Shown here in pieces: positions 1-64,000 of a DNA stretch of 64,000 bases. Both the position numbers and the translations under genes were made by a program. The notes below the pieces were generated by a model. That model had not been told where the DNA came from. It made no database searches and was given only the letters and a program-made list of their open reading frames with translations. This DNA is from Propioniciclava coleopterorum (GTDB lineage: Bacteria > Actinomycetota > Actinomycetes > Propionibacteriales > Propionibacteriaceae), in assembly GCF_011393335.1 (NCBI RefSeq), contig NZ_CP049865.1:2002722-2066721 (forward strand). The letters run 5' to 3'. How positions within the stretch are numbered: the first letter of the stretch is position 1; the number at the start of each line of letters is the position of its first letter.

Positions 1-1228
1 TCTTCAGCACGATGATGCAGGTCGCGATCGTGGTGCCGAAGAACAGGTCCGGTGGGAGCTGGATGACGGTGTCGACGTAGTTGTTGTCGACCAGGTACTT
101 GCGGATCTTGCGCTCCGCGCCGCCGCGGTACAGCACACCGGGGAACTCGACGATGGCGGCGGTGCCGTCCACCGCGAGCGAGGACAGGATGTGCATCGTG
201 AACGCCAGGTCGGCCTTTGACTTCGGGGCGAGCACCCCGGCGGGGGCGTAGCGGTCGTCGTTGATGAGCAGCGGGTTCGCGTCGCCCTCCCACTTGATGG
301 AGTAGGGCGGGTTGGAGACGATCGCCTGGAAGGGCTCCTCGTCGCGGTGCGCCGGGTCGAGGAGGGTGTCGCCGTGGGCGATGTTGAAGTTCTCGAAGTT
401 GATGTCGTGCAGGAACATATTGATCCGCGCGAGGTTGTAGGTGGTCAGGTTGATCTCCTGACCGTAGAAGCCGCCCACCTTGCCGGGCCCGAGCACCTTC
501 GCGAACTTCAGCAGCAGCGAGCCGGAGCCGGCGGCTGGGTCGTAGACCTTGTTCACCCGCTCCTTTCCCGCGACGGCGATCCGCGCGAGCACCTCGGAGA
601 CCTCCTGGGGCGTGTAGTACTCGCCGCCGGACTTGCCCGCCTGCGACGCGTACATCTGCATCAGGTACTCATACGCGTCCCCGAACAGGTCGATCGAGTT
701 GTCGGCCAGGTCGCCCAGCGGCAGGTCGCCGATCGCGTCCAGCAGCTTGACCAGCTTCTCGTTGCGCTTGGCGACGGTCGGGCCCAGCTTGTTGCTGTTC
801 ACGTCGAGGTCGTCGAACAGGCCCTTGAGGTCGTCCTCGCTGGGAGTCCCCACCGCCGAGCCCTCGATGTTGCGGAACACCCGCTCCAGCGTCTCGTTGA
901 GGTTCGCGTCGGCGGGGGCGGCGGCGCGCACGTTCCGGAACAGCTCCGAGGGGACGATGAAGAACCCCTTCTCGGAGACCGTCGTGCGGCGGGCGTGCTC
1001 GGCCAGGTCGTCGGAGAGGTCGGCGTAGTCGAACCCGACGACCCCCGCGTCGCCTTCGCCCGCATTCAGGTAGGCGGTCAGGTTCTCGGAGACGAACCGG
1101 TAGAACAGCATGCCGAGCACGTAGCTCTTGAAGTCCCAGCCGTCGACGCTGCCGCGCAGGTCGTTGGCGATGCGCCAGATGGTCTTGTGCAGCTCCGCGC
1201 GTTGGGCTTCCTTCGTGGTGGGTGCCAT
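1..1228 (-). CDS. hsdM: Type I restriction-modification methylase subunit HsdM (3' end off window)
   Basis: Adenine-N6 DNA methyltransferase subunit of a type I restriction-modification complex; with HsdS it methylates the recognition site and with HsdR it restricts foreign DNA. The frame is open from an ATG at 1228 to the left edge (about 409 codons seen). An N-terminal helical segment (HsdM_N type, with [15 protein letters not shown]) precedes the methylase fold. SAM-binding motif I reads [11 protein letters not shown] and the catalytic motif IV is NPPY, followed by the [11 protein letters not shown] region typical of HsdM. Transcription runs leftward, so hsdS and hsdR, if present, should lie beyond position 1. 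The start is preceded by a short gap after the terminator of the neighbouring protease gene. Confidence 0.93.
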
Positions 1229-1347
1229 GACTCCTGCTTCTGCGCTGACGGCGCTGTGATGATGTGGGCTCAAGGTAGCAGCGCCCACCGACAGCCGCCC
1301 GCGTGCTCGCACATCGGCGGGGCGCGCCCACGCAGCGCAACGCCGAA

Positions 1348-1379
1348 CGCCCCGCCCCCTGCGAACAGGGGGCGGGGCG
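1348..1379 (-). terminator. GC-rich intrinsic hairpin downstream of the S8 peptidase gene
   Basis: A perfect 14-bp inverted repeat (CGCCCCGCCCCCTG, loop CGAA) lies 17 bp beyond the stop codon of the leftward-transcribed peptidase and upstream of hsdM. There is no long T tract, as is usual in high-GC actinobacteria. Confidence 0.7.
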
Positions 1380-1396
1380 CTCGGAGCGACGCGCGG

Positions 1397-4549
<3,153 letters not shown>

Positions 4550-4929
4550 GATGGTGGACCTTTCGTCGGTGAGGGGGTGGTCTCCTCACGGGCAGCAGTG
4601 CCCGGTCAGTGCTACGAGGGTAGGCGGCGAGAGCGGGGTTGTCTGCCCCCGGTTGTTCACTCTTGCAGTTTGACCCCCGCCCTGGTGGCACGCCGCCGAC
4701 GTCGCACAACGCCGTCACGCTCGGGGGTTCCCGCTGGCCGCGGGACGGGACCCGCAGCCCGGCGGCCCGCGACCGGACGGTGGCCGGGCGCCCGTCCGGC
4801 GGCCGTGACCGGGCGGTTCGCGGGCGGCGGGCGGAACACGGTTCGCGGGCGGCGGGCGGAGCACCGGCGGCGCGGTTCACCGCGCGGTCAGGCATGGGAT
4901 CACGCCGGCGGCGCGACTACGGTGAACGC
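4550..4929. other. Divergent intergenic region between S8 peptidase and YbaK gene
   Basis: A 380-bp gap between divergent genes. It must hold the promoters of both. A small hairpin (CGGGCA-GCAG-TGCCCG, 4589-4604) would sit in the peptidase 5' leader. The half nearest YbaK is extremely GC-rich and carries a short direct repeat. No further coding frame is convincing. Confidence 0.5.
4814..4860. repeat. Two 22-bp direct repeats
   Basis: The same 22-bp sequence beginning CGGTTCGCGGGCGG occurs at 4814-4835 and 4839-4860 (25-bp period), in the gap upstream of the YbaK-like gene. Function unknown. Confidence 0.8.
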
Positions 4930-5418
4930 ATGGAGCCAACGGATCAGCCGGGCGGGGCGGCCCAACCCACGGCCGCCGTCCGCGCCGCCGCGGACCTCGG
5001 ACTGGACGTGGAGGTCGTGACGCACGGCCCGGTGCGATCGCTGGCCGAGGCGGCCGCCGCCCGCGGCGTCGACCCGCACGACCTCATCAAGACCCTGGTG
5101 GTGCGGCGGGGCCCCGACGACTACGTGTTCGTCCTGGTGCCCGGCGACGGCACCTTCAGCTGGCCCAAGCTGCGCGCGCTCCTGGGGGTCTCGCGGCTCT
5201 CGATGCCGGACGCCGACGTGGCCCGCGACGTCACCGGGTACGTCCGGGGCACGATCACGCCGCTCGGCGCCACGCACGCCTGGCCGGTGATCGCGGACGC
5301 CGGCATGGTCGGACGCCGCGTCTCCCTGGGCGGCGGCGCCCCCGGCGTCGGGCTCTCGGTGGACGCCGATGCGCTCCTCGCCGCGCTGGACGCCACGGTC
5401 GCCGACGTCGTGGACTAG
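4930..5418 (+). CDS. YbaK/EbsC-family aminoacyl-tRNA deacylase
   Basis: A 162-residue single-domain protein of the YbaK/ProX editing family, which hydrolyses mischarged tRNAs such as Cys-tRNAPro (family knowledge; exact substrate not readable here). Family hallmarks visible are the Lys in DLIKTLVV, the GYVRGTITPLG loop and the C-terminal DAGMVGRRVSLGGG glycine-rich segment. The frame is open further upstream, but the ATG at 4930 gives a length normal for the family, while the upstream extension is arginine-rich noise. It is convergent with the MFS gene that ends at 5456. Confidence 0.88.
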   Translation: MEPTDQPGGAAQPTAAVRAAADLGLDVEVVTHGPVRSLAEAAAARGVDPHDLIKTLVVRRGPDDYVFVLVPGDGTFSWPKLRALLGVSRLSMPDADVARDVTGYVRGTITPLGATHAWPVIADAGMVGRRVSLGGGAPGVGLSVDADALLAALDATVADVVD

Positions 5419-5455
5419 CTGCCGGGACGCCGGGCCCCGCCGGACGGGCTGCGGG

Positions 5456-6643
5456 TCAGTCCGTGCGGCCGCGGCGGCGGACGACGGGGGCCAGGGCGAT
5501 CACCGCGAGGCCCGAAAGCACGAGCAGCGTCAGGCTGACGCGGAGGTTGGTGAGGTCGCTCACCAGGCCGATGATCGGCGAGCAGAGCAGGAACCCTGCG
5601 CGCAGCAGCCAGCTCACCAGCGTGATGCCGGCGCCCTCCGGCAGGCCGGGGAGGCGTCCCGCCGCGGCGTAGGCGGCCGGGATGACCGTCGCGCAACCGA
5701 AGCCGGCCAGCGCGTAGCCGATCATGACGGTCGGCAGGGTCGGGACGCCCACGATCAGCAGGCCGCCCACGGCGATCATGACGCCGCCGGCGCGCATCAC
5801 GTTGACGCGGCCCCAGCGGTCGGTCGCCGGGTCGCCCAGGACGCGTCCGATGAACTGCGCGCCCAGCATCGTGGAGTAGCCGAAGCCCGCCACGCCCGCG
5901 GTGACGCCGACCGTCTGCACGAGGTAGACCGCCGACCAGTTGAACCCGATGTCCTCGACCAGGGCTCCGGCGATCGCCAGCACGGCGAGCGGCAGGATCA
6001 GCGCCCACGCCCCCGCGGGCAGCTTCGTGGGCGGGGCGGGGTGATCGTCGGGCATCTCGACGCGGCCGCCGTTGGGGAGGCGCCCGAGCCAGGTGGCGAG
6101 CACGGCCAGCAGGACGGTGAGCCCCGCGACGCTGCTCAGGTGGACGCCCAGCGGCACCGCCGCGGCCGCCGCGAACGCGCCGATGAAGCCGCCGACCGTG
6201 GCGCCGAGGCTCCACAGCGCGTGCAGCGAGTTGATGATGGTGCGGCGGTAGGCGTCCTCGACGCGGACGCCGTGGACGTTCTGCGCGGCGTCCACGATCG
6301 AGTCGGTGAAGCCGGCGACGGCCAGCGCGACCGCGAACACCGCGAACGCCGGCGCGAAGCCCGCGATCGAGACGGCGATCGCCATGATGACGGTGCCGCC
6401 CAGCGAGACCGCCTGGGCGCCGAACCGGCGGATCAGCGGGGCGGGCAGGGCCGAGGCGATCATGGCCGCGAACGGGCTGATCGCCACCATCAGGCCGAAC
6501 TGGGTGTTCGACAGGTCGAAGGCGGCCTTGATCTCGGGGTAGCGCGGCAGCAGGCCGGCCAGCATCAGGCCGTTGGTGAAGAAGAACAGCGAGATGCCGG
6601 TCCGGGCACGCACGGGGCTGGTAGTGGCCGACACCCGCCCCAA
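5456..6643 (-). CDS. MFS transporter (YbjJ-like)
   Basis: A 395-residue membrane protein with about 12 hydrophobic segments. The first helix is GISLFFFTNGLMLAGLLPRY and a basic loop (PLIRRFGAQAV) sits between helices 2 and 3 as in the major facilitator superfamily. The arrangement resembles the FucP/YbjJ branch. Substrate cannot be told from sequence. The terminal residues RRRGRTD are a cytoplasmic tail. The ATG at 6643 is the most upstream plausible start. The adjacent glnS gene on the same strand is unrelated in function. Confidence 0.85.
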   Translation of the reverse strand: MGRVSATTSPVRARTGISLFFFTNGLMLAGLLPRYPEIKAAFDLSNTQFGLMVAISPFAAMIASALPAPLIRRFGAQAVSLGGTVIMAIAVSIAGFAPAFAVFAVALAVAGFTDSIVDAAQNVHGVRVEDAYRRTIINSLHALWSLGATVGGFIGAFAAAAAVPLGVHLSSVAGLTVLLAVLATWLGRLPNGGRVEMPDDHPAPPTKLPAGAWALILPLAVLAIAGALVEDIGFNWSAVYLVQTVGVTAGVAGFGYSTMLGAQFIGRVLGDPATDRWGRVNVMRAGGVMIAVGGLLIVGVPTLPTVMIGYALAGFGCATVIPAAYAAAGRLPGLPEGAGITLVSWLLRAGFLLCSPIIGLVSDLTNLRVSLTLLVLSGLAVIALAPVVRRRGRTD

Positions 6644-6712
6644 TTTACTCTGCGGCGGAGATTACGTCGATGGTCGGTTGCCCTCGGCCATCCCGACCGA
6701 GGGCCGCCCGGC

Positions 6713-8398
6713 TCAGCCGCGCTTCTGGATCGCCGCCCACTCGTCGCGCAGCCCGACGGTGCGGTGGAACGTCGCGGGCAGGTCGGGGTCGACCGCGAAG
6801 TAGCCCAGCCGCTCGAACTGGACGACCTCGCCCGGGCTCACGTCCGCCAGCGCCGCCTCCAGCTTGGCGTCGGTCAGCACCTCGCGGCTCGCCGCGTTGA
6901 GGTCGTCCAGCGGCTCGCCGGTCGCCGCGCCGGGGTTCTCGGCGGTGAAGAGCCGGTCGTACAGGTTCACCGTCGCGCCGACCGCGTGCGGCGCCGAGAC
7001 CCAGTGCATCGTCGACTTCACCTTGCGGCCGTCGGGGGAGTTGCCGCCCTGTGAGGCGGGGTCGTAGGTGGCGTTCACCTGGACGACCGCGCCCGAGGCG
7101 TCCTTCACCACGTCGGTCGCGGTGACGAAGTACGCGCCGCGCAGGCGCACCTCGCGCCCGGGAGAGAGCCGGAAGAACTTCGGCGGCGGCACCTCGGCGA
7201 AGTCGTCGGCCTCGATCCACAGCTCGCCGGTGAACGCCACCTGGCGGGTGCCGTCCTCCGGGTTCTCCGGGTTGTTGGTGACCTCGAAGTGCTCCACGAC
7301 GGGGTTCCCGTCCGCGTCGGTGGGCCAGTTGGTCAGCACCAGCTTGAGCGGGTTGAGGACCGCCATCCGGCGCTGCGCCGTCTTGTTCAGGTCGCGGCGG
7401 ACGTAGCTCTCGAGCTCCTCGATCGCCTTGCGGGAGTTGGTCTTGGTGATGCCGACCGCGTCGCAGAACGCCACGAGCGCCGAGGCGGGGTAGCCGCGGC
7501 GGCGCAGGCCGCGCAGCGTGGGCATGCGGGGGTCGTCCCAGCCGTCGACGACGCCCTCCTCGACGAGCTTGCGCAGCCGGCGCTTGGAGGTGATGGTGTG
7601 CGTCAGTTCCAGCCGCGCGAACTCGCGCTGCTTGGGCGCGGTCGCGGTGAGCGGCAGGTGGGAGAGGAACCAGTCGTACAGCGGGCGGTGCGACTCGAAC
7701 TCCAGCGTGCACAGCGAGTGCGTCGTGCCCTCGATCGCGTCGGACTGGCCGTGCGCCCAGTCGTAGGTGGGGTAGATCTTCCAGGCGTCGCCGGTGTTGT
7801 GGTGGTGCGCGTGCCGGATCCGGTACATGACCGGGTCGCGCATCTGCATGTTCTCGTGCGCCATGTCGATCCTGGCCCGCAGCACGCGCGACCCCTCGGC
7901 GAACTCGCCGGCGCGCATCCGGCGCAGCAGGTCGAGGTTCTCCTCCGGCGTCCGGTCGCGGAACGGCGAGTCGGTGCCGGGGACGCCGAAGCTGCCCCGG
8001 TTGGCCGACATCGTCTCGCCGTCCTGGTCGTCGACGTAGGCCAGCCCGCGCTCCACGAGGTGCTCGGCCCAGGCGTAGAGCTGCTCGAAGTAGTCCGACG
8101 CGTGGCAGACCGAGGCGGGGTGAAAGCCCAACCACTCGATGTCGGAGACGATCGAGTCGACGTACTCGGCCTCCTCGGCGTCCGGGTTGGTGTCGTCGAG
8201 GCGCAGCACGGTGGTGCCGCCGAAGTCGTCGGCGACCCCGAAGTCGACCGTGATCGCCTTCAGGTGCCCGATGTGGAGGTAGCCGTTCGGCTCGGGTGGG
8301 AAGCGCGTCTGGACCCGGCCGCCGTACGTGCCCTGCGCGGTGTCGGCGCGGACGATGTCGCGGATGAAATCACTGGGTCCGGGCGGCGTGTCGGTCAT
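6713..8398 (-). CDS. glnS: Glutaminyl-tRNA synthetase
   Basis: Charges tRNAGln with glutamine in the cytosol. The 561-residue protein matches the bacterial class I GlnRS length. The HIGH signature is at 42-45 (FPPEPNGYLHIGH), the DTNP motif at 69-72 and the KMSKS equivalent reads ITSKRRL at about 269-275. The C-terminal anticodon-binding beta-barrels follow (RLGYFAVDPD near the end). Most actinobacteria make Gln-tRNA by GatCAB transamidation, so a dedicated GlnRS is phylogenetically informative. The gene is monocistronic by appearance, with genes of unrelated role on both sides. Confidence 0.97.
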   Translation of the reverse strand: MTDTPPGPSDFIRDIVRADTAQGTYGGRVQTRFPPEPNGYLHIGHLKAITVDFGVADDFGGTTVLRLDDTNPDAEEAEYVDSIVSDIEWLGFHPASVCHASDYFEQLYAWAEHLVERGLAYVDDQDGETMSANRGSFGVPGTDSPFRDRTPEENLDLLRRMRAGEFAEGSRVLRARIDMAHENMQMRDPVMYRIRHAHHHNTGDAWKIYPTYDWAHGQSDAIEGTTHSLCTLEFESHRPLYDWFLSHLPLTATAPKQREFARLELTHTITSKRRLRKLVEEGVVDGWDDPRMPTLRGLRRRGYPASALVAFCDAVGITKTNSRKAIEELESYVRRDLNKTAQRRMAVLNPLKLVLTNWPTDADGNPVVEHFEVTNNPENPEDGTRQVAFTGELWIEADDFAEVPPPKFFRLSPGREVRLRGAYFVTATDVVKDASGAVVQVNATYDPASQGGNSPDGRKVKSTMHWVSAPHAVGATVNLYDRLFTAENPGAATGEPLDDLNAASREVLTDAKLEAALADVSPGEVVQFERLGYFAVDPDLPATFHRTVGLRDEWAAIQKRG

Positions 8399-8533
8399 GA
8401 GCGAAGGCTACCCAATCACCGTGTCGGGACCCGATTCGGGCTGCCCTGTTTCAGCGCGCCCGCCGGTGGCGCCGGCCGACTCGAGAGGGCGGGCCGCTCC
8501 CGGCGGGCGCGGCGCAGGAGTAGGGCTGCCGCG

Positions 8534-9253
8534 TCAGTCGACCAGGACGCCGACCTGCATGGACGCCAACTGCGCGTTCGGACGCGGCTTGGTGCTGTGC
8601 TGGGTGGTGAACGCCTGGGTGGCGTCGGTGCCGCACAGGTTGAGGATGCGCTGCGGGCCGCCCGGGTGCTGCCCGATCCAGGAGGTGAGGTCGTACACCT
8701 TGCCGTCCACGGCCGCCCAGCAGTCCTCGCGGCTGTTGTGGGCCGCCACCTGGGCGAGCGTGTACGCGGGCGCCGACTCCTCGGTAGCCACGGCGCCGGG
8801 CTGGGCGCGCCCCGAGCCCCAGACGGCGTCGGCGCCGCTGTGCCCGGTCACGAGGGTCAGGCCGACGACCGCGACGGCCGCCGTCACCGTCAGCGCGCCG
8901 GACGCCATGGCCGCCAGCGGCGACGAACCGGGCGGGGCGGCGTCGCGGCGTCGCTCCAGGAACCACCACAGCCACGCCAGCGCCGCGGTCACGAGCGAGA
9001 CGATCATCAGGGCCGTCCCGAAGGTGGCGTGGGTCTCGGGAAGGGTCTCCTGCTCGGCCAGCACCACCCCGGTGAGCCGCGCGGCGATGGCGGTGAGGGC
9101 GCCCACGCTGAGGGTGATCAGGGCCAGGACGCCGTAGCGCTGCCGCACCTTCGGCCACAGGACCGAAGCGAGGACGCCGAGGGCGCCGACCGGGAGCGCG
9201 ACCACAGCCAGATGGACGACCAGGGGGTGCAAGGGGAGTCCCAACATGCGCAC
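8534..9253 (-). CDS. Membrane protein: DUF2231-like domain fused to cytochrome b5-like haem domain
   Basis: A 239-residue protein. Residues 5-135 hold four hydrophobic segments starting with LPLHPLVVHLAV, the pattern of DUF2231 membrane proteins. Residues about 163-237 form a cytochrome b5-like domain: YTLAQVAAHNSREDCWAAVDG, the haem ligand His196 in QHPGG and the second ligand candidate His219 in TTQHS. The haem domain follows the fourth helix, so topology decides whether it faces outside; a role in membrane electron transfer is inferred. Fusion of these two domains is uncommon in my experience. The ATG at 9253 is immediately preceded by the divergent lrgAB locus. Confidence 0.85.
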   Translation of the reverse strand: MRMLGLPLHPLVVHLAVVALPVGALGVLASVLWPKVRQRYGVLALITLSVGALTAIAARLTGVVLAEQETLPETHATFGTALMIVSLVTAALAWLWWFLERRRDAAPPGSSPLAAMASGALTVTAAVAVVGLTLVTGHSGADAVWGSGRAQPGAVATEESAPAYTLAQVAAHNSREDCWAAVDGKVYDLTSWIGQHPGGPQRILNLCGTDATQAFTTQHSTKPRPNAQLASMQVGVLVD

Positions 9254-9379
9254 AAGCGTACGGAACGCCCCTGTGAGGCCGGCCGTGCGGGGTGGCCGGC
9301 GGACGCCTGCGCAGGGGACGTCGCGGTCGTTGCGCGGACTCTGCGTGAAAGCTCGCCGGGAACAAGAGAAAATGCTGTC

Positions 9380-9741
9380 ATGCTCGGGGCCTCGCCATCA
9401 TCTTGTTGTGCCAGCTCGTCGGGGAGGTGGTCGTCCACCTGTTCGGCTGGCCGATCCCCGGCGCCGTCCTCGGGATGATCCTCTTCTTCGGCTGGCTGAC
9501 GCTGCGGCGGGCCGGCGACGACTCCCGCGAGGCCCGCGCCGGCGACCTGCTGGTGAAGTACATGCCGATCCTGTTCGTGCCCGCGACGGTCGGCTGGGTG
9601 GCCTACGGCCCGCAGGTCGTCGCGCAGTGGCTGCCCGGGCTGGTCGGCGCGTTCGTCTCCTGGGGGCTGACGCTGGTGCTCGTCGGCTGGTGCGCGCAGC
9701 TGCTGCGACCCCGGCGCCGCCCGGCGGGGGAGGCGTCGTGA
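9380..9741 (+). CDS. lrgA: CidA/LrgA-family holin-like protein (apparent 1-base deletion)
   Basis: Small membrane protein of the CidA/LrgA family, which with LrgB modulates murein hydrolase export or acts as a metabolite transporter. The readable frame only begins at a TTG (9403), but homology starts earlier (GLAIIL then LCQLVGEVVVHLFGW and PIPGAVLGMILFF). Adding one G to the run at 9386-9389 joins the ATG at 9380 to this frame and gives MLGGLAIILL, a normal family N terminus and 120 residues. I therefore treat the break as a sequence error. The stop overlaps the GTG start of lrgB. Confidence 0.82.
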
Positions 9742-10447
9742 ACCTCGCCGCCACCTGGGAGTGGCTCACGCACTCCCCGCTCACCGCGCTCACCCTGACC
9801 GTCGGGCTGTACTGGGCCTGCGACAAGCTGTGGCGCCGCACCGGGCGGCACGCCCTGCTGACGCCGATCCTCACCGCGTCCGCGCTCATCGGCGTGCTGC
9901 TGCTGCTGCTGACCGGCTGGGACTACGCGGCCTACGCCGAGGGGACGTCCATGGTGACCTTCCTGCTCGGGCCGGCCACCGTCGCCCTGGGCCTGCCGCT
10001 GCACCGGCAGGCGTCCAAGGTGCTCGAGGGCGCGCCCATGGTGCTGGGCGCGGTGCTGTTCGGCGCGGTGTTCTCGGTGCTGTCGGGCTACTGGCTGGCG
10101 ACCTGGCTCGGCGCGACGCACGAGCTGGCCCTGACGATGGCGCCCAAGTCGGCCACCACCCCGATCGCGATGGCGCTCGTCGAGCAGTTGGGGGGCTGGC
10201 CCCGGTCGCGGTGATCTTCGTCATGATCGCCGGCATCTCGGGTGCGGTGATCGGGCCGTGGCTGCTGACCGTGGTCGGCGTGACCGATCCGCGCGCCCGC
10301 GGCCTGGCGATGGGGACCGCCTCGCACGGCATCGGGACGGCGCGCGCGTTGCAGGAGGGGCAGACCGAGGGGGCGTTCGCCGGGCTGGCGATGGGCCTGA
10401 CGGGCCTGGTGATCTCGGTGGCGATCACCGTCCTCATCCCGGTCTGA
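9738..10447 (+). CDS. lrgB: LrgB-family membrane protein (apparent 1-base deletion)
   Basis: Partner of LrgA, about 236 residues once the frame is restored, with six or more hydrophobic segments. The first frame runs from GTG 9738 to MAPKSATTPIAMALVEQLGG; the family continuation LAPVAVIFVMIAGISGAVIG lies in another frame. The break falls in the G run 10190-10195; one extra G gives EQLGGLAPVAV, the expected LrgB sequence. The C terminus has the family TASHGIGTARAL motif. Overlap of the GTG with the lrgA stop (GTGA) implies translational coupling. Undercalled homopolymer is more likely than a pseudogene. Confidence 0.85.
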
Positions 10448-10462
10448 CCAGTTGAGACCCGC

Positions 10463-11233
10463 TCACTCCTCGACGGCCTCGTAGGGCGGGGACTGGGGGC
10501 ACTGCACCTCCAGCAGGTTCTGCTTCAACGGCGGCAGGGACCACGGGTAGCCGTCCCAGGTGGGGTCGCGGACGAACCGTTCGCGCGGCGGCAGCTGGAC
10601 GCTCGGCTCCTGGCCGTGGGCGCGCAGGCACGGGACGAGGAACGTGTCGAGGTACTCCCACACGACCGCGAGCACGGCCGGCTGTGGCCCGTCCCCGAGG
10701 AAGCGCGGGTCGGGCGGGTACTGGGCCGCGCACGCGAGTTCGGCCAGCGCCCGGGCCCGATCGGCCGGCAGGTCGCTGCGGGCGCGGCCATCCGACGAGA
10801 CGGTGGCGGGGAAGCCCGCGTCCGTCGAGCACTGCGCCAGGACGTCGGCGATCTCGCTCAGCCGCACGATCCGGACGCGCGGCGGGAGCGAGGCCACGCT
10901 GACGTTGAACCCCTCCGCCACGGACTCCAGGTAGTTGTGGATCCGCCGATCGGCCTCCTCGTCGCTGATCGGCGCCAGGACGGGTGGGGTCGCGGGACGC
11001 CAGTCCTTCCACGCCGTGCCGCGGGGGGATCCGACGGCGTCCGCCGTGGGGGTCGCCGGCCCCGGCGTCGGCGCCCGGTGGGGCGAGGGGGTCGGTCCGG
11101 TGGTCGGCGCGCCGGGGCCCGCGTCCGGGGACGGACCGGTCCCCGCGGTGCACCCGGCGAGCAGCGCGCCCACCAGCGCGACGGCGACCACCGCCGCGCA
11201 GCCGGAGGGGCGGCGCCCCGGTGCGACACGCAT
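10463..11233 (-). CDS. Putative lipoprotein, unknown function
   Basis: A 256-residue predicted lipoprotein. The N terminus has a basic stretch, a hydrophobic segment and the lipobox LLAGC at about 24-28, so it should be acylated and anchored on the outer face of the membrane. A proline/threonine-rich linker (GPGAPTTGPTPSPH) follows, then a globular domain with four Cys residues. I do not recognise the family. The frame is open further upstream to 11470, but the ATG at 11233 places the signal peptide correctly. It is convergent with lrgB, with only 15 bp between stops. Confidence 0.8.
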   Translation of the reverse strand: MRVAPGRRPSGCAAVVAVALVGALLAGCTAGTGPSPDAGPGAPTTGPTPSPHRAPTPGPATPTADAVGSPRGTAWKDWRPATPPVLAPISDEEADRRIHNYLESVAEGFNVSVASLPPRVRIVRLSEIADVLAQCSTDAGFPATVSSDGRARSDLPADRARALAELACAAQYPPDPRFLGDGPQPAVLAVVWEYLDTFLVPCLRAHGQEPSVQLPPRERFVRDPTWDGYPWSLPPLKQNLLEVQCPQSPPYEAVEE

Positions 11234-11295
11234 GCTCCAAGGATGCGACCGGACGCGGTGGGTGGGAAGCCCCCGCGCTGACGACCGGCGGGGCG

Positions 11296-11706
11296 TCAGG
11301 CGGGCGGCTGAGTCGGCAGGGCGCAGGACGCCGACCCACCCGGCAGGCGCCGCCGGTTCCGGGCCACCCAGCCGTAGAGGGCCGCGGCCGGACGCCGCAG
11401 TGCGCGGGAGCCGAGCGCCCGACCCAGCCAGGCGAGCGGGCCCCCGGCGGCCCGCAGGATCTCGGCCCACGCCTCGTGCCCGTAGGCCACCGACCCGTCC
11501 GTGCGGACCAGCGGCATCTCGACGAGCGCCCGGCCGGCGTCGACGCCCAGCGCGGCCAGGTCGGAACCCTGGATGCTCGCCAGCGCGATCGTCGGGACGC
11601 GGCGGGCCAGGATCCCGGCGCAGCGGGTGCAGAACCCGCAGTCGGCGTCGTACAGGGCCAGCGGACGCGTCGGCCCCGGGACGCCGGGTTCGGGACGCGT
11701 CGGCAC
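11296..11706 (-). CDS. DCC-family (DUF393) thiol-disulfide oxidoreductase-like protein
   Basis: A 136-residue protein with the family's N-terminal YDADCGFCTRC motif (Asp-x-Asp-Cys-x-x-Cys), giving a thioredoxin-like active site. Members are predicted redox proteins of uncertain substrate. The rest carries a conserved WAEILRAAGGPLAWLG segment. Its start lies 10 bp downstream of the stop of the ankyrin-repeat gene on the same strand, suggesting co-transcription. Confidence 0.88.
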   Translation of the reverse strand: MPTRPEPGVPGPTRPLALYDADCGFCTRCAGILARRVPTIALASIQGSDLAALGVDAGRALVEMPLVRTDGSVAYGHEAWAEILRAAGGPLAWLGRALGSRALRRPAAALYGWVARNRRRLPGGSASCALPTQPPA

Positions 11707-11716
11707 GATCGTCGGC

Positions 11717-12097
11717 TCAGGCGAACAGGTCGGGGCGGCCGAACATCGCGGCGGTGGCCCGGGCGGTCGGCGTGCCGGCGTCCGGGTCGGCGCCCGCCTC
11801 GCGCAGGGCCGCGATCACGTCGTCGGCCTGCTTGAACACGGCTCCGGCGAGCGGGGTCTGGCCGCGGTGGTTGGGGGCGTTCACGTCGGCGCCGCGGGCG
11901 ATCAGCTCCGCGACCGTGGCCGCCTGGTCGTGGTAGGCCGCCAGCATCAACAGGGTGTTGCCGTCGGCGTCGGTGAGGTCGACCGGCGCGCCGGCGTCCA
12001 CGTAGGCGCCCAGCCGGGCCGCGTCGCCCTGCCGGGCCAGGTCGAACAGCCAGTTGGCCAGCGCGGCAGGGTCAGTGCCATCGGGGATGTCGGTCAC
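11717..12097 (-). CDS. Ankyrin-repeat protein
   Basis: A 126-residue cytosolic protein made of about three ankyrin repeats. Visible repeat cores are DADGNTLLMLAAYHDQ with IARGADVNAPNHRGQTPL. Such repeats mediate protein-protein contact; no catalytic domain or signal peptide is present. A very similar small ankyrin protein often sits alone in actinobacterial genomes. The downstream DCC gene is 10 bp away. Confidence 0.88.
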   Translation of the reverse strand: MTDIPDGTDPAALANWLFDLARQGDAARLGAYVDAGAPVDLTDADGNTLLMLAAYHDQAATVAELIARGADVNAPNHRGQTPLAGAVFKQADDVIAALREAGADPDAGTPTARATAAMFGRPDLFA

Positions 12098-12175
12098 GTG
12101 CCCGAGTCTAGGAGGCCGCCCCGTCCGACCGGATGGTGGCGTTCAGGACGAACGGCCGAACAGCCGGGCGATGTC

Positions 12176-12826
12176 CTAGGTCAGTCCGTCGGAGTAGGTG
12201 GGGTGCTGCGGCCACCCCTGCGGTGAGTCCTCCCAGGCCTCCTGGCGTCCGTAGGGGAGCACGTCGGCCCAGTGCACGACCTGCATGAACTGCTCCGCTC
12301 CGCGCCCCGTCGTGGAGTAGGTGCGGTAGACGTCCTCGCCGTCGCGCAGGAAGACGTTGTAGGCGAACCCGCCGCCGGGCGGCGCGTCCACGTCGGCGCC
12401 GAAGTCGCTGTCGTGCGTCGAGTACCACTCCAACTCGTTGCCCACCCTCTCCCGGTAGGCCAGCGCCTCGCCGATCTCGCCGGGCGTGACGATGACCAGG
12501 CGCGCGTCGTAGGGCTCCAGCAGTTGAGGACGGGTGAACCCTGCGGTCCCGCCGGTGCAGCCCGGGCACTGCCACTGTGCGCCGGGTTGCCACATGTGGT
12601 GGTAGGTGATGAGTTGTCGCTTGCCGCCGAAGACGTCGACGAGCCGGACGGGACCCTCGGCGCTCATGAGGGTGTAGTCGGGCATCTTCACCATCGGAAG
12701 CCGTCGGCGCTGCGCGGCGATCGCGTCGAGTTCCCGCGTCGCGGCCTTCTCCCGGACGCGGAGTTCGGCCAGCGCGCCGCGCCAGGTCTCGGCGTCGGCG
12801 ATGGGTGGGCGTGCGGTCGTGGTCAT
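12176..12826 (-). CDS. DUF899-family thioredoxin-like protein
   Basis: A 216-residue protein of the DUF899 family, with thioredoxin-fold features but unestablished activity. Recognisable segments are the N-terminal WRGALAELRVREKAATRE helix, LPMVKMPDY, ITYHHMWQPGAQWQCPGCT with a CxxC pair, and the C-terminal WPQHPTYSDG. The ATG at 12826 was chosen because the family starts about 10 residues before this helix. The frame's longer upstream opening has shadow composition. Confidence 0.88.
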   Translation of the reverse strand: MTTTARPPIADAETWRGALAELRVREKAATRELDAIAAQRRRLPMVKMPDYTLMSAEGPVRLVDVFGGKRQLITYHHMWQPGAQWQCPGCTGGTAGFTRPQLLEPYDARLVIVTPGEIGEALAYRERVGNELEWYSTHDSDFGADVDAPPGGGFAYNVFLRDGEDVYRTYSTTGRGAEQFMQVVHWADVLPYGRQEAWEDSPQGWPQHPTYSDGLT

Positions 12827-12936
12827 GGGGTTCCCCTCGGTCCGTCGTCCTTCCAGCCTCCGCCCACTCGCGGTCCACCGCAACCCCCACCGCCGATCCG
12901 GGGCATCGGGCGCCACAGCCCGGCTCGGCCGGCTCG

Positions 12937-13962
12937 TCAGGGCAGCAGGGCCAGGAGGGCGTCCGGGTTGTGCCGGAACCGCTCGATGTCGAGCGTGCCC
13001 GCCGACAGCGCCTCCAGGGTGGTCGTCAGGACGCGGTTCACCGGCGTCGGGACGCCGAACCGCTCGCCGTGGCGCACCACCGCGCCGTTGATGTAGTCCA
13101 CCTCGGTGCGGCCGCGGCCGCCGTGCAGGTCGATGTGGAAGCTCGGCATCTTGTCGCCGCGGCTGTCGCCCAGCAGCCGAACCAGCACGGGCTGCAGGAT
13201 CGCCCTCGGGACGCGGCGGGCGCCGAAGCCCAGCGCGCGCACCGGGGTCCCGGGGAGGTCGACGGGCTTGAACCCCTGCGCGGCCATCACGGCGACGGTC
13301 TCCCGCAGCGCCGCGACCTCCATCGCGTAGAGCCGGTCGTCGGCGTAGATCGCGGCCACCGGCAGGTCGAGGATCGCCGAGGATGCGTTGCCCTGCAGGT
13401 TGGTCATCAGCTTCGACCACTTCATCGGGCCGGCCTCCGGGTAGGCGCGCGCGCCGAGACCGGCGTGATCCAGCGCCCGGACGACCTTCGCCGACAGCGG
13501 GTTGCCCAGCGCGATGCCGATGCCGCGGTGGGTCTCCTCCACCACCGCGCCGAGCCCCGGCTTGGCGATGGCGGTGGCGACCGCCCCCGCGATCACGCGG
13601 TCGGCGCCCAGGGCGTCCCGGATGAGGGGCTCGTTGTCGACGCCGTTCTGCAGCGACAGGACGGTGGGGATCGGCAGCCCGGTCGCCTGCAGGTCGCGCA
13701 GGGCGCCCGCGGTGTCGAAGGACTTCAGGGCGACCACCAGCACGTCCCAGGGGGCGGCGTCCAGCGCCATCACGGAGTCGGTGAACAGGCGCACGTCGTG
13801 GACGCGGCGCGTGCCCGCCCTGGTGGTGATGCTGAGCCCGTTCGCGGCGATCGCGCCCGCGGGGCCCGGTTGCTCGATGAAGCCCACCTCGTGCCCGGCC
13901 GCGGCGAGCGAGCCCCCGACGTAGGTGCCCAGGGCCCCGGCGCCCAGGAAACAGAACCTCAT
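12937..13962 (-). CDS. 2-dehydropantoate 2-reductase-like protein (PanE/ApbA family)
   Basis: NADPH-dependent reductase fold, 341 residues. The Rossmann start is MRFCFLGAGALGTYVGG (GxGxxG). A conserved SLQNGVDNE loop and the substrate-binding Lys-Asn pair in KWSKLMTNLQGN are visible, as is the C-terminal EVDYINGAVVRHG segment. PanE makes pantoate for coenzyme A, but many paralogues in this family act on other 2-oxo acids, so the pathway is not certain. No pantothenate gene is adjacent. Confidence 0.85.
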   Translation of the reverse strand: MRFCFLGAGALGTYVGGSLAAAGHEVGFIEQPGPAGAIAANGLSITTRAGTRRVHDVRLFTDSVMALDAAPWDVLVVALKSFDTAGALRDLQATGLPIPTVLSLQNGVDNEPLIRDALGADRVIAGAVATAIAKPGLGAVVEETHRGIGIALGNPLSAKVVRALDHAGLGARAYPEAGPMKWSKLMTNLQGNASSAILDLPVAAIYADDRLYAMEVAALRETVAVMAAQGFKPVDLPGTPVRALGFGARRVPRAILQPVLVRLLGDSRGDKMPSFHIDLHGGRGRTEVDYINGAVVRHGERFGVPTPVNRVLTTTLEALSAGTLDIERFRHNPDALLALLP

Positions 13963-14080
13963 GGCCTCACCCTAGTGACGCGGGGCGAGCCGCCCGGGCT
14001 GTTGCCGTGAGTCAGCGGCGCGGACCAGGCCGTCACGGGCGGGTGGCCGATGCGCTCGGGGGTGCTCACCTCGCCGTGGC

Positions 14081-14890
14081 TCACAGCCGGACGCGGTCCG
14101 CCTCCAGGAAGCTGGTCACCGCCGGGACGTCGCCGCGCGAACTCAGGTCCAGCACGCCGGCGGCGACCGGGATGACGTCGAACCGGACGCCCTCGGTCAT
14201 GAGCAGCCGGACGGCGTCCACGACCTCGTACTCCCCACGCACCGAGGGGCCGATGCGGCGGCAGGCGTCCTGGATGGTCGGCTCGAACAGCCAGCAGTTC
14301 ATGCTCACCATCGGGTGCCGGCCGAACGCGGCGGCCTGCTCGGGCGTCGGCTTCTCGACGATCGCGGTGAGGGCGCCGTCGGGGTCGCGGGTGAGGACGG
14401 CGAACGCGTCGAGCCGCTCCTCGGGGATGTTGGACTCCGAGATCAGCACCGACGGCGCGAACCCGATGACGGCGCTGCCGCGGGAGGCCAGCAGCGCCCG
14501 CAGCGCCGGCACGGGGTAGAGGTTGTCGCCGTTGACGGCGACGAACCGGTCGCGTCCGGTGAAGTCGGCGGCGGCGGCGATCGCGTCGGCGGTGCCGCGC
14601 GGCTCGGCCTGCACGGCGTAGTGGACGGTGATGCGCGAGAGCGGCTGGGCGTCGTAGTACGACCGGATCTCCTCGTGATCCGGAGCGACGACGAGGCAGA
14701 CGTCGGTGATCCCGGCGGCGGCGAGGCGCGACAGCGAGTGGTCCAGGAACGGACGCTCACCCACCGGCATCATGGCCTTCGCCCCGGACGCTGCCGCCTC
14801 GGCCTGGTCGGGCCGCAGGTCGGCGCCGGCGTCGCGGCGCATCCGGGACCCGAGGCCGCGGGCCATCACGACCGCCTTCGTCACGCTCAT
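14081..14890 (-). CDS. Sugar nucleotidyltransferase-like protein
   Basis: A 269-residue NTP-transferase. The nucleotide-binding start is KAVVMARGLGSRMRRDAG and the metal-binding region reads FVAVNGDNLYPV. IVEKPTPEQ matches the lysine-containing sugar-phosphate site of this superfamily. It probably activates a sugar-1-phosphate, but the sugar cannot be read. It lies 39 bp downstream of the GH35 beta-galactosidase on the same strand with a palindrome between them, suggesting a shared carbohydrate context. Confidence 0.83.
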   Translation of the reverse strand: MSVTKAVVMARGLGSRMRRDAGADLRPDQAEAAASGAKAMMPVGERPFLDHSLSRLAAAGITDVCLVVAPDHEEIRSYYDAQPLSRITVHYAVQAEPRGTADAIAAAADFTGRDRFVAVNGDNLYPVPALRALLASRGSAVIGFAPSVLISESNIPEERLDAFAVLTRDPDGALTAIVEKPTPEQAAAFGRHPMVSMNCWLFEPTIQDACRRIGPSVRGEYEVVDAVRLLMTEGVRFDVIPVAAGVLDLSSRGDVPAVTSFLEADRVRL

Positions 14891-14916
14891 CGTTGAGCTC
14901 CGTTCGTCGAGGGTGG

Positions 14917-14930
14917 GAACAACGTTGTTC
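14917..14930. promoter_or_regulatory. Perfect 14-bp palindrome, LacI-type operator candidate
   Basis: GAACAACGTTGTTC, a perfect palindrome with a central CG as in LacI-family operators, lies between the GH35 stop and the nucleotidyltransferase start (14890). Its last base is the first base of the GH35 stop codon complement. No LacI regulator is in the window. Confidence 0.45.
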
Positions 14931-16705
14931 TACCCCCAGTGTGCCGTCTCCTGGAGCGGTCCGAGATCCGGCTCGTCGCGCAGTTCGAGGATCGCTCCCG
15001 GCGCGAGCAGTTCGAGCACCACGATCTCGTTGGCGCCGGCCTTCCACAGCGGGGCCGCCGCGTACAGCGTCACCTGCGGGCCGAGGTCCCAGTAACGCCC
15101 CAGAAGGGTGCCGTTGAGCCACACGAAACCCTTGCCCCAGCCGGGCAGCGCGAGGAAGCCGTCGGCCGGCCCGTCGACCTCGAGGCTGAACCGGGCGAGC
15201 GTCGGGCCCACGCCCGCGGCGTCCGGCGCCCACGCGATCCGCTCGAGCCAGCCGGGGAGGTCGATGCGCAGGGCGCGGGACTCCCAGCCGTGCACGAAGC
15301 GGTCCGCGAGCCGCACCGCCGCGAGCCCCTTGCGCTCGCCCATCCGGGGGCCGAAGTTCGTGCGGCCCTGGTTCTCCACCAGGATCGTCAGCTCCGTGCG
15401 GGCGCCGTCGGTGCGCGGCGTCATGGGGAGGCGCGGGGTGCCGTCGGTGCGGTCGAACGTGCCGGCGTCCACGCCGTCGACGATCACCTGCGCGCGGTCG
15501 GCCAGCCCGTCGAGGATCAGCTCCCGACCGTCCGGCGGGATCACGGTCGAGCCGCGGTACAGCACCAGCCCGTGGTCGGCGCCCAGGTCCTCCAGGCTCA
15601 GGGGCGCCGGGGCGGTGCGGGGCGCGTCGAACAGGTCGACGTGGTCGAGCAGGGACGCCCAGGCGAGCGGCGCGGCCGACGCGGGGGCGTGGCGGGGGAG
15701 CGGGGCCGGCGGCGCGGGCGGCCTGACGCCGGTGTGCGCGGCGATCGCGGCCCGGAACGCCTCGAACTTGGGCGTCAGCTCGCCTGCCTCGCCGACCGGC
15801 GCGTCGTAGTCGTAGCTCGTCACGGTGGGCTGGAACCCCTCCTCGGGGTGGTTGGCGCCGTTCCACAGCCCGTGGTTGGTGCCGCCGTGCGCCATGTAGA
15901 AGTTGACGCTCGCGCCGAGCCGCAGCAGGTCGGCCAGGACGCGCGCGGCGTCCCCGGCGTCCCGGACGTGGTGCGGCTCGCGCCAGTGGTCGAACCAGCC
16001 GTTCCAGAACTCCATCACCATGTCGGGGCCGCCGGGCTGGAACGAGCGGAGCTCGTCCAGCGCCTCGACCGGACGCGACCCGAAGTTCGCCGTCGCGTGG
16101 ACGCCGGGCAGCGTGCCGTTGATGAGCCAGTCCGGGCCGGGGCCGTCCGAGGTGAACAGCCAGGTGTCGACGCCGCGGGCGAGGAGCCCGGCGCGGACGT
16201 GCTCCAGGTAGGCGGGGTCGCTGCCGTAGGACCCGTACTCGTTCTCCACCTGGACGCCGACGACGGGGCCGCCGCGGGTGGCCTGCAGCGGGGCGACGAC
16301 GGCGATCACCGCGTCGAGCCACGCGTCCACGTGCGCGAGGTAGGCGGGGTCGGACGTCCGCAGCGTGAGCCGCTCGCGCATGAGCCACGCCGGCAGGCCG
16401 CCGAAGTCCCACTCGGCGCAGATGTAGGGGCCCGGACGCACGATGACGTCCAGGCCGAGATCGCCGGCGAGCGTGATGAAGCGGGTCAGGTCGCGCGGCC
16501 CGGTGAAGTCGACCCGCCCCGGCGTCCGCTCGTGGTAGTTCCACGCGACGTAGGTCTCGACGGTGTTCAGGCCGAGCGCGCGGACGCGCCGCAGCCGGTC
16601 CTCCCACAACGCGGGCGGGATGCGGAAGTAGTGCACCGCCCCGCTGATGATCTGGTGCGGACGCCCGTCCCGCAGGAAGACACCCTCGTCGACCGTGATC
16701 GTCAC
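14930..16705 (-). CDS. Beta-galactosidase, glycoside hydrolase family 35
   Basis: A 591-residue enzyme that removes terminal beta-galactose. N-terminal TIM barrel with IISGAVHYFRIP, TYVAWNYHE and PGPYICAEWDFGGLPAWL. The acid/base Glu156 lies in VQVENEYGSYG and the nucleophile candidate Glu232 in MVMEFWNGWFD, with GGTNHG following. The C-terminal half is made of galactose-binding-like domains. There is no signal peptide, so it acts in the cytosol on imported oligosaccharide (inference). The start is GTG at 16705 with AGGGGGA upstream. An inverted repeat lies just 5' of the gene. Confidence 0.93.
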   Translation of the reverse strand: MTITVDEGVFLRDGRPHQIISGAVHYFRIPPALWEDRLRRVRALGLNTVETYVAWNYHERTPGRVDFTGPRDLTRFITLAGDLGLDVIVRPGPYICAEWDFGGLPAWLMRERLTLRTSDPAYLAHVDAWLDAVIAVVAPLQATRGGPVVGVQVENEYGSYGSDPAYLEHVRAGLLARGVDTWLFTSDGPGPDWLINGTLPGVHATANFGSRPVEALDELRSFQPGGPDMVMEFWNGWFDHWREPHHVRDAGDAARVLADLLRLGASVNFYMAHGGTNHGLWNGANHPEEGFQPTVTSYDYDAPVGEAGELTPKFEAFRAAIAAHTGVRPPAPPAPLPRHAPASAAPLAWASLLDHVDLFDAPRTAPAPLSLEDLGADHGLVLYRGSTVIPPDGRELILDGLADRAQVIVDGVDAGTFDRTDGTPRLPMTPRTDGARTELTILVENQGRTNFGPRMGERKGLAAVRLADRFVHGWESRALRIDLPGWLERIAWAPDAAGVGPTLARFSLEVDGPADGFLALPGWGKGFVWLNGTLLGRYWDLGPQVTLYAAAPLWKAGANEIVVLELLAPGAILELRDEPDLGPLQETAHWG

Positions 16706-16717
16706 GCCGTCCCCCTG

Positions 16718-16738
16718 TTAGTTCAGACTCCTAACTAA
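16718..16738. promoter_or_regulatory. Inverted repeat upstream of GH35 gene, operator candidate
   Basis: TTAGTT-N9-AACTAA, a 6-bp perfect dyad in an AT-richer patch 12 bp upstream of the GH35 start. The position suits a repressor site; the regulator is unknown. Confidence 0.45.
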
Positions 16739-16805
16739 GTATGGCATGGCCCCGTCGGGGGCCGTCCAGGGTCTCCGGGGGCGCGTGTTTGCCAGACTGG
16801 TCCCC

Positions 16806-17807
16806 ATGACACCCTTCGGCAGGAAGCCGCGCCCCGCCAGCCCCCTGGACTCCTTCTGGGCGTGGTGGGCCACGGCCGGTGGGTCGCTCGACCCGACCTC
16901 CCCGGGGCCGTGGGTCGAGGACCTGGCCGAGCGGGTCAGGGCGATCCATCCCGGGCTCACCTGGGAGTTCGGGCCCGGCGCGCGGGCGCAGCACCGCCTG
17001 ACGCTCAGCGCCGCGGGGGACGCCGCCGCGCGCGCCGCGGCGCAGCGCTGGTACGACGCCGCCCCCGAACAGGGCCCGAGGTGGGAGTTCGCGCCGACCA
17101 AGACCCCCGACCCCGCCCCGCTGGCGTCCCGCCTGCGGTTGGGGGACGCGACGCTCGATCTGGCCGAGACGGTCTTCGAGGCGCGCACCGACCCGCGCGA
17201 GGAACGCGTCCACGTCGGGGTGTTCCATCCCGCCTTCCCCGGCCTCGACGAGCACACCCGTGGCCAGATCGCGTTCCTGGTGGTCGACTGGCTGCTCGGC
17301 GAGGACGCCGTGGAGCGCTGGGTGGGGCGCCTCGACCTGCTGGTGGTCCCGCCCGCGCGTCCGGCGTCCGGCGAGGACGTGGCCGCGGCCGTCGCGGCCC
17401 TGGCGGCGGCGAACGTCCCCGACTCCTGGGTGATGTACGAAGGGGAGCGCGAGGGCGCGCCCGTGCGGGTGATCTGCCGGGCCGGCGTCCGCTGGGTCGA
17501 CGTCCCGACGTTCGACACCCACCACCTCATCGCGGTCGCCTACGAGGCCGGCCCCGACGGGCTGCCCGCCGCCGCGCGGAACGTCGAGAACATCCAGGCC
17601 TTCTCCGAGCGGCTGAGCGACGCCGTGGGCGGCGAGGGCATCCACCTGGGCCGCGAGCTGTGGAACGGCGTGGCGGTGTTCCACACCTACGTCGACGGCA
17701 CCACCGACGCGGGGGAGCGGGTCGCCGCCGTGGCGCGGGGGGTCGGGGTCCCGGACGAGGTCGCCGCCGATCCCGGCTGGTCCGAGGTGCGCCACATCAC
17801 CGGCTGA
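16806..17807 (+). CDS. Conserved-looking hypothetical protein
   Basis: A 333-residue soluble protein that I cannot assign to a named family. It opens with SPLDSFWAWWATAGG, has no signal peptide or membrane segment, and contains a mid-region FLVVDWLLGEDAVERWVG helix and a C-terminal segment resembling a second alpha/beta domain (LIAVAYEAGPDGLP). Codon use and third-position GC match the neighbours, and no overlapping frame competes. The ATG at 16806 follows a short spacer after the divergent GH35 promoter. It may belong to the loose group of DUF695-like proteins, but I hold that only weakly. Confidence 0.75.
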   Translation: MTPFGRKPRPASPLDSFWAWWATAGGSLDPTSPGPWVEDLAERVRAIHPGLTWEFGPGARAQHRLTLSAAGDAAARAAAQRWYDAAPEQGPRWEFAPTKTPDPAPLASRLRLGDATLDLAETVFEARTDPREERVHVGVFHPAFPGLDEHTRGQIAFLVVDWLLGEDAVERWVGRLDLLVVPPARPASGEDVAAAVAALAAANVPDSWVMYEGEREGAPVRVICRAGVRWVDVPTFDTHHLIAVAYEAGPDGLPAAARNVENIQAFSERLSDAVGGEGIHLGRELWNGVAVFHTYVDGTTDAGERVAAVARGVGVPDEVAADPGWSEVRHITG

Positions 17808-17876
17808 GCCGGCCCGCATCCCGCCCCGCCCGGGAGGTTCCCGCACTCCGTCGGACGCCTCGCCTAGGGTGGGGGC

Positions 17877-18620
17877 ATGAGCCCTACAGGTCGCGCCGAG
17901 GCGTCCCGCGGTCGCCCGGGCGCTCGCGTGTGGTGGGTGGCCTTCGTGGTGCTCGCCCTCATCGTCGCCGGAATCGGCGCCTGGATGTGGACGCGGCCCC
18001 CCGCCGAATACACCCCCGCCACCCCGACCCCGACGCCCACCCCGACGCCCTCGATCCCGCCGATCGCCCGGCAGGAGGTGTGGACGTCCGACACGCCGGC
18101 GTCCGGCACCTACCTGCTCAACACCATCACCGCGCAGCCGGGCATCGAGGCCCCCAAGACGGTGAAGTACGTGGTGAAGGTCGAGGACACCACCGAGGTC
18201 AAGCCCGACGAGGCCGCGGCCGAGGTGCAGAAGACGTTCGACGACCCGCGCGGCTGGGCGGGCTACGGCAAGCGGAACTTCACCCTCGTCAACGACGAGT
18301 TGGAGGCGGCGCTGGTCCTCTACATCGCGTCCCCGAAGACCGCGAACGAACTGTGCAAGCCCGCCGACGTGGAGTCCAAGTGGAACTGCCGGGTCGGTGA
18401 CCGGGTGGTGCTCAACTCCGACCGGTGGCGGTTCATGACCCCCACCTACGACGACCTGGGCGTCTACCGCAGCTACCTCGTCAACCACGAGGTGGGGCAC
18501 TACCTGGGGCAGGGGCACGTCGGCTGCCCCAAGGCCGGGGCGAAGGCGCCGGTGATGATGCAGCAGAGCATCGACATGGCCGGCTGCGTCCCCAACGCGT
18601 GGCCCAAGGACGCCGACTGA
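17877..18620 (+). CDS. DUF3152-type membrane-anchored zinc-motif protein
   Basis: A 247-residue protein. A single membrane segment (about 20-42, WWVAFVVLALIVAGIGAWMW) is followed by a proline/threonine repeat linker (TPTPTPTPTP) and an extracytoplasmic domain. The C-terminal HEVGHYLGQGH motif is a His-x2-Gly-His-x5-His zinc site typical of metallopeptidase-like DUF3152 proteins of actinobacteria. Cys residues near the site (ELCKPADVESKWNCR and HVGCP/GC) could pair. Proteolysis is predicted from the motif only. A tandem of short imperfect repeats begins at its stop codon. Confidence 0.85.
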   Translation: MSPTGRAEASRGRPGARVWWVAFVVLALIVAGIGAWMWTRPPAEYTPATPTPTPTPTPSIPPIARQEVWTSDTPASGTYLLNTITAQPGIEAPKTVKYVVKVEDTTEVKPDEAAAEVQKTFDDPRGWAGYGKRNFTLVNDELEAALVLYIASPKTANELCKPADVESKWNCRVGDRVVLNSDRWRFMTPTYDDLGVYRSYLVNHEVGHYLGQGHVGCPKAGAKAPVMMQQSIDMAGCVPNAWPKDAD

Positions 18621-18716
18621 CGGGCGGTGGCACGCCCGGCCTCAGGAGGCCGACTGACGCGGGGGGCATCGCGCCCGGCCCAAGGGCGTCGACTGACGCG
18701 TGGCACGCCCGGCGTC
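18617..18716. repeat. Three imperfect intergenic repeats around CGACTGACG
   Basis: The sequence CGACTGACG followed by a variable 8-18 nt and CGCCCGGC occurs three times from the end of the DUF3152 gene to just before yaaA. Each copy contains a TGACG stop-like segment, as if the gene's 3' end had been duplicated. Function unknown. Confidence 0.6.
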
Positions 18717-18745
18717 CCGGCGGCGCGCTTGGCTAGGCTCGGCGC

Positions 18746-19546
18746 GTGATCACCATCCTGTCGCCGGCCAAGTCGCTGGACTACGAGAGCAAGCTCGCCA
18801 CCCGCAAGCACACCGAGCCGCGACTGCTGGCCGAATCCGAGCGGCTGATCGACGTGCTGCGGCACAAGAGCGTCTCCGAACTGGCCGGGATGATGCACAT
18901 CTCCGACGAACTCGCCGCCCTCAACGCTCAGCGCTACGCCGACTTCTCGGTGCCGTTCACGACCCGGAACGCCCGCCCGGCGATCCTGGCGTTCCACGGC
19001 GACGTCTACCTGGGCCTGGACGCCCCCGGCAGCTTCGGCGAGCGGGACTACACCGCCGCCCAGAAGTCGCTGCGGATGCTGTCGGGACTCTACGGCGTGC
19101 TGCGCCCGCTCGACCTGATGCAGCCCTACCGCCTCGAGATGGGGACCCGGCTGCGCACCGACCGCGGGGCCACGCTGTACGACTTCTGGGGCGACACCAT
19201 CACCGACGTGCTGGCCGCGGACCTGGCCGAATCGCCCGGCTCGGACGTGCTGGTCGATCTGGCGTCGGGGGAGTACTTCAAGGCCGTCCGCCCGCGCCGT
19301 CTGGGCAAGCGGATCATCACGCCGCGCTTCGAGGACACCGACGCCCGCGGCAAGCGCAGCATCGTGTCGTTCTACGCCAAGCGTGCCCGCGGGGCGATGG
19401 CCGGCTGGATCGTCCGCAACCGGATCCAGAGCGCGTCCCGCCTGGTCGAGTTCGACGAGCTCGGCTACCGGCTGGACGCCGGCGCGTCCCGCCCGGACGC
19501 CCCGGTCTTCGTCCGCAGCTTCGAGGACCGCCCGGCCGTCGGCTGA
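18746..19546 (+). CDS. yaaA: YaaA-family peroxide-stress/DNA-binding protein
   Basis: A 266-residue member of the UPF0246/YaaA family; E. coli YaaA limits free iron and oxidative damage. Family signatures are the N-terminal ITILSPAKSLDYES, the FHGDVYLGLDA segment, YGVLRPLDLMQPYRLEMGT and the C-terminal FVRSF. Length is normal (about 250-260). The GTG at 18746 gives the expected N terminus with no residues to spare. Transcribed with the genes before and after it but with non-coding gaps of about 90-125 bp. Confidence 0.92.
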   Translation: MITILSPAKSLDYESKLATRKHTEPRLLAESERLIDVLRHKSVSELAGMMHISDELAALNAQRYADFSVPFTTRNARPAILAFHGDVYLGLDAPGSFGERDYTAAQKSLRMLSGLYGVLRPLDLMQPYRLEMGTRLRTDRGATLYDFWGDTITDVLAADLAESPGSDVLVDLASGEYFKAVRPRRLGKRIITPRFEDTDARGKRSIVSFYAKRARGAMAGWIVRNRIQSASRLVEFDELGYRLDAGASRPDAPVFVRSFEDRPAVG

Positions 19547-19637
19547 CGCCCCGGAGGGACCTGCGACGCAGGCCCATGAGTGGACCGGCGGCGCGGCCCG
19601 CCGGTCGTGATCGGGCGGTGGGTGCGAGGATGGCGGG

Positions 19638-20180
19638 ATGGCCATCGAGGTGACGCCCCCGTCGGAGCAGTGGCCCGTGCAGTTCGCCGGGGTCGCGGCG
19701 GCGCTCACGCGCGCGTTGGCGGGGGTCCCGGTCGTGGGGATCGAGCACGTGGGGTCCACGTCGGTGCCGGGGCTCGCGGCCAAGCCGATCCTCGACATCG
19801 ACGTCGTCGTGCGGCGGGAGGACGTCGCCGCGGCGATCGCGGCGCTGGCAGCGGCGGGGTACGAGCACCACGGCGACCTCGGCGTCACCGACCGCGAGGC
19901 GTTGCTCGCCCCGGATGCGGACCCCAAGCGCAACGTCTACGTCTGCGTGGCCGGGACGCTGCACCTGCGCAACCACCTCGCGGTGCGTGACGTGCTGCGG
20001 CGGCGCCCCGACCTGCGCGACCGGTACGGCGCCGTGAAGCTGGCGCTGGCGGCCGACCCCGCCATGGACATCGAGACCTACCTGGACGGGAAGTCGGACA
20101 TCCTGCGCGAGGTGCTCGGCCACTCCGACCTGTCGGAAGAGGAGAAGGCGCTGATCTTCGCGCTGAACACGAACCGCTGA
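19638..20180 (+). CDS. GrpB/UPF0157-family nucleotidyltransferase-fold protein
   Basis: A 180-residue protein of the GrpB (UPF0157) family. The nucleotidyltransferase-like core reads GIEHVGSTSVPGLAAKPILD with IDV following, which supplies the GS and acidic residues of the fold. The C-terminal YGAVKLALA and DKSDI-like segments are also typical. Catalytic role is unproven for the family. The stop is five bases from that of the convergent histidine-phosphatase gene. Confidence 0.9.
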   Translation: MAIEVTPPSEQWPVQFAGVAAALTRALAGVPVVGIEHVGSTSVPGLAAKPILDIDVVVRREDVAAAIAALAAAGYEHHGDLGVTDREALLAPDADPKRNVYVCVAGTLHLRNHLAVRDVLRRRPDLRDRYGAVKLALAADPAMDIETYLDGKSDILREVLGHSDLSEEEKALIFALNTNR

Positions 20181-20184
20181 TCGG

Positions 20185-20756
20185 CTAGGCGTGCGGCCCC
20201 GGAAGCGAGGCCGCGTCGGGGGCGTGGACGATGCCGCCGTTCGGCAGGTCGAACCAGTCGATGTCGCGCGGCCCGTGGCCCTGCAGCAGCGACATCGCCA
20301 CCTGGATGACGTGGCCGTGCGTCACCAGCACCAGCGCCCCGTCGTGGGCCGCGGTGATCCGGTCGAGGGCCTCGGCCAGGCGCGCGTACAGGTCGGCGAC
20401 CGACTCCCCGTCCCCCAGCGGATCTCGTTGATGTGCCCCGTCGTCGGGTGGCTGCCGGTCAGCTCTGAGAACAGGAGGCCCTCCATCGTCCCGAAGCTCT
20501 GCTCGCGCAGCCCGCGGTCCAGGAACAGCGGCACGTCCAGGGCGTCCGCGATCACCTCGGCGGTCGCCCGCGCCCGCTGCAGGTCGGAGGAGACGATCGC
20601 CACCGGACGCGGGCGCGCCACCAGCAGCGCGGCGGCGGCCTCGGCCTGGGTGTGGCCCAAGGGGGTGAGCGGGCTGTCCCACTGGCCCACGACCCGGCCC
20701 TGTGCGTTGCCGACGCACTGGCCGTGGCGGACGAACGTCACCGGATGGGGGAGCAC
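20185..20756 (-). CDS. Histidine-phosphatase (CobC-like candidate; apparent 1-base deletion)
   Basis: About 190 residues when rejoined. The N-terminal frame has FVRHGQCVGNAQGRVVG with the phospho-acceptor His of the histidine-phosphatase superfamily; the C-terminal frame has LVLVTHGHVIQVAM with the second catalytic His. The two meet at the C run 20412-20416; one more base gives INEIRWGDGESVADLYARL. Because it lies directly downstream of cobT-cobS-cobU on the same strand, it may be the alpha-ribazole phosphatase (CobC) that finishes the nucleotide-loop pathway. A generic phosphoglycerate-mutase-like phosphatase is the alternative. Confidence 0.82.
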
Positions 20757-20834
20757 GTCATCAGCCTAGCCGCGGCACTCCGGGGCGGCGGGGGCGGCGG
20801 GAGGTTGGTGCTCGCCCGGTGTCGGCCGCGGCGG

Positions 20835-21362
20835 CTACAGGTGCAGCGTGCGGCCCGCGACCACGAGCACGACGTCATCGAGGGCGCGCGCGACGGCCTG
20901 GTTGGTCCAGCCGAGCAGGTCGGTGAAGATGCGCCCGGAGCGATGCTCGGGCACCACGCCCCAGCCCACCTCGTTCGTAACGATCACCAGCGGGCCGGGA
21001 TGCCCGGACGCCGCAGCCGCGAGCTCGGCGGTCCGGTCGCCGATGACGGCCTGCAGGTGGTCGCGGGGGGCGTCCCAGCCCTCGGCGTCGAGCTGGCGGG
21101 TGAGCCAGGTCCCCAGGCAGTCGACCAGCACCGGCCCGTCCACCGTGCGCAGCGCCTCCGCCACGTCGAGGGTCTCCAGCGTCGTCCACGTGTGCGGGCG
21201 GCTCAGCTTGTGGGCGGCGACGCGGGCGGCCCACTCCGGGTCGGCCTGCGGGTCCGCGGGGTAGCCGGGCGTGACGTAGGTCACCGCCCCCTTGTCGGCC
21301 AGCAGGCCTTCGGCGTAGCTCGACTTCCCGCTCCGCACCCCACCGGTCACCAACACGCGCAC
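20835..21362 (-). CDS. cobU: Adenosylcobinamide kinase / guanylyltransferase
   Basis: A 175-residue bifunctional CobU/CobP enzyme that phosphorylates adenosylcobinamide and transfers GMP to make AdoCbi-GDP. The P-loop GGVRSGKSSYAE starts at residue 7. DCLGTWLTRQL and the VTNEVGWGVVPEH segment are strongly characteristic. Part of a leftward set cobT-cobS-cobU, but separated from cobS by a 240-bp gap containing the dispersed palindromic element and a tandem repeat, so it may have its own promoter. Confidence 0.95.
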   Translation of the reverse strand: MRVLVTGGVRSGKSSYAEGLLADKGAVTYVTPGYPADPQADPEWAARVAAHKLSRPHTWTTLETLDVAEALRTVDGPVLVDCLGTWLTRQLDAEGWDAPRDHLQAVIGDRTAELAAAASGHPGPLVIVTNEVGWGVVPEHRSGRIFTDLLGWTNQAVARALDDVVLVVAGRTLHL

Positions 21363-21419
21363 GTCCGCAGACTACCGGCGCCCCGCCCCCGTCGCCCGGT
21401 GTGCTCAGCCGGGGCGGGG

Positions 21420-21510
21420 GTGTCGTCCTGGTGCCCCCAGTGCCGCGGCGGAACCGAGCGACAAGGGGTGATGGCGACGAGCGGCGCCACTGGGGGCACC
21501 ACGACGACAC
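21420..21510. repeat. Dispersed palindromic element, copy A
   Basis: A 91-bp element between cobS and cobU. Its ends are 23-bp inverted repeats with one mismatch, beginning GTGTCGTCCTGGTGCCCC. It shares its 16-nt core (GCGACAAGGGGTGATG, 21458-21473) with copy B in inverse orientation. See also 37232-37322 and 61050-61150. Confidence 0.85.
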
Positions 21511-21539
21511 GCCGCGGTCGGTGGGTACCCGGGGGTGGC

Positions 21540-21593
21540 TTTGGGAGCTTCCCCACGGGGGCGGTCTTTGGGGAGCTTCCCCTCACGGGGGCG
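21540..21593. repeat. Two-copy direct repeat upstream of cobU
   Basis: TTTGGGAGCTTCCCC-ACGGGGGCG is followed by a near copy TTGGGGAGCTTCCCC-TCACGGGGGCG. Each contains a GGGAGCTTCCCC palindrome. It occupies the cobS 3' flank next to copy A of the palindromic element. Confidence 0.7.
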
Positions 21594-21602
21594 CTGGTGG
21601 CT

Positions 21603-22388
21603 TCAGCCGATCGCCAGCCCCAGCAGGACGCCGAGCGTCGCGGCCTCCACCAGGGCGCCCAGCACGTCGCCGGTGATCCCGCCGAGGCGCCGGGTCGCGC
21701 GCCACAGGACCAGCCCCGCCGCAGCAGCGCCGAGCGCGATCGCCAGCGGCCAACTCCACCAGGTGAGGGTCGCCCCCAGCGCCTGGGCGCCCACCACGGC
21801 GAGGTGACCCAGCGCGAGGTTCGCAACGACGGCGACGCCGAGCAGCCAGCCCGGGACGCAGCCGGCCATCGCCTGCCCGAGCCCGTCGGCGCGCGCCGGC
21901 CGCACCCAGGCCGCGCAGCCCAGCGCGAGCGCGAGGCGTCCGGTGGCGAGCGCGAGCCCGGCGAGCGCCCAGCCGAGCGGGCGGGCGAGCAGGTCGCCGA
22001 GCAGCACGGCCTGGGCGCCATAGACGAGCACGAGGGTCACCGCGCCCATGGGTCCGACGTCGCCGCGCCGCATGATCTCCAGGGAGCGGTCGCGGTCGCG
22101 GCCCGAGCCGAGCCCGTCGGCGGTGTCCGCCAGCCCGTCGGCGTGGATCGCCCGGGTGAGCCACGCCAGCGCCCCCACGGCGAGGAACCCGGCGGCGGCC
22201 GACGGCACCCCCAGCGCGACGAGCGCCCAGCCGGCCGCGGCGCACGCCAGGGTGACGGGCAGCACCACGAGCCACCCGGCCGCCATCGCGACCCGGGCCT
22301 CCGCACGCTCCACCTGGCGTGGGGCGGGGCCGGGGATCGCGGTGAGGGTGCCCCACGCGAGTCGCAGCCCGTCCCCGATGGCGCTCAC
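21603..22388 (-). CDS. cobS: Adenosylcobinamide-GDP ribazoletransferase (cobalamin synthase)
   Basis: A 261-residue integral membrane enzyme that joins AdoCbi-GDP to alpha-ribazole (or its phosphate) to make adenosylcobalamin. The sequence has about seven hydrophobic stretches and the family motif HADGLADTADGLGSGRDRDRSLEIMRRGDVGPMG (seen at about 85-118; acidic residues bind Mg). It lies 40 bp downstream of cobT. Confidence 0.95.
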   Translation of the reverse strand: MSAIGDGLRLAWGTLTAIPGPAPRQVERAEARVAMAAGWLVVLPVTLACAAAGWALVALGVPSAAAGFLAVGALAWLTRAIHADGLADTADGLGSGRDRDRSLEIMRRGDVGPMGAVTLVLVYGAQAVLLGDLLARPLGWALAGLALATGRLALALGCAAWVRPARADGLGQAMAGCVPGWLLGVAVVANLALGHLAVVGAQALGATLTWWSWPLAIALGAAAAGLVLWRATRRLGGITGDVLGALVEAATLGVLLGLAIG

Positions 22389-22428
22389 GCCCGCGCCCTG
22401 CCCGGACGCGGGCGCTCCGCGTCGGGCG

Positions 22429-23448
22429 TCACAGGTCCGCCAGGGCGGCGATCTCGCGCAGCGCCGCGCCGGCCGCCTCGAGGATCGGCACCGCCAGCAC
22501 CGCCCCCGAGCCCTCGCCCAGCCGCATCCCCAGGTCGAGAATCGGAGTGAGGCCCAGGCGCCGCTGCGCGAGCGCGCAACCGGGCTCGGTGGAGACGTGC
22601 CCGGCGACCATCCACGCGGACGCCCCGGGCGCGAGTTCCTCGGCCATAAGCGCCTCGGCGGACGCGATCAGTCCGTCCACCACGACCGGGATGCCTCGGG
22701 TGGCCGCGCCGGTCATGAAGCCGACGGCGGCGGCGATGTCGGCCGAGCCGAGCGCCGCCAGCCGCTGCCGCGGGTCGGACGCCCGGGCGCCGACCCGGTC
22801 CAGCGCCGCGTCGATCGCGGCGGCCTTGCGGGCCAGGCCGGCGGCGTCCACGCCGGTCCCGGAGCCGGCGACGTCCCCGCCGCGCAGGCCCAGCGTCGCG
22901 GCGACGAGCGCCGCCGACGGGGTGGTGTTGCCGATGCCGAGGTCCCCGGCGATGAGGACCTGCGCCCCGTCGGCGATGGCCTCGGCGGCGATGGTGTCGC
23001 CGGCGGCCAGGGCGGCGTCCAGTTCGTCGGGGGTGAGGGCGTCCTCGTCGCTGATCGGGCGTGCCGGCCGCACATGGAACCGGCGCACCTCGTCGGGGAC
23101 GCCGGTGAGCCCGTCGACGCCGAGGTCGTGCACGGTGACCGTGGCGCCGACGCTGCGCGCGATCGCGCTCACGCCGGCGACGCCGGCCAGGATGCCGTGG
23201 ACCATCGCGACCGTGACCTGGGTGGGGTACGCGGAGACGCCGCGGGCGGCGACGCCGTGGTCGCCGGCGAACACCGCGACGCGGACGTCGGTCAGCGGAC
23301 GGGGCGGGTTCACCCCCTGGCAGGCGGCGAGCCAGGCGCCCAGGTGCTCGAGGCGGCCGAGTGCGCCGGTGGGCTTGGCCTGGGCGTCGGAGCGGGCCTG
23401 GGCGGCGGCGCGGAGGGACGGGTCGGGTGCGGTCACAGTGTTCGTCAT
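22429..23448 (-). CDS. cobT: Nicotinate-nucleotide-dimethylbenzimidazole phosphoribosyltransferase
   Basis: A 339-residue CobT that activates the lower-ligand base for cobalamin. Visible motifs are KPTGALGRLE, VFAGDHGVAARGVSAYP, the GIGNTTPSA loop and a C-terminal EPGCALAQRRLGLTPILDL with MRLGEGSGA, which holds the catalytic Glu. The ATG at 23448 was chosen over the open upstream frame because it begins 13 residues before the first helix as in the family. First gene of cobT-cobS-cobU. The 108-bp gap to the divergent YigZ gene is too short to hold a full cobalamin riboswitch. Confidence 0.95.
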   Translation of the reverse strand: MTNTVTAPDPSLRAAAQARSDAQAKPTGALGRLEHLGAWLAACQGVNPPRPLTDVRVAVFAGDHGVAARGVSAYPTQVTVAMVHGILAGVAGVSAIARSVGATVTVHDLGVDGLTGVPDEVRRFHVRPARPISDEDALTPDELDAALAAGDTIAAEAIADGAQVLIAGDLGIGNTTPSAALVAATLGLRGGDVAGSGTGVDAAGLARKAAAIDAALDRVGARASDPRQRLAALGSADIAAAVGFMTGAATRGIPVVVDGLIASAEALMAEELAPGASAWMVAGHVSTEPGCALAQRRLGLTPILDLGMRLGEGSGAVLAVPILEAAGAALREIAALADL

Positions 23449-23556
23449 GGCCGGACCATCCTCCCACCGATCGCGGAACGCTGAGTTCGCCGGCGCCGCC
23501 GCACACCAGGTCCCGCCCGGCCGGTGCATCGGCGGCGGGTCTGGCAGCATCGGGGC

Positions 23557-24123
23557 ATGCGCACGTGGCTGCCGCGCGGCTTCGAGGCCCGCACCGAGAC
23601 CGAGGTGAAGCGGTCCCGGTTCCTGGCGACCGTGGCGCGCGTGGACGACGAGGCGCAGGCCCGCGACGTGATCGCGCTCGTCAGGGCCGAGTTCCCGGAC
23701 GCGCGGCACCACTGCCAGGCGTTCGTCGTGGACGTCCCCGACGCGCAGCCGATCGAGCGAAGCTCCGACGACGGCGAGCCCGCGGGCACCGCCGGGATGC
23801 CGATGCTGGAGGTGCTGCGCGGCGCCGCGCTGGGCAACGTCGTCGCGGTCGTGACGCGCTACTTCGGCGGGACGCTGCTCGGCACCGGCGGGCTGGTCCG
23901 GGCCTACTCCGACGCCGTGTCGTCCGCGCTGGCCGGTGCGCCGCGCGTGCGTCCGGAGCGCCGGCTGCTGTGGGGCGTCGACGTGCCCGCCGCCGAGGCG
24001 GGCCGCGTCCAGGGGGCGCTGCTGAACCGCGGCATCGACGTCCTGGACGCGGCGTGGGCCGAGTCGGTACGGCTGACGCTGGCCGTCGCCGACCCGGACG
24101 CCGTCCTGCCGATCCTGCGCTGA
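23557..24123 (+). CDS. YigZ/IMPACT-family protein
   Basis: A 188-residue protein of the YigZ/IMPACT family. The core reads KRSRFLATVARVDDE, HHCQAFVVD and DDGEPAGTAGMPMLEVLRG, and VTRYFGGTLLGTGGLVRAYS is the diagnostic loop. Family members are ribosome- or Gcn2-associated in eukaryotes; the bacterial role is unclear. The ATG at 23557 matches the family start; an upstream ATG at 23524 adds only an arginine-rich tail. Confidence 0.92.
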   Translation: MRTWLPRGFEARTETEVKRSRFLATVARVDDEAQARDVIALVRAEFPDARHHCQAFVVDVPDAQPIERSSDDGEPAGTAGMPMLEVLRGAALGNVVAVVTRYFGGTLLGTGGLVRAYSDAVSSALAGAPRVRPERRLLWGVDVPAAEAGRVQGALLNRGIDVLDAAWAESVRLTLAVADPDAVLPILR

Positions 24124-24172
24124 TGCATGCGGCGCCCTCGGCCGTCCCGCCCAGCGGCGTCCGGGGGCGGGC

Positions 24173-25764
24173 TCAGTGGCCCGCGGGGATCCCCGCCGGG
24201 TCGGCGTCCTCGGGCTTGCGCAGGAAGAACGACGCGATCACGGCGGCGGTCCAGACCGCACCCGCGCCCAGGAACGCCCAGTGCGAGCCGGCCAGCATGG
24301 CCTGGGCCTCGGGGGCGCCCGCCTGCGCGGCGACGGCGGTCTGCATCGCGAACACCGTCACGAACAGCGCGGTCCCGGCGGCGCCGGCGACCTGCTGGAT
24401 CGTGCCGATCAGCGCGGAGCCGTGCGAGTACAGCCGCGGCGGCAGCACGCCCAGCGCGACGGTGAACAGCGGCGTGAAGATGCAGGCGAACGACACGCTC
24501 ATCACCACGTGGGCGACCATGATGAGCCACCACGGCGTCGTCGGGGTCAGCATCGCGAAGAACCCGAACACGGCCAGCACCACCATCGAGGCGGGGACCA
24601 CCAGCACGCGCGGCCCGACGCGGTCGTACAGCCGCCCGACGAGGGGCCCATCACGCCCATGGCGATGCCGCCGGGCAGCATCATCAGCCCGACGTGCAGC
24701 GGCTGCAGCGCGTACACCTTCTGCAGCAGCAGCGGCAGCATGATGATCGAGCCGAACAGCGCCATCATCGCGATCGCCATCATGAGCAGCGCGACCGTGA
24801 AGGTGCCGAAGGTGAAGGCGCGCAGGTCCAGGAAGGCGCGCTCGCGGCCCTGGAGCACCAGCTGGCGGGCGACGAAGCCGATCAGGCCGGCGACGCCGAC
24901 GCCGATCGCGAGCATCGGCTCCCAGAACGGGGCGTCGGAGCCGATGAGGCTCAGGCCGTAGATGAGGGGCGCGAACCCGATCACCGTCAGCGGGATCGAC
25001 CACAGGTCCAGCGGGGCCCGGGTCGGCTCGCCGGCGTTGCGCAGCTTGAGGCGTCCGAGCACGAGCATCGCCAAGGCGATGGGCAGCACGAACGCGAAGA
25101 TGTAGCGCCACGAGCCCAACTGCAGGAGCAGGCCCGACAGCGTCGGTCCGACCGCGGGCGCCACCGAGATCACCAGCGAGATGTTGCCCATCACCTTGCC
25201 GCGCCCCTGCGGCGGGACGAGGTTCATGATCGTCGTCATGAGCAGCGGCATCATGACGGCCGTCCCGGACGCCTGCACGACGCGGGCGCCCAGCAGCAGC
25301 CCGAAGCTCGGGGCGACGGCGGCGAGCAGCGTCCCGGCGCTGAACAGGGTCATGGCCAGGGTGAACACGGTGCGGGTCGGGAACCGCTCCAGCAGCCATC
25401 CCGTCACGGGGATGACGACGGCCATCGTCAGCATGAACGCGGTGGTCAGCCACTGCGCGCTGCGCTCGGTGACGCCGAAGTTCGCCATGATGCTGGTCAG
25501 CGCGACGTTCATGGTGGTCTCGTTGAGGATCACCACGAACGCGGCGATCAGCAGGATCGTGATGATCGACGTCGACCCGGACGCCGCGGGCGCCTCCTCG
25601 GTCGGGGTCGAGGGGTGAGCGGACGCCGGCGCGCGGTCCGCCGCCCGGGAGGTGGCCGGCTCGGGCGCGCCCGGCTGGCCCGGCGCCGGCTCGAAGGTCG
25701 GGGTGGTGTGGTCGAACGGCCCGTCCGCGGACGGGCTCGACGAGGTTTCGCGAGTCATGGACAT
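24173..25764 (-). CDS. DHA2-type multidrug MFS exporter (apparent 1-base deletion)
   Basis: About 530 residues when the frame is repaired, with 14 predicted transmembrane segments. A long hydrophilic N terminus (about 90 residues, Pro/Ala/Ser-rich) precedes the first helix. FVVILNETTMNVALTSI and WLTTAFMLTMAVVIPVTGWL are typical of the EmrB/QacA (DHA2) group. The frame breaks in the G run 24643-24646; one more base gives GPLVGRLYDRVGPRV, the conserved loop. The start at 25764 has a GAGGAG site 4 nt upstream. Substrate is unknown. A promoter is visible upstream. Confidence 0.88.
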
Positions 25765-25859
25765 GACGCTCCTCAGCGATCGATGACGGATCGAGGTCGT
25801 CGCTGACCAAGAACGAGAACGGGGCTTTACCACACGGTTCCGGGGCGCGCAGCCGAAAA

Positions 25860-25888
25860 AGAATATGCGAAACGGGGTTCGCGATCAA
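25860..25888 (-). promoter_or_regulatory. Promoter candidate for the DHA2 exporter
   Basis: On the minus strand TTGATC-N17-TATTCT, a good sigma-70-type match in an AT-richer patch. It implies a leader of roughly 90 nt before the start codon. Confidence 0.5.
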
Positions 25889-25979
25889 GGAGGGTTGCGC
25901 GGCCCGACCGTCGGTGCGCCCGAGGCGGCGTCGAGCGAACCCCGGCAGTGCGGGCTGGGTCGCCAGGATGGGAGTGGTG

Positions 25980-26008
25980 GGTTCGGCGCGGGCGATCCGC
26001 GCCGAACC
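25980..26008 (-). terminator. Intrinsic hairpin downstream of the GH13 gene
   Basis: A perfect 12-bp stem (GGTTCGGCGCGG, 5-nt loop) lies 8 bp beyond the stop codon of the leftward glucosidase gene. No T tract follows. Confidence 0.65.
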
Positions 26009-26015
26009 CCGGCGG

Positions 26016-27788
26016 TCAGCCGGCGATCCAGGCGGTGGCGTCCTGCGGCAGCCGACCGTCCTCCAGCGGCGCGGAGGCCAGCAGGACCTCGCCGTCGGGA
26101 AGGTCGATCGGGTCGGCGCCGAAGTTGACCACGACGGTCAGCTCGTCGCCGCGCCGGAACGCGAGCACGTCGTCGGCGCTGTCCAGCCAGAACAGGTCGC
26201 CGTGCCGGAACTCGGGACGCTCGCGGCGCAGCTTCAGGGCGGCGCGGTACAGGTTGAGCGTCGAGTCCGGATCGGCCGCCTGGGCCTCGGCGGTCAGCTC
26301 CGCCCACTCGGCGGGCTGGGGCAGCCACGGGGCGGCGTCCGTGCCGAACCCGAACGGGGCGGTGTCGCCGGACCAGGGCAGCGGCACCCGGCAGCCGTCC
26401 CGGCCGCGGACGCGGTGGCCGGAGCGCTCCCAGGTGGGGTCGTCCAGGAGATCCTCGGGCAGGTCCTCGACCTCGGGCAGCCCGAGTTCCTCGCCCTGGT
26501 ACACGTAGGCGCCGCCGGGCAGCGCCAGCTCGAGCAGGGCGGCGGCGCGGGCGCGGCGGCGTCCCAGGGCGACGTCGGTCGGCTCGCCGTGCATCGCGAC
26601 GGCCAGCTCGGCCGGGTCGTCCCAGCCCTCCGCGTCGCCGGCGGCGGCGAAGTTCGCGCCGGTCACCGGCTTGCCGTACCGGGTGGCGACCCGGTTGGTG
26701 TCGTGGTTGCCCAGCACCCAGGTGGCGGGGGCGCCGACCTCGACGTGTGCGGGCAGGCTCTTGCCGATCACCGCGCGCTGCGAGGCCGCCGACCACTCCG
26801 ACAGCAGGGCGTCGAAGTTGAAGGTGGAGTGCAGTCGGTCGGTGGACACGTAGCGGGTCAGTCGCTCGATCGGGTCCAGGTAGGCCTCCGCGACGAACAC
26901 GCGCTCGCCGAGAGCCGTGTCGGCGTACTCGCGCGCGATGGCGCGCCAGCGGCGCTGGATCGCCTCGACGCCCGGGTGGTCCCACTGCGGGCTGCCCGGA
27001 GCCTTGTCGTTGTTGCCGTGGCCCGTGACCGGGCTGAGGGCGACGTCGGGGAGGGCGGGGTCCTTGGCCATCGAGTCGGCGACGTCGATGCGGAAGCCGT
27101 CCACGCCCCGGTCGAACCAGAACCGCAGGACGTCGTCGAACATGGCGGCGACGGCCGGGTTCTCCCAGTTCCAGTCGGGCTGGGAGATGTCGAACATGTG
27201 GAGGTACCACTGGCCCGGCGTCCCGTCGGCGTTGGTGGTGCGCGTCCAGGCGGGGCCGCCGAAGACCGAGCCCCAGTTGTTGGGCGGCAGTTCGCCGTCC
27301 TCGCCGCGGCCGTCGCGGAAGATGTAGAGGTCGCGGTCGGACGAACCCGGCTCGGCGGCCAGCGCGCGGCGGAACCACGGGTGGTCCCACGAGGAGTGGT
27401 TCGGTACGAGGTCGATGAAGACGCGCAGCCCGAGCGCGTGCGCCTTCTCGATCAGCTCGTCGGCGTCGGCGAGCGTCCCGAAGCGCGGCGAGATGTCGCG
27501 GTAGTCGGCGACGTCGTAGCCGCCGTCCAGCAGCGGCGAGGGGTACCACGGGCTGATCCACAGCGCGTCCACGCCCAGGTCGGCGAGGTAGGGCAGCTTG
27601 GAGATGATGCCCTGGACGTCGCCGGTGCCGTCGTTGTCGGCGTCCGCGAACGAGCGCGGGTACACCTGGTAGACGACGGCCGTGCGCCACCAGTCGGGAT
27701 CGTCGAAGTGGGGGTTCTTGGCCGCGACCTGCGGCGTGGAGGATGCGTGGGTCACGCAGACCAGTGTTTCGGCCGCGTGGGCGCACAT
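26016..27788 (-). CDS. Alpha-glucosidase / oligo-1,6-glucosidase, GH13
   Basis: A 590-residue cytosolic GH13 enzyme that hydrolyses alpha-glucosides such as maltose or isomaltose. Region motifs are WWRTAVVYQVYPRSFAD, DLVPNHSS (region I), GFRIDVADS (region II, nucleophile Asp), VFVAEAYL (region III, Glu) and LGNHDTNR (region IV). The C-terminal beta domain includes FRRGDELTVVVNFG. ATG 27788 has AAAGG close upstream; GTG 27755 is an alternative start. A near-palindrome sits before the start. It is divergent from an alcohol dehydrogenase. Confidence 0.93.
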   Translation of the reverse strand: MCAHAAETLVCVTHASSTPQVAAKNPHFDDPDWWRTAVVYQVYPRSFADADNDGTGDVQGIISKLPYLADLGVDALWISPWYPSPLLDGGYDVADYRDISPRFGTLADADELIEKAHALGLRVFIDLVPNHSSWDHPWFRRALAAEPGSSDRDLYIFRDGRGEDGELPPNNWGSVFGGPAWTRTTNADGTPGQWYLHMFDISQPDWNWENPAVAAMFDDVLRFWFDRGVDGFRIDVADSMAKDPALPDVALSPVTGHGNNDKAPGSPQWDHPGVEAIQRRWRAIAREYADTALGERVFVAEAYLDPIERLTRYVSTDRLHSTFNFDALLSEWSAASQRAVIGKSLPAHVEVGAPATWVLGNHDTNRVATRYGKPVTGANFAAAGDAEGWDDPAELAVAMHGEPTDVALGRRRARAAALLELALPGGAYVYQGEELGLPEVEDLPEDLLDDPTWERSGHRVRGRDGCRVPLPWSGDTAPFGFGTDAAPWLPQPAEWAELTAEAQAADPDSTLNLYRAALKLRRERPEFRHGDLFWLDSADDVLAFRRGDELTVVVNFGADPIDLPDGEVLLASAPLEDGRLPQDATAWIAG

Positions 27789-27800
27789 CAAGCCTTTGCC

Positions 27801-27818
27801 GCGAAGAATATTCGGCGC
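27801..27818. promoter_or_regulatory. Near-palindrome before the GH13 start
   Basis: GCGAAGAATATTCGGCGC is an imperfect dyad around GAATATTC, 12 bp upstream of the GH13 ATG and in the divergent control region. Operator role is conjectural. Confidence 0.3.
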
Positions 27819-27926
27819 CTCCCGGCGCCGGGCGACCCGGCGACCGAGGGGCGGGCCCGGGCGCGTCCGCGGCGGCGCGACCCTAGGCTGACGGCCAGGA
27901 ACGTCGCCGACGGAGGGACGAGAACC

Positions 27927-28895
27927 GTGTGGGCCATGCAACTGACCGCGCCGGAGCGGATCGAACGCGTCGAGGTGCCCGACCTGACCGCCGACGCGCT
28001 CGGCCCCGACGAGGTGCTGCTGCGGTTCGTCACCGGGGGGCTGTGCGGCAGCGACTCGCCCAAGTTCCGCGGCGCCTTCGACCCGGACGAGCCGTTCGTC
28101 GGCGCCCCCGGCGTCCCGCTGCACGAACTGGTGGGCGAGGTGGTCGCCAGCACCTCGTCGCGGCACGCCCCCGGTTCGCACGTGGTCGGCCTGGTGCAGC
28201 GGTTCGCCGGCCTGGCCCAGTTCAGCCGGACGGCCGCGGACACGGTGGTCGCCGTCGCGCCCGGCCTCGACCCGGCCGACGCGGTGGTCGTCCAGCCCGT
28301 CGCGACCGTGCTGAACGCGCTGCGCCGCCTGCCCGAGCCGGTGAACGACCGGGCCGTCGTGCTCGGGTTGGGTCCGCTGGGGCTGCTGTTCTGCCACACG
28401 CTGCACCAGCGCGGCTACCGCGTCACCGGCGTCGACCGGGTGGACCGCTCCGACGTGGCGGCGGCGTTCGGCATCGACGACCTGGTCACGGCGGACATCG
28501 ACGCGTGGACGGATGCCTCCGGCGCGGACGCGGCCGTGGTCGTCGAGGCGGTCGGGCATGACCAGCGTCTCGTCGCGGACGCTGTCCGCCTGGCCGCGAA
28601 CGAGGGCCACGTCGTGGCGTTCGGCCTGCCCGACGGCGACGCGATCTTCCCGCTGCGGGAGTTCTACCAGCGCCGGCTGTCGCTGACCAGCGGGAACACC
28701 CGCGACTGGCAGCGCTACCTCGCCGAGGCGCAGGACTACGTCCTGGAGCACCCCGAGCTGCACACCGTGGGGATCACCCACCGGTTCCACCCGTTCGACG
28801 CGCAGGAGGCGTTCGCCACCCACGTCCGCCCGTCCGCCGGCCGGCTCAAGGTGGTGTTGTCGGAGTCGGTCGCCCGCCGGGGCCAAGGGGCCTGA
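27927..28895 (+). CDS. Zinc-type alcohol dehydrogenase superfamily protein (MDR)
   Basis: A 322-residue medium-chain dehydrogenase/reductase. The catalytic zinc Cys lies in GGLCGSDSPKF, PLHELVGEV stands for the GHE motif, and VLGLGPLGLLF is the NAD(P) Rossmann loop. The four-Cys structural zinc lobe seems absent. Polyol or sugar alcohol oxidation is a common role in this group, but no substrate can be assigned. GTG 27927 is favoured over ATG 27936 because GGAGGG is 9 nt upstream of the former. It may be coregulated with the divergent glucosidase. Confidence 0.87.
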   Translation: MWAMQLTAPERIERVEVPDLTADALGPDEVLLRFVTGGLCGSDSPKFRGAFDPDEPFVGAPGVPLHELVGEVVASTSSRHAPGSHVVGLVQRFAGLAQFSRTAADTVVAVAPGLDPADAVVVQPVATVLNALRRLPEPVNDRAVVLGLGPLGLLFCHTLHQRGYRVTGVDRVDRSDVAAAFGIDDLVTADIDAWTDASGADAAVVVEAVGHDQRLVADAVRLAANEGHVVAFGLPDGDAIFPLREFYQRRLSLTSGNTRDWQRYLAEAQDYVLEHPELHTVGITHRFHPFDAQEAFATHVRPSAGRLKVVLSESVARRGQGA

Positions 28896-28925
28896 GGCCC
28901 CGGCACCCGGCGGGCGCCCGGGGGC

Positions 28926-29333
28926 TCAGGACTCGGGCGCCCCGCCGATGTCGACCATCCACGGGATGCCGAACTTGTCGATCAGCTGGCCGTACTCGTC
29001 GCCCCAGGCCTGCTTGGCCAGCGGCATCACGATCGTCGCGCCATCCGACAGGCCCTCCCAGTAGCCCTTGAGCTCGTCGGACTCCGTGCCGGAGATGCTG
29101 ATCGAGATGTTCTGGCCGACGGGGGACGCCTCCATGCCCGGGGGCAGGTCGGACGCCATGATGGTGTAGCCGGCGGGCGTCTCGAGCTGGGCGTGCATGA
29201 CGCCGTCGGAGTCGCCGAAGCCGAACTGCGCGAAGGTCGCGATGGTGAGCTCGCCGCCCAGGACGTCGCGGTAGAACTCCATGGCCTCGCGGGTCGTGCT
29301 CGCGAAGTTGAGGTAGGGGTTGAGACGGGACAT
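28926..29333 (-). CDS. VOC-family protein (PhnB-like glyoxalase fold)
   Basis: A 135-residue VOC-superfamily protein of the PhnB type. It opens with MSRLNPYLNFASTTREAMEF, the standard PhnB start, followed by FYRDVLGG, ATFAQFGFGD and WGDEYGQLIDKFGIPW. Such proteins bind metal and small molecules, but function is rarely known. ATG 29333 has GGAGGA immediately upstream. The upstream frame extension is rejected on that basis. A GC-rich hairpin-like region separates it from the convergent alcohol dehydrogenase. Confidence 0.9.
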   Translation of the reverse strand: MSRLNPYLNFASTTREAMEFYRDVLGGELTIATFAQFGFGDSDGVMHAQLETPAGYTIMASDLPPGMEASPVGQNISISISGTESDELKGYWEGLSDGATIVMPLAKQAWGDEYGQLIDKFGIPWMVDIGGAPES

Positions 29334-29553
29334 GGTTCCTCCGAAATCGATGCGTTGGGGCGCGCGGAACAAGGTAATCCCGCCGCGCCCGCTCTGACCA
29401 GACCCCGTCGTCTCGACTTCGACTGCGTTCTTCGGTCACGCGGACCACGCGCGCTCACGCGGCACGGTCAACCCGGGTTCATGGACGCCACAAGGGTGTT
29501 CGCCGGCGAGGCGAGGTGCGCGCGGCGGGCGGGTCGCCGCCCCAGGGGATCTC

Positions 29554-30975
29554 TCAGAGAGTGCCCGGGGCGCGCCGGAGTTCCACCGGCAGGTCCTCCA
29601 GCAGGCGGAGCCAGAGCTCGGACGCCGTCGGATAGGACGGCACGGCGTGCCGTAGCACGCGCACGGGGATGCCTCCCACGAGGGCGATCGTCGCCGCGTG
29701 CACGAGCTCGGCAGTGTCGGGGCCGACGAATGTCGCCCCCAGCAGGACACCCTCGTCGGCGTCGACCACGAGCTGCGCCCGCCCGGCCGCGTCGTCCTGC
29801 AGCAGGGCGGCCCCCGAGGCGGCGTCCCACGGCGCCGAGGAGGTCACCACGCGGTGCCCGGCGTCGCGGGCGGCCGCCTCCGTGAGCCCGACGGTCGCGA
29901 CCTGCGGGTCGGTGAAGATGACCTGCGGCACCGGGACCGACTCCGGCGGGTCCGCATCGGGCGGGGCACCGCCGAACCGGTGCGCCAGGTCGGCGCCGAC
30001 GACCCGGGCGCGGTACTTGCCCCAGTGTGTCAGCGGGGCCTCGCCCGACGCGTCCCCGACGGCCAGTAGCCAGTCCGGAAGGCGTCCCGCGGTGACGTCG
30101 TCGCGGCCCAGGCCCACGGCGTCCAGGCCAAGGTCGTCCAGGCGGGGGCGGCGCCCGGTCGCGACGAGCACCTCCTCGACCGTGAGCGGGCCGTCGGGTA
30201 GGTCGAGGGTGACGTGCCCGCCGTGGATCCGGCCCAACCCGGTGTCGTGGGCGTGCGGGCGGTGTGCGCCGGACGCCTCGACGCCGAACCGGACGTCCAC
30301 GCCCGCGCTGCGCAGCCCGGCGGCGACCAGGTCGCTCGCGAAGGGTTCGGCCGAGGCCAGCACCCGCTCGCCGCGGACCAGCAGCGTCACGTCGGAGCCG
30401 AGGGCGGCCAGCCAGGTCGCCGCCTCGACCGCCACCACGCCGCCGCCGACCACCGCGAGGGTGCCGGGCACCTCGCGCACCCCGGTCGCGTCGCGGGAGC
30501 CCCAGGGGGCGAGATCCCGGAACAGCGCCGGTACGACCGGGACGCTGCCGGTGGCGATCACCACCGCGCACCGCGCCTCCAGGTCGCGCGCGCCGTCGGG
30601 ACCCTCGACCCGCACCCGCCGCTCGCCGATCAGGCGGCCGTGGCCGCGGATCGGGCGCAGGCCCGCGTCGGTCGCCCAGCGCACCTGGCCGGCGTCGTCG
30701 TAGTGGGCGACCCACGCGTCCCGGCGGGCGAGCAGGGCGCGGGCGTCCAGGGTCGCGCCCGTCACGCCGGGCAGATGGGACGCCGTCCGCAGCACGCTCA
30801 CCGGGCGCAGCAGGGCCTTGCTCGGCATGCAGGCGTAGTAGGAGCACTCGCCCCCGAAGAGCTCGCCGTCGATCAGCGCCGCGGTGAGGTCCGTGCCCTG
30901 CGTCGCGTACTGGGCGACGTTCTCGCCGACCGGCCCGGCGCCGATCACGATGAAGTCGAACGCGTCATCAGCCAT
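29554..30975 (-). CDS. Pyridine nucleotide-disulfide oxidoreductase (dihydrolipoamide dehydrogenase-like)
   Basis: A 473-residue flavoprotein. The FAD site is FIVIGAGPVGENVA, the redox disulfide is in GGECSYYACMPSKALLRP (C-x4-C), the NAD site is LAVVGGGVVAVEAATW and the second FAD motif is LLAVGDAS. The C-terminal dimerisation domain ends with HAVPSYPTASELW, preserving the active-site Glu region. The CSYYACM sequence differs from classical Lpd or mycothione reductase, so substrate is uncertain. Upstream, on the same side as its promoter, lies the 20-bp repeat array. Confidence 0.9.
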   Translation of the reverse strand: MADDAFDFIVIGAGPVGENVAQYATQGTDLTAALIDGELFGGECSYYACMPSKALLRPVSVLRTASHLPGVTGATLDARALLARRDAWVAHYDDAGQVRWATDAGLRPIRGHGRLIGERRVRVEGPDGARDLEARCAVVIATGSVPVVPALFRDLAPWGSRDATGVREVPGTLAVVGGGVVAVEAATWLAALGSDVTLLVRGERVLASAEPFASDLVAAGLRSAGVDVRFGVEASGAHRPHAHDTGLGRIHGGHVTLDLPDGPLTVEEVLVATGRRPRLDDLGLDAVGLGRDDVTAGRLPDWLLAVGDASGEAPLTHWGKYRARVVGADLAHRFGGAPPDADPPESVPVPQVIFTDPQVATVGLTEAAARDAGHRVVTSSAPWDAASGAALLQDDAAGRAQLVVDADEGVLLGATFVGPDTAELVHAATIALVGGIPVRVLRHAVPSYPTASELWLRLLEDLPVELRRAPGTL

Positions 30976-31040
30976 GCTCCAGCCTGACACGGATCCCTCG
31001 CCCGAGCGCCCGTGAGTTCCTGGCGCCGGCCCGTCGCCGT

Positions 31041-31300
31041 CGCAAGGCCAGCCGCCCTCGCTTGGGACGAGCCGCCCGCGTTCGCGACGAGCCGCCCCCG
31101 TTCGCGACGAGCCGCTCGCGTTCGCGACGAGTCGCCCGGGTTTGCAGCGAGCCGCCCTCGTTTGGGACGAGTCGCCCGCGTTTGCGTCGAGTCGCCCCTG
31201 TTTGCGTCGAGTCGCCCGCGTTTGCGACGAACCGCCCCTGTTTGCGACGACCCGCCCCCGTTCGCGACCAGCCGCTCACTCTTGGAACCAACCGCCCCCG
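31041..31300. repeat. Tandem array of 13 imperfect 20-bp repeats
   Basis: Thirteen consecutive 20-bp units with consensus TTYGCGACGAGYCGCCCSCG occupy the gap between the divergent oxidoreductase and the Nudix gene. Units differ by one to several bases. The period is not a multiple of three, so the same 20-residue pattern appears in all frames, which explains the spurious arginine-rich frames here. No spacers, so not CRISPR. A strong hairpin follows directly. Confidence 0.92.
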
Positions 31301-31305
31301 TTCGA

Positions 31306-31339
31306 TGCAGACGCCCCCGTTGCAGCGGGGGCGTCTGCA
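31306..31339. terminator. Perfect 14-bp hairpin at the end of the 20-bp array
   Basis: TGCAGACGCCCCCG, 6-nt loop TTGCAG, then its exact complement. It could terminate transcription entering the array from either side; with no gene ending here its role is unclear. Confidence 0.5.
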
Positions 31340-31498
31340 CCGAGAGGGGGCGGGAAGTTGCTGCCCGTCCGACCAATGGACGCCTTCTCAGCGTCACCGG
31401 CAGGTGGGGAGGGGCGGCGGTGCTTGGTCACGCGGACGCTCCAGGCGTCGATGCGGACGCGATCGGGCTGCGGGACGCGGTGACACGACGAAGCTGCC

Positions 31499-31542
31499 GG
31501 CGAACTCGGCGAACTCGGCGAACTCGGGAACTCGGCGAACCC
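31499..31542. repeat. Five tandem copies of a 9-bp unit
   Basis: GGCGAACTC repeated about five times (one copy is 8 bp, the last ends CCC) in the same non-coding gap. The rest of 31340-31734 shows no convincing gene; it should contain the Nudix gene's promoter. Confidence 0.8.
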
Positions 31543-31734
31543 GGCGGACGGCGAGTACGGCGTCATGGTCCTCGCGTGTTCGGTCGGGTCGAGGCTCGAA
31601 CCGGTCGGGGAGGCGGGGCTGGCCGCGCCACCGGGCGGCGGACCTGAGGTCCGAGCACGTCGCGCCACGCCGGTCGGCACGACGCGCGGCCGCCGCGCCG
31701 GAGCCGGGCGGGGAAGGCGTGCCACGGTGGACCC

Positions 31735-32295
31735 ATGACGACTCCGGAGTTCGTGCTCGCGCTGCGCGAGAAGATCGGCGACCACCCCCTGTGGCTGCCC
31801 GGGGTGAAGGGGATCGTGCTCCGGGCCGTCGGGGAACCGCCGGACGCGACGGCGGAGGTGCTGCTGGTCCAGCGCCGCGACAACGGCCGCTGGACCGTCC
31901 CCGCGGGCATCCTCGAGCCCGGCGAGGAGCCCGCCGACGGCATCGCGCGAGAGGTATTCGAGGAGACGGGCGTGACGGCCGAGCCGGTCCGACTGGTGGG
32001 GGTGCAGGCGCTGCCGCCGACCGTCTACCCCAACGGGGACCGCGCCCGCTACCTCGACGTGATCGTCGCGCTCGACCCGCGCTCGGGTGAGGCGCACGTC
32101 CACGACGACGAGAGCATCGACGTCGCCTGGCGGGCCGTCGACGACCTGGCCGACGTCCCGCCGCTGCACCGCCGCGCGATCGAATGGGCGCTGTCCCAGG
32201 ATCCGCGCTTCGCGCCCACGGGTGCCGCGGACCCTGCGGGCTGGTTCGTGCACGACGGACGCCCCACGCGGCCCCCGGCGTCCGGAGCGCGCTAG
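31735..32295 (+). CDS. Nudix hydrolase
   Basis: A 186-residue Nudix enzyme that cleaves nucleoside diphosphate derivatives. The Nudix box is complete: G-x5-E-x7-REVFEETGV, in GILEPGEEPADGIA then REVFEETG. Preceding LLVQRRDNGRWTVPAG is the usual beta-strand. The short N-terminal helix FVLALREKIGDHPLW is typical of an actinobacterial subgroup of MutT-like proteins. The substrate is not readable. Confidence 0.92.
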   Translation: MTTPEFVLALREKIGDHPLWLPGVKGIVLRAVGEPPDATAEVLLVQRRDNGRWTVPAGILEPGEEPADGIAREVFEETGVTAEPVRLVGVQALPPTVYPNGDRARYLDVIVALDPRSGEAHVHDDESIDVAWRAVDDLADVPPLHRRAIEWALSQDPRFAPTGAADPAGWFVHDGRPTRPPASGAR

Positions 32296-32618
32296 CCAGA
32301 CGGCCGGGTGGCCGGTCGGTCGCGAGGAATCGGGGCCTGGCGACGATTCCGATCACGCACCGGCAGCAGGGGCCCTGCACGCCGCGGTGTTGGGAACGGC
32401 CAGGCTCGAGGCGTCCTGCGTGCGGTCACCGTGAATCGGCGTCCGCCGCTTCCACGCCGGCCCGGTGCCGGCGACCGTGGGCGTCGTGTCCGGGCCCCGC
32501 ATCCGGATGCAAGGGGAGCGCCACACGTGCGCTGGACGTTGCGCAGGGTGGCGCGCACGTTCTCACGCAGCGGTCGAGCGCCCGTCCCGGTGCCGGCCCC
32601 TCGGGGTAGCGTGGCCGC
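32296..32618. other. Intergenic gap, nothing recognised
   Basis: A 323-bp GC-rich stretch after the Nudix gene and before the DUF2218 gene. No open frame with convincing composition, RNA gene or long dyad was seen. The promoter of the downstream fumC-containing operon should lie here. Confidence 0.5.
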
Positions 32619-32992
32619 ATGGCGCAGATCACCAGCACCGCCGTCGTCCCGACGGACCGGGCGGCGCGATTCGGCAAGCAGTTGGCCTCCCACCTCGGCC
32701 GCCGCAACGGCGGGGAGTGGCTCGATGACGAGCAACGCGGGAGCGTCGACTTCGTGGAGGCGACCGCCGCGCTGGCCGCCTCGCCGGACGCGCTCACCCT
32801 GACCGTGGACGCCGGACCCGAGGTGATCGAGCGCTTCGAGCAGGTGGTGGGACGCCACCTCGTGCGGTTCGGACGCGACGCCGGGTTCGTGGTGACCTGG
32901 ACGCGCTCCGACGGCACCCCGGGCAGCGAGCAGCGCTTCGACGACCCGGACGACCGCCCGGAGGCCGGGCAGACCACGAAGGAGGAACAGCG

Positions 32993-32996
<4 letters not shown>
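32619..32996 (+). CDS. DUF2218-family small protein
   Basis: A 125-residue cytosolic protein. It has the DUF2218 pattern [18 protein letters not shown], then a C-terminal [15 protein letters not shown] segment. Members are of unknown function and in some genomes sit near siderophore or iron genes. Its TGA overlaps the fumC ATG (ATGA), so the two are translationally coupled here; the coupling to a fumarase is worth noting. Confidence 0.83.
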
Positions 32997-34393
<1,397 letters not shown>

Positions 34394-34411
34394 CGATCCG
34401 CCGAGCAACCG

Positions 34412-35296
34412 ATGTTGCTGCTGGTCCCTGCGGACCCGCTGCGGGGTGCCCGCCCGGATCCGCACTGGGCCCGGGAGTACGAGGCCGCGCTCGCGCTCGG
34501 CCTGGACGTGGCCCTGCTGGACCACGACGCCGCCGAGCGCGGGGACGCCGCCGCGGCGGTCCACCGCGTGCCCGCCTCGGCCGACGTCGTCTACCGCGGC
34601 TGGATGCTGACCGCGGGGCAGTACGCGGGGGTGGCCGGCGCGCTGGCGGGCCGCGGCGCGCGGCTGCGCACCAGTCCGGACGCCTTCCGCGCCGCCCACG
34701 AGCTGCCCGGCTGGGCGCCGACGTTCGAGGGGCTGACCCCCGACACCGCGGTCGCAGACGGCTTCGACCGGCCGGCGTTCGAGGCGGCGCTGGACCGGCT
34801 CGGCCCCGGTGCCGCGGTGCTGCGGGACCACGTGAAGTCGGCCAAGCAGGACTGGGAGACTGCGTGCTTCGTGCCGGAGGCGTCCGACCGGGAGCGGGCG
34901 TGGCGCGTGGCGCAGAACCTGATCCGGATCAGGGGCGACCACGCCGTCGGCGGCCTGGTGGCCCGCCGCTTCGAGGAGCTGACCGGCCCCGAACTGCGCA
35001 GCTGGTGGGTCGACGGCGCGCTGGTGTGCATCGGCGCCCACCCGGACGAACCCGACGCCGACACCCCGGGCGGCAAGGGCGTCGCCGCCTGCGACGAGTC
35101 GCCCCGCGACCCGGCCCTGGTCGCCTTCCTGGAGGCCATCGGCGTCCGGGTGCGCGGGCTGGGCCTGCCGTTCGTGACGGTCGACCTGGCCCGCGGCGCC
35201 GACCGCTGGTGGGTCATCGAACTGGGCGACGGCCAGGTCAGCGACCTGCGCCGCGACGCCGACCCGCGCGTCCTGCTGCGGGCGCTCGCCGAGTGA
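34412..35296 (+). CDS. ATP-grasp domain protein
   Basis: A 294-residue protein. The C-terminal half has the ATP-grasp arrangement: a lysine in DHVKSAKQDWE, a basic IRIRGDHAVGG segment, and the metal-site strand WWVIELGDGQVSDL (E and D in place of the ExN pattern). It resembles ATP-grasp proteins annotated only by domain (DUF4343-like). The reaction is unknown. It lies 18 bp after fumC and is probably co-transcribed. Confidence 0.8.
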   Translation: MLLLVPADPLRGARPDPHWAREYEAALALGLDVALLDHDAAERGDAAAAVHRVPASADVVYRGWMLTAGQYAGVAGALAGRGARLRTSPDAFRAAHELPGWAPTFEGLTPDTAVADGFDRPAFEAALDRLGPGAAVLRDHVKSAKQDWETACFVPEASDRERAWRVAQNLIRIRGDHAVGGLVARRFEELTGPELRSWWVDGALVCIGAHPDEPDADTPGGKGVAACDESPRDPALVAFLEAIGVRVRGLGLPFVTVDLARGADRWWVIELGDGQVSDLRRDADPRVLLRALAE

Positions 35297-35399
35297 GCCG
35301 GACGCCGTCCCGGCGGGAGGAGCGCTGCAGTCGGGCGCTGCCGGGCCGCGGACGCAGTCGATCGACGGGGCGTCCGACCGTGGGGTTAGGCTCGGACGG

Positions 35400-36260
35400 G
35401 TGAGGATCGCCACCTGGAACGTGAACTCGGTCAAGCAGCGCGTGCCCCGGCTGCTGCCCTGGCTGGACGAGCGCAAGCCCGACGTCGTGTGCCTGCAGGA
35501 GACCAAGCTGAGCGACGAGGCGTTCGCCGACCTGCTCGCCGGTCCGCTGGCCGAGCGCGGCTACACCTTCGCCCACCACGGACAGGGCCAGTGGAACGGG
35601 GTGGCGCTGCTGTCGCGGGTGGGGCTCGCGGACGTGGAGCGCGGCTTCCCGGGGCAGCCCGACTTCGCCGACCGGGCCGAGGCGCGCGCCATCGGCGCCG
35701 ACTGCGGCGGGGTGAAGGTGTGGAGCCTCTACGTGCCCAACGGGCGCGAGGTCGACTCCGACCACTACGCCTACAAGCTCAGCTGGCTGGACGCCCTGGC
35801 GGCGCACGCGGCGTCCGGGCCGGGCGACGTGGCGCTGTGCGGCGACATGAACATCGCCCCCGCGGACGCCGATCTGTTCGACCCGGCCGCCTACGTCGGC
35901 CACACCCACGTCACGCCCCGGGAGCGCGAGCGGCTCGCCGCGTTCGGGCTCGTCGACGTGATGCGGGAGCGCTGGCCCGATGAGCGGGTCTTCTCCTACT
36001 GGGACTACCGCGCGGGCATGTTCCACCAGGACCTCGGCATGCGGATCGACCTGGTTCTCGCCTCGGGGCCGGTCGCCGGGCGCGTCCGGGCGACGTGGGT
36101 CGACCGGGCCGCACGCAAGGGCAAGCTGCCCAGCGACCACGCGCCCGTGATCGTGGACCTGGACGTCGCGCCCGACGGCGACATCGGTCCGGTCGTGCCG
36201 CCGCCGTCGCGTCCAGCGCGGGGACGCCGCGGCGTCACGCTGCCGCAGGGGTCGCGGTAG
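35400..36260 (+). CDS. xthA: Exodeoxyribonuclease III / AP endonuclease
   Basis: A 286-residue base-excision repair nuclease of the ExoIII family. It starts MRIATWNVNSVKQR, has the metal-binding Glu in VCLQETKLSDE, Tyr in SLYVPNGRE, the GDMNIAPADAD segment, IDLVLAS and the catalytic SDHAPV at the end. Start is GTG at 35400. A short disordered tail (SRPARGRRG) follows the catalytic domain. Confidence 0.95.
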   Translation: MRIATWNVNSVKQRVPRLLPWLDERKPDVVCLQETKLSDEAFADLLAGPLAERGYTFAHHGQGQWNGVALLSRVGLADVERGFPGQPDFADRAEARAIGADCGGVKVWSLYVPNGREVDSDHYAYKLSWLDALAAHAASGPGDVALCGDMNIAPADADLFDPAAYVGHTHVTPRERERLAAFGLVDVMRERWPDERVFSYWDYRAGMFHQDLGMRIDLVLASGPVAGRVRATWVDRAARKGKLPSDHAPVIVDLDVAPDGDIGPVVPPPSRPARGRRGVTLPQGSR

Positions 36261-36316
36261 GCCGCCGAAATGGCACGGCACGGGGGCGACCTCGAACGGA
36301 CGACGCGGACGGCGGC

Positions 36317-37192
36317 GTGACGCGTCATGCCGGTGACCGTGCCGGCGAGGGGACGCACAACACCGGTGATCGGGCGGCCCAGGTGGCCGTGCTGGTCGCC
36401 CTGAACGAGGCCGATCTGCTCCGCGCGTTCGCGCTGGAGCGCGCGCCCCGCTGGGTACGGGGCACTGTGGCACGACCGTTCCGCGGCCGCGTCCGGCGCC
36501 TGGCCGAACAACTGGCGGACTTCGACGCCGCGGTCGCGGCGGTGGGGCTGCCGGCGGCGTCCGCGGCGATGCTCGCTCACCTCGTGCCGCGGCTGACCGT
36601 GCGCGGTGCCGCGCCGGCGACTGGTCCGATCCTCGTGGTCGCGAACCATCCCGGGCTGTTCGACGCGCTCGCCCTGTTCGCCGCGCTCGGCCGCGACGAC
36701 GTGGCCGTGGTCGCCCTGGATCACCCCTTCCTGCGGGCGCTCCCCGCGCTGCGCGCGCACGTGATCCCGGTGCCGGCGGAGGGACCGCGCGCCGGGGTGC
36801 TGCGCGCGATGGCGGCACGGTTGGGGTCCGGCGGGGCCGTCGTGACGTTCCCGGCCGGCGCCATCGAACCCGACCCGGGCGTCCGGGACGCGACGGCGTC
36901 GTTGGCGCGCTGGTCGGGCAGCGGCGCGACGGTGCTGCGCTTGGCGCCCGGTTCGCGGATCGTCCCGGCGGTGATCAGCGGCGTGCACACGGCCCGCGCC
37001 TTGGACCACCCGCTGACGCGGCTGCGGCGGCGTCCCGCCGACCGGGAGTGGCTCGCCGCGGTCGGGCAGCTACTGAGCGCCCGGTGGCGGACGCGGCACG
37101 TCACCGTCCGGTTCGGCGCCCCCATCGACGACGCCGACGGGGTGCCGGCCGCGGTCGGCGACCTGCTGGCCGCCGCCAGATGCGCGGGCTGA
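36317..37192 (+). CDS. 1-acylglycerol-3-phosphate acyltransferase-like (PlsC superfamily)
   Basis: About 291 residues. Acyltransferase motif I is VANHPGLFDALAL (NHx4D), motif III-like VTFPAGAIEPD follows, and IVPAVISGVH is the expected strand. There is no clear membrane anchor. Phospholipid acylation is the usual role, but acceptors vary. The start is uncertain: GTG 36317 gives a reasonable N terminus and downstream GTGs exist. It ends shortly before copy B of the palindromic element. Confidence 0.82.
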   Translation: MTRHAGDRAGEGTHNTGDRAAQVAVLVALNEADLLRAFALERAPRWVRGTVARPFRGRVRRLAEQLADFDAAVAAVGLPAASAAMLAHLVPRLTVRGAAPATGPILVVANHPGLFDALALFAALGRDDVAVVALDHPFLRALPALRAHVIPVPAEGPRAGVLRAMAARLGSGGAVVTFPAGAIEPDPGVRDATASLARWSGSGATVLRLAPGSRIVPAVISGVHTARALDHPLTRLRRRPADREWLAAVGQLLSARWRTRHVTVRFGAPIDDADGVPAAVGDLLAAARCAG

Positions 37193-37231
37193 CCATCGCT
37201 GTGCTGAGCGGAGACGCCGGCCTGATCGGTG

Positions 37232-37322
37232 GTGTCGTTCTGGTGCCGCGCGTCGAGTGGGTGCGGCTCATCACCCCTTGTCGCGTGCTCTCGGCCGCCG
37301 ACTGGGGGCACCAGAACGACAC
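37232..37322. repeat. Dispersed palindromic element, copy B
   Basis: A 91-bp element in the gap between two convergent genes. Its ends are perfect 16-bp inverted repeats (GTGTCGTTCTGGTGCC). The core CATCACCCCTTGTCGC (37269-37284) is identical to the complement of the copy A core. It could act as a bidirectional terminator. Confidence 0.88.
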
Positions 37323-37393
37323 CGACCGGCACGGTGGCGCCGAGGCCGCAGCCGTGGGTGTCGACCAGAAGGTGTTGAGGCGGGGTGGACGGC

Positions 37394-37708
37394 TCAGTAG
37401 CTCGTGCCGGGGCCGGGGCGGTAGACGAGGTCGTCGTAGTCGGGGTGGCGGTTGATCCAGTCGCTGACGAACGGGCAGGTCGAGAGCACCTGCATGCCCT
37501 GGCTCCGGACATGATCGAGGGTGGCCTGCACCAGCCGACTTCCCAGGCCGAGCCGCTCCCAGCGGCGACTCACCTCGGTGTGGGTGAAGACGATGATCTC
37601 GCTGGTCTGGTCGTAGGAGGCCCACCCCAGCACCTTGCGCCCCAGACGGGCTTCGAAGCGGCGGCGTTCGGGGTTGTCGATGACCTCGACACCGTCCAGT
37701 TCGTCCAT
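37394..37708 (-). CDS. Small GNAT-like N-acetyltransferase
   Basis: A 104-residue protein of the short GNAT/YidJ-type group. The acetyl-CoA loop reads RRWERLGLGSRLVQATLDHVR and the C terminus has the family CPFVSDWINRHPDY motif. It carries only the C-terminal half of a classical GNAT fold, as normal for this subfamily. Acceptor unknown. Its 3' end faces the palindromic element. Confidence 0.9.
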   Translation of the reverse strand: MDELDGVEVIDNPERRRFEARLGRKVLGWASYDQTSEIIVFTHTEVSRRWERLGLGSRLVQATLDHVRSQGMQVLSTCPFVSDWINRHPDYDDLVYRPGPGTSY

Positions 37709-37820
37709 GCTGCATCATACGACGACGGCTCACCCCCTCCGGGGGAGCGCCGTCTCGGTGACGCCGTTCGGCGGTCGGCTCACGTCGCCATGGGGCGACT
37801 CGGGGCAGTGCCGGCCGGCC

Positions 37821-37889
37821 GCGATGTCAGGGCCTCCACCGTGGAGGCGCCAGTCCCCGCGATGTCAGGGGGTCTCCACCGTGGGGGCG
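37821..37889. repeat. 38-bp-spaced direct repeat 3' of the SIMPL gene
   Basis: GCGATGTCAGGG followed by a CTCCACCGTGG hairpin occurs twice (from 37821 and 37859). The first contains CCTCCAC-C-GTGGAGG. It sits between the GNAT start and the SIMPL stop and may serve as terminator for the latter. Confidence 0.6.
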
Positions 37890-37917
37890 GTCATCGTGGG
37901 GGGCGCCGACGAGCCGA

Positions 37918-38583
37918 TCAGTGCTCGGCGCGGAACCGGGCGTGCACCTTCGCCGAGCCGCGGACGTCCTCGGGGGAGAGTTCGGTGGTCTCCGCGACAG
38001 CCTTGCCGCGCATCATCACGCCGGCGGGGCCGTCGTAGGCGACGGCGGGCATCGGGCCGTTCTCGCCGAGGAGGCCGGGGTCCGCGACCTGCTCGACTTG
38101 GATCGTCGCGTAGCCGCAGGCTGTGGCGATCGCGGTGGCGCGCTGGCGGGCGTCGGCCACGGCGTCCGTGAGCGCCTTCGCCTCCACCTCCAAGCGGGTC
38201 GCATCGGTCAGCGCCCATTCGACGTACCCGACGTTGACGTCCTCGTCCGCGCCCCACCGGGTCACCGCGGCGGCGAGTTCGGTGAAGTCGCGGAACTTCA
38301 CCTGGATGCGCGCCGACGCCGAGTACCGGCGCGGCCCGGGCTTGCCCTGGGGGTTGGTCGGCTGCCACGAGGAGGTGGTCAGCGGACCGACGCTGAACCA
38401 CGTCACCGGGGCGTCGTCGCCGGCCGCGAGCCGGCGCACCTCGGCGTCGATCCGGGCGACCGCGCTCTGGGCGCGGCGGCTGGCGCGCGCGGCGTCGACG
38501 TCCTCGGCCGTGACGCGCATCTGGGCGGTGCCGCGCTCCGGCGGGATGGAGTACTCGCTGGTGCCCATGACGGAGATCTGCAT
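37918..38583 (-). CDS. SIMPL-domain (DUF541) protein
   Basis: A 221-residue protein of the SIMPL/DUF541 family. Typical elements are the start MQISVMGTSEYSIPPERG, the ARASRRAQSAVARID helix and a C-terminal segment with ATAIATACGYATI and VHARFRAE. Unlike many homologues it has no signal peptide at the chosen start (ATG 38583 with AGGGGG upstream), so a cytosolic location is likely. Family function is poorly defined. Confidence 0.87.
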   Translation of the reverse strand: MQISVMGTSEYSIPPERGTAQMRVTAEDVDAARASRRAQSAVARIDAEVRRLAAGDDAPVTWFSVGPLTTSSWQPTNPQGKPGPRRYSASARIQVKFRDFTELAAAVTRWGADEDVNVGYVEWALTDATRLEVEAKALTDAVADARQRATAIATACGYATIQVEQVADPGLLGENGPMPAVAYDGPAGVMMRGKAVAETTELSPEDVRGSAKVHARFRAEH

Positions 38584-38773
38584 GCGGTTGCCCCCTTCGG
38601 CGTCCGGACGCGTCCGCGTCCTGAGGGGACGATACCGGCCCGAACTGCCGAAACAGGCCGGCCACGGAGAGGTCGTGCGGCCCGCGTGGCCGTCCGCGGG
38701 CGGGTTGCGAGGTCGTGTGTGTCGGGCGTTGAGCCGGCAGGACCAGAACCCCGGCGCCCGACGCCGCGCCGCC

Positions 38774-38854
38774 CGGTGACCCGCCACCCGGCGACACGGC
38801 CGCCGGTGACCCGGCCACCCGGCGACACGGCCACCCGGCGACCCGGCCATCCGC
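38774..38854. repeat. Tandem 15-16-bp GC-rich repeats
   Basis: About five imperfect copies of CCCGGCGACACGGCCA in the 327-bp gap (38584-38910) between the divergent SIMPL and nitronate monooxygenase genes. Nothing else is seen in the gap. Confidence 0.7.
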
Positions 38855-38910
38855 CGGCGTGGTCGGCGTGGGGCCCTACGATGAGCGGACGTACGAGAGC
38901 GAGGGGGAGC

Positions 38911-39864
38911 ATGGACGCGTCCCAGCCGGTGGGGCGGCTGCGGCTGCCGGTGGTCGCCGCGCCGATGTTCCTGATCTCCGATCCCGCGCTCGTGGTGGCG
39001 TGCTGCCGCGCCGGGGTGGTCGGGACGCTCCCGGCGCTCAACCAGCGCACCACCGCCGGGTTCGCCGGCTGGCTCGAGGAGATCGAGGCCCAGCTGAGCC
39101 CCGCCGACGCGCCCTACGGCGTCAACCTCATCGTGCACCCGTCCAACCCGCGGCTGCGGGCCGACCTCGACCTGGTCGTCGCCCACCGCGTCCCGATCGT
39201 CATCACCTCCCTCGGCGCGGTCACCGACGTCGTGGACGCGGTGCACTCCTACGGCGGGCTGGTGCTGCACGACGTCACGACGCTGCGGCACGCCCGCAAG
39301 GCAGCCGCCGCCGGCGTGGACGGCCTCATCCTCGTCTCGGGCGGTGCGGGCGGCCACGCCGGCTCGACCAACCCGTTCGCCCTGATGGCGGCCGTCCGGC
39401 CCTGGTTCGACGGGCTGGTGCTGCTCGCGGGCAGCCTGTCCACGGGCGCGGACGTCCTGGCCGCGCAGGCGCTCGGCGCCGACCTGGCCTACCTCGGCAC
39501 CCGCTTCATCGCCACCGCCGAGGCGGGCGCGTCGGACGCCTACAAGGCGATGCTCGTCGAGGCGGGCGCCGCCGACGTCGTCTACACCCCCGCCGTCAGC
39601 TCGATCCCGGCCAGCTTCCTGCGCGCCAGCCTGGACGCCGCCGGCATCGACCCGGACGCCGCCCCCGGCCCCGTCGACCTCGACCACCTCACCCGGCCCG
39701 ATGAGACGCAGGCCAAGGCGTGGCGCGACATTTGGTCGGCGGGCCAGGGCGTCCAGGCCATTACCGACGCGCCCCCGGTCGCCGGCCTGGTCGACCGGCT
39801 GGCGGGCGAGTACGACGCCGCGCTCGCCCGGCTCGACGGCCTGGCGCGCCCCCGCGTCACCTGA
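38911..39864 (+). CDS. Nitronate monooxygenase-like flavoprotein
   Basis: A 317-residue FMN-dependent TIM-barrel protein of the nitronate monooxygenase / 2-nitropropane dioxygenase family. VVAAPMFLISDP starts the barrel, YGVNLIVHPSNPRL follows, and LILVSGGAGGHAGSTNP is the phosphate-binding signature. TRFIATAEAGASDAYK is also characteristic. ATG 38911 has GAGGGGGAG upstream. Detoxification of nitronates is the family role; the native substrate is uncertain. Confidence 0.92.
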   Translation: MDASQPVGRLRLPVVAAPMFLISDPALVVACCRAGVVGTLPALNQRTTAGFAGWLEEIEAQLSPADAPYGVNLIVHPSNPRLRADLDLVVAHRVPIVITSLGAVTDVVDAVHSYGGLVLHDVTTLRHARKAAAAGVDGLILVSGGAGGHAGSTNPFALMAAVRPWFDGLVLLAGSLSTGADVLAAQALGADLAYLGTRFIATAEAGASDAYKAMLVEAGAADVVYTPAVSSIPASFLRASLDAAGIDPDAAPGPVDLDHLTRPDETQAKAWRDIWSAGQGVQAITDAPPVAGLVDRLAGEYDAALARLDGLARPRVT

Positions 39865-39941
39865 CCGACACGCGGCGTCCGGTGCCCGGCCCCACCGACC
39901 GCCGTCCCGACCGGGGGCCGCAGCACACGAGGGGAACAGCG

Positions 39942-40987
39942 ATGACAACGTTCGTCATGGTCGGCTGGGGCTACCGCTCCCGCGCCTGGTGGGAGGCCGC
40001 CCAGGGGATCGGCGCCGAGTGCGTCGGCATGGTCGTCCGGACGCCGCGGGACACCCCGGTGCCCGCCTACCACTCGCTGCCCGAGGCGCTGGCCAAGACC
40101 GGGGCGAAGCTCGTCGTCGCGTCGGTGTCCTGGGACCAGACGCCCGTGATCGCCCGGCAGGCGGTCGAGGCGGGCGTCGGCGTCCTGCTGGAGACGCCCG
40201 CCGCCGGCAACACCGAGGGGCTCGAGGCGCTGTGGCGCGACGTCGGCGCCAGCGGGCTGGTGCAGGTCGCGGAGCAGTACCCGCGCTACCCCTCGCACGC
40301 GGCGCGCCTGGCGGTCACGGCGTCCGGGGTGATCGGGACGCCGACGCAGGTCCAGGTGTCCTCGACGCAGACCTACCACGCGGTGGCCCTGATGCGGGCC
40401 CACCTCGGCCTGCCCATGGGGGCCGCGCGGGTCACCGCGGCGAGCGTCACCGCGCCGGCGCTGCAGCCGCTGTCGCGCGCCGGCTGGACCGGCAAGACCG
40501 AGCCCGAGGACACCACCACCCGGCACGCCGTGTTCGACTTCGGCGACGGCCGCAGCGGCGTCTACGACTTCAGCGACCAGCAGACGCGCAACCTGCTGCG
40601 GTTCCGCCGGCTCGCGGTCCGCGGGACGCTCGGCGAACTGGACGGCGACGACGTCGTCCGCTGGGGCGGGCCGGAGACGATCCTGACCGGACGCATCGAG
40701 CGGCGGCAGACCGGCTACGACCTCGACATGTCGGGCTTCGATTCGGAGCACCTCAGCTACGAGGGGAGGTGCTGTGGCGCAACCCGTGGCCCGGCAACCA
40801 CTGGCCCGACGACACGATCGCCACCGCGACGCTGCTGCGCGACACGCTGGCGTGGGCCGACGGCGGAGCCCCGGAACCGTATCCGCTCGCCCAGGGCTGC
40901 CAGGACGCCGCGCTCGGCTTCGCGATCGAGCAGGCGATCAAGGCGCAGCGCCCCGTGGAGGTGCCCGCCGGCCCCTGGGCCGGCTGA
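39942..40987 (+). CDS. Gfo/Idh/MocA-family oxidoreductase-like protein (apparent 1-base deletion)
   Basis: About 348 residues once the frame is repaired. The N terminus is a Rossmann-like strand-loop (TFVMVGWGYRSRAWWEAA), with LLETPAAGNTEGLEAL and VAEQYPRYPSH recalling the EKP region of Gfo/Idh/MocA proteins. The frame ends early at the G run 40763-40766; an extra G gives LSYEGEVLWRNPWPG and the remaining C terminus. NAD-dependent sugar or inositol oxidation is typical, but substrate is unknown. ATG 39942 has GAGGGG upstream. Confidence 0.8.
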
Positions 40988-40993
40988 GGGGCG

Positions 40994-41090
40994 TCAGCCG
41001 AGCGTGAGCTCGACGGCGCCGGTCGCGCCCAGCTGGTAGGGGGACCGCGCCACTCGATCAGGGTCGTGTCGAACGTCCAGGTGGCGTCAT
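40994..41090 (-). pseudogene. Possible remnant of a DUF1905-like gene
   Basis: On the minus strand a GGAAGGGG site precedes an ATG (41090). With two single-base insertions (one in the G run at 41039-41043) the reading becomes a 32-residue peptide containing TWTFDTTLIEWRGPPY, reminiscent of the start of DUF1905 proteins, then AVELTLG and a stop. It would be far shorter than a full DUF1905 gene. I hold this weakly; it may be chance. Confidence 0.2.
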
Positions 41091-41147
41091 CGTGGCCCCT
41101 TCCGGGTCGCGCGACCAGCACTCCCCGGTCGCGCGACAGGCCCCTCG

Positions 41148-42434
41148 CTAGGCGATCCGGTCGATCACGAGCGGGCGGGCGACGAACGTCTCGCCCTCCT
41201 CGGCGAAGCTGATCGCGTCCGCCAGCACCTCCTGCGCCCGGCCGAAGCGGGCCGGGTCTGAGGTGTGCAGCGTCAGCAGCGGTTGGCCGGCCTTCACGGC
41301 GTCGCCCGGCTTGGCGTGCAACTCGACGCCGGCGGCGAAGTCGACCGGATCCTCCTTGCGGGCGCGGCCCGCGCCCAGGCGCCAGGCGGCGACGGCGACG
41401 TCCATCGCGTCGATGCCGGCGATGACCCCGTCGTGGTCGGCGGTGATGACCTCGGTGTCCGCGGCCACGGGCAGCGGGGCGTCCACGTCGCCGCCCTGAG
41501 CGGTGACCATCCGGCGCCACACGTCCATGGCGCGTCCGTCGGACAGGGCGGCCTCGACGTCGGCGTCCGGTTGACCGGCGGCGGCCAGCATCTCCCGCGC
41601 CAGCGCGACGGTGAGCTCGACCACGTCGGACGGCCCGCCCCCGGCCAGCACCTCGACGGACTCGCGCACCTCGAGCGCGTTGCCGACGGTCAGGCCGAGC
41701 GGGGTGGACATGTCGGTGAGCAGGGCGACGGTCTTCAGCCCGGCGTCGGTGCCCAGGTCGACCATGGTGCGGGCCAGCTCGCGGGCCTTGGCCTCGTCGG
41801 TCATGAAGGCGCCCGCGCCGGTCTTGACGTCGAGCACGAGCGCGCCCGTGCCCTCGGCGATCTTCTTGCTCATGATCGAGGATGCGATCAGCGGGATGCA
41901 GTCCACCGTCGCGGTGGTGTCGCGCAGCGCGTAGAGCTTCTTGTCCGCCGGCGCCAGGCCCGTGCCGGCCGCGCAGATCACGCCGCCGACCTCGCGCAGG
42001 ATGGTGAACATCTCCTGGTTGGACAGGTTCGCGCGCCACCCGGGGATCGACTCCATCTTGTCCAGCGTGCCGCCGGTGTGGCCGAGGCCCCGGCCCGACA
42101 ACTGGGGCACCCGGACGCCGAACGCGGCGACCAGCGGCACCAGCGGCAGCGTGATCTTGTCCCCGACGCCGCCGGTGGAGTGCTTGTCGGCGGTCGCCCC
42201 CAGCACGGTGAAGTCGAGCCGCTCGCCGGACTCGATCATCGCGCGCGTCCAGCGCTCGATCTCGGGGCGGGTCATGCCGTTGAGGAAGATCGCCATGGCG
42301 AGCGCGGACATCTGCTCGTCCGCGACGACGCCCCTGGTGTAGGCGTCCACCACCCAGGCGATCTGATCGTCGGACAGTGTTCCGGAGTCCCGCTTGGTGC
42401 GGATGACGTCGACAGCATCGAAGGGCTCAACCAT
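41148..42434 (-). CDS. deoA: Thymidine phosphorylase
   Basis: A 428-residue pyrimidine nucleoside phosphorylase that splits thymidine into thymine and deoxyribose-1-phosphate for salvage. Hallmarks are the helical N terminus FDAVDVIRTKRDSG, DKHSTGGVGDK, the family signature SGRGLGHTGGTLDKMESIPG and KTGAGAFM. The C-terminal alpha/beta hammerhead domain ends at VIDRIA. Divergent from the pirin gene. No other deo gene is in the window. Confidence 0.96.
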   Translation of the reverse strand: MVEPFDAVDVIRTKRDSGTLSDDQIAWVVDAYTRGVVADEQMSALAMAIFLNGMTRPEIERWTRAMIESGERLDFTVLGATADKHSTGGVGDKITLPLVPLVAAFGVRVPQLSGRGLGHTGGTLDKMESIPGWRANLSNQEMFTILREVGGVICAAGTGLAPADKKLYALRDTTATVDCIPLIASSIMSKKIAEGTGALVLDVKTGAGAFMTDEAKARELARTMVDLGTDAGLKTVALLTDMSTPLGLTVGNALEVRESVEVLAGGGPSDVVELTVALAREMLAAAGQPDADVEAALSDGRAMDVWRRMVTAQGGDVDAPLPVAADTEVITADHDGVIAGIDAMDVAVAAWRLGAGRARKEDPVDFAAGVELHAKPGDAVKAGQPLLTLHTSDPARFGRAQEVLADAISFAEEGETFVARPLVIDRIA

Positions 42435-42498
42435 GGGCTCAGCGTATGGCTCGGACTAGGTTGGGACCACTCGAACGGCGCCGTCCAGGGGAGGCAGC

Positions 42499-43482
42499 AT
42501 GAGCAACACCGAGACCGACGCCCGCCCGATCGTGTGCGAACACGGCGAGGCGGCCGACCCCCACCTGGTGGAGGCCTACGAACCCAAGGACGTGCAGCTG
42601 GGCGGCGAGGACGCGATGCGGGTGCGCCGCACGCTGCCGAACCTGCGCCGCTCCTTCGTGGGCGCCTGGTGCTTCATCGACCACTACGGCCCCGAGGAGG
42701 GGGCGTGCATGGACGTGCCGCCGCACCCCCACACCGGGCTGCAGACCGTGAGTTGGCTGTTCAGCGGCGAGATCGAGCACCGGGACTCCGGCGGCGTCCA
42801 CGCGATGGTGCGGCCCGGCCAGGTCAACCTCATGACGTCCGGCTACGGCATCGCGCACTCTGAGGTGTCGACGCGGAGCCGGGCCGCGCTGCACGGCGTC
42901 CAACTGTGGGTGGTGCTGCCCGAGCACTCCGCGGACCTGAGTCGCGAGTTCCAGCACCACGAGCCGGACGCCGACGCCCCGGCCCCCGGCGTCTCGGCGC
43001 GGACGTTCATCGGACGCCTCGGCGACGCGTCCTCGCCGGTGCACACCGAGACGCCGCTGCTGGGGGCGGAGATCGTCCTGGCGCCCGGGGCGACGTGGGA
43101 GACCGAGGTCGCCTCCGGGTTCGAGCACGGCGTCCTGGTCGACACCGGCGTCGTGGACTTCGACGGCACCCGCCTGGACCCGAGCGTGCTCGGCGTCCGA
43201 GACGCGGGCCTGGGGCACCTGCGCCTGCACAACCCCACGGACGCCCCCGCCCGGCTGATGCTGCTCGGAGGGGAGCCGTTCGACGAGGGCGTGGTGATGT
43301 GGTGGAACTTCATCGGGCGCAGCCACGAGGACATCGCCCGGCTGCGGCAGGAATGGAACGACGCCCCCGACGACCGCTTCGGCGCCGTCGCCGGCTACCG
43401 GGGGCCGGTGCCCCGGCTGAAGGCGCCGGTGCTGCCGGATCTACGGCTCAAGCCGCGGTTCCGTCGGGGCCGTGCCCAGTAG
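42499..43482 (+). CDS. Pirin-family bicupin protein
   Basis: A 327-residue pirin-like cupin. The metal-binding motif is PPHPHTGLQTVSWLFSGEIEH with further His/Glu in MTSGYGIAHSEVS; the second cupin carries MLLGGEPFDEGVVMWWNF. Pirins bind Fe(II) and some act as quercetinases or regulators; the role here is not determinable. The short N-terminal extension before VRRTLPNLRR is normal. ATG 42499 has GGAGG upstream. Confidence 0.93.
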   Translation: MSNTETDARPIVCEHGEAADPHLVEAYEPKDVQLGGEDAMRVRRTLPNLRRSFVGAWCFIDHYGPEEGACMDVPPHPHTGLQTVSWLFSGEIEHRDSGGVHAMVRPGQVNLMTSGYGIAHSEVSTRSRAALHGVQLWVVLPEHSADLSREFQHHEPDADAPAPGVSARTFIGRLGDASSPVHTETPLLGAEIVLAPGATWETEVASGFEHGVLVDTGVVDFDGTRLDPSVLGVRDAGLGHLRLHNPTDAPARLMLLGGEPFDEGVVMWWNFIGRSHEDIARLRQEWNDAPDDRFGAVAGYRGPVPRLKAPVLPDLRLKPRFRRGRAQ

Positions 43483-43551
43483 AGCCGGCGACGTTGCCGG
43501 CCCGGACCGCCCCAGGTAGGCAGGGGCCAGGGCTGTTCCGGGCACGAAAAA

Positions 43552-43577
43552 GCGCCGAGACCGGAAGGTCTCGGCGC
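43552..43577 (-). terminator. Rho-independent terminator of a small minus-strand transcript
   Basis: A perfect 11-bp stem (GCGCCGAGACC, loop of four) that, read on the minus strand, is followed immediately by TTTTT. It is the most canonical terminator in the window and ends the transcript containing the 28-residue reading frame. Confidence 0.85.
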
Positions 43578-43594
43578 GGTCTGGGCGAACAGGG

Positions 43595-43681
43595 TCAGCG
43601 GGGCTGGTCGTGGTAAACGAGATCCGCCATGTTCATGCCCCCGTGGAAAGCCGCCTTGAGGCTCAGGAACAGGAAACGCAT
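43595..43681 (-). CDS. Short reading frame encoding a 28-residue peptide
   Basis: ATG at 43681 to TGA at 43595-43597, coding a peptide that starts MRFLFLSLKAAFHGG and ends MADLVYHDQPR. The N-terminal half is hydrophobic/basic and the C-terminal half polar. A promoter-like sequence lies 56 bp upstream and a canonical terminator 18 bp downstream, so the whole unit is a transcript of about 190 nt. No Shine-Dalgarno site is evident. Base composition upstream is far more AT-rich than elsewhere. It could be a small membrane-active peptide, a leader peptide or a chance frame in a small RNA. No homologue is known to me. Confidence 0.5.
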   Translation of the reverse strand: MRFLFLSLKAAFHGGMNMADLVYHDQPR

Positions 43682-43736
43682 CGCACACACTCACTTATTG
43701 TCGTAAATCTTCCGGCTGTCCGCCGCTCTGGCTACA

Positions 43737-43766
43737 AATATACGCGACTAGCACTCGTTAGCGCAA
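43737..43766 (-). promoter_or_regulatory. Promoter candidate for the small transcript
   Basis: On the minus strand TTGCGC-N18-TATATT. The -10 is unusually AT-rich for this genome and starts a local AT-rich segment that leads into the 28-residue frame. Confidence 0.55.
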
Positions 43767-43945
43767 CAGGCAACGGTTCTGGTTGCACTCGCTTGCCTCC
43801 CCGCGCGATCCCGCCTTGTCGGAGCCGTGATGGGGTGTCCAAATAGGCGTCCAGTATGTGGACGCGCCGGGAGCGCGGCAGGTCCGCGGTTCCGGCGGGC
43901 GGGGCGGTCGCGGGGGGGCGAGACGTCGCGGCGCCCCGTCCGGGT

Positions 43946-44003
43946 GGGTGTGGCCGTGGTCGTCGCGGGCGCGCCGTCCCGGGTGTGGCCGTGGTCGTCG
44001 CGG
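43946..44003. repeat. Two copies of a 23-bp direct repeat, 35-bp period
   Basis: GGGTGTGGCCGTGGTCGTCG and three more bases occurs at 43946-43968 and 43981-44003, in a gene-free stretch. The open frames across 43780-44083 look like repeat artefacts; nothing else was recognised. Confidence 0.75.
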
Positions 44004-44084
44004 CAGCGACCGCTCGAGAAAGGCTGCCGGCGGGGCGGTTCGCGGTCCGCCCCGCCGGCGCTGTTCCAATGGGGCGTGGCGCGC

Positions 44085-44333
44085 TCAGGCGTTCGGGTCG
44101 TCGCGCAGCGCCTCCCGGCGCTCGTCGTCGGCACTGTCCGAGGCGTCCTGCGGCGGGGGCAGGCTCTCGTCCTCGTGGGCCGTCCCGTAGTTCTTGGGGG
44201 CGCCGTCCTCGGTCTGGTTGGCGTACTCGGCGTAGGGAGTGGGGTCGCCCTCGTCGACGATGCCGCCGGGGCGGAGGCGGTCGATCTCCGAGACCTCGCC
44301 GCCGTCCACGTACTCGCCCTGGTTGTCGCTCAT
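44085..44333 (-). CDS. Small acidic protein, unknown function
   Basis: An 82-residue, strongly acidic protein with no hydrophobic core, predicted disordered. It starts MSDNQGEYVDGGEVSE and ends REALRDDPNA. An AGGAG site lies 8 nt before the ATG at 44333, and codon use fits the genome, so I consider it real. Similar short acidic proteins occur across actinobacteria without known role. It is divergent from the peptide-synthetase operon, separated by about 500 bp. Confidence 0.7.
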   Translation of the reverse strand: MSDNQGEYVDGGEVSEIDRLRPGGIVDEGDPTPYAEYANQTEDGAPKNYGTAHEDESLPPPQDASDSADDERREALRDDPNA

Positions 44334-44838
44334 GCGCGCTCCTCTCGTCGGTGAGTGGGTCCGCCGGCCGCTCGCGGCGGGGTGCGGGCCGCGCGGCGGG
44401 GGTGCCGCGTCCGGTCAGCCTACGCCGCGGGTGGTCGCCGCGTAACGGCGTGAGGGGCGCCCGTCCGCCCAGCAGCCCCCGGATCATGCAGCGGTTGGCG
44501 TCGAGTTGCGCAAGGTTGCCAAAAATGGACAGCGCTTTCTTTGAAAACATCGGATGAACGACCGGCGTCGCGCCCAACGACGTTTCACCAGCTTCGGATC
44601 CCGCATGACGTGGTTATCTAGGACCTTCATCTCTATTTTTGTGCGGTTGCGTGTTGTTGTCCCCCTTCGGGGGACACGTCCCCCTGGCCCGGAGCGGGCA
44701 CGGGGAGCCCTCCTCCCGAGGGGGTGACGTCCTCCGACGTGTGACGCCTCACCCATAACATGGGTTCGTTGATCTTCGCCGGTCCTCTCAACTCGCCCTC
44801 GTCAGGAACGGTGTTCCATCTTTCGGGAGGCCCCGCCC
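44334..44838. other. Long AT-richer control region before the peptide-synthetase operon
   Basis: A 505-bp gap. The part from about 44500 to 44640 is conspicuously AT-rich (for example TTTTT at 44636-44640) and likely holds promoters. It is followed by a GC-rich segment with TCCCCC-TTC-GGGGGA (44658-44673) and further hairpins that would form the mRNA leader. The synthetase start has GGGAGG 8 nt upstream. A 48-codon basic frame (44484-44630, minus strand) overlaps this region and is discussed separately. Confidence 0.5.
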
Positions 44839-48888
<4,050 letters not shown>

Positions 48889-48892
<4 letters not shown>

Positions 48893-50252
48893 CCGACGTG
48901 GGGGCGTGGCCGCCGTGGCCGGTGTCCCGCAGGCGGGCGGCTCCCGGTCGGAGGACCTGCCTCCGCCGCCCGGGCCGGCACAACCGGCGACCGGCACGCT
49001 GCCCCACGCGTGCGAGGAGCCCAGCCACCCCCGCCGCAGCGGGCTCGGGCTGCCGATCGTCCGACAGCCCCGGTTGTTCGGCCTGGACATGGCGCGCGGG
49101 CTGGCGATCGTCGGCATGATGATCGTGCACGTGACGCCGATGGTCACGTCAGCCGGCACGAAGCCCGCTGCCTGGCTGCTGTCCTCGGGCAACGCCGCCG
49201 CGCTGTTCGCGGTGCTCGCCGGCGTCGGCGTGGGGCTCACCACGGGTCGCTCCACCCCGCCGCGCGGACGCCGGTGGGTGGCGGCCTGCCTGAACCTGCT
49301 CGTCCGCATGGTCTTCATCGGCACCATCGGTCTCCTGCTGGGCTTCTTCATCCCCGCCGAGCACGCCGAGATCATCCTGCCGACGTACGCCGTCCTGTTC
49401 GTGATGCTGATCCCGTTCCTGCGGGCCTCGCCGCTGTTCAACCTCTCGATCGGCGTCATCCTGGCGCTGCTCGCGCCCGTCGCGAGCCACATGATCAGGA
49501 ACACCTGGGCGCTGCCCGGCTGGGACGCGCTGCAGGGCGTCGTCGAGAACCGGACGCTGCTCGATCCGATCATCGACCCCGTCGGGACGCTGCAGTTCGT
49601 CGTGCTCACCGGCGCCTTCCCGGCGCTGACCTGGTTCGCCTACTCGCTGGTCGGGCTGGGGACCGGCCGGGCGCGGATGGCGAACCGGATCGTCGCGGTG
49701 CGGCTGCTGCTCGGCGGCTTCGTCGTCGCCTGCACGGCTCTGATCGCGGAGTGGATCCTCATGGACGTCGTCGGGGGGCGCAACGCCCTGGGCGCCGTGG
49801 CCGCGCGCACCATGAGCCTGGAGAACTTCACCGACATCCTGGTCTGGGGTGCCACGGGCACCGTCCCGACCACCGACTGGTGGTGGAACGCGGTGCTCGC
49901 GCCGCACACCGGAACCTCGCTTGACCTGCTGTTCACCCTCGGCGTGGCCACCAGCGTGCTGGGGGCCTGCCTGGTGATCGGGCGCGTCGCCGCGGCGCCG
50001 TTCCGTCCCCTCGCGGCCCTCGGCTCGATGCCGCTGACCGCCTACGTCGGCCACCTGATCATGCTCGAGGTGCCCGCGCTGGGGCACGACTCCTGGCCCA
50101 CCCTGCTCATCCAGCTCGGAATCCTGGTGGCCTTCGCGCTGGTCTGGCGGACGTGGTTCGCGCGCGGCCCGCTCGAGGCCGCCCTCGCCCTGCTGACCGA
50201 CGCGATCAAGCGGGCGTTCAGCGGGCCCTACCGGCCGGCGCGCAGCAGATGA
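48889..50252 (+). CDS. Multi-pass membrane protein, DUF1624/DUF418-like acyltransferase (apparent 1-base deletion)
   Basis: About 454 residues. The ATG overlaps the synthetase stop (ATGA). Its first frame runs out, but adding a G to the run 48900-48904 joins it to MTDVGGVAAVAGVPQAGG and on to the long membrane frame. A 60-residue proline-rich cytoplasmic tail precedes about ten helices. RLFGLDMARGLAIVGMMIVH and the late LAALGSMPLTAYVGHLI are the hallmarks of heparan-glucosaminide-acetyltransferase-like / DUF418 proteins. Transfer of an acyl or aminoacyl group across the membrane to the synthetase product is an attractive inference; export is another. Confidence 0.78.
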
Positions 50253-50887
50253 GCGCCCGGGGCCGCTGCGACGTGTGGGTCGTGCCGGTGGCCCCCGGTT
50301 CAGCCGACGCCGTCGCCGGACTCCTGGCGGCGGCGCTGGCGAGTTGGGACGCCAGGCCCGCACCGTTGGTCCGGTCGTGCCGCCGCTGCGGCTCGACCGC
50401 GCACGGGCGCCCGGCGCTCTCAGCCCCCGACGCGCCCGCCGTCTCCTGGTCGCGGACGCGCGGGGCGGTGGCGTTGGCGCTGACCGACGCCCCGACCGTC
50501 GGCGTGGACGTGGAGGGGCCGCACCCGGACCGCCGCCTGGACACGCTGGCCGACTGGGTCTGGACGCCGCGGGAGCGGGCCGCCGCGGCCACGGCGCCCG
50601 ACGCCGGCGCGCTGCTGCTGCGGGACTGGGCGCGCAAGGAGGCCGTCCTGAAGGCGTGGGGCTGGGGCCTGGCCCTGCCGATGGCCGAGGTCGACCTGGC
50701 CGACCGCCGGGCGACGCGGCCGGGCGAGCGGGACCTCGTCGTCCACGACCTGGGGGATCTGGCGACGGTGTGGGGTGCGCCGACGGCGTCCGGGATCGGG
50801 GGCGCGGTGGCCGTCCCGCCCGGCGTCGCCGTGAGAGTGCTCGACGGGCGGCCGTTGCTGGGCCGCCGGCGGGCTACGACTGCTTGA
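50249..50887 (+). CDS. Sfp-type 4'-phosphopantetheinyl transferase
   Basis: A 212-residue PPTase that transfers phosphopantetheine from CoA to a carrier-protein serine. The motifs are SRTRGAVALAL, GVDVE (Asp87, Glu89: Mg binding) and DWARKEAVLKAWGWGL (Trp127, Lys130, Glu131). An N-terminal CRRCGSTAHGRP element is typical of the family. Its ATG overlaps the stop of the membrane-protein gene (ATGA), completing a tightly coupled operon. It almost certainly activates the carrier domain of the synthetase two genes upstream. The 3' end overlaps that of a convergent lipoprotein gene by 14 bp. Confidence 0.92.
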   Translation: MSARGRCDVWVVPVAPGSADAVAGLLAAALASWDARPAPLVRSCRRCGSTAHGRPALSAPDAPAVSWSRTRGAVALALTDAPTVGVDVEGPHPDRRLDTLADWVWTPRERAAAATAPDAGALLLRDWARKEAVLKAWGWGLALPMAEVDLADRRATRPGERDLVVHDLGDLATVWGAPTASGIGGAVAVPPGVAVRVLDGRPLLGRRRATTA

Positions 50888-51539
50888 CGTCGAGGCGGCC
50901 GCTGTAGCGCGCGATCCGGAAGGTGCCGTCGGTCTGCCGCTCGAGGTAGTGCACCGGCTCGTTGCGCGCGGCGAACGTCACGGGGTGCCCGCGAGCGGCC
51001 ATCTCCAGCCCGGCGCGATACGCGAAGCGGACGCTGATGAGGCCGGTCTCGCCCTCCAGGCCCACCCGGCCGCGCTCGATCGCCTGGGACGTGACCACCT
51101 GGCCGCGCGCGGGCTTCTGGATCTCGGCGTCGGCCTCCCAGCCGCTGAACATCAACACGTCGAGGTTCTCGCGCGCGACGGGTTCGCCGCGCAGCGCACG
51201 GTCGACCTCGTCGCGCCAGTACTGCTGGGCGAGCGGCGTGAGCTGGCCGATCACGGGGGAGATGAGTGCCTCGGAGGTCGGGCGGCGCTCGGGATCCATG
51301 AGTTCCTCGCGGAACTGGTGCGTGAGCGCGAAGTCCACCGAGAACTCCCAGGCCGCCCGGGCCACGTCGGCGCCGACAGCGGTGACGACCTCGGCGTCGT
51401 ACTCGGGTTCGCGGACCCACAGGCTCGGAGCGGCCGCCTCGGGGTCGACCATCGCGGCGCATCCGGACAGGAGCACGGCGGCCGCGACGGCCGCCACCCC
51501 CCGGACGGCCGATCGGCGGCTGATCTGGATGTGGCTCAA
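50874..51539 (-). CDS. Putative lipoprotein, unknown function
   Basis: A 221-residue predicted lipoprotein. The N terminus carries SRRSAVRGVAAVAAAVLLSGC: a twin Arg is present, but the first basic run suits Sec or Tat export, and LLSGC is the lipobox. A soluble mostly alpha/beta domain follows (FSVDFALTHQFREELMDPE, YLERQTDGTFRIARYSG). The family is not recognised. It overlaps the PPTase gene tail-to-tail. Confidence 0.8.
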   Translation of the reverse strand: MSHIQISRRSAVRGVAAVAAAVLLSGCAAMVDPEAAAPSLWVREPEYDAEVVTAVGADVARAAWEFSVDFALTHQFREELMDPERRPTSEALISPVIGQLTPLAQQYWRDEVDRALRGEPVARENLDVLMFSGWEADAEIQKPARGQVVTSQAIERGRVGLEGETGLISVRFAYRAGLEMAARGHPVTFAARNEPVHYLERQTDGTFRIARYSGRLDVKQS

Positions 51540-51668
51540 TGGTCCTCCCGCGACCTCGACAAAGCCTCACCAGTTTACGGTGTCACCCCCCGGAGGGACC
51601 ACGTTATGCCGTGGGTTCCACGCAACGGATCGGCCCTGACGACGCGCGTCGCCGCGGCCTCGGCGGCC

Positions 51669-52181
51669 TCACGCGATCGGCTCGCCCTCCGCGGGTGGGG
51701 CGCCGGGGTCCGCGGCCAGCTCCGCACGCAGGGCCAGCGCCTCGGCCAGGTCCGCGCCGAACACGTCGGCGTTCCGTGCCGCCAACTCCCGGCGCAGTTC
51801 CACGGCGTCGTCCGCGGCCGCGAGCGCGGCGTTCAGATCGCCGCTCAGGCGGGCCTCCCGCGCCCGCTCGAGCAGTTCGTCGGACCGGGCGGCCAGCCGC
51901 AGCGAGTCGGCGGGAGGCAGGTCGGGGCGGGGCGGGGGCTGGGTCTCCGCCTCCAGTTCGGCGGCCCGCTCGGCGACCCGGGCACGCAGCCAGGACCACG
52001 CCGCGGCGGCCGCGAACCCGATTCCGGCCAGGACGCCGAGCGAGAACACGGTCTGCGCCGTGGCCCCCGTCGCTGCGGCGGCTTCCGGGTCGGTGCCGGC
52101 CTGGTAGCTCCACGCGAGGATCGTGCCGCCGGCCACCGCCAGGCAGGCCAGCGACGCGATGATCAAGGTTCGCCGGGACAT
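51669..52181 (-). CDS. Membrane-anchored protein with helical C terminus
   Basis: A 170-residue protein with two membrane segments (about 5-22 and 45-66) followed by a proline-rich linker (PPPRPDLPP) and an alanine/arginine/leucine-rich helical region that looks like a single tetratricopeptide-like hairpin (ARLSGDLNAALAAADDAVEL). ATG 52181 was chosen over an upstream ATG (52202) by the shorter polar tail. No family recognised. Confidence 0.72.
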   Translation of the reverse strand: MSRRTLIIASLACLAVAGGTILAWSYQAGTDPEAAAATGATAQTVFSLGVLAGIGFAAAAAWSWLRARVAERAAELEAETQPPPRPDLPPADSLRLAARSDELLERAREARLSGDLNAALAAADDAVELRRELAARNADVFGADLAEALALRAELAADPGAPPAEGEPIA

Positions 52182-52317
52182 GGGCCTCGCTTCCGTTCGC
52201 AACTGCTGCGATCCACCCTAGGGCGCGTGCCGCGCGGCGCGGCCGACGCCCTGGCGGGTGGCCGTGGGGGGCGGGTTCACCTAACCCGGGGGCGTTTGGT
52301 CTGCCGGAGGGGGCGAC

Positions 52318-52698
52318 ATGGGGGATGGGACTGACGACCGCGTCGTGGAGAGTGGCGGCCGCCGGCTCCTGGTCTGCGCCGACGACGGGCCGGTGATCGC
52401 GTCCACCCAGGACGCGCTGGACCTCATCGGGGCGGCCTTCCGGAACGCGGAGTTCGTGGTCGTGCCCGCGCATCGGCTGGACGCGTCCTTCTTCCGGCTG
52501 GGGACGGGGTTCGCCGGCGACGTGATGCAGAAGTTCGTGAACTATCGGGTCAAGCTCGTGGTCCTCGGCGACATCGATGCCCACCTCGAGCGCAGCGACG
52601 CGTTCCGTGGCCTGGTGGCCGAGTCGAACGACGCCGACCACATCTGGTTCCTGCCCGATCTCGACGCCCTCGACGCCAGGCTGGCCGGCGCCGCCTGA
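52318..52698 (+). CDS. DUF4180-family protein
   Basis: A 126-residue cytosolic protein of the DUF4180 family. It has DDGPVIASTQDALDLIGAAF, a central VVPAHRLDASFFRLGTGFAGDVMQKF and YRVKLVVLGDI, which are the family's conserved blocks. Function unknown; in other genomes members lie beside MarR or ArsR regulators. The ATG at 52318 follows a GGGGGCGAC stretch. Confidence 0.88.
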   Translation: MGDGTDDRVVESGGRRLLVCADDGPVIASTQDALDLIGAAFRNAEFVVVPAHRLDASFFRLGTGFAGDVMQKFVNYRVKLVVLGDIDAHLERSDAFRGLVAESNDADHIWFLPDLDALDARLAGAA

Positions 52699-52752
52699 CG
52701 CGGCTCAGAGGGTGCGTCGAGCGGCCCTGTTGCGCGACAACCATGGTGGCGT

Positions 52753-52786
52753 GTTCGCCGCGGTGGTCGGTTCGCCGCGGTGGTCG
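52753..52786. repeat. Two tandem 17-bp repeats
   Basis: GTTCGCCGCGGTGGTCG is repeated directly head-to-tail between the DUF4180 and GNAT genes, just before a terminator-like hairpin. Confidence 0.85.
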
Positions 52787-52798
52787 GTTCAGCCAGCC

Positions 52799-52823
52799 GG
52801 GAGCGCAGGAGGCGGGCGCTCCC
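52799..52823. terminator. Hairpin between convergent DUF4180 and GNAT genes
   Basis: GGGAGCGC-N9-GCGCTCCC, an 8-bp perfect stem ending one base before the GNAT stop codon. It can serve both strands. Confidence 0.5.
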
Positions 52824-52824
52824 A

Positions 52825-53382
52825 CTAGTCCCGGGGGAGGGCGAGTTCGACCACGACGCGGTGCCCCCGGCGGTGCACCTCGCGGAAACCGTGGGACAGG
52901 AACGTGCTCAGGACGCCGGTGTAGAGGTCGCCCCCGGGCAGGCGACCGCCGTCGGTGTCGACCGGACGCGCCAGCAGGCGGCTCGCCGCGTTGCGCTCGG
53001 CGTGGTCGACGGCGGCCTCGAGCATCTCGGTGGCGATGCCGGTGTGCCGCGCCACCGGCCGGACGACGAAGCAGGTGATGGCCCACGTGGCCGGATCCCC
53101 CAGCGGGAGGCGTGCGTTCGGGTAACGCTCCCGGGGGCCCACCTCGACCCAACCGGCGGGTTCCTCGTCGAGGTAGGCGATCAGCCCCGGCGCCGGGTGC
53201 TGGCCGACCACCTGGCACAGCAGAGCGGCACGGTTGGCCTCCGAGGCGTCGAAGGACCACTCGGGATCGATGAAGTACTGGCACCAGCAGCGGGCGGGGC
53301 CGCCGCGATGCCCGAACACCGAGGCGAGGTCGTCCCAGCGTGCGGGGGTCGCGGGGTAGATGGTGAGGGGTCGTGTCCTCAT
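52825..53382 (-). CDS. GNAT-family N-acetyltransferase
   Basis: A 185-residue GNAT enzyme. An N-terminal segment typical of one actinobacterial subgroup (FGHRGGPARCWCQYFI) precedes the acetyl-CoA core: TCFVVRPVARHTGIATEMLEAAVDHA corresponds to motif A, with Q/RxxGxG replaced by RHTGIA. Acceptor unknown. ATG 53382 has GAGGAGG at 5 nt spacing, so the start is firm. Confidence 0.88.
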   Translation of the reverse strand: MRTRPLTIYPATPARWDDLASVFGHRGGPARCWCQYFIDPEWSFDASEANRAALLCQVVGQHPAPGLIAYLDEEPAGWVEVGPRERYPNARLPLGDPATWAITCFVVRPVARHTGIATEMLEAAVDHAERNAASRLLARPVDTDGGRLPGGDLYTGVLSTFLSHGFREVHRRGHRVVVELALPRD

Positions 53383-53467
53383 GACGCCTCCTCAGGGAAA
53401 AGACGGTGGCGTTCACCGAGAACTGTACGCGCCGAACTCCCTCACCACTAGGTGCGATGCCAGAAAA

Positions 53468-54169
53468 TCAGACGGAAATCGGGGCGAGGCATGCCTCCGC
53501 CGCGGCCTCGGCGTGCGTGGCCATCGAGTCGATGACCGGCAGCGGCGAATCGGCCTGGGAGATGAGGAGTTCGATCTCGGTGCAGGCCAGCACCACGGCC
53601 TGCGCGCCGGCGTCCTTCAGGGCCTGGATCTCGGCGACGAACACCGCGCGGCTGGCGTCGGTGACGATGCCCTGGGTCAGCTCGTCGAAGATGATGCCGT
53701 CGATCACCTCGTGGCGGTCCGGGGCGGGCGCGATGGCGGTGATGCCGTGCCGCGCGAGGCGCTCGGCGTAGAAGTCCTCGGCCATGACCCACTTGGTGCC
53801 CAGGATGGCGAGCCGCTCGAAGCCCTGGCGGGTCGCGGCGGCGCCCACGGCGTCCGCGATGTGCAGCAGCGGGACGCCCATGGCGGCCTCGACGGCCGGG
53901 GCGACCTTGTGCATGAGGTTGGTGCCGATGAGCACGGTGTCGGCGCCGGCGCGCTGCAGGCAGCGGCCCGCCTCGGCGAGCAGTTCGCCCGCGGCGTCCC
54001 AGTCCTCGGCGACCTGCATGGCGCGCACCTCGTCGAAGTCGAGCGAGTCGATCATGATCTTGGCGCTGTGGTGGCCGCCGAGCGCCTCCTGCACCTTGGC
54101 GTTGATGATCCGGTAGTAGTTGATGGTCGAGTACCAGCTCATCCCGCCGATGATCCCGATGGTCTGCAT
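53468..54169 (-). CDS. Aspartate/glutamate racemase family protein
   Basis: A 233-residue PLP-independent amino acid racemase. MQTIGIIGGMSWYSTINYY is the family start. The first catalytic position is Thr83 in LIGTNLMHK instead of Cys, while the second is Cys196 in VLACTEIE. A Thr/Cys pair is known for the E. coli L-Asp/Glu-specific racemase branch, whose members work preferentially on L substrates. It is divergent from a LysR regulator with an operator-like dyad between them. A D-amino-acid supply role is inferred. Confidence 0.92.
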   Translation of the reverse strand: MQTIGIIGGMSWYSTINYYRIINAKVQEALGGHHSAKIMIDSLDFDEVRAMQVAEDWDAAGELLAEAGRCLQRAGADTVLIGTNLMHKVAPAVEAAMGVPLLHIADAVGAAATRQGFERLAILGTKWVMAEDFYAERLARHGITAIAPAPDRHEVIDGIIFDELTQGIVTDASRAVFVAEIQALKDAGAQAVVLACTEIELLISQADSPLPVIDSMATHAEAAAEACLAPISV

Positions 54170-54260
54170 GGCCGCCCCCCTGCGTGTCGAAAAAACCCCC
54201 GTGGCTTGCCTCTATGCTCCCGGGGAGTCGGGTTTCCCGGAAGGCCGAGATCGTTGCCGG

Positions 54261-54281
54261 GGCATAAGCCACACTTATGCC
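54261..54281. promoter_or_regulatory. LysR-type operator candidate
   Basis: GGCATAAG-N5-CTTATGCC, a perfect 8-bp dyad ending one base before the LysR ATG, in the racemase-LysR divergent region. The core ATAAG-N5-CTTAT fits an LTTR box. Binding at the start codon would give autorepression. Confidence 0.7.
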
Positions 54282-55177
54282 ATGGATCCGCGACGCCTGT
54301 TGATCTTTCGAGCAGTCGCCCGCGCCGGCTCGTTCTCGGCGGGGGCGCGCGAGTTGGGCTGGACGCAGCCGGCCGTGAGCCAGCACATGGGACGCCTGGA
54401 GCGCGAGATCGGGACGCCGATCTTCGCGCGCAGCACCCAGGGCGTCCAGTTGACCGAGGCCGGGCAGGCGCTGCTGCGTCGCGCCGACGAGGTGGCGGGG
54501 CTGCTCGCCGCCGCGTCCTCGGAGATGGCCGACTTCACCCTGGCGGGCGCCGGGCGGGTCCGGCTGGTGGCCTTCCCCTCGGCGCTGGCGACGCTGGTCC
54601 CGCGCGCGCTGGTCGCGCTCGAGCGCACGCATCCGGGCGTCGAGGTCGCCCTCAGCGAGGCCGAGCCCCCGAGGCGGTCGAGGCCGTCCGCGCCGGCGAG
54701 GCCGACGTCGCGCTCACCTTCCGCTACGAACACGAGGACCTGCCCGCGGACCTGACGGCGCTCGCCCTGGCGGTCGAACCCGTCCGGCTCGTCGTGCCGC
54801 GCTCCCGCCTGATGCTCGGCGGCAGGGTGGCCGACCCGCACGGGCTGCGGACGCTGGACGGCCTGCGCGAGGCCGTGTGGGCGGCCGGCTGCGAGCGCTG
54901 TCGCGCCCACCTGCTGCGGATCTGCGCGTCCGCCGGATTCACCCCGCGGGTGCGGCACACCACCGACGACTACGTGGTGGTCCAGGCCCTCGTCGCCCAG
55001 GGGCTGGCCGTCGCCGCGCTGCCGGAGTCGTCGCTGGACGCCCACCATCACCCCGACGTGCTCGCCCTCGACGTCCCCGGGCTCGGCGCGCGCACGATCG
55101 ACGCGGTCACCCTGCCGGGCGTCGAGCGGGTGCCGGCGGTGGCCGCCGTGCTGGGCGCGCTGGCCGGGGCGTCCTGA
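54282..55177 (+). CDS. LysR-family transcriptional regulator (apparent 1-base deletion)
   Basis: About 298 residues after repair. The winged-helix domain MDPRRLLIFRAVARAGSFSA, then GWTQPAVSQHMGRLEREIG, is canonical LysR. The effector domain continues in another frame after the C run 54666-54670; an extra C gives LSEAEPPEAVEAVRAGEADVAL, the expected strand. Late elements YVVVQALVAQGLAVAALPES are typical. It is divergent from the racemase gene and probably controls it in response to an amino acid (inference). Undercall is more likely than pseudogene. Confidence 0.88.
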
Positions 55178-55205
55178 CGGGAGGGGGCGCCCACGGCCTT
55201 GTGGC

Positions 55206-55817
55206 CTACTCCTCGCCCGTCGCGCGGGCGCCGGCGGGCTCGGTGGCCTGCGGCGACCCGGCGCCGCTGCCGTGCGGGGCCGCCACGACGCGGCTGCCGG
55301 CCAATCGGTCGTGCGGGGGGCGTCCGCTGCCGAGGACGGTCATGCCGACCCCGACGCCCACCACCACGTAGGTGAGCGCGGTCGCCGTCAGGATGAACGG
55401 GGCGCCGGTCTCGAAGAGTCCGAAGCTGGCGCCGAGCGCGACGGTGTGCCCGAGTTGCCACGGGATGGCGATCTTGGCCACGTTGCGCAGCAGCGCCCGG
55501 CCGCGGGGGAGCGGGCCACCGTCCGTCGACCCGACCCGCAGGCCCCGCGCCCGCTTGCCGCGGGTCGCCGCGTGGGGGCCGGACTCGGCGGCCGCGGCCC
55601 AGACGGTCGCCACGGCGGCCGGGATGAGGCTCAGGCCCCAGACCGGCCAGAACGACAGCGCGGGGAGGGTCAGGTAGGCGATGACCCCGGGCACCGCGAG
55701 CAGCGCGGCCACGCCGAGGTAGCCGAGGCAGTCCAGGGCGTACGCCTGCAGCCGGAGTCCGGCCAGGTGGTTGATGAGGGTGCGGCGGGGCGTGTCGGGC
55801 TCGAAGGGTGGGGGCAT
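55206..55817 (-). CDS. RDD-family membrane protein
   Basis: A 203-residue protein of the RDD family. LRLQAYALDCLGYLGVAAL replaces the Arg-Asp-Asp start, GLRVGSTDGGPLPRGRALLRN is the conserved interhelical loop, and HDRLAGSRVV matches the family C-terminal motif. About four membrane segments are visible. Transport or membrane maintenance is suspected for the family. ATG 55817 chosen; upstream GTG/ATG would add a basic tail. Confidence 0.85.
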   Translation of the reverse strand: MPPPFEPDTPRRTLINHLAGLRLQAYALDCLGYLGVAALLAVPGVIAYLTLPALSFWPVWGLSLIPAAVATVWAAAAESGPHAATRGKRARGLRVGSTDGGPLPRGRALLRNVAKIAIPWQLGHTVALGASFGLFETGAPFILTATALTYVVVGVGVGMTVLGSGRPPHDRLAGSRVVAAPHGSGAGSPQATEPAGARATGEE

Positions 55818-55969
55818 GCGCCCCAGCGTCGCCCGCCCGCGCGGAACCGTCAAGGGTCGCCGAGGGACGGTGCGTCGGACCCGACACCGCGCCGAGCGGA
55901 CGCCGGGCGATCCGCCGCCGGGCCATCCGGCACCGGCGGATCCGGGGCTGTCTCTGCCTTGGATAAGTA

Positions 55970-55999
55970 CTTGTTCATATAAAACAAGCCTGATATAAA
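55970..55999 (+). promoter_or_regulatory. Promoter with overlapping ArsR operator
   Basis: TTGTTC-N17-TATAAA is a strong promoter ending 6 bp before the GTG start, so the mRNA is probably leaderless. The dyad CTTGTT-N7-AACAAG (55970-55988) overlaps the -35 and is a good operator for the regulator it drives. Confidence 0.65.
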
Positions 56000-56005
56000 G
56001 AGGTT

Positions 56006-56344
56006 GTGCACGCCTTCGACATCCTCGGCGACCCCGTCCGGCGCCGGATCCTGGAGCTCCTCGCCGCCGGCGAGGTGCCCGCCGGCGGCATCGTCGACGC
56101 CGTGACGGCCGAGTTCGGCATCACCCAGCCGGCGGTGTCGCATCAGCTCCGGATCCTTCGGGATGCGGGCTTCGCCGAGGCGCGTGCGGACGGCCGTCGG
56201 CGGCTCTACGCGCTGCGGCCGGAGCCGTTCCGCGAGGCGCAGGCGTGGCTGGAGCGCTACGGGGCGTTCTGGACCCAACGGCTGGACGCGCTGGACACCG
56301 AGGTGGCCCGCGTCCGCAGGCAGCGAGAGGAAGACCCGACATGA
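56006..56344 (+). CDS. ArsR-family transcriptional regulator
   Basis: A 112-residue winged-helix repressor. FDILGDPVRRRILELLAAGE and GITQPAVSHQLRILRDAGF form the DNA-binding core, RADGRRRLYAL is the wing. There is no visible metal-binding Cys cluster, as is usual for the ArsR group paired with SRPBCC proteins. GTG 56006 sits where transcription should begin. Its TGA overlaps the ATG of the AHSA1 gene. Self-regulation through the overlapping dyad is inferred. Confidence 0.92.
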   Translation: MHAFDILGDPVRRRILELLAAGEVPAGGIVDAVTAEFGITQPAVSHQLRILRDAGFAEARADGRRRLYALRPEPFREAQAWLERYGAFWTQRLDALDTEVARVRRQREEDPT

Positions 56345-57279
56345 CCGCGACCGACCGACTCGACGTGTTCGCCCGAGCCCTCACGGGCAGCGCGGAGCGC
56401 CCCGCCCTCACCTTCACCCGCAGCTATCCGGTGGACGCCGACGACCTGTGGGCGGCCGTCACCGACCCCGCCCGCCTGGCCCGCTGGCTCGGCGCCGTCG
56501 AGGGCGCCCCCGCGGGGGTGGGGGATTCCTTCCGCGTCGACCTGGGCGACCACGACCTCGTCGACCTGGTCGTCACGGCGTGCGGGCCGGGTCGCGTCGC
56601 CTGCCGGTGGCGCTACCCGGGCGAGCCCGACAGCGAAGTGGTCGTCGCGGTCGCGCCCGAGGGCCCGGGATCGCGCCTCACCCTCACCCACGCCCAGTTG
56701 GCCGCGGCTGCCGCGCTCGACTACGGCGGCGGCTGGGAGGACCTGCTCGACGCCCTGGCTGCACGCCTCGCAGGTGGGGCCGCCGGTCCGGTGGGCGACG
56801 ATGGAGGTTCCTGGCCCGTCGGCGGCTCGGTCGACCGGTGGCGGACGATCCGCGACGGCGTCCTGGAACTCGAGCGGACGATCGCCGCGTCGCCCGACCG
56901 AGTCTGGGACGCGCTCGCCACGCCTGAGGGGTTGGCGTCCTGGTGGTGGCGGCACTGGGGCGACGTCGTCGTGGAGGCCGACGTCCGGCCCGGCGGCGCC
57001 TACCGGATCGCGGCACCCGGCGCGGGCATCGTCCTGGAGGGGCGCTACCTCGCCGTGGACGCCCCGGACCACCTCGCCCTCACCTGGGTCTGGACCGACG
57101 CGGACGGGGCCACGCGCGACGAGGCGGTCGACCTCGCGCTCGCCGAGGCCGGCGACGGGGCGACCCTGCTGACCGTGCGGCACAGCGGCCCGTGGGCCAC
57201 CCCGGCGCCCGCGCAGGACTACCGGCAGGGCTGGGAGTTCACCCTGGCGCAGCTCGCGGACGTGCTCGCCGGGTCTTGA
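56341..57279 (+). CDS. SRPBCC protein with two AHSA1-like domains
   Basis: A 312-residue protein built of two Aha1/START-type lipid-binding folds: the first about 20-145 (FTRSYPVDADDLWAAVTDP, ARLARWLG), the second about 175-310 (ERTIAASPDRVWDALATPEG, LASWWWRHWG). Each has the SRPBCC signature of strand-helix-strand and a tail YRQGWEFTLAQL. Duplication in one chain is unusual; most partners carry one domain. Coupled to the ArsR gene by ATGA overlap. Ligand unknown. Confidence 0.88.
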   Translation: MTATDRLDVFARALTGSAERPALTFTRSYPVDADDLWAAVTDPARLARWLGAVEGAPAGVGDSFRVDLGDHDLVDLVVTACGPGRVACRWRYPGEPDSEVVVAVAPEGPGSRLTLTHAQLAAAAALDYGGGWEDLLDALAARLAGGAAGPVGDDGGSWPVGGSVDRWRTIRDGVLELERTIAASPDRVWDALATPEGLASWWWRHWGDVVVEADVRPGGAYRIAAPGAGIVLEGRYLAVDAPDHLALTWVWTDADGATRDEAVDLALAEAGDGATLLTVRHSGPWATPAPAQDYRQGWEFTLAQLADVLAGS

Positions 57280-57305
57280 CAGGTGACCAAATGGTCACCT
57301 AATGT
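57276..57305 (+). promoter_or_regulatory. Promoter with overlapping ArsR operator (second module)
   Basis: TTGACA-N18-TAATGT lies just upstream of ATG 57313; transcription would start at or next to that ATG, again leaderless. The perfect dyad AGGTGACC-AAAT-GGTCACCT (57281-57300) fills the spacer and is an excellent repressor site. The -35 begins in the 3' end of the preceding gene. Confidence 0.75.
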
Positions 57306-57312
57306 CGAGGGC

Positions 57313-57654
57313 ATGGACGACAGCGACGCAGTGTTCAAGGCGCTGGCCGATCCTGTCCGGCGACTGCTGCTGGATGCTCTCTTCGAGCGGGACGGCCGCT
57401 CGCTCGGGGAGCTCGAGGCCGTCGTCAACGACCACGTCGAGATGACCCGGTTCGGCGTCGCGAAGCATCTGCGGCAGCTGGAGGCGGCCAACCTCGTCAC
57501 CACCCGCAAGCAGGGCCGGGAGAAGCTCCACCATCTCAACCCCGTCCCCATCCAACAGATCCACCGACGCTGGATCGGCAAGTACACGCGGCGGGCGACC
57601 ATCGCCGGCGCCTTGCTCGACCTGAAGTCGGCCATCGAGGAGGAACAGCCATGA
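57313..57654 (+). CDS. ArsR-family transcriptional regulator (second module)
   Basis: A 113-residue winged-helix regulator: VFKALADPVRRLLLDALFE, VEMTRFGVAKHLRQLEAANL and TTRKQGREKLHHLNPVPIQQI, the last typical of the ArsR group that controls SRPBCC genes. Start chosen at ATG 57313 because the promoter's predicted start point coincides with it; the open upstream frame overlaps the operator. Its stop overlaps the ATG of the SRPBCC gene. Confidence 0.93.
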   Translation: MDDSDAVFKALADPVRRLLLDALFERDGRSLGELEAVVNDHVEMTRFGVAKHLRQLEAANLVTTRKQGREKLHHLNPVPIQQIHRRWIGKYTRRATIAGALLDLKSAIEEEQP

Positions 57655-58133
57655 GCGACATCCAGATCTACACCGTCTACATCGAGGCCCCCGCCGCCCG
57701 CGTGTGGGACGCCATCACCACATCGGAGTTCACCAACCAGTACGGCTACGGCGGCGACACCGAGGTCGACCTGACCCCGGGCGGCGTCTACCGCAACCTC
57801 ACCTCGCCCGGCATGAAGGCGATGGGGATGGGGGACGTGGCGGTCAGCGGCGAGGTGCTGGCCGTGGAGCCGAGGTCCCGCCTGCAGATCACCTGGGCGC
57901 CCGCCTGGTACCCGGACGCCGCCCCCACCACCGTGACGTGGGAGCTCACCGAGTTCGAGGGGCCGCTCACCAAGGTCGTCCTGACGCACGACGTCTCGGC
58001 GAACCCGGAGCTGGGGCGCGAGATCGCCGGCGGCGGCGAGCCCACCCAGGGCGGCGGTGGCTGGCCGTGGATCCTGGCCGGGCTCAAGACCGTCCTCGAG
58101 ACCGGACGCCCCATGGTCAACTCCGGCTCCTGA
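57651..58133 (+). CDS. SRPBCC-domain protein (second module)
   Basis: A 160-residue single AHSA1/SRPBCC domain. IYTVYIEAPAARVWDAITTSEF, a central DLTPGGVYRNLTSPG and the LTKVVLTHDV strand are typical; WPWILAGLKTVLETG is the C-terminal helix that closes the cavity. It probably binds a small hydrophobic ligand or acts in resistance, as such ArsR-linked partners are thought to do. Translationally coupled to the ArsR gene. Confidence 0.9.
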   Translation: MSDIQIYTVYIEAPAARVWDAITTSEFTNQYGYGGDTEVDLTPGGVYRNLTSPGMKAMGMGDVAVSGEVLAVEPRSRLQITWAPAWYPDAAPTTVTWELTEFEGPLTKVVLTHDVSANPELGREIAGGGEPTQGGGGWPWILAGLKTVLETGRPMVNSGS

Positions 58134-58259
58134 CGGCTAAGCCGAGCCTGAACCGACGTGGCTCGCTCCGCACCGCGGGGCGGGCCTCCGGTCGTTCTCG
58201 GGGTCCGCGGTCGGATTCCCCACAGCGTCAAGCCGCTGAGATCCGGTTTCGGCCCCGCG

Positions 58260-58892
58260 TCAGCTGCGGCGGGCGCGGTCGAGCGCCAGCGCGAGCTGAG
58301 TGCGGTCGGCCGCGTCCAGCTTGCGGAGCAGGGTCGAGACGTAGTTCTTGACCGTCCCGGGCGCCAGGTGCAGGCGCCGGGCGATCTCGGGGTTGCTGAG
58401 CCCGTCGGCGACGCAGTCGGCGACGGCCCGCTCCGCGTCGGTGAGGGACGCGAGGGGATCCGGCGCCGGCTCGCGCGGCCCCGCCAGCGCCGTCCGGGCG
58501 ACGCGCGGATCGAGGTGGAGCCCGCCGCTCAGCGCGGTGCGGACGGCGGCGACCACCGTTTCGGGGGAGGTGTCCTTCAGCAGGAGTCCGGCCGCACCGG
58601 CGGCCAGCGCCTCGGACACCACCGCCTCGGTGTCGAAGGTCGTCAGGGCGAGCACGGGCAGCCCCGGGAACTGCTCGGCGCAGCGCCGGATCAGCTCCGG
58701 CCCGTCCATGCCCGGCATGACCATGTCGGTCAGGACGGCGTCCACCTCGGTGCGCGCCAGCAGGGCCAGCGCGTGCGCACCGTCGCGCGCCTCGGCCACG
58801 ACCCGCGCCTCGCCGGTGCTGTCGAGCAGCATCCGCAGGCCGCGGCGCAGCAGCTCCTGGTCGTCCACGACGAGCAACCGCAGCCGCGTCAT
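58260..58892 (-). CDS. LuxR/NarL-family response regulator
   Basis: A 210-residue two-component regulator. Receiver domain: acidic pair in LLVVDDQELLRRGL, phospho-acceptor Asp56 in VLTDMVMPGMDG, Lys in LLLKDTSPE. The C-terminal LuxR helix-turn-helix is SLTDAERAVADCVADGLSNPEIARRL with GTVKNYVSTLLRKL. The ATG overlaps the stop of the kinase gene (ATGA). Its targets may include the divergent CPBP protease gene near the kinase. Confidence 0.95.
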   Translation of the reverse strand: MTRLRLLVVDDQELLRRGLRMLLDSTGEARVVAEARDGAHALALLARTEVDAVLTDMVMPGMDGPELIRRCAEQFPGLPVLALTTFDTEAVVSEALAAGAAGLLLKDTSPETVVAAVRTALSGGLHLDPRVARTALAGPREPAPDPLASLTDAERAVADCVADGLSNPEIARRLHLAPGTVKNYVSTLLRKLDAADRTQLALALDRARRS

Positions 58893-60040
58893 GCGGCCAG
58901 GCCGCTCGGGTAGCGGGCGTCCAGCACGAACCCGGACGCCTCGGGTGCGGCCCGCAACGTCCCGCCGGCCGCCTCGACGCGCGCCCGCAGGTGGCGGAGC
59001 CCGAAGCCGGGTTCGAGCCGTCCCGTCGGGCCGCCGTCGTCGGCGATCCGTACCCGCCGCTCGTCGCCGCCGTCGAGCGTCACCGTGACCGACGTCGCGT
59101 CGGAGTGGCGCGCCACGTTGGTGAGCCCCTCCTGGATGATCCGGTACGCGAGTGGGTCCAGGCGGGCGGTCTCCCCGGTGTCCGCGCGGACGAGGTCGAC
59201 CGCCAACCCGGTGCCCGCGAAGGCGCCGGCGAGGCGCGCGAGGGCGGCGTCCAGATCGATGGTGGTGGCCTCCTCGGCGGTCAGCGGGCTGAGGCTGCGC
59301 ACGAGCAGGCGCAGCGAGGCCAGCGCGTCGCCCGCCTCGGCGCGGGCGCGCTCGACCTCCGCCCACGCCGCCCCGGGGTCGGGGCGCAGCCGGAGCGCCA
59401 CGTCCAGCCCCATGCCGACGATCGTGAGCCGCTGCCCCAGTTCGTCGTGTAGGGCGCGGGCCTGCTCCATGCGCTCGCGGGCCAGTGCGCGGTCCAGTTC
59501 GGCGAGCGCCTCGTCGCGACGGGCGGCCGCCTCACGTTCGCTCAGCGCGCGCGCCAGATCCAGTTGGGCGATCGCCTCGGAGGCGAGGATCCCCAGCGCC
59601 ACGAGGACGCCCACCATGGCGAGGTTCTCGACCGCGCCGCCCCGCGGGGGCCAGATCGCGTAGCTCGTGGCGACGGCCGCCACGACGGCCGCCCCGACCG
59701 CGACGGCCGTCCAGCGGCCGAACTCCCACACCAGCCCGCACAGGGCGAGCGCCGCGAGCGGCACGCCGGAGACGTTGCCCGAGACGCCCCACACGGCCAG
59801 GCCCAGCGCGCACAGCGCCACGGCCCATCCGCGTCCGGGTCGGCTGCCGCGCGTGCGCCACCAGCGGGTCGCGACCAGGGCGGTCGCCGGGGCGAGGGCG
59901 GCGAGCGCCGCCGCGTGCCACCACGGCCGGCCGCCGTCCAACAGGTACAGGGCGCCGAGCAGCGCGGACGCGCAGGCGACGCCGAGGGTGGCGGCCGCGA
60001 GGCGTCCGAACCGGCGGGAGGCGGCGACGTCGGGGGTCAT
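58889..60040 (-). CDS. Sensor histidine kinase (HisKA_3 type)
   Basis: A 383-residue membrane kinase. About five to six N-terminal helices (1-155) without a large extracellular domain suggest sensing in the membrane. The H-box is ARALHDELGQRLTIV with His198. The ATPase domain has YRIIQEGLTNVARHSDA (N-box) and a short G-box region FGLRHLRARVEAAGG. Partner of the downstream LuxR regulator. Start ATG 60040; the long upstream open frame is a shadow. Confidence 0.93.
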   Translation of the reverse strand: MTPDVAASRRFGRLAAATLGVACASALLGALYLLDGGRPWWHAAALAALAPATALVATRWWRTRGSRPGRGWAVALCALGLAVWGVSGNVSGVPLAALALCGLVWEFGRWTAVAVGAAVVAAVATSYAIWPPRGGAVENLAMVGVLVALGILASEAIAQLDLARALSEREAAARRDEALAELDRALARERMEQARALHDELGQRLTIVGMGLDVALRLRPDPGAAWAEVERARAEAGDALASLRLLVRSLSPLTAEEATTIDLDAALARLAGAFAGTGLAVDLVRADTGETARLDPLAYRIIQEGLTNVARHSDATSVTVTLDGGDERRVRIADDGGPTGRLEPGFGLRHLRARVEAAGGTLRAAPEASGFVLDARYPSGLAA

Positions 60041-60179
60041 GCCTCCCCATTGAACTGGACGCGCCCGACCGGCGCATGTGACCGGGGTCACATCGCGGGC
60101 CGCCGGGTCGTGACCGCGGGCACTGGGGCGGGGCGTCGCGAACCGGTGGGCTGGAGGCATGCGAACCGAGAAGGAAATC

Positions 60180-61030
60180 ATGACCGGGGTGAACGGGTCC
60201 GAGCCGGACCTCCCGCGCGGGCGGGGCCGGCTGGGGACGCTCGGGCGGTGCCTGATCGCCGCCGTGGGGATGCTCGCGTGCGCGGCGGCGCCCGCGCTGG
60301 TGCTGCTGATCCCGCCGCTGGGGCCTGGCTGGCGACCCCGCCGGGCGGCGGCGTCCTCACCGCCCAGGTGGCCGTCCTGACCGCGTCCTACGGGCTGGCG
60401 CCGCTGGCGGCGTGGCTGCTGTTGCGCCTGTGCGCCCGCGTCGAGGGGGTGTCGTGGCGCAGCTACCTGGGTCCCGCGTCCGGCCGCCGGGCCGTGGCCG
60501 TGCTGATCACGACGGCGCTGCCCGTGGCGGCGGTGACCGCGGCGGCGTCCTGGGGCGCGTGGTGGTCCGGTCTGGACGCCGGGCGCCCCGTGCTCGGCGG
60601 CGCGGGTGGCCTGCCGCTGTTGCTGGTGCTGTTCTACGGCCTGGCGCGGGCGTTCGTCCTGCAGGGCATCCAGGAGGAGTGGTGGTTCCGCGGCTTCGCC
60701 TTCGTGGACGTGCGCCGGCATCCGTGGTTCACCCTCGCGGCGACCACCGTGGCGTTCACGGTGCTGCACCTGACGTCCTCGGGTGGCCAGCAGTCGGGCG
60801 CCGAGCGCGTCCTCTACCTCGCGCTCCCGCTGGGCATGGGCCTGTGGGCCGGGGTGGAGCGCTGGTGCTCGGGCACCGTGTGGGCGGCGGTCGGCGTCCA
60901 CGGCGGCATCCACACGGGGCTGCTGGTGCCGGCGCTGCTCGGCTGGCCGCAGGGGCCCGCGTCCTGGGTGGTGCTGGGCGTGACGCTCACCGTGGCGGCG
61001 GCGCTCCGGCTCGCGCTCGCGCGGCCCTAG
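60180..61030 (+). CDS. CPBP-family intramembrane metalloprotease (apparent 1-base deletion)
   Basis: About 283 residues after repair. Eight or so membrane segments. The CPBP (Abi) active-site motifs are present: EEWWFRGF (EExxxR), FTVLHLTSSG and GVHGGIHTG. A first frame ends early at the G run 60320-60323; one extra G gives IPPLGAWLATPPGGG and leads to the rest. ATG 60180 has GAAGGA at a good distance; ATG 60159 is possible. Such enzymes process prenylated or membrane substrates; the substrate here is unknown. Divergent from the kinase gene. Confidence 0.86.
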
Positions 61031-61049
61031 CGCCCGTCGCGACCGTGAG

Positions 61050-61150
61050 GTGTCGTTCTGGTGCCGCCAGTGGGCCGGCGCGCCGGCGCGAATCGCCGTG
61101 ACCAGGGGCGATGCGTCGGGGGTCGCGCGCTCGGGGCACCAGAACGACAC
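61050..61150. repeat. Dispersed palindromic element, copy C
   Basis: A 101-bp element between two convergent genes, with perfect 16-bp terminal inverted repeats identical to those of copy B (GTGTCGTTCTGGTGCC). The core GTGACCAGGGGCGATG (61098-61113) matches the shared core at 13 of 16 positions. Possible bidirectional terminator or miniature mobile element. Confidence 0.88.
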
Positions 61151-61213
61151 GATGCCCCGGGACGCGGACGCGCCGCCCGGGAAGCCCGGGCGGGCGTCAG
61201 TGCTGATCGGGCC

Positions 61214-61387
61214 TCAGCGGCCGAAGATGCGGCCGAAGATCCCGCCGCTCGAGGACGACGACTCGGCCTTCTCGTGGCCGGGGCACCATTGGCCGGCGGG
61301 CACGGTGGCCTTCACCGAGTCGATGTGCTGGCCGCAGCCGGCCCAGGTGGTCTTGCCGCAGGTCTTGCAGGAAACAGGTCGGCACAT
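61214..61387 (-). CDS. Small Cys-rich (CxxC) protein
   Basis: A 57-residue protein. Two CxxC-type pairs appear in SCKTCGKTTWAGCGQHID and WCPGH, giving Cys/His ligands for one metal ion, and the C-terminal tail is Ser-rich then GGIFGRIFGR. AAGGAG precedes the ATG at 61387. It lies directly downstream of the CsoR/CstR-like gene on the same strand. Metal or persulfide buffering is inferred from context; no activity is known. Confidence 0.82.
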   Translation of the reverse strand: MCRPVSCKTCGKTTWAGCGQHIDSVKATVPAGQWCPGHEKAESSSSSGGIFGRIFGR

Positions 61388-61437
61388 GGGTGGTTCTCCT
61401 TCGTGGAAACGTTTTTGGTGGTGTCGTGCGGTGCTGG

Positions 61438-61836
<399 letters not shown>

Positions 61837-63528
61837 CTATGCGGGAACGGTCTCCCGCTCGAGGACGTCGGCGGCCCGATCCCCGAGCGTGGCCCGCAGG
61901 GTGAGCATCCCGCCCGACAGCGACGCCGAGTCGAACCCGGCCTGGGCCAGGACGCGGTGCGCGATCGCCGACCGCACGCCGGAGGCGCACAGGACGCGCA
62001 CCGCCCGGCCCGCCGCGGCGGCGTCCACCTCGTCGAGGCGGTCGCGGAGCTGGGTGTGCGGGATGTTGAGCGAGCCGGGGAGGTGGCCGGTCGCGTACTC
62101 GGCGACGCTGCGGGTGTCGAGCAGCAGGGCGGTGTCGCGCACCTCGTCGAGCTCGTCGGCGTACCAGAGCCGCAGGGTCTCGTCGAGGACGTTCGAGCCC
62201 ACCATGCCCGTCAGGTTCACGGCGTCCTTGGCCTGCCCGTAGGGCGGGGAGTAGGCCAGGTCGAGGTCGATGAGGTCGGCGACCGTCATGCGGGCGCGGA
62301 TCGCGGTGGCGAACACGTCGATGCGCTTGTCGACGCCCTCGGCCCCGACGGCCTGCGCGCCCAGGAGGAGGCCGTCGCCGTCGCGGACGTGCACGATGAG
62401 GTGGATCTGCCCCGCGCCGGGGAAGTAGCCGGCGTGCTGGTTGGGGTGCAGGTGCAGGGTGCGGTAGGCGAGTCCCGCGGCCGCCAGGGACGACCGGTTG
62501 GCGCCGGTCATCGCCGCGGTGAGCGTCCCGACCCGGACGATCGCCGTCCCCACGGGGGCCGGGATCGGACGCGCCTGCTCGGGGCGGACGATGTGGTCGG
62601 CCACCTGTCGGCCGGCGCGGTTCGCGGGGCCCGCGAGCGGGACGGGCCGGCGCACGCCGGTCACGGCGTCCACCGACGCGACGGCGTCGCCGACGGCCCG
62701 GACGCCGGGCGCGGACGTCCGGCCGTGCTCGTCCACCAGGATGGCGCCGCGCTCGCAGGCGATGCCCGCGGCCTCGAAGGCCTCGGTGTCGGGGCGGACG
62801 CCGACCGACAGCACGACCAGATCGGTGGCCACGCGGCTGCCGTCGCCCAGCACCACGGTGTCGTGGCCGGAGGCGTGCTCGATGGCGGTCGCGGCGACGC
62901 CGGCGCGCACGTCGATGCCCAGGGCCCGCAGTTCCTCGGTGACCAGGTGGGCCATCTCGGGCTCCAGAGCGGGCAGGACGTGGGGCGCGAGTTCCACGAC
63001 GGTCACGTCGAGCCCGCGCTCGGCCAGCGCCTCCGCGGCCTCCAGGCCGATGAAGCCGGCGCCGAGCACGACGGCGCGCCGGGCGCCCGCCTCGACCTTC
63101 TCGCGCAGGGAGATCGCATCGTCGACGGTGCGCAGCGTCCGGACGCGCGGGGAGTCGAGGCCGTCGATCGGCGGGCGGATGGCCCGCGCGCCCGGCGCGA
63201 GGACCAGCGCGTCGTAGGACAGGTGCCGGACGCCGTCGGGCGTGCGCACCTCCACGGTGCGCGCCTCGGTGTCGACGCCGATGACGTCGTGCCGGGTCCG
63301 CACGTCCAGGTTCAGGGCGGCCTCCAGCGACGCCGGCGTCTGGACCAGCAGCTTGTCCGCGTGCTCGATCTCGCCCCCGACGTAGTAGGGCAGGCCACAG
63401 TTCGCGAACGAGACGTGCTCGCCCCGCTCCAGCACGACGATGTCGGCTGTCTCATCCAGTCTGCGGGCGCGGGCCGCGCAGCTCATTCCGCCGGCGACGC
63501 CGCCGACCACCACGATCTTCATGTCCAT
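61837..63528 (-). CDS. CoA-disulfide reductase with C-terminal rhodanese domain (CDR-Rhd)
   Basis: A 563-residue flavoprotein. N-terminal FAD site IVVVGGVAGGMSCAARARR, active-site Cys44 in FANCGLPYYVGG, NAD site VVLGAGFIGLEAAEAL and second FAD motif GVRAVGDAV. The last 100 residues form a rhodanese domain with active-site Cys in VLCASGVRS. Such fusions reduce CoA-disulfide or CoA-persulfide in sulfide metabolism. The start codon is three bases from a palindromic operator. First gene of a likely operon with the repressor and Cys-rich protein. Start ATG 63528 (63522 possible). Confidence 0.93.
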   Translation of the reverse strand: MDMKIVVVGGVAGGMSCAARARRLDETADIVVLERGEHVSFANCGLPYYVGGEIEHADKLLVQTPASLEAALNLDVRTRHDVIGVDTEARTVEVRTPDGVRHLSYDALVLAPGARAIRPPIDGLDSPRVRTLRTVDDAISLREKVEAGARRAVVLGAGFIGLEAAEALAERGLDVTVVELAPHVLPALEPEMAHLVTEELRALGIDVRAGVAATAIEHASGHDTVVLGDGSRVATDLVVLSVGVRPDTEAFEAAGIACERGAILVDEHGRTSAPGVRAVGDAVASVDAVTGVRRPVPLAGPANRAGRQVADHIVRPEQARPIPAPVGTAIVRVGTLTAAMTGANRSSLAAAGLAYRTLHLHPNQHAGYFPGAGQIHLIVHVRDGDGLLLGAQAVGAEGVDKRIDVFATAIRARMTVADLIDLDLAYSPPYGQAKDAVNLTGMVGSNVLDETLRLWYADELDEVRDTALLLDTRSVAEYATGHLPGSLNIPHTQLRDRLDEVDAAAAGRAVRVLCASGVRSAIAHRVLAQAGFDSASLSGGMLTLRATLGDRAADVLERETVPA

Positions 63529-63531
63529 CAA

Positions 63532-63549
63532 GATACCCCCGGGGGTATC
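63532..63549. promoter_or_regulatory. Perfect palindromic CsoR/CstR operator
   Basis: GATACCCCCGGGGGTATC, an 18-bp perfect palindrome, the typical CsoR/CstR binding site, located 3 bp before the CDR-Rhd start. Occupancy would block both transcription and the ribosome site. Confidence 0.88.
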
Positions 63550-63620
63550 GAGATCAAGCCCGGTTGCCTTGCGGTTGCCGCGGCGGACGCCCCGCCGTCG
63601 CGGCAAGCGGGTGGCGCGGG

Positions 63621-64000
63621 CTACCCGCGCGCCTGGCGGCGGTACAGCAGTGTGGCGACCGCGTAGGCGACCGCGAGGATGCCCAGGCACCACGCCAGGG
63701 CCACTCCCAGGTCGGCCCCGACGGGACGCCCGGCGAGGAGGTCGCGGATCGCGTTCACGATCGAGGTGACCGGCTGGTTCTCCGCGAACAACCGCAGCGG
63801 CCCCGGCATCGTGGCGGTCGGGACGAACGCGGAACTCACGAACGGCAGGAAGATCAGCGGGTAGCTGAACGCGGACGCCCCGTCGACGGTCCTCGCCGTG
63901 AGGCCGGGGATCACCGCCACCCACGTCAGAGCCAGGGTGAACAGCCCGAGGATGCCCGCGACGGCGAGCCAGGCGAGCGGCCCGGCGGGGGAGCGGAACC
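63621..64000 (-). CDS. ABC-2-type transporter permease (5' end off window)
   Basis: C-terminal 126 residues of a DrrB-like permease; the N terminus lies beyond the right edge. The sequence FPFVSSAFVPTATMPGPL-like loop (FLPFVSSAFVPTATMPG), FAENQPVTSIVNAIRDLLAG and a final helix ending LLYRRQARG are characteristic of drug/lipid ABC-2 exporters. The stop is at 63621-63623. A GC-rich hairpin at about 63572-63606 separates it from the downstream CDR-Rhd gene. Confidence 0.88.
   Translation of the reverse strand, partial: FRSPAGPLAWLAVAGILGLFTLALTWVAVIPGLTARTVDGASAFSYPLIFLPFVSSAFVPTATMPGPLRLFAENQPVTSIVNAIRDLLAGRPVGADLGVALAWCLGILAVAYAVATLLYRRQARG

Follow-up and report, generated by a model that had tools for sequence, protein, structure and literature searches.

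Genes of fewer than 30 codons are rarely annotated, and a common role of such bacterial peptides is that of a membrane-associated regulator. KdpF is a stand-alone microprotein that acts on a membrane complex, while TisB and Ibs are type I toxins consisting of short hydrophobic peptides. CydX is described as a stand-alone microprotein acting on a membrane complex (PMC4325964). The small protein sP36 of Methanosarcina mazei is reported to inhibit ammonium transport and to have homologues in the Propionibacteriaceae (PMC10714827).

The unit described here lies on the minus strand of a 64-kb window, the whole stretch of DNA analysed, in the 3.67 Mb, single-contig genome of Propioniciclava coleopterorum (hereafter the window genome). 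From sequence comparison, it is probably a monocistronic, stand-alone gene encoding a hydrophobic microprotein of 28 residues that is specific to its lineage. The putative product resembles KdpF and CydX in being shorter than 50 residues, hydrophobic and overlooked by annotation, with a single helix predicted for it, but differs from them in having neither family similarity, nor a recognised adjacent membrane complex, nor a clear transmembrane stretch. With sP36 it has in common its small size and the Propionibacteriaceae among the hosts, a likeness of description only that offers a hint at the mode of action. The short hydrophobic peptide and the compact predicted transcript with leader and terminator are reminiscent of TisB and Ibs, whereas no antisense promoter or second copy was seen and the transmembrane character is weak. 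The features of the unit are listed in Table 1.

Table 1. Features of the unit in the window (window positions) and its copy in P. flava
Feature	Position	Strand	Details
-10 region	43737..43746	-	CGCGTATATT; TATATT here, TACATT in P. flava; 9/10 positions identical with P. flava
Conserved 5' leader (up to about 55 nt)	43682..43736	-	44/55 columns identical with P. flava
28-codon frame and stop TGA	43595..43681	-	MRFLFLSLKAAFHGGMNMADLVYHDQPR; homologue in P. flava, in-frame indel, codon-position composition
Unconserved spacer from stop to terminator	43578..43594	-	5/23 columns identical with P. flava
Intrinsic terminator	43547..43577	-	11-bp stem, TTCC loop, five Ts; consensus scan; present in P. 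flava
Copy of the unit in P. flava VG341 (G001)			record NZ_PPCV01000012.1; 30-residue peptide MRFLFLSLRAAMVGGMGMHMAEIVFHDQPR

The AT-rich composition that an earlier note had pointed out in this segment was confirmed, with 58.8% G+C at 43545-43770 against 73.5% in the 64-kb window; 0.24% of all 226-nt stretches in the window have a G+C content as low. The AT-richness is relative only, the 28-codon frame having 59.8% G+C and its third codon positions 83%. The order of elements proposed in the same note was also largely borne out. A 28-codon ATG frame exists at 43681-43595, TGA included, and the leader, previously given as 56 nt, is placed at 50-55 nt. The perfect 11-bp hairpin with its TTCC loop (43577-43552), followed by five Ts to 43547, is present and is the best terminator of the window as claimed, having the longest stem among 10 terminator-like sites (4, 0, 5 and 1 in scans of 1-20000, 19900-24100, 24001-44000 and 44001-64000, respectively). 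Since the number of such sites is no higher than in shuffled sequence (one found against 1.2 expected at 42400-45000), the case for the terminator rests on stem length and conservation, 35 of the 38 columns at 43540-43577 being identical between the window genome and P. flava. The hairpin sequence is uncommon as a terminator: the exact site occurs once in the window genome, and sites with one mismatch number two in P. flava, one in G003 and none in G007, P. flava's own hairpin escaping the pattern, as judged by eye, because of the 5-nt loop between the halves used.

The proposed promoter (TTGCGC-N18-TATATT) stood only in part. The sequence is present and its -10 box is conserved, but the presumed -35 element is poor and unconserved: TTGCGC matches TTGACA at three of six positions by eye, the 70 nt holding it are unalignable with P. 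flava (28/70 identical), and the promoter is absent from the results of a consensus promoter scan of 42400-45000. Similarly, the statement that no Shine-Dalgarno site is visible applies to the window genome, where pairing over the last 22 nt of the leader is at chance level (-9.3 kcal/mol, equalled by 25% of shuffles), but not to P. flava, which pairs well (-16.7 kcal/mol, equalled by 0.6% of shuffles).

In the peptide alignment of the window genome and P. flava, 21 of the 28 aligned residues are identical. At the level of codons, five differences are silent and seven change the amino acid, and P. flava has two additional codons. Four of the seven amino-acid changes are conservative (K/R, D/E, L/I and Y/F), the others being F/M, H/V and N/H. 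The indel between the copies comprises 6 nt, that is two whole codons, and leaves the frame intact. Conservation of the frame, the check suggested in the earlier note, was examined on this one relative, and the frame survives the 6-nt indel and 15 substitutions, its amino-acid score lying well above that obtained when these substitutions are placed at random (P 0.0002). When the same 15 substitutions were placed at random 20,000 times, the BLOSUM total was as high in 0.02% and the identities were as many in 0.6% of the placements, and a stop was created in 25%. Identical columns amount to 27/61 far upstream, 72/93 in the frame and 22/50 downstream of the terminator; conservation begins at the -10 box, drops between the stop codon and the hairpin and stops at the terminator. 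On this comparison, the conserved block coincides with the predicted transcript, with a gap from stop codon to hairpin, a pattern expected of an mRNA with a terminator.

The frame also carries a coding signature. The G+C fractions at codon positions 1, 2 and 3 are 0.62, 0.35 and 0.83 in the window genome and 0.61, 0.39 and 0.90 in P. flava, the reference values from four long window frames taken as genes being 0.70, 0.51 and 0.96. The difference between positions 3 and 2 was reached by none of 5,000 dinucleotide shuffles of either copy. Codon scores are +8.5 bits in the window genome and +17.0 bits in P. flava, against averages of about -26 and -24 for 3,000 stop-free shuffles of each copy. 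In both copies, frame 0 alone scores positive among the three frames of the minus strand. One antisense frame in P. flava is also codon-positive (6.7 bits); by eye, the antisense strands of the two copies have partly similar open stretches with no common start and stop. The dN/dS ratio of the frame is 0.41, as against 0.12 for the neighbouring thymidine phosphorylase, and nucleotide differences number 6, 3 and 6 at codon positions 1, 2 and 3, position 3 showing no excess over position 1; the rate estimates are imprecise since they rest on two sequences only. The coding case, as judged from the two sequences, is strong on composition and residue similarity and moderate on rates, and the 28-codon frame is very probably a translated gene.

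The earlier note had offered either a small peptide gene or a small RNA. The comparison supports the peptide half of this proposal but does not refute the RNA half, since the leader is no less conserved than the frame, which implies some constraint that does not act on the peptide. For this conservation of the leader, control of the unit's own translation is the simplest idea. A transcript of dual function, in which the peptide is made and the leader additionally serves as a translation regulator or as a base-pairing RNA, is unlikely, though it overlaps with the microprotein gene preferred here. It would agree with the conservation of the leader and with the synonymous divergence of the frame (0.39), which is lower than that of thymidine phosphorylase (0.71), but the value for the frame rests on 18 sites. 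In the consensus fold the leader base-pairs with the start codon and with the frame as far as codon 11; one of the 48 pairs is compensatory. A small hairpin in the leader also has arms that are unchanged between the species, with a loop that differs; two sequences are, however, too few to show covariation. Moreover, in comparison with shuffles, no better folding is seen for the leader alone (z -0.46 in the window genome and 0.25 in P. flava) or for the leader extended by the early codons (z 1.31 and 0.81).

It is quite improbable that the unit is a non-coding small RNA in which the short frame is accidental. The compact arrangement of promoter, leader and terminator, the conservation of the latter two and the fold of the whole transcript (z -2.0 against shuffles) would suit such an RNA, but the fold signal is due to the terminator; the transcript without it folds no better than shuffles (z 0.65 in the window genome and 0.71 in P. 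flava), and the shuffle folding tests of the two copies revealed no RNA structure apart from the terminator. The codon-position composition, the in-frame indel and the conservative changes likewise argue against it, as does the search of the whole window against Rfam, which gave no match at the gathering threshold. Only two weak matches were obtained (E 1 and 4.2). The best weak match of the region, to Scr3202 (E 1, 20 bits against a cut-off of 52), spans 43500-43581, covering the terminator and downstream DNA only.

Turning to the predicted product, the window genome's peptide matched no Pfam family, no NCBIfam, PHROGs or PADLOC family matched either of the two peptides, and a profile of both peptides matched no PDB chain. 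AlphaFold, run without an alignment, predicts a single helix spanning residues 2-26 of the 30-residue peptide, with a mean pLDDT of 87. The peptide is hydrophobic, its second residue is basic and its polar tail, HDQPR, is constant. The best 19-residue Kyte-Doolittle means of the two copies are 0.97 and 1.29, indicating moderate hydropathy. The usual transmembrane cut-off being 1.6, no clear transmembrane stretch is recognised in either copy, and the helical moment is not above that of shuffled peptides. A role as a membrane-associated regulator is therefore suggested only tentatively, as a possibility in keeping with the common role of such peptides.

Two further readings concern the nature of the peptide. 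A type I toxin, a short hydrophobic peptide silenced by an antisense RNA, is very improbable here: the size, the hydrophobic N-terminus, the stand-alone unit, the strong terminator and the patchy presence are of the kind such a toxin would have, but no promoter-like site was found on either strand at 42400-45000, in a scan that also misses the unit's own promoter, and both a second copy within the host genome and a clear transmembrane stretch are lacking. There is, likewise, only a very slight chance that the peptide is the precursor of a modified or secreted signalling peptide, as the conserved tail and the conserved glycines preceding its variable middle might suggest, for a scan of neighbours in part of the window revealed neither a modifying enzyme nor a peptide exporter, and the nearest genes are those for thymidine phosphorylase, pirin, an acidic protein of 82 residues and a PosA-type synthetase whose frame is broken. 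Since the toxin, the signalling peptide and the dual-function transcript would all be peptide genes as well, their odds overlap with those of the stand-alone microprotein gene.

The neighbourhood was compared between the genomes. In the window, the next gene after the unit is that of pirin, which is convergent with it. In P. flava, the unit, the gene for the 82-residue acidic protein, the PosA-type synthetase and the acyltransferase genes occur in the same order; pirin is missing (at L031 2660-2780), so that the unit adjoins thymidine phosphorylase, which has the same direction and starts about 66 nt past the hairpin. This arrangement, together with a short frame followed by a terminator, is what a leader peptide attenuating a downstream gene would present, but such an attenuator is scarcely credible, given that the convergent pirin leaves no adjacent gene to attenuate in the window and that the five congeners with thymidine phosphorylase beside pirin carry no copy of the unit. 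In the window genome and these five congeners pirin is divergent from thymidine phosphorylase, the contig of G009 holding only the start of pirin.

The 82-residue acidic protein (44085-44333, minus strand; 61 residues in P. flava) is preceded by a good Shine-Dalgarno site and has no Pfam or NCBIfam match; a distant relative occurs in G048 (L071 near 7996-8124), with stretches around EVSE and PKNY in common. Between its gene and the synthetase lies another AT-rich stretch (44500-44700, about 57% G+C), presumably a divergent promoter region. The Pls/PosA-type synthetase (44839-48892, plus strand), with an AMP-binding part and a TIGR02353 part, is split over three frames, and the matches of the acyltransferase-like gene that follows (48780-50252, plus strand) fall in two different frames both in P. 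flava and in G079. In P. flava the synthetase has its breaks at different sites and the acyltransferase is likewise interrupted, while G002 and G079 have long open frames for the synthetase (1,370 and 1,360 residues); the frame breaks may be due to decay or to sequencing error. The 28-codon frame is intact in both species, while the neighbouring synthetase is frame-broken in both. At the PosA loci of G002 and G079, tblastn found no similar peptide, and no terminator-like site resembles that of the unit.

The unit was found by DNA search in two of 13 Propioniciclava genomes, the window genome and P. flava, and these two carriers alone emerged when 147 genomes of the family were searched with the peptide. 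In G003, G006 and G007, which have more sequence beyond pirin, none of the block aligns; in G009 and G011 the contig ends within or shortly past pirin, and whole-genome searches found no unit in either. In a thymidine phosphorylase tree of 12 genomes, from which the thirteenth (fragment only) was excluded, the two carriers are sisters (99/100 on protein, 89/94 on DNA). One gain in their common ancestor would be the simplest history; the unit may have been lost in the other congeners.

Neither the family, order and class samples nor a pattern search across 84,980 species gave a convincing further copy. When 391 genomes of the order were searched with a profile of the two peptides, 11 matched at E <= 0.05, including the two known carriers. 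The remaining nine are weak, partial matches with E from 0.0015 to 0.05; eight lie within open frames of 186-350 residues and one in a frame of 50, and on these values they were judged to be due to chance. Among 394 genomes of the class, a sample that evidently does not include P. flava, the window genome alone matches at E <= 0.01. The DNA pattern, which fixes both ends of the peptide and thus misses diverged relatives, gave six stretches in the 84,980-species collection, P. flava and five others. In three of these the second half is out of frame on translation, and in two (L038, L039) it is in frame, but they continue as longer proteins; all five were rejected. Two stretches in viral contigs also fit the pattern; both encode the same protein start, which is unrelated, and plasmids and phages gave no DNA match to the unit. 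Of 198 genomes of the family, 54 gave a match at E <= 1 to a sequence-only model built on the leader and the first codons; beyond the two known carriers the best match has E 0.002, and many of the matches have common borders. Eighteen loci besides the two known ones were inspected. L053, L054, L057, L061 and L069 seem to represent a single conserved stretch that occurs in either orientation, apparently within a gene, and an intergenic-looking match (L066) shows no evident short frame with a terminator. No report of the 28-residue peptide was found among the matches listed from the literature on Propioniciclava or small proteins.

If the unit is a stand-alone microprotein gene, transcription would begin a few bases downstream of the TATATT box and give a leader of 50-55 nt with the ATG at 43681 as start codon, and a transcript of roughly 185-190 nt would terminate at the 11-bp hairpin. 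The product would probably be a single-helix hydrophobic peptide that may bind the membrane or a membrane protein and tune it. The unit, its borders, the conserved frame and the coding signature are shown by the comparison of the two copies; transcription, translation, the helix, the membrane location and the regulatory role are what we infer from them.

A candidate recognised from raw sequence thus survives comparison between species, with sharply bounded conservation. A fuller account, which we consider rather doubtful though conceivable, is that a new microprotein gene specific to this lineage arose, with a leader conserved alongside it that governs the gene or functions as an RNA in itself; the gene would have become fixed in the ancestor of both Propioniciclava carriers and been maintained by selection as the adjacent synthetase genes decayed. 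The finding alone opens no long-standing question and is a narrow addition to the small bacterial proteins of unassigned role. If translated, the frame would represent an orphan microprotein, present in two species so far, and a case of the origin and persistence of a small gene.
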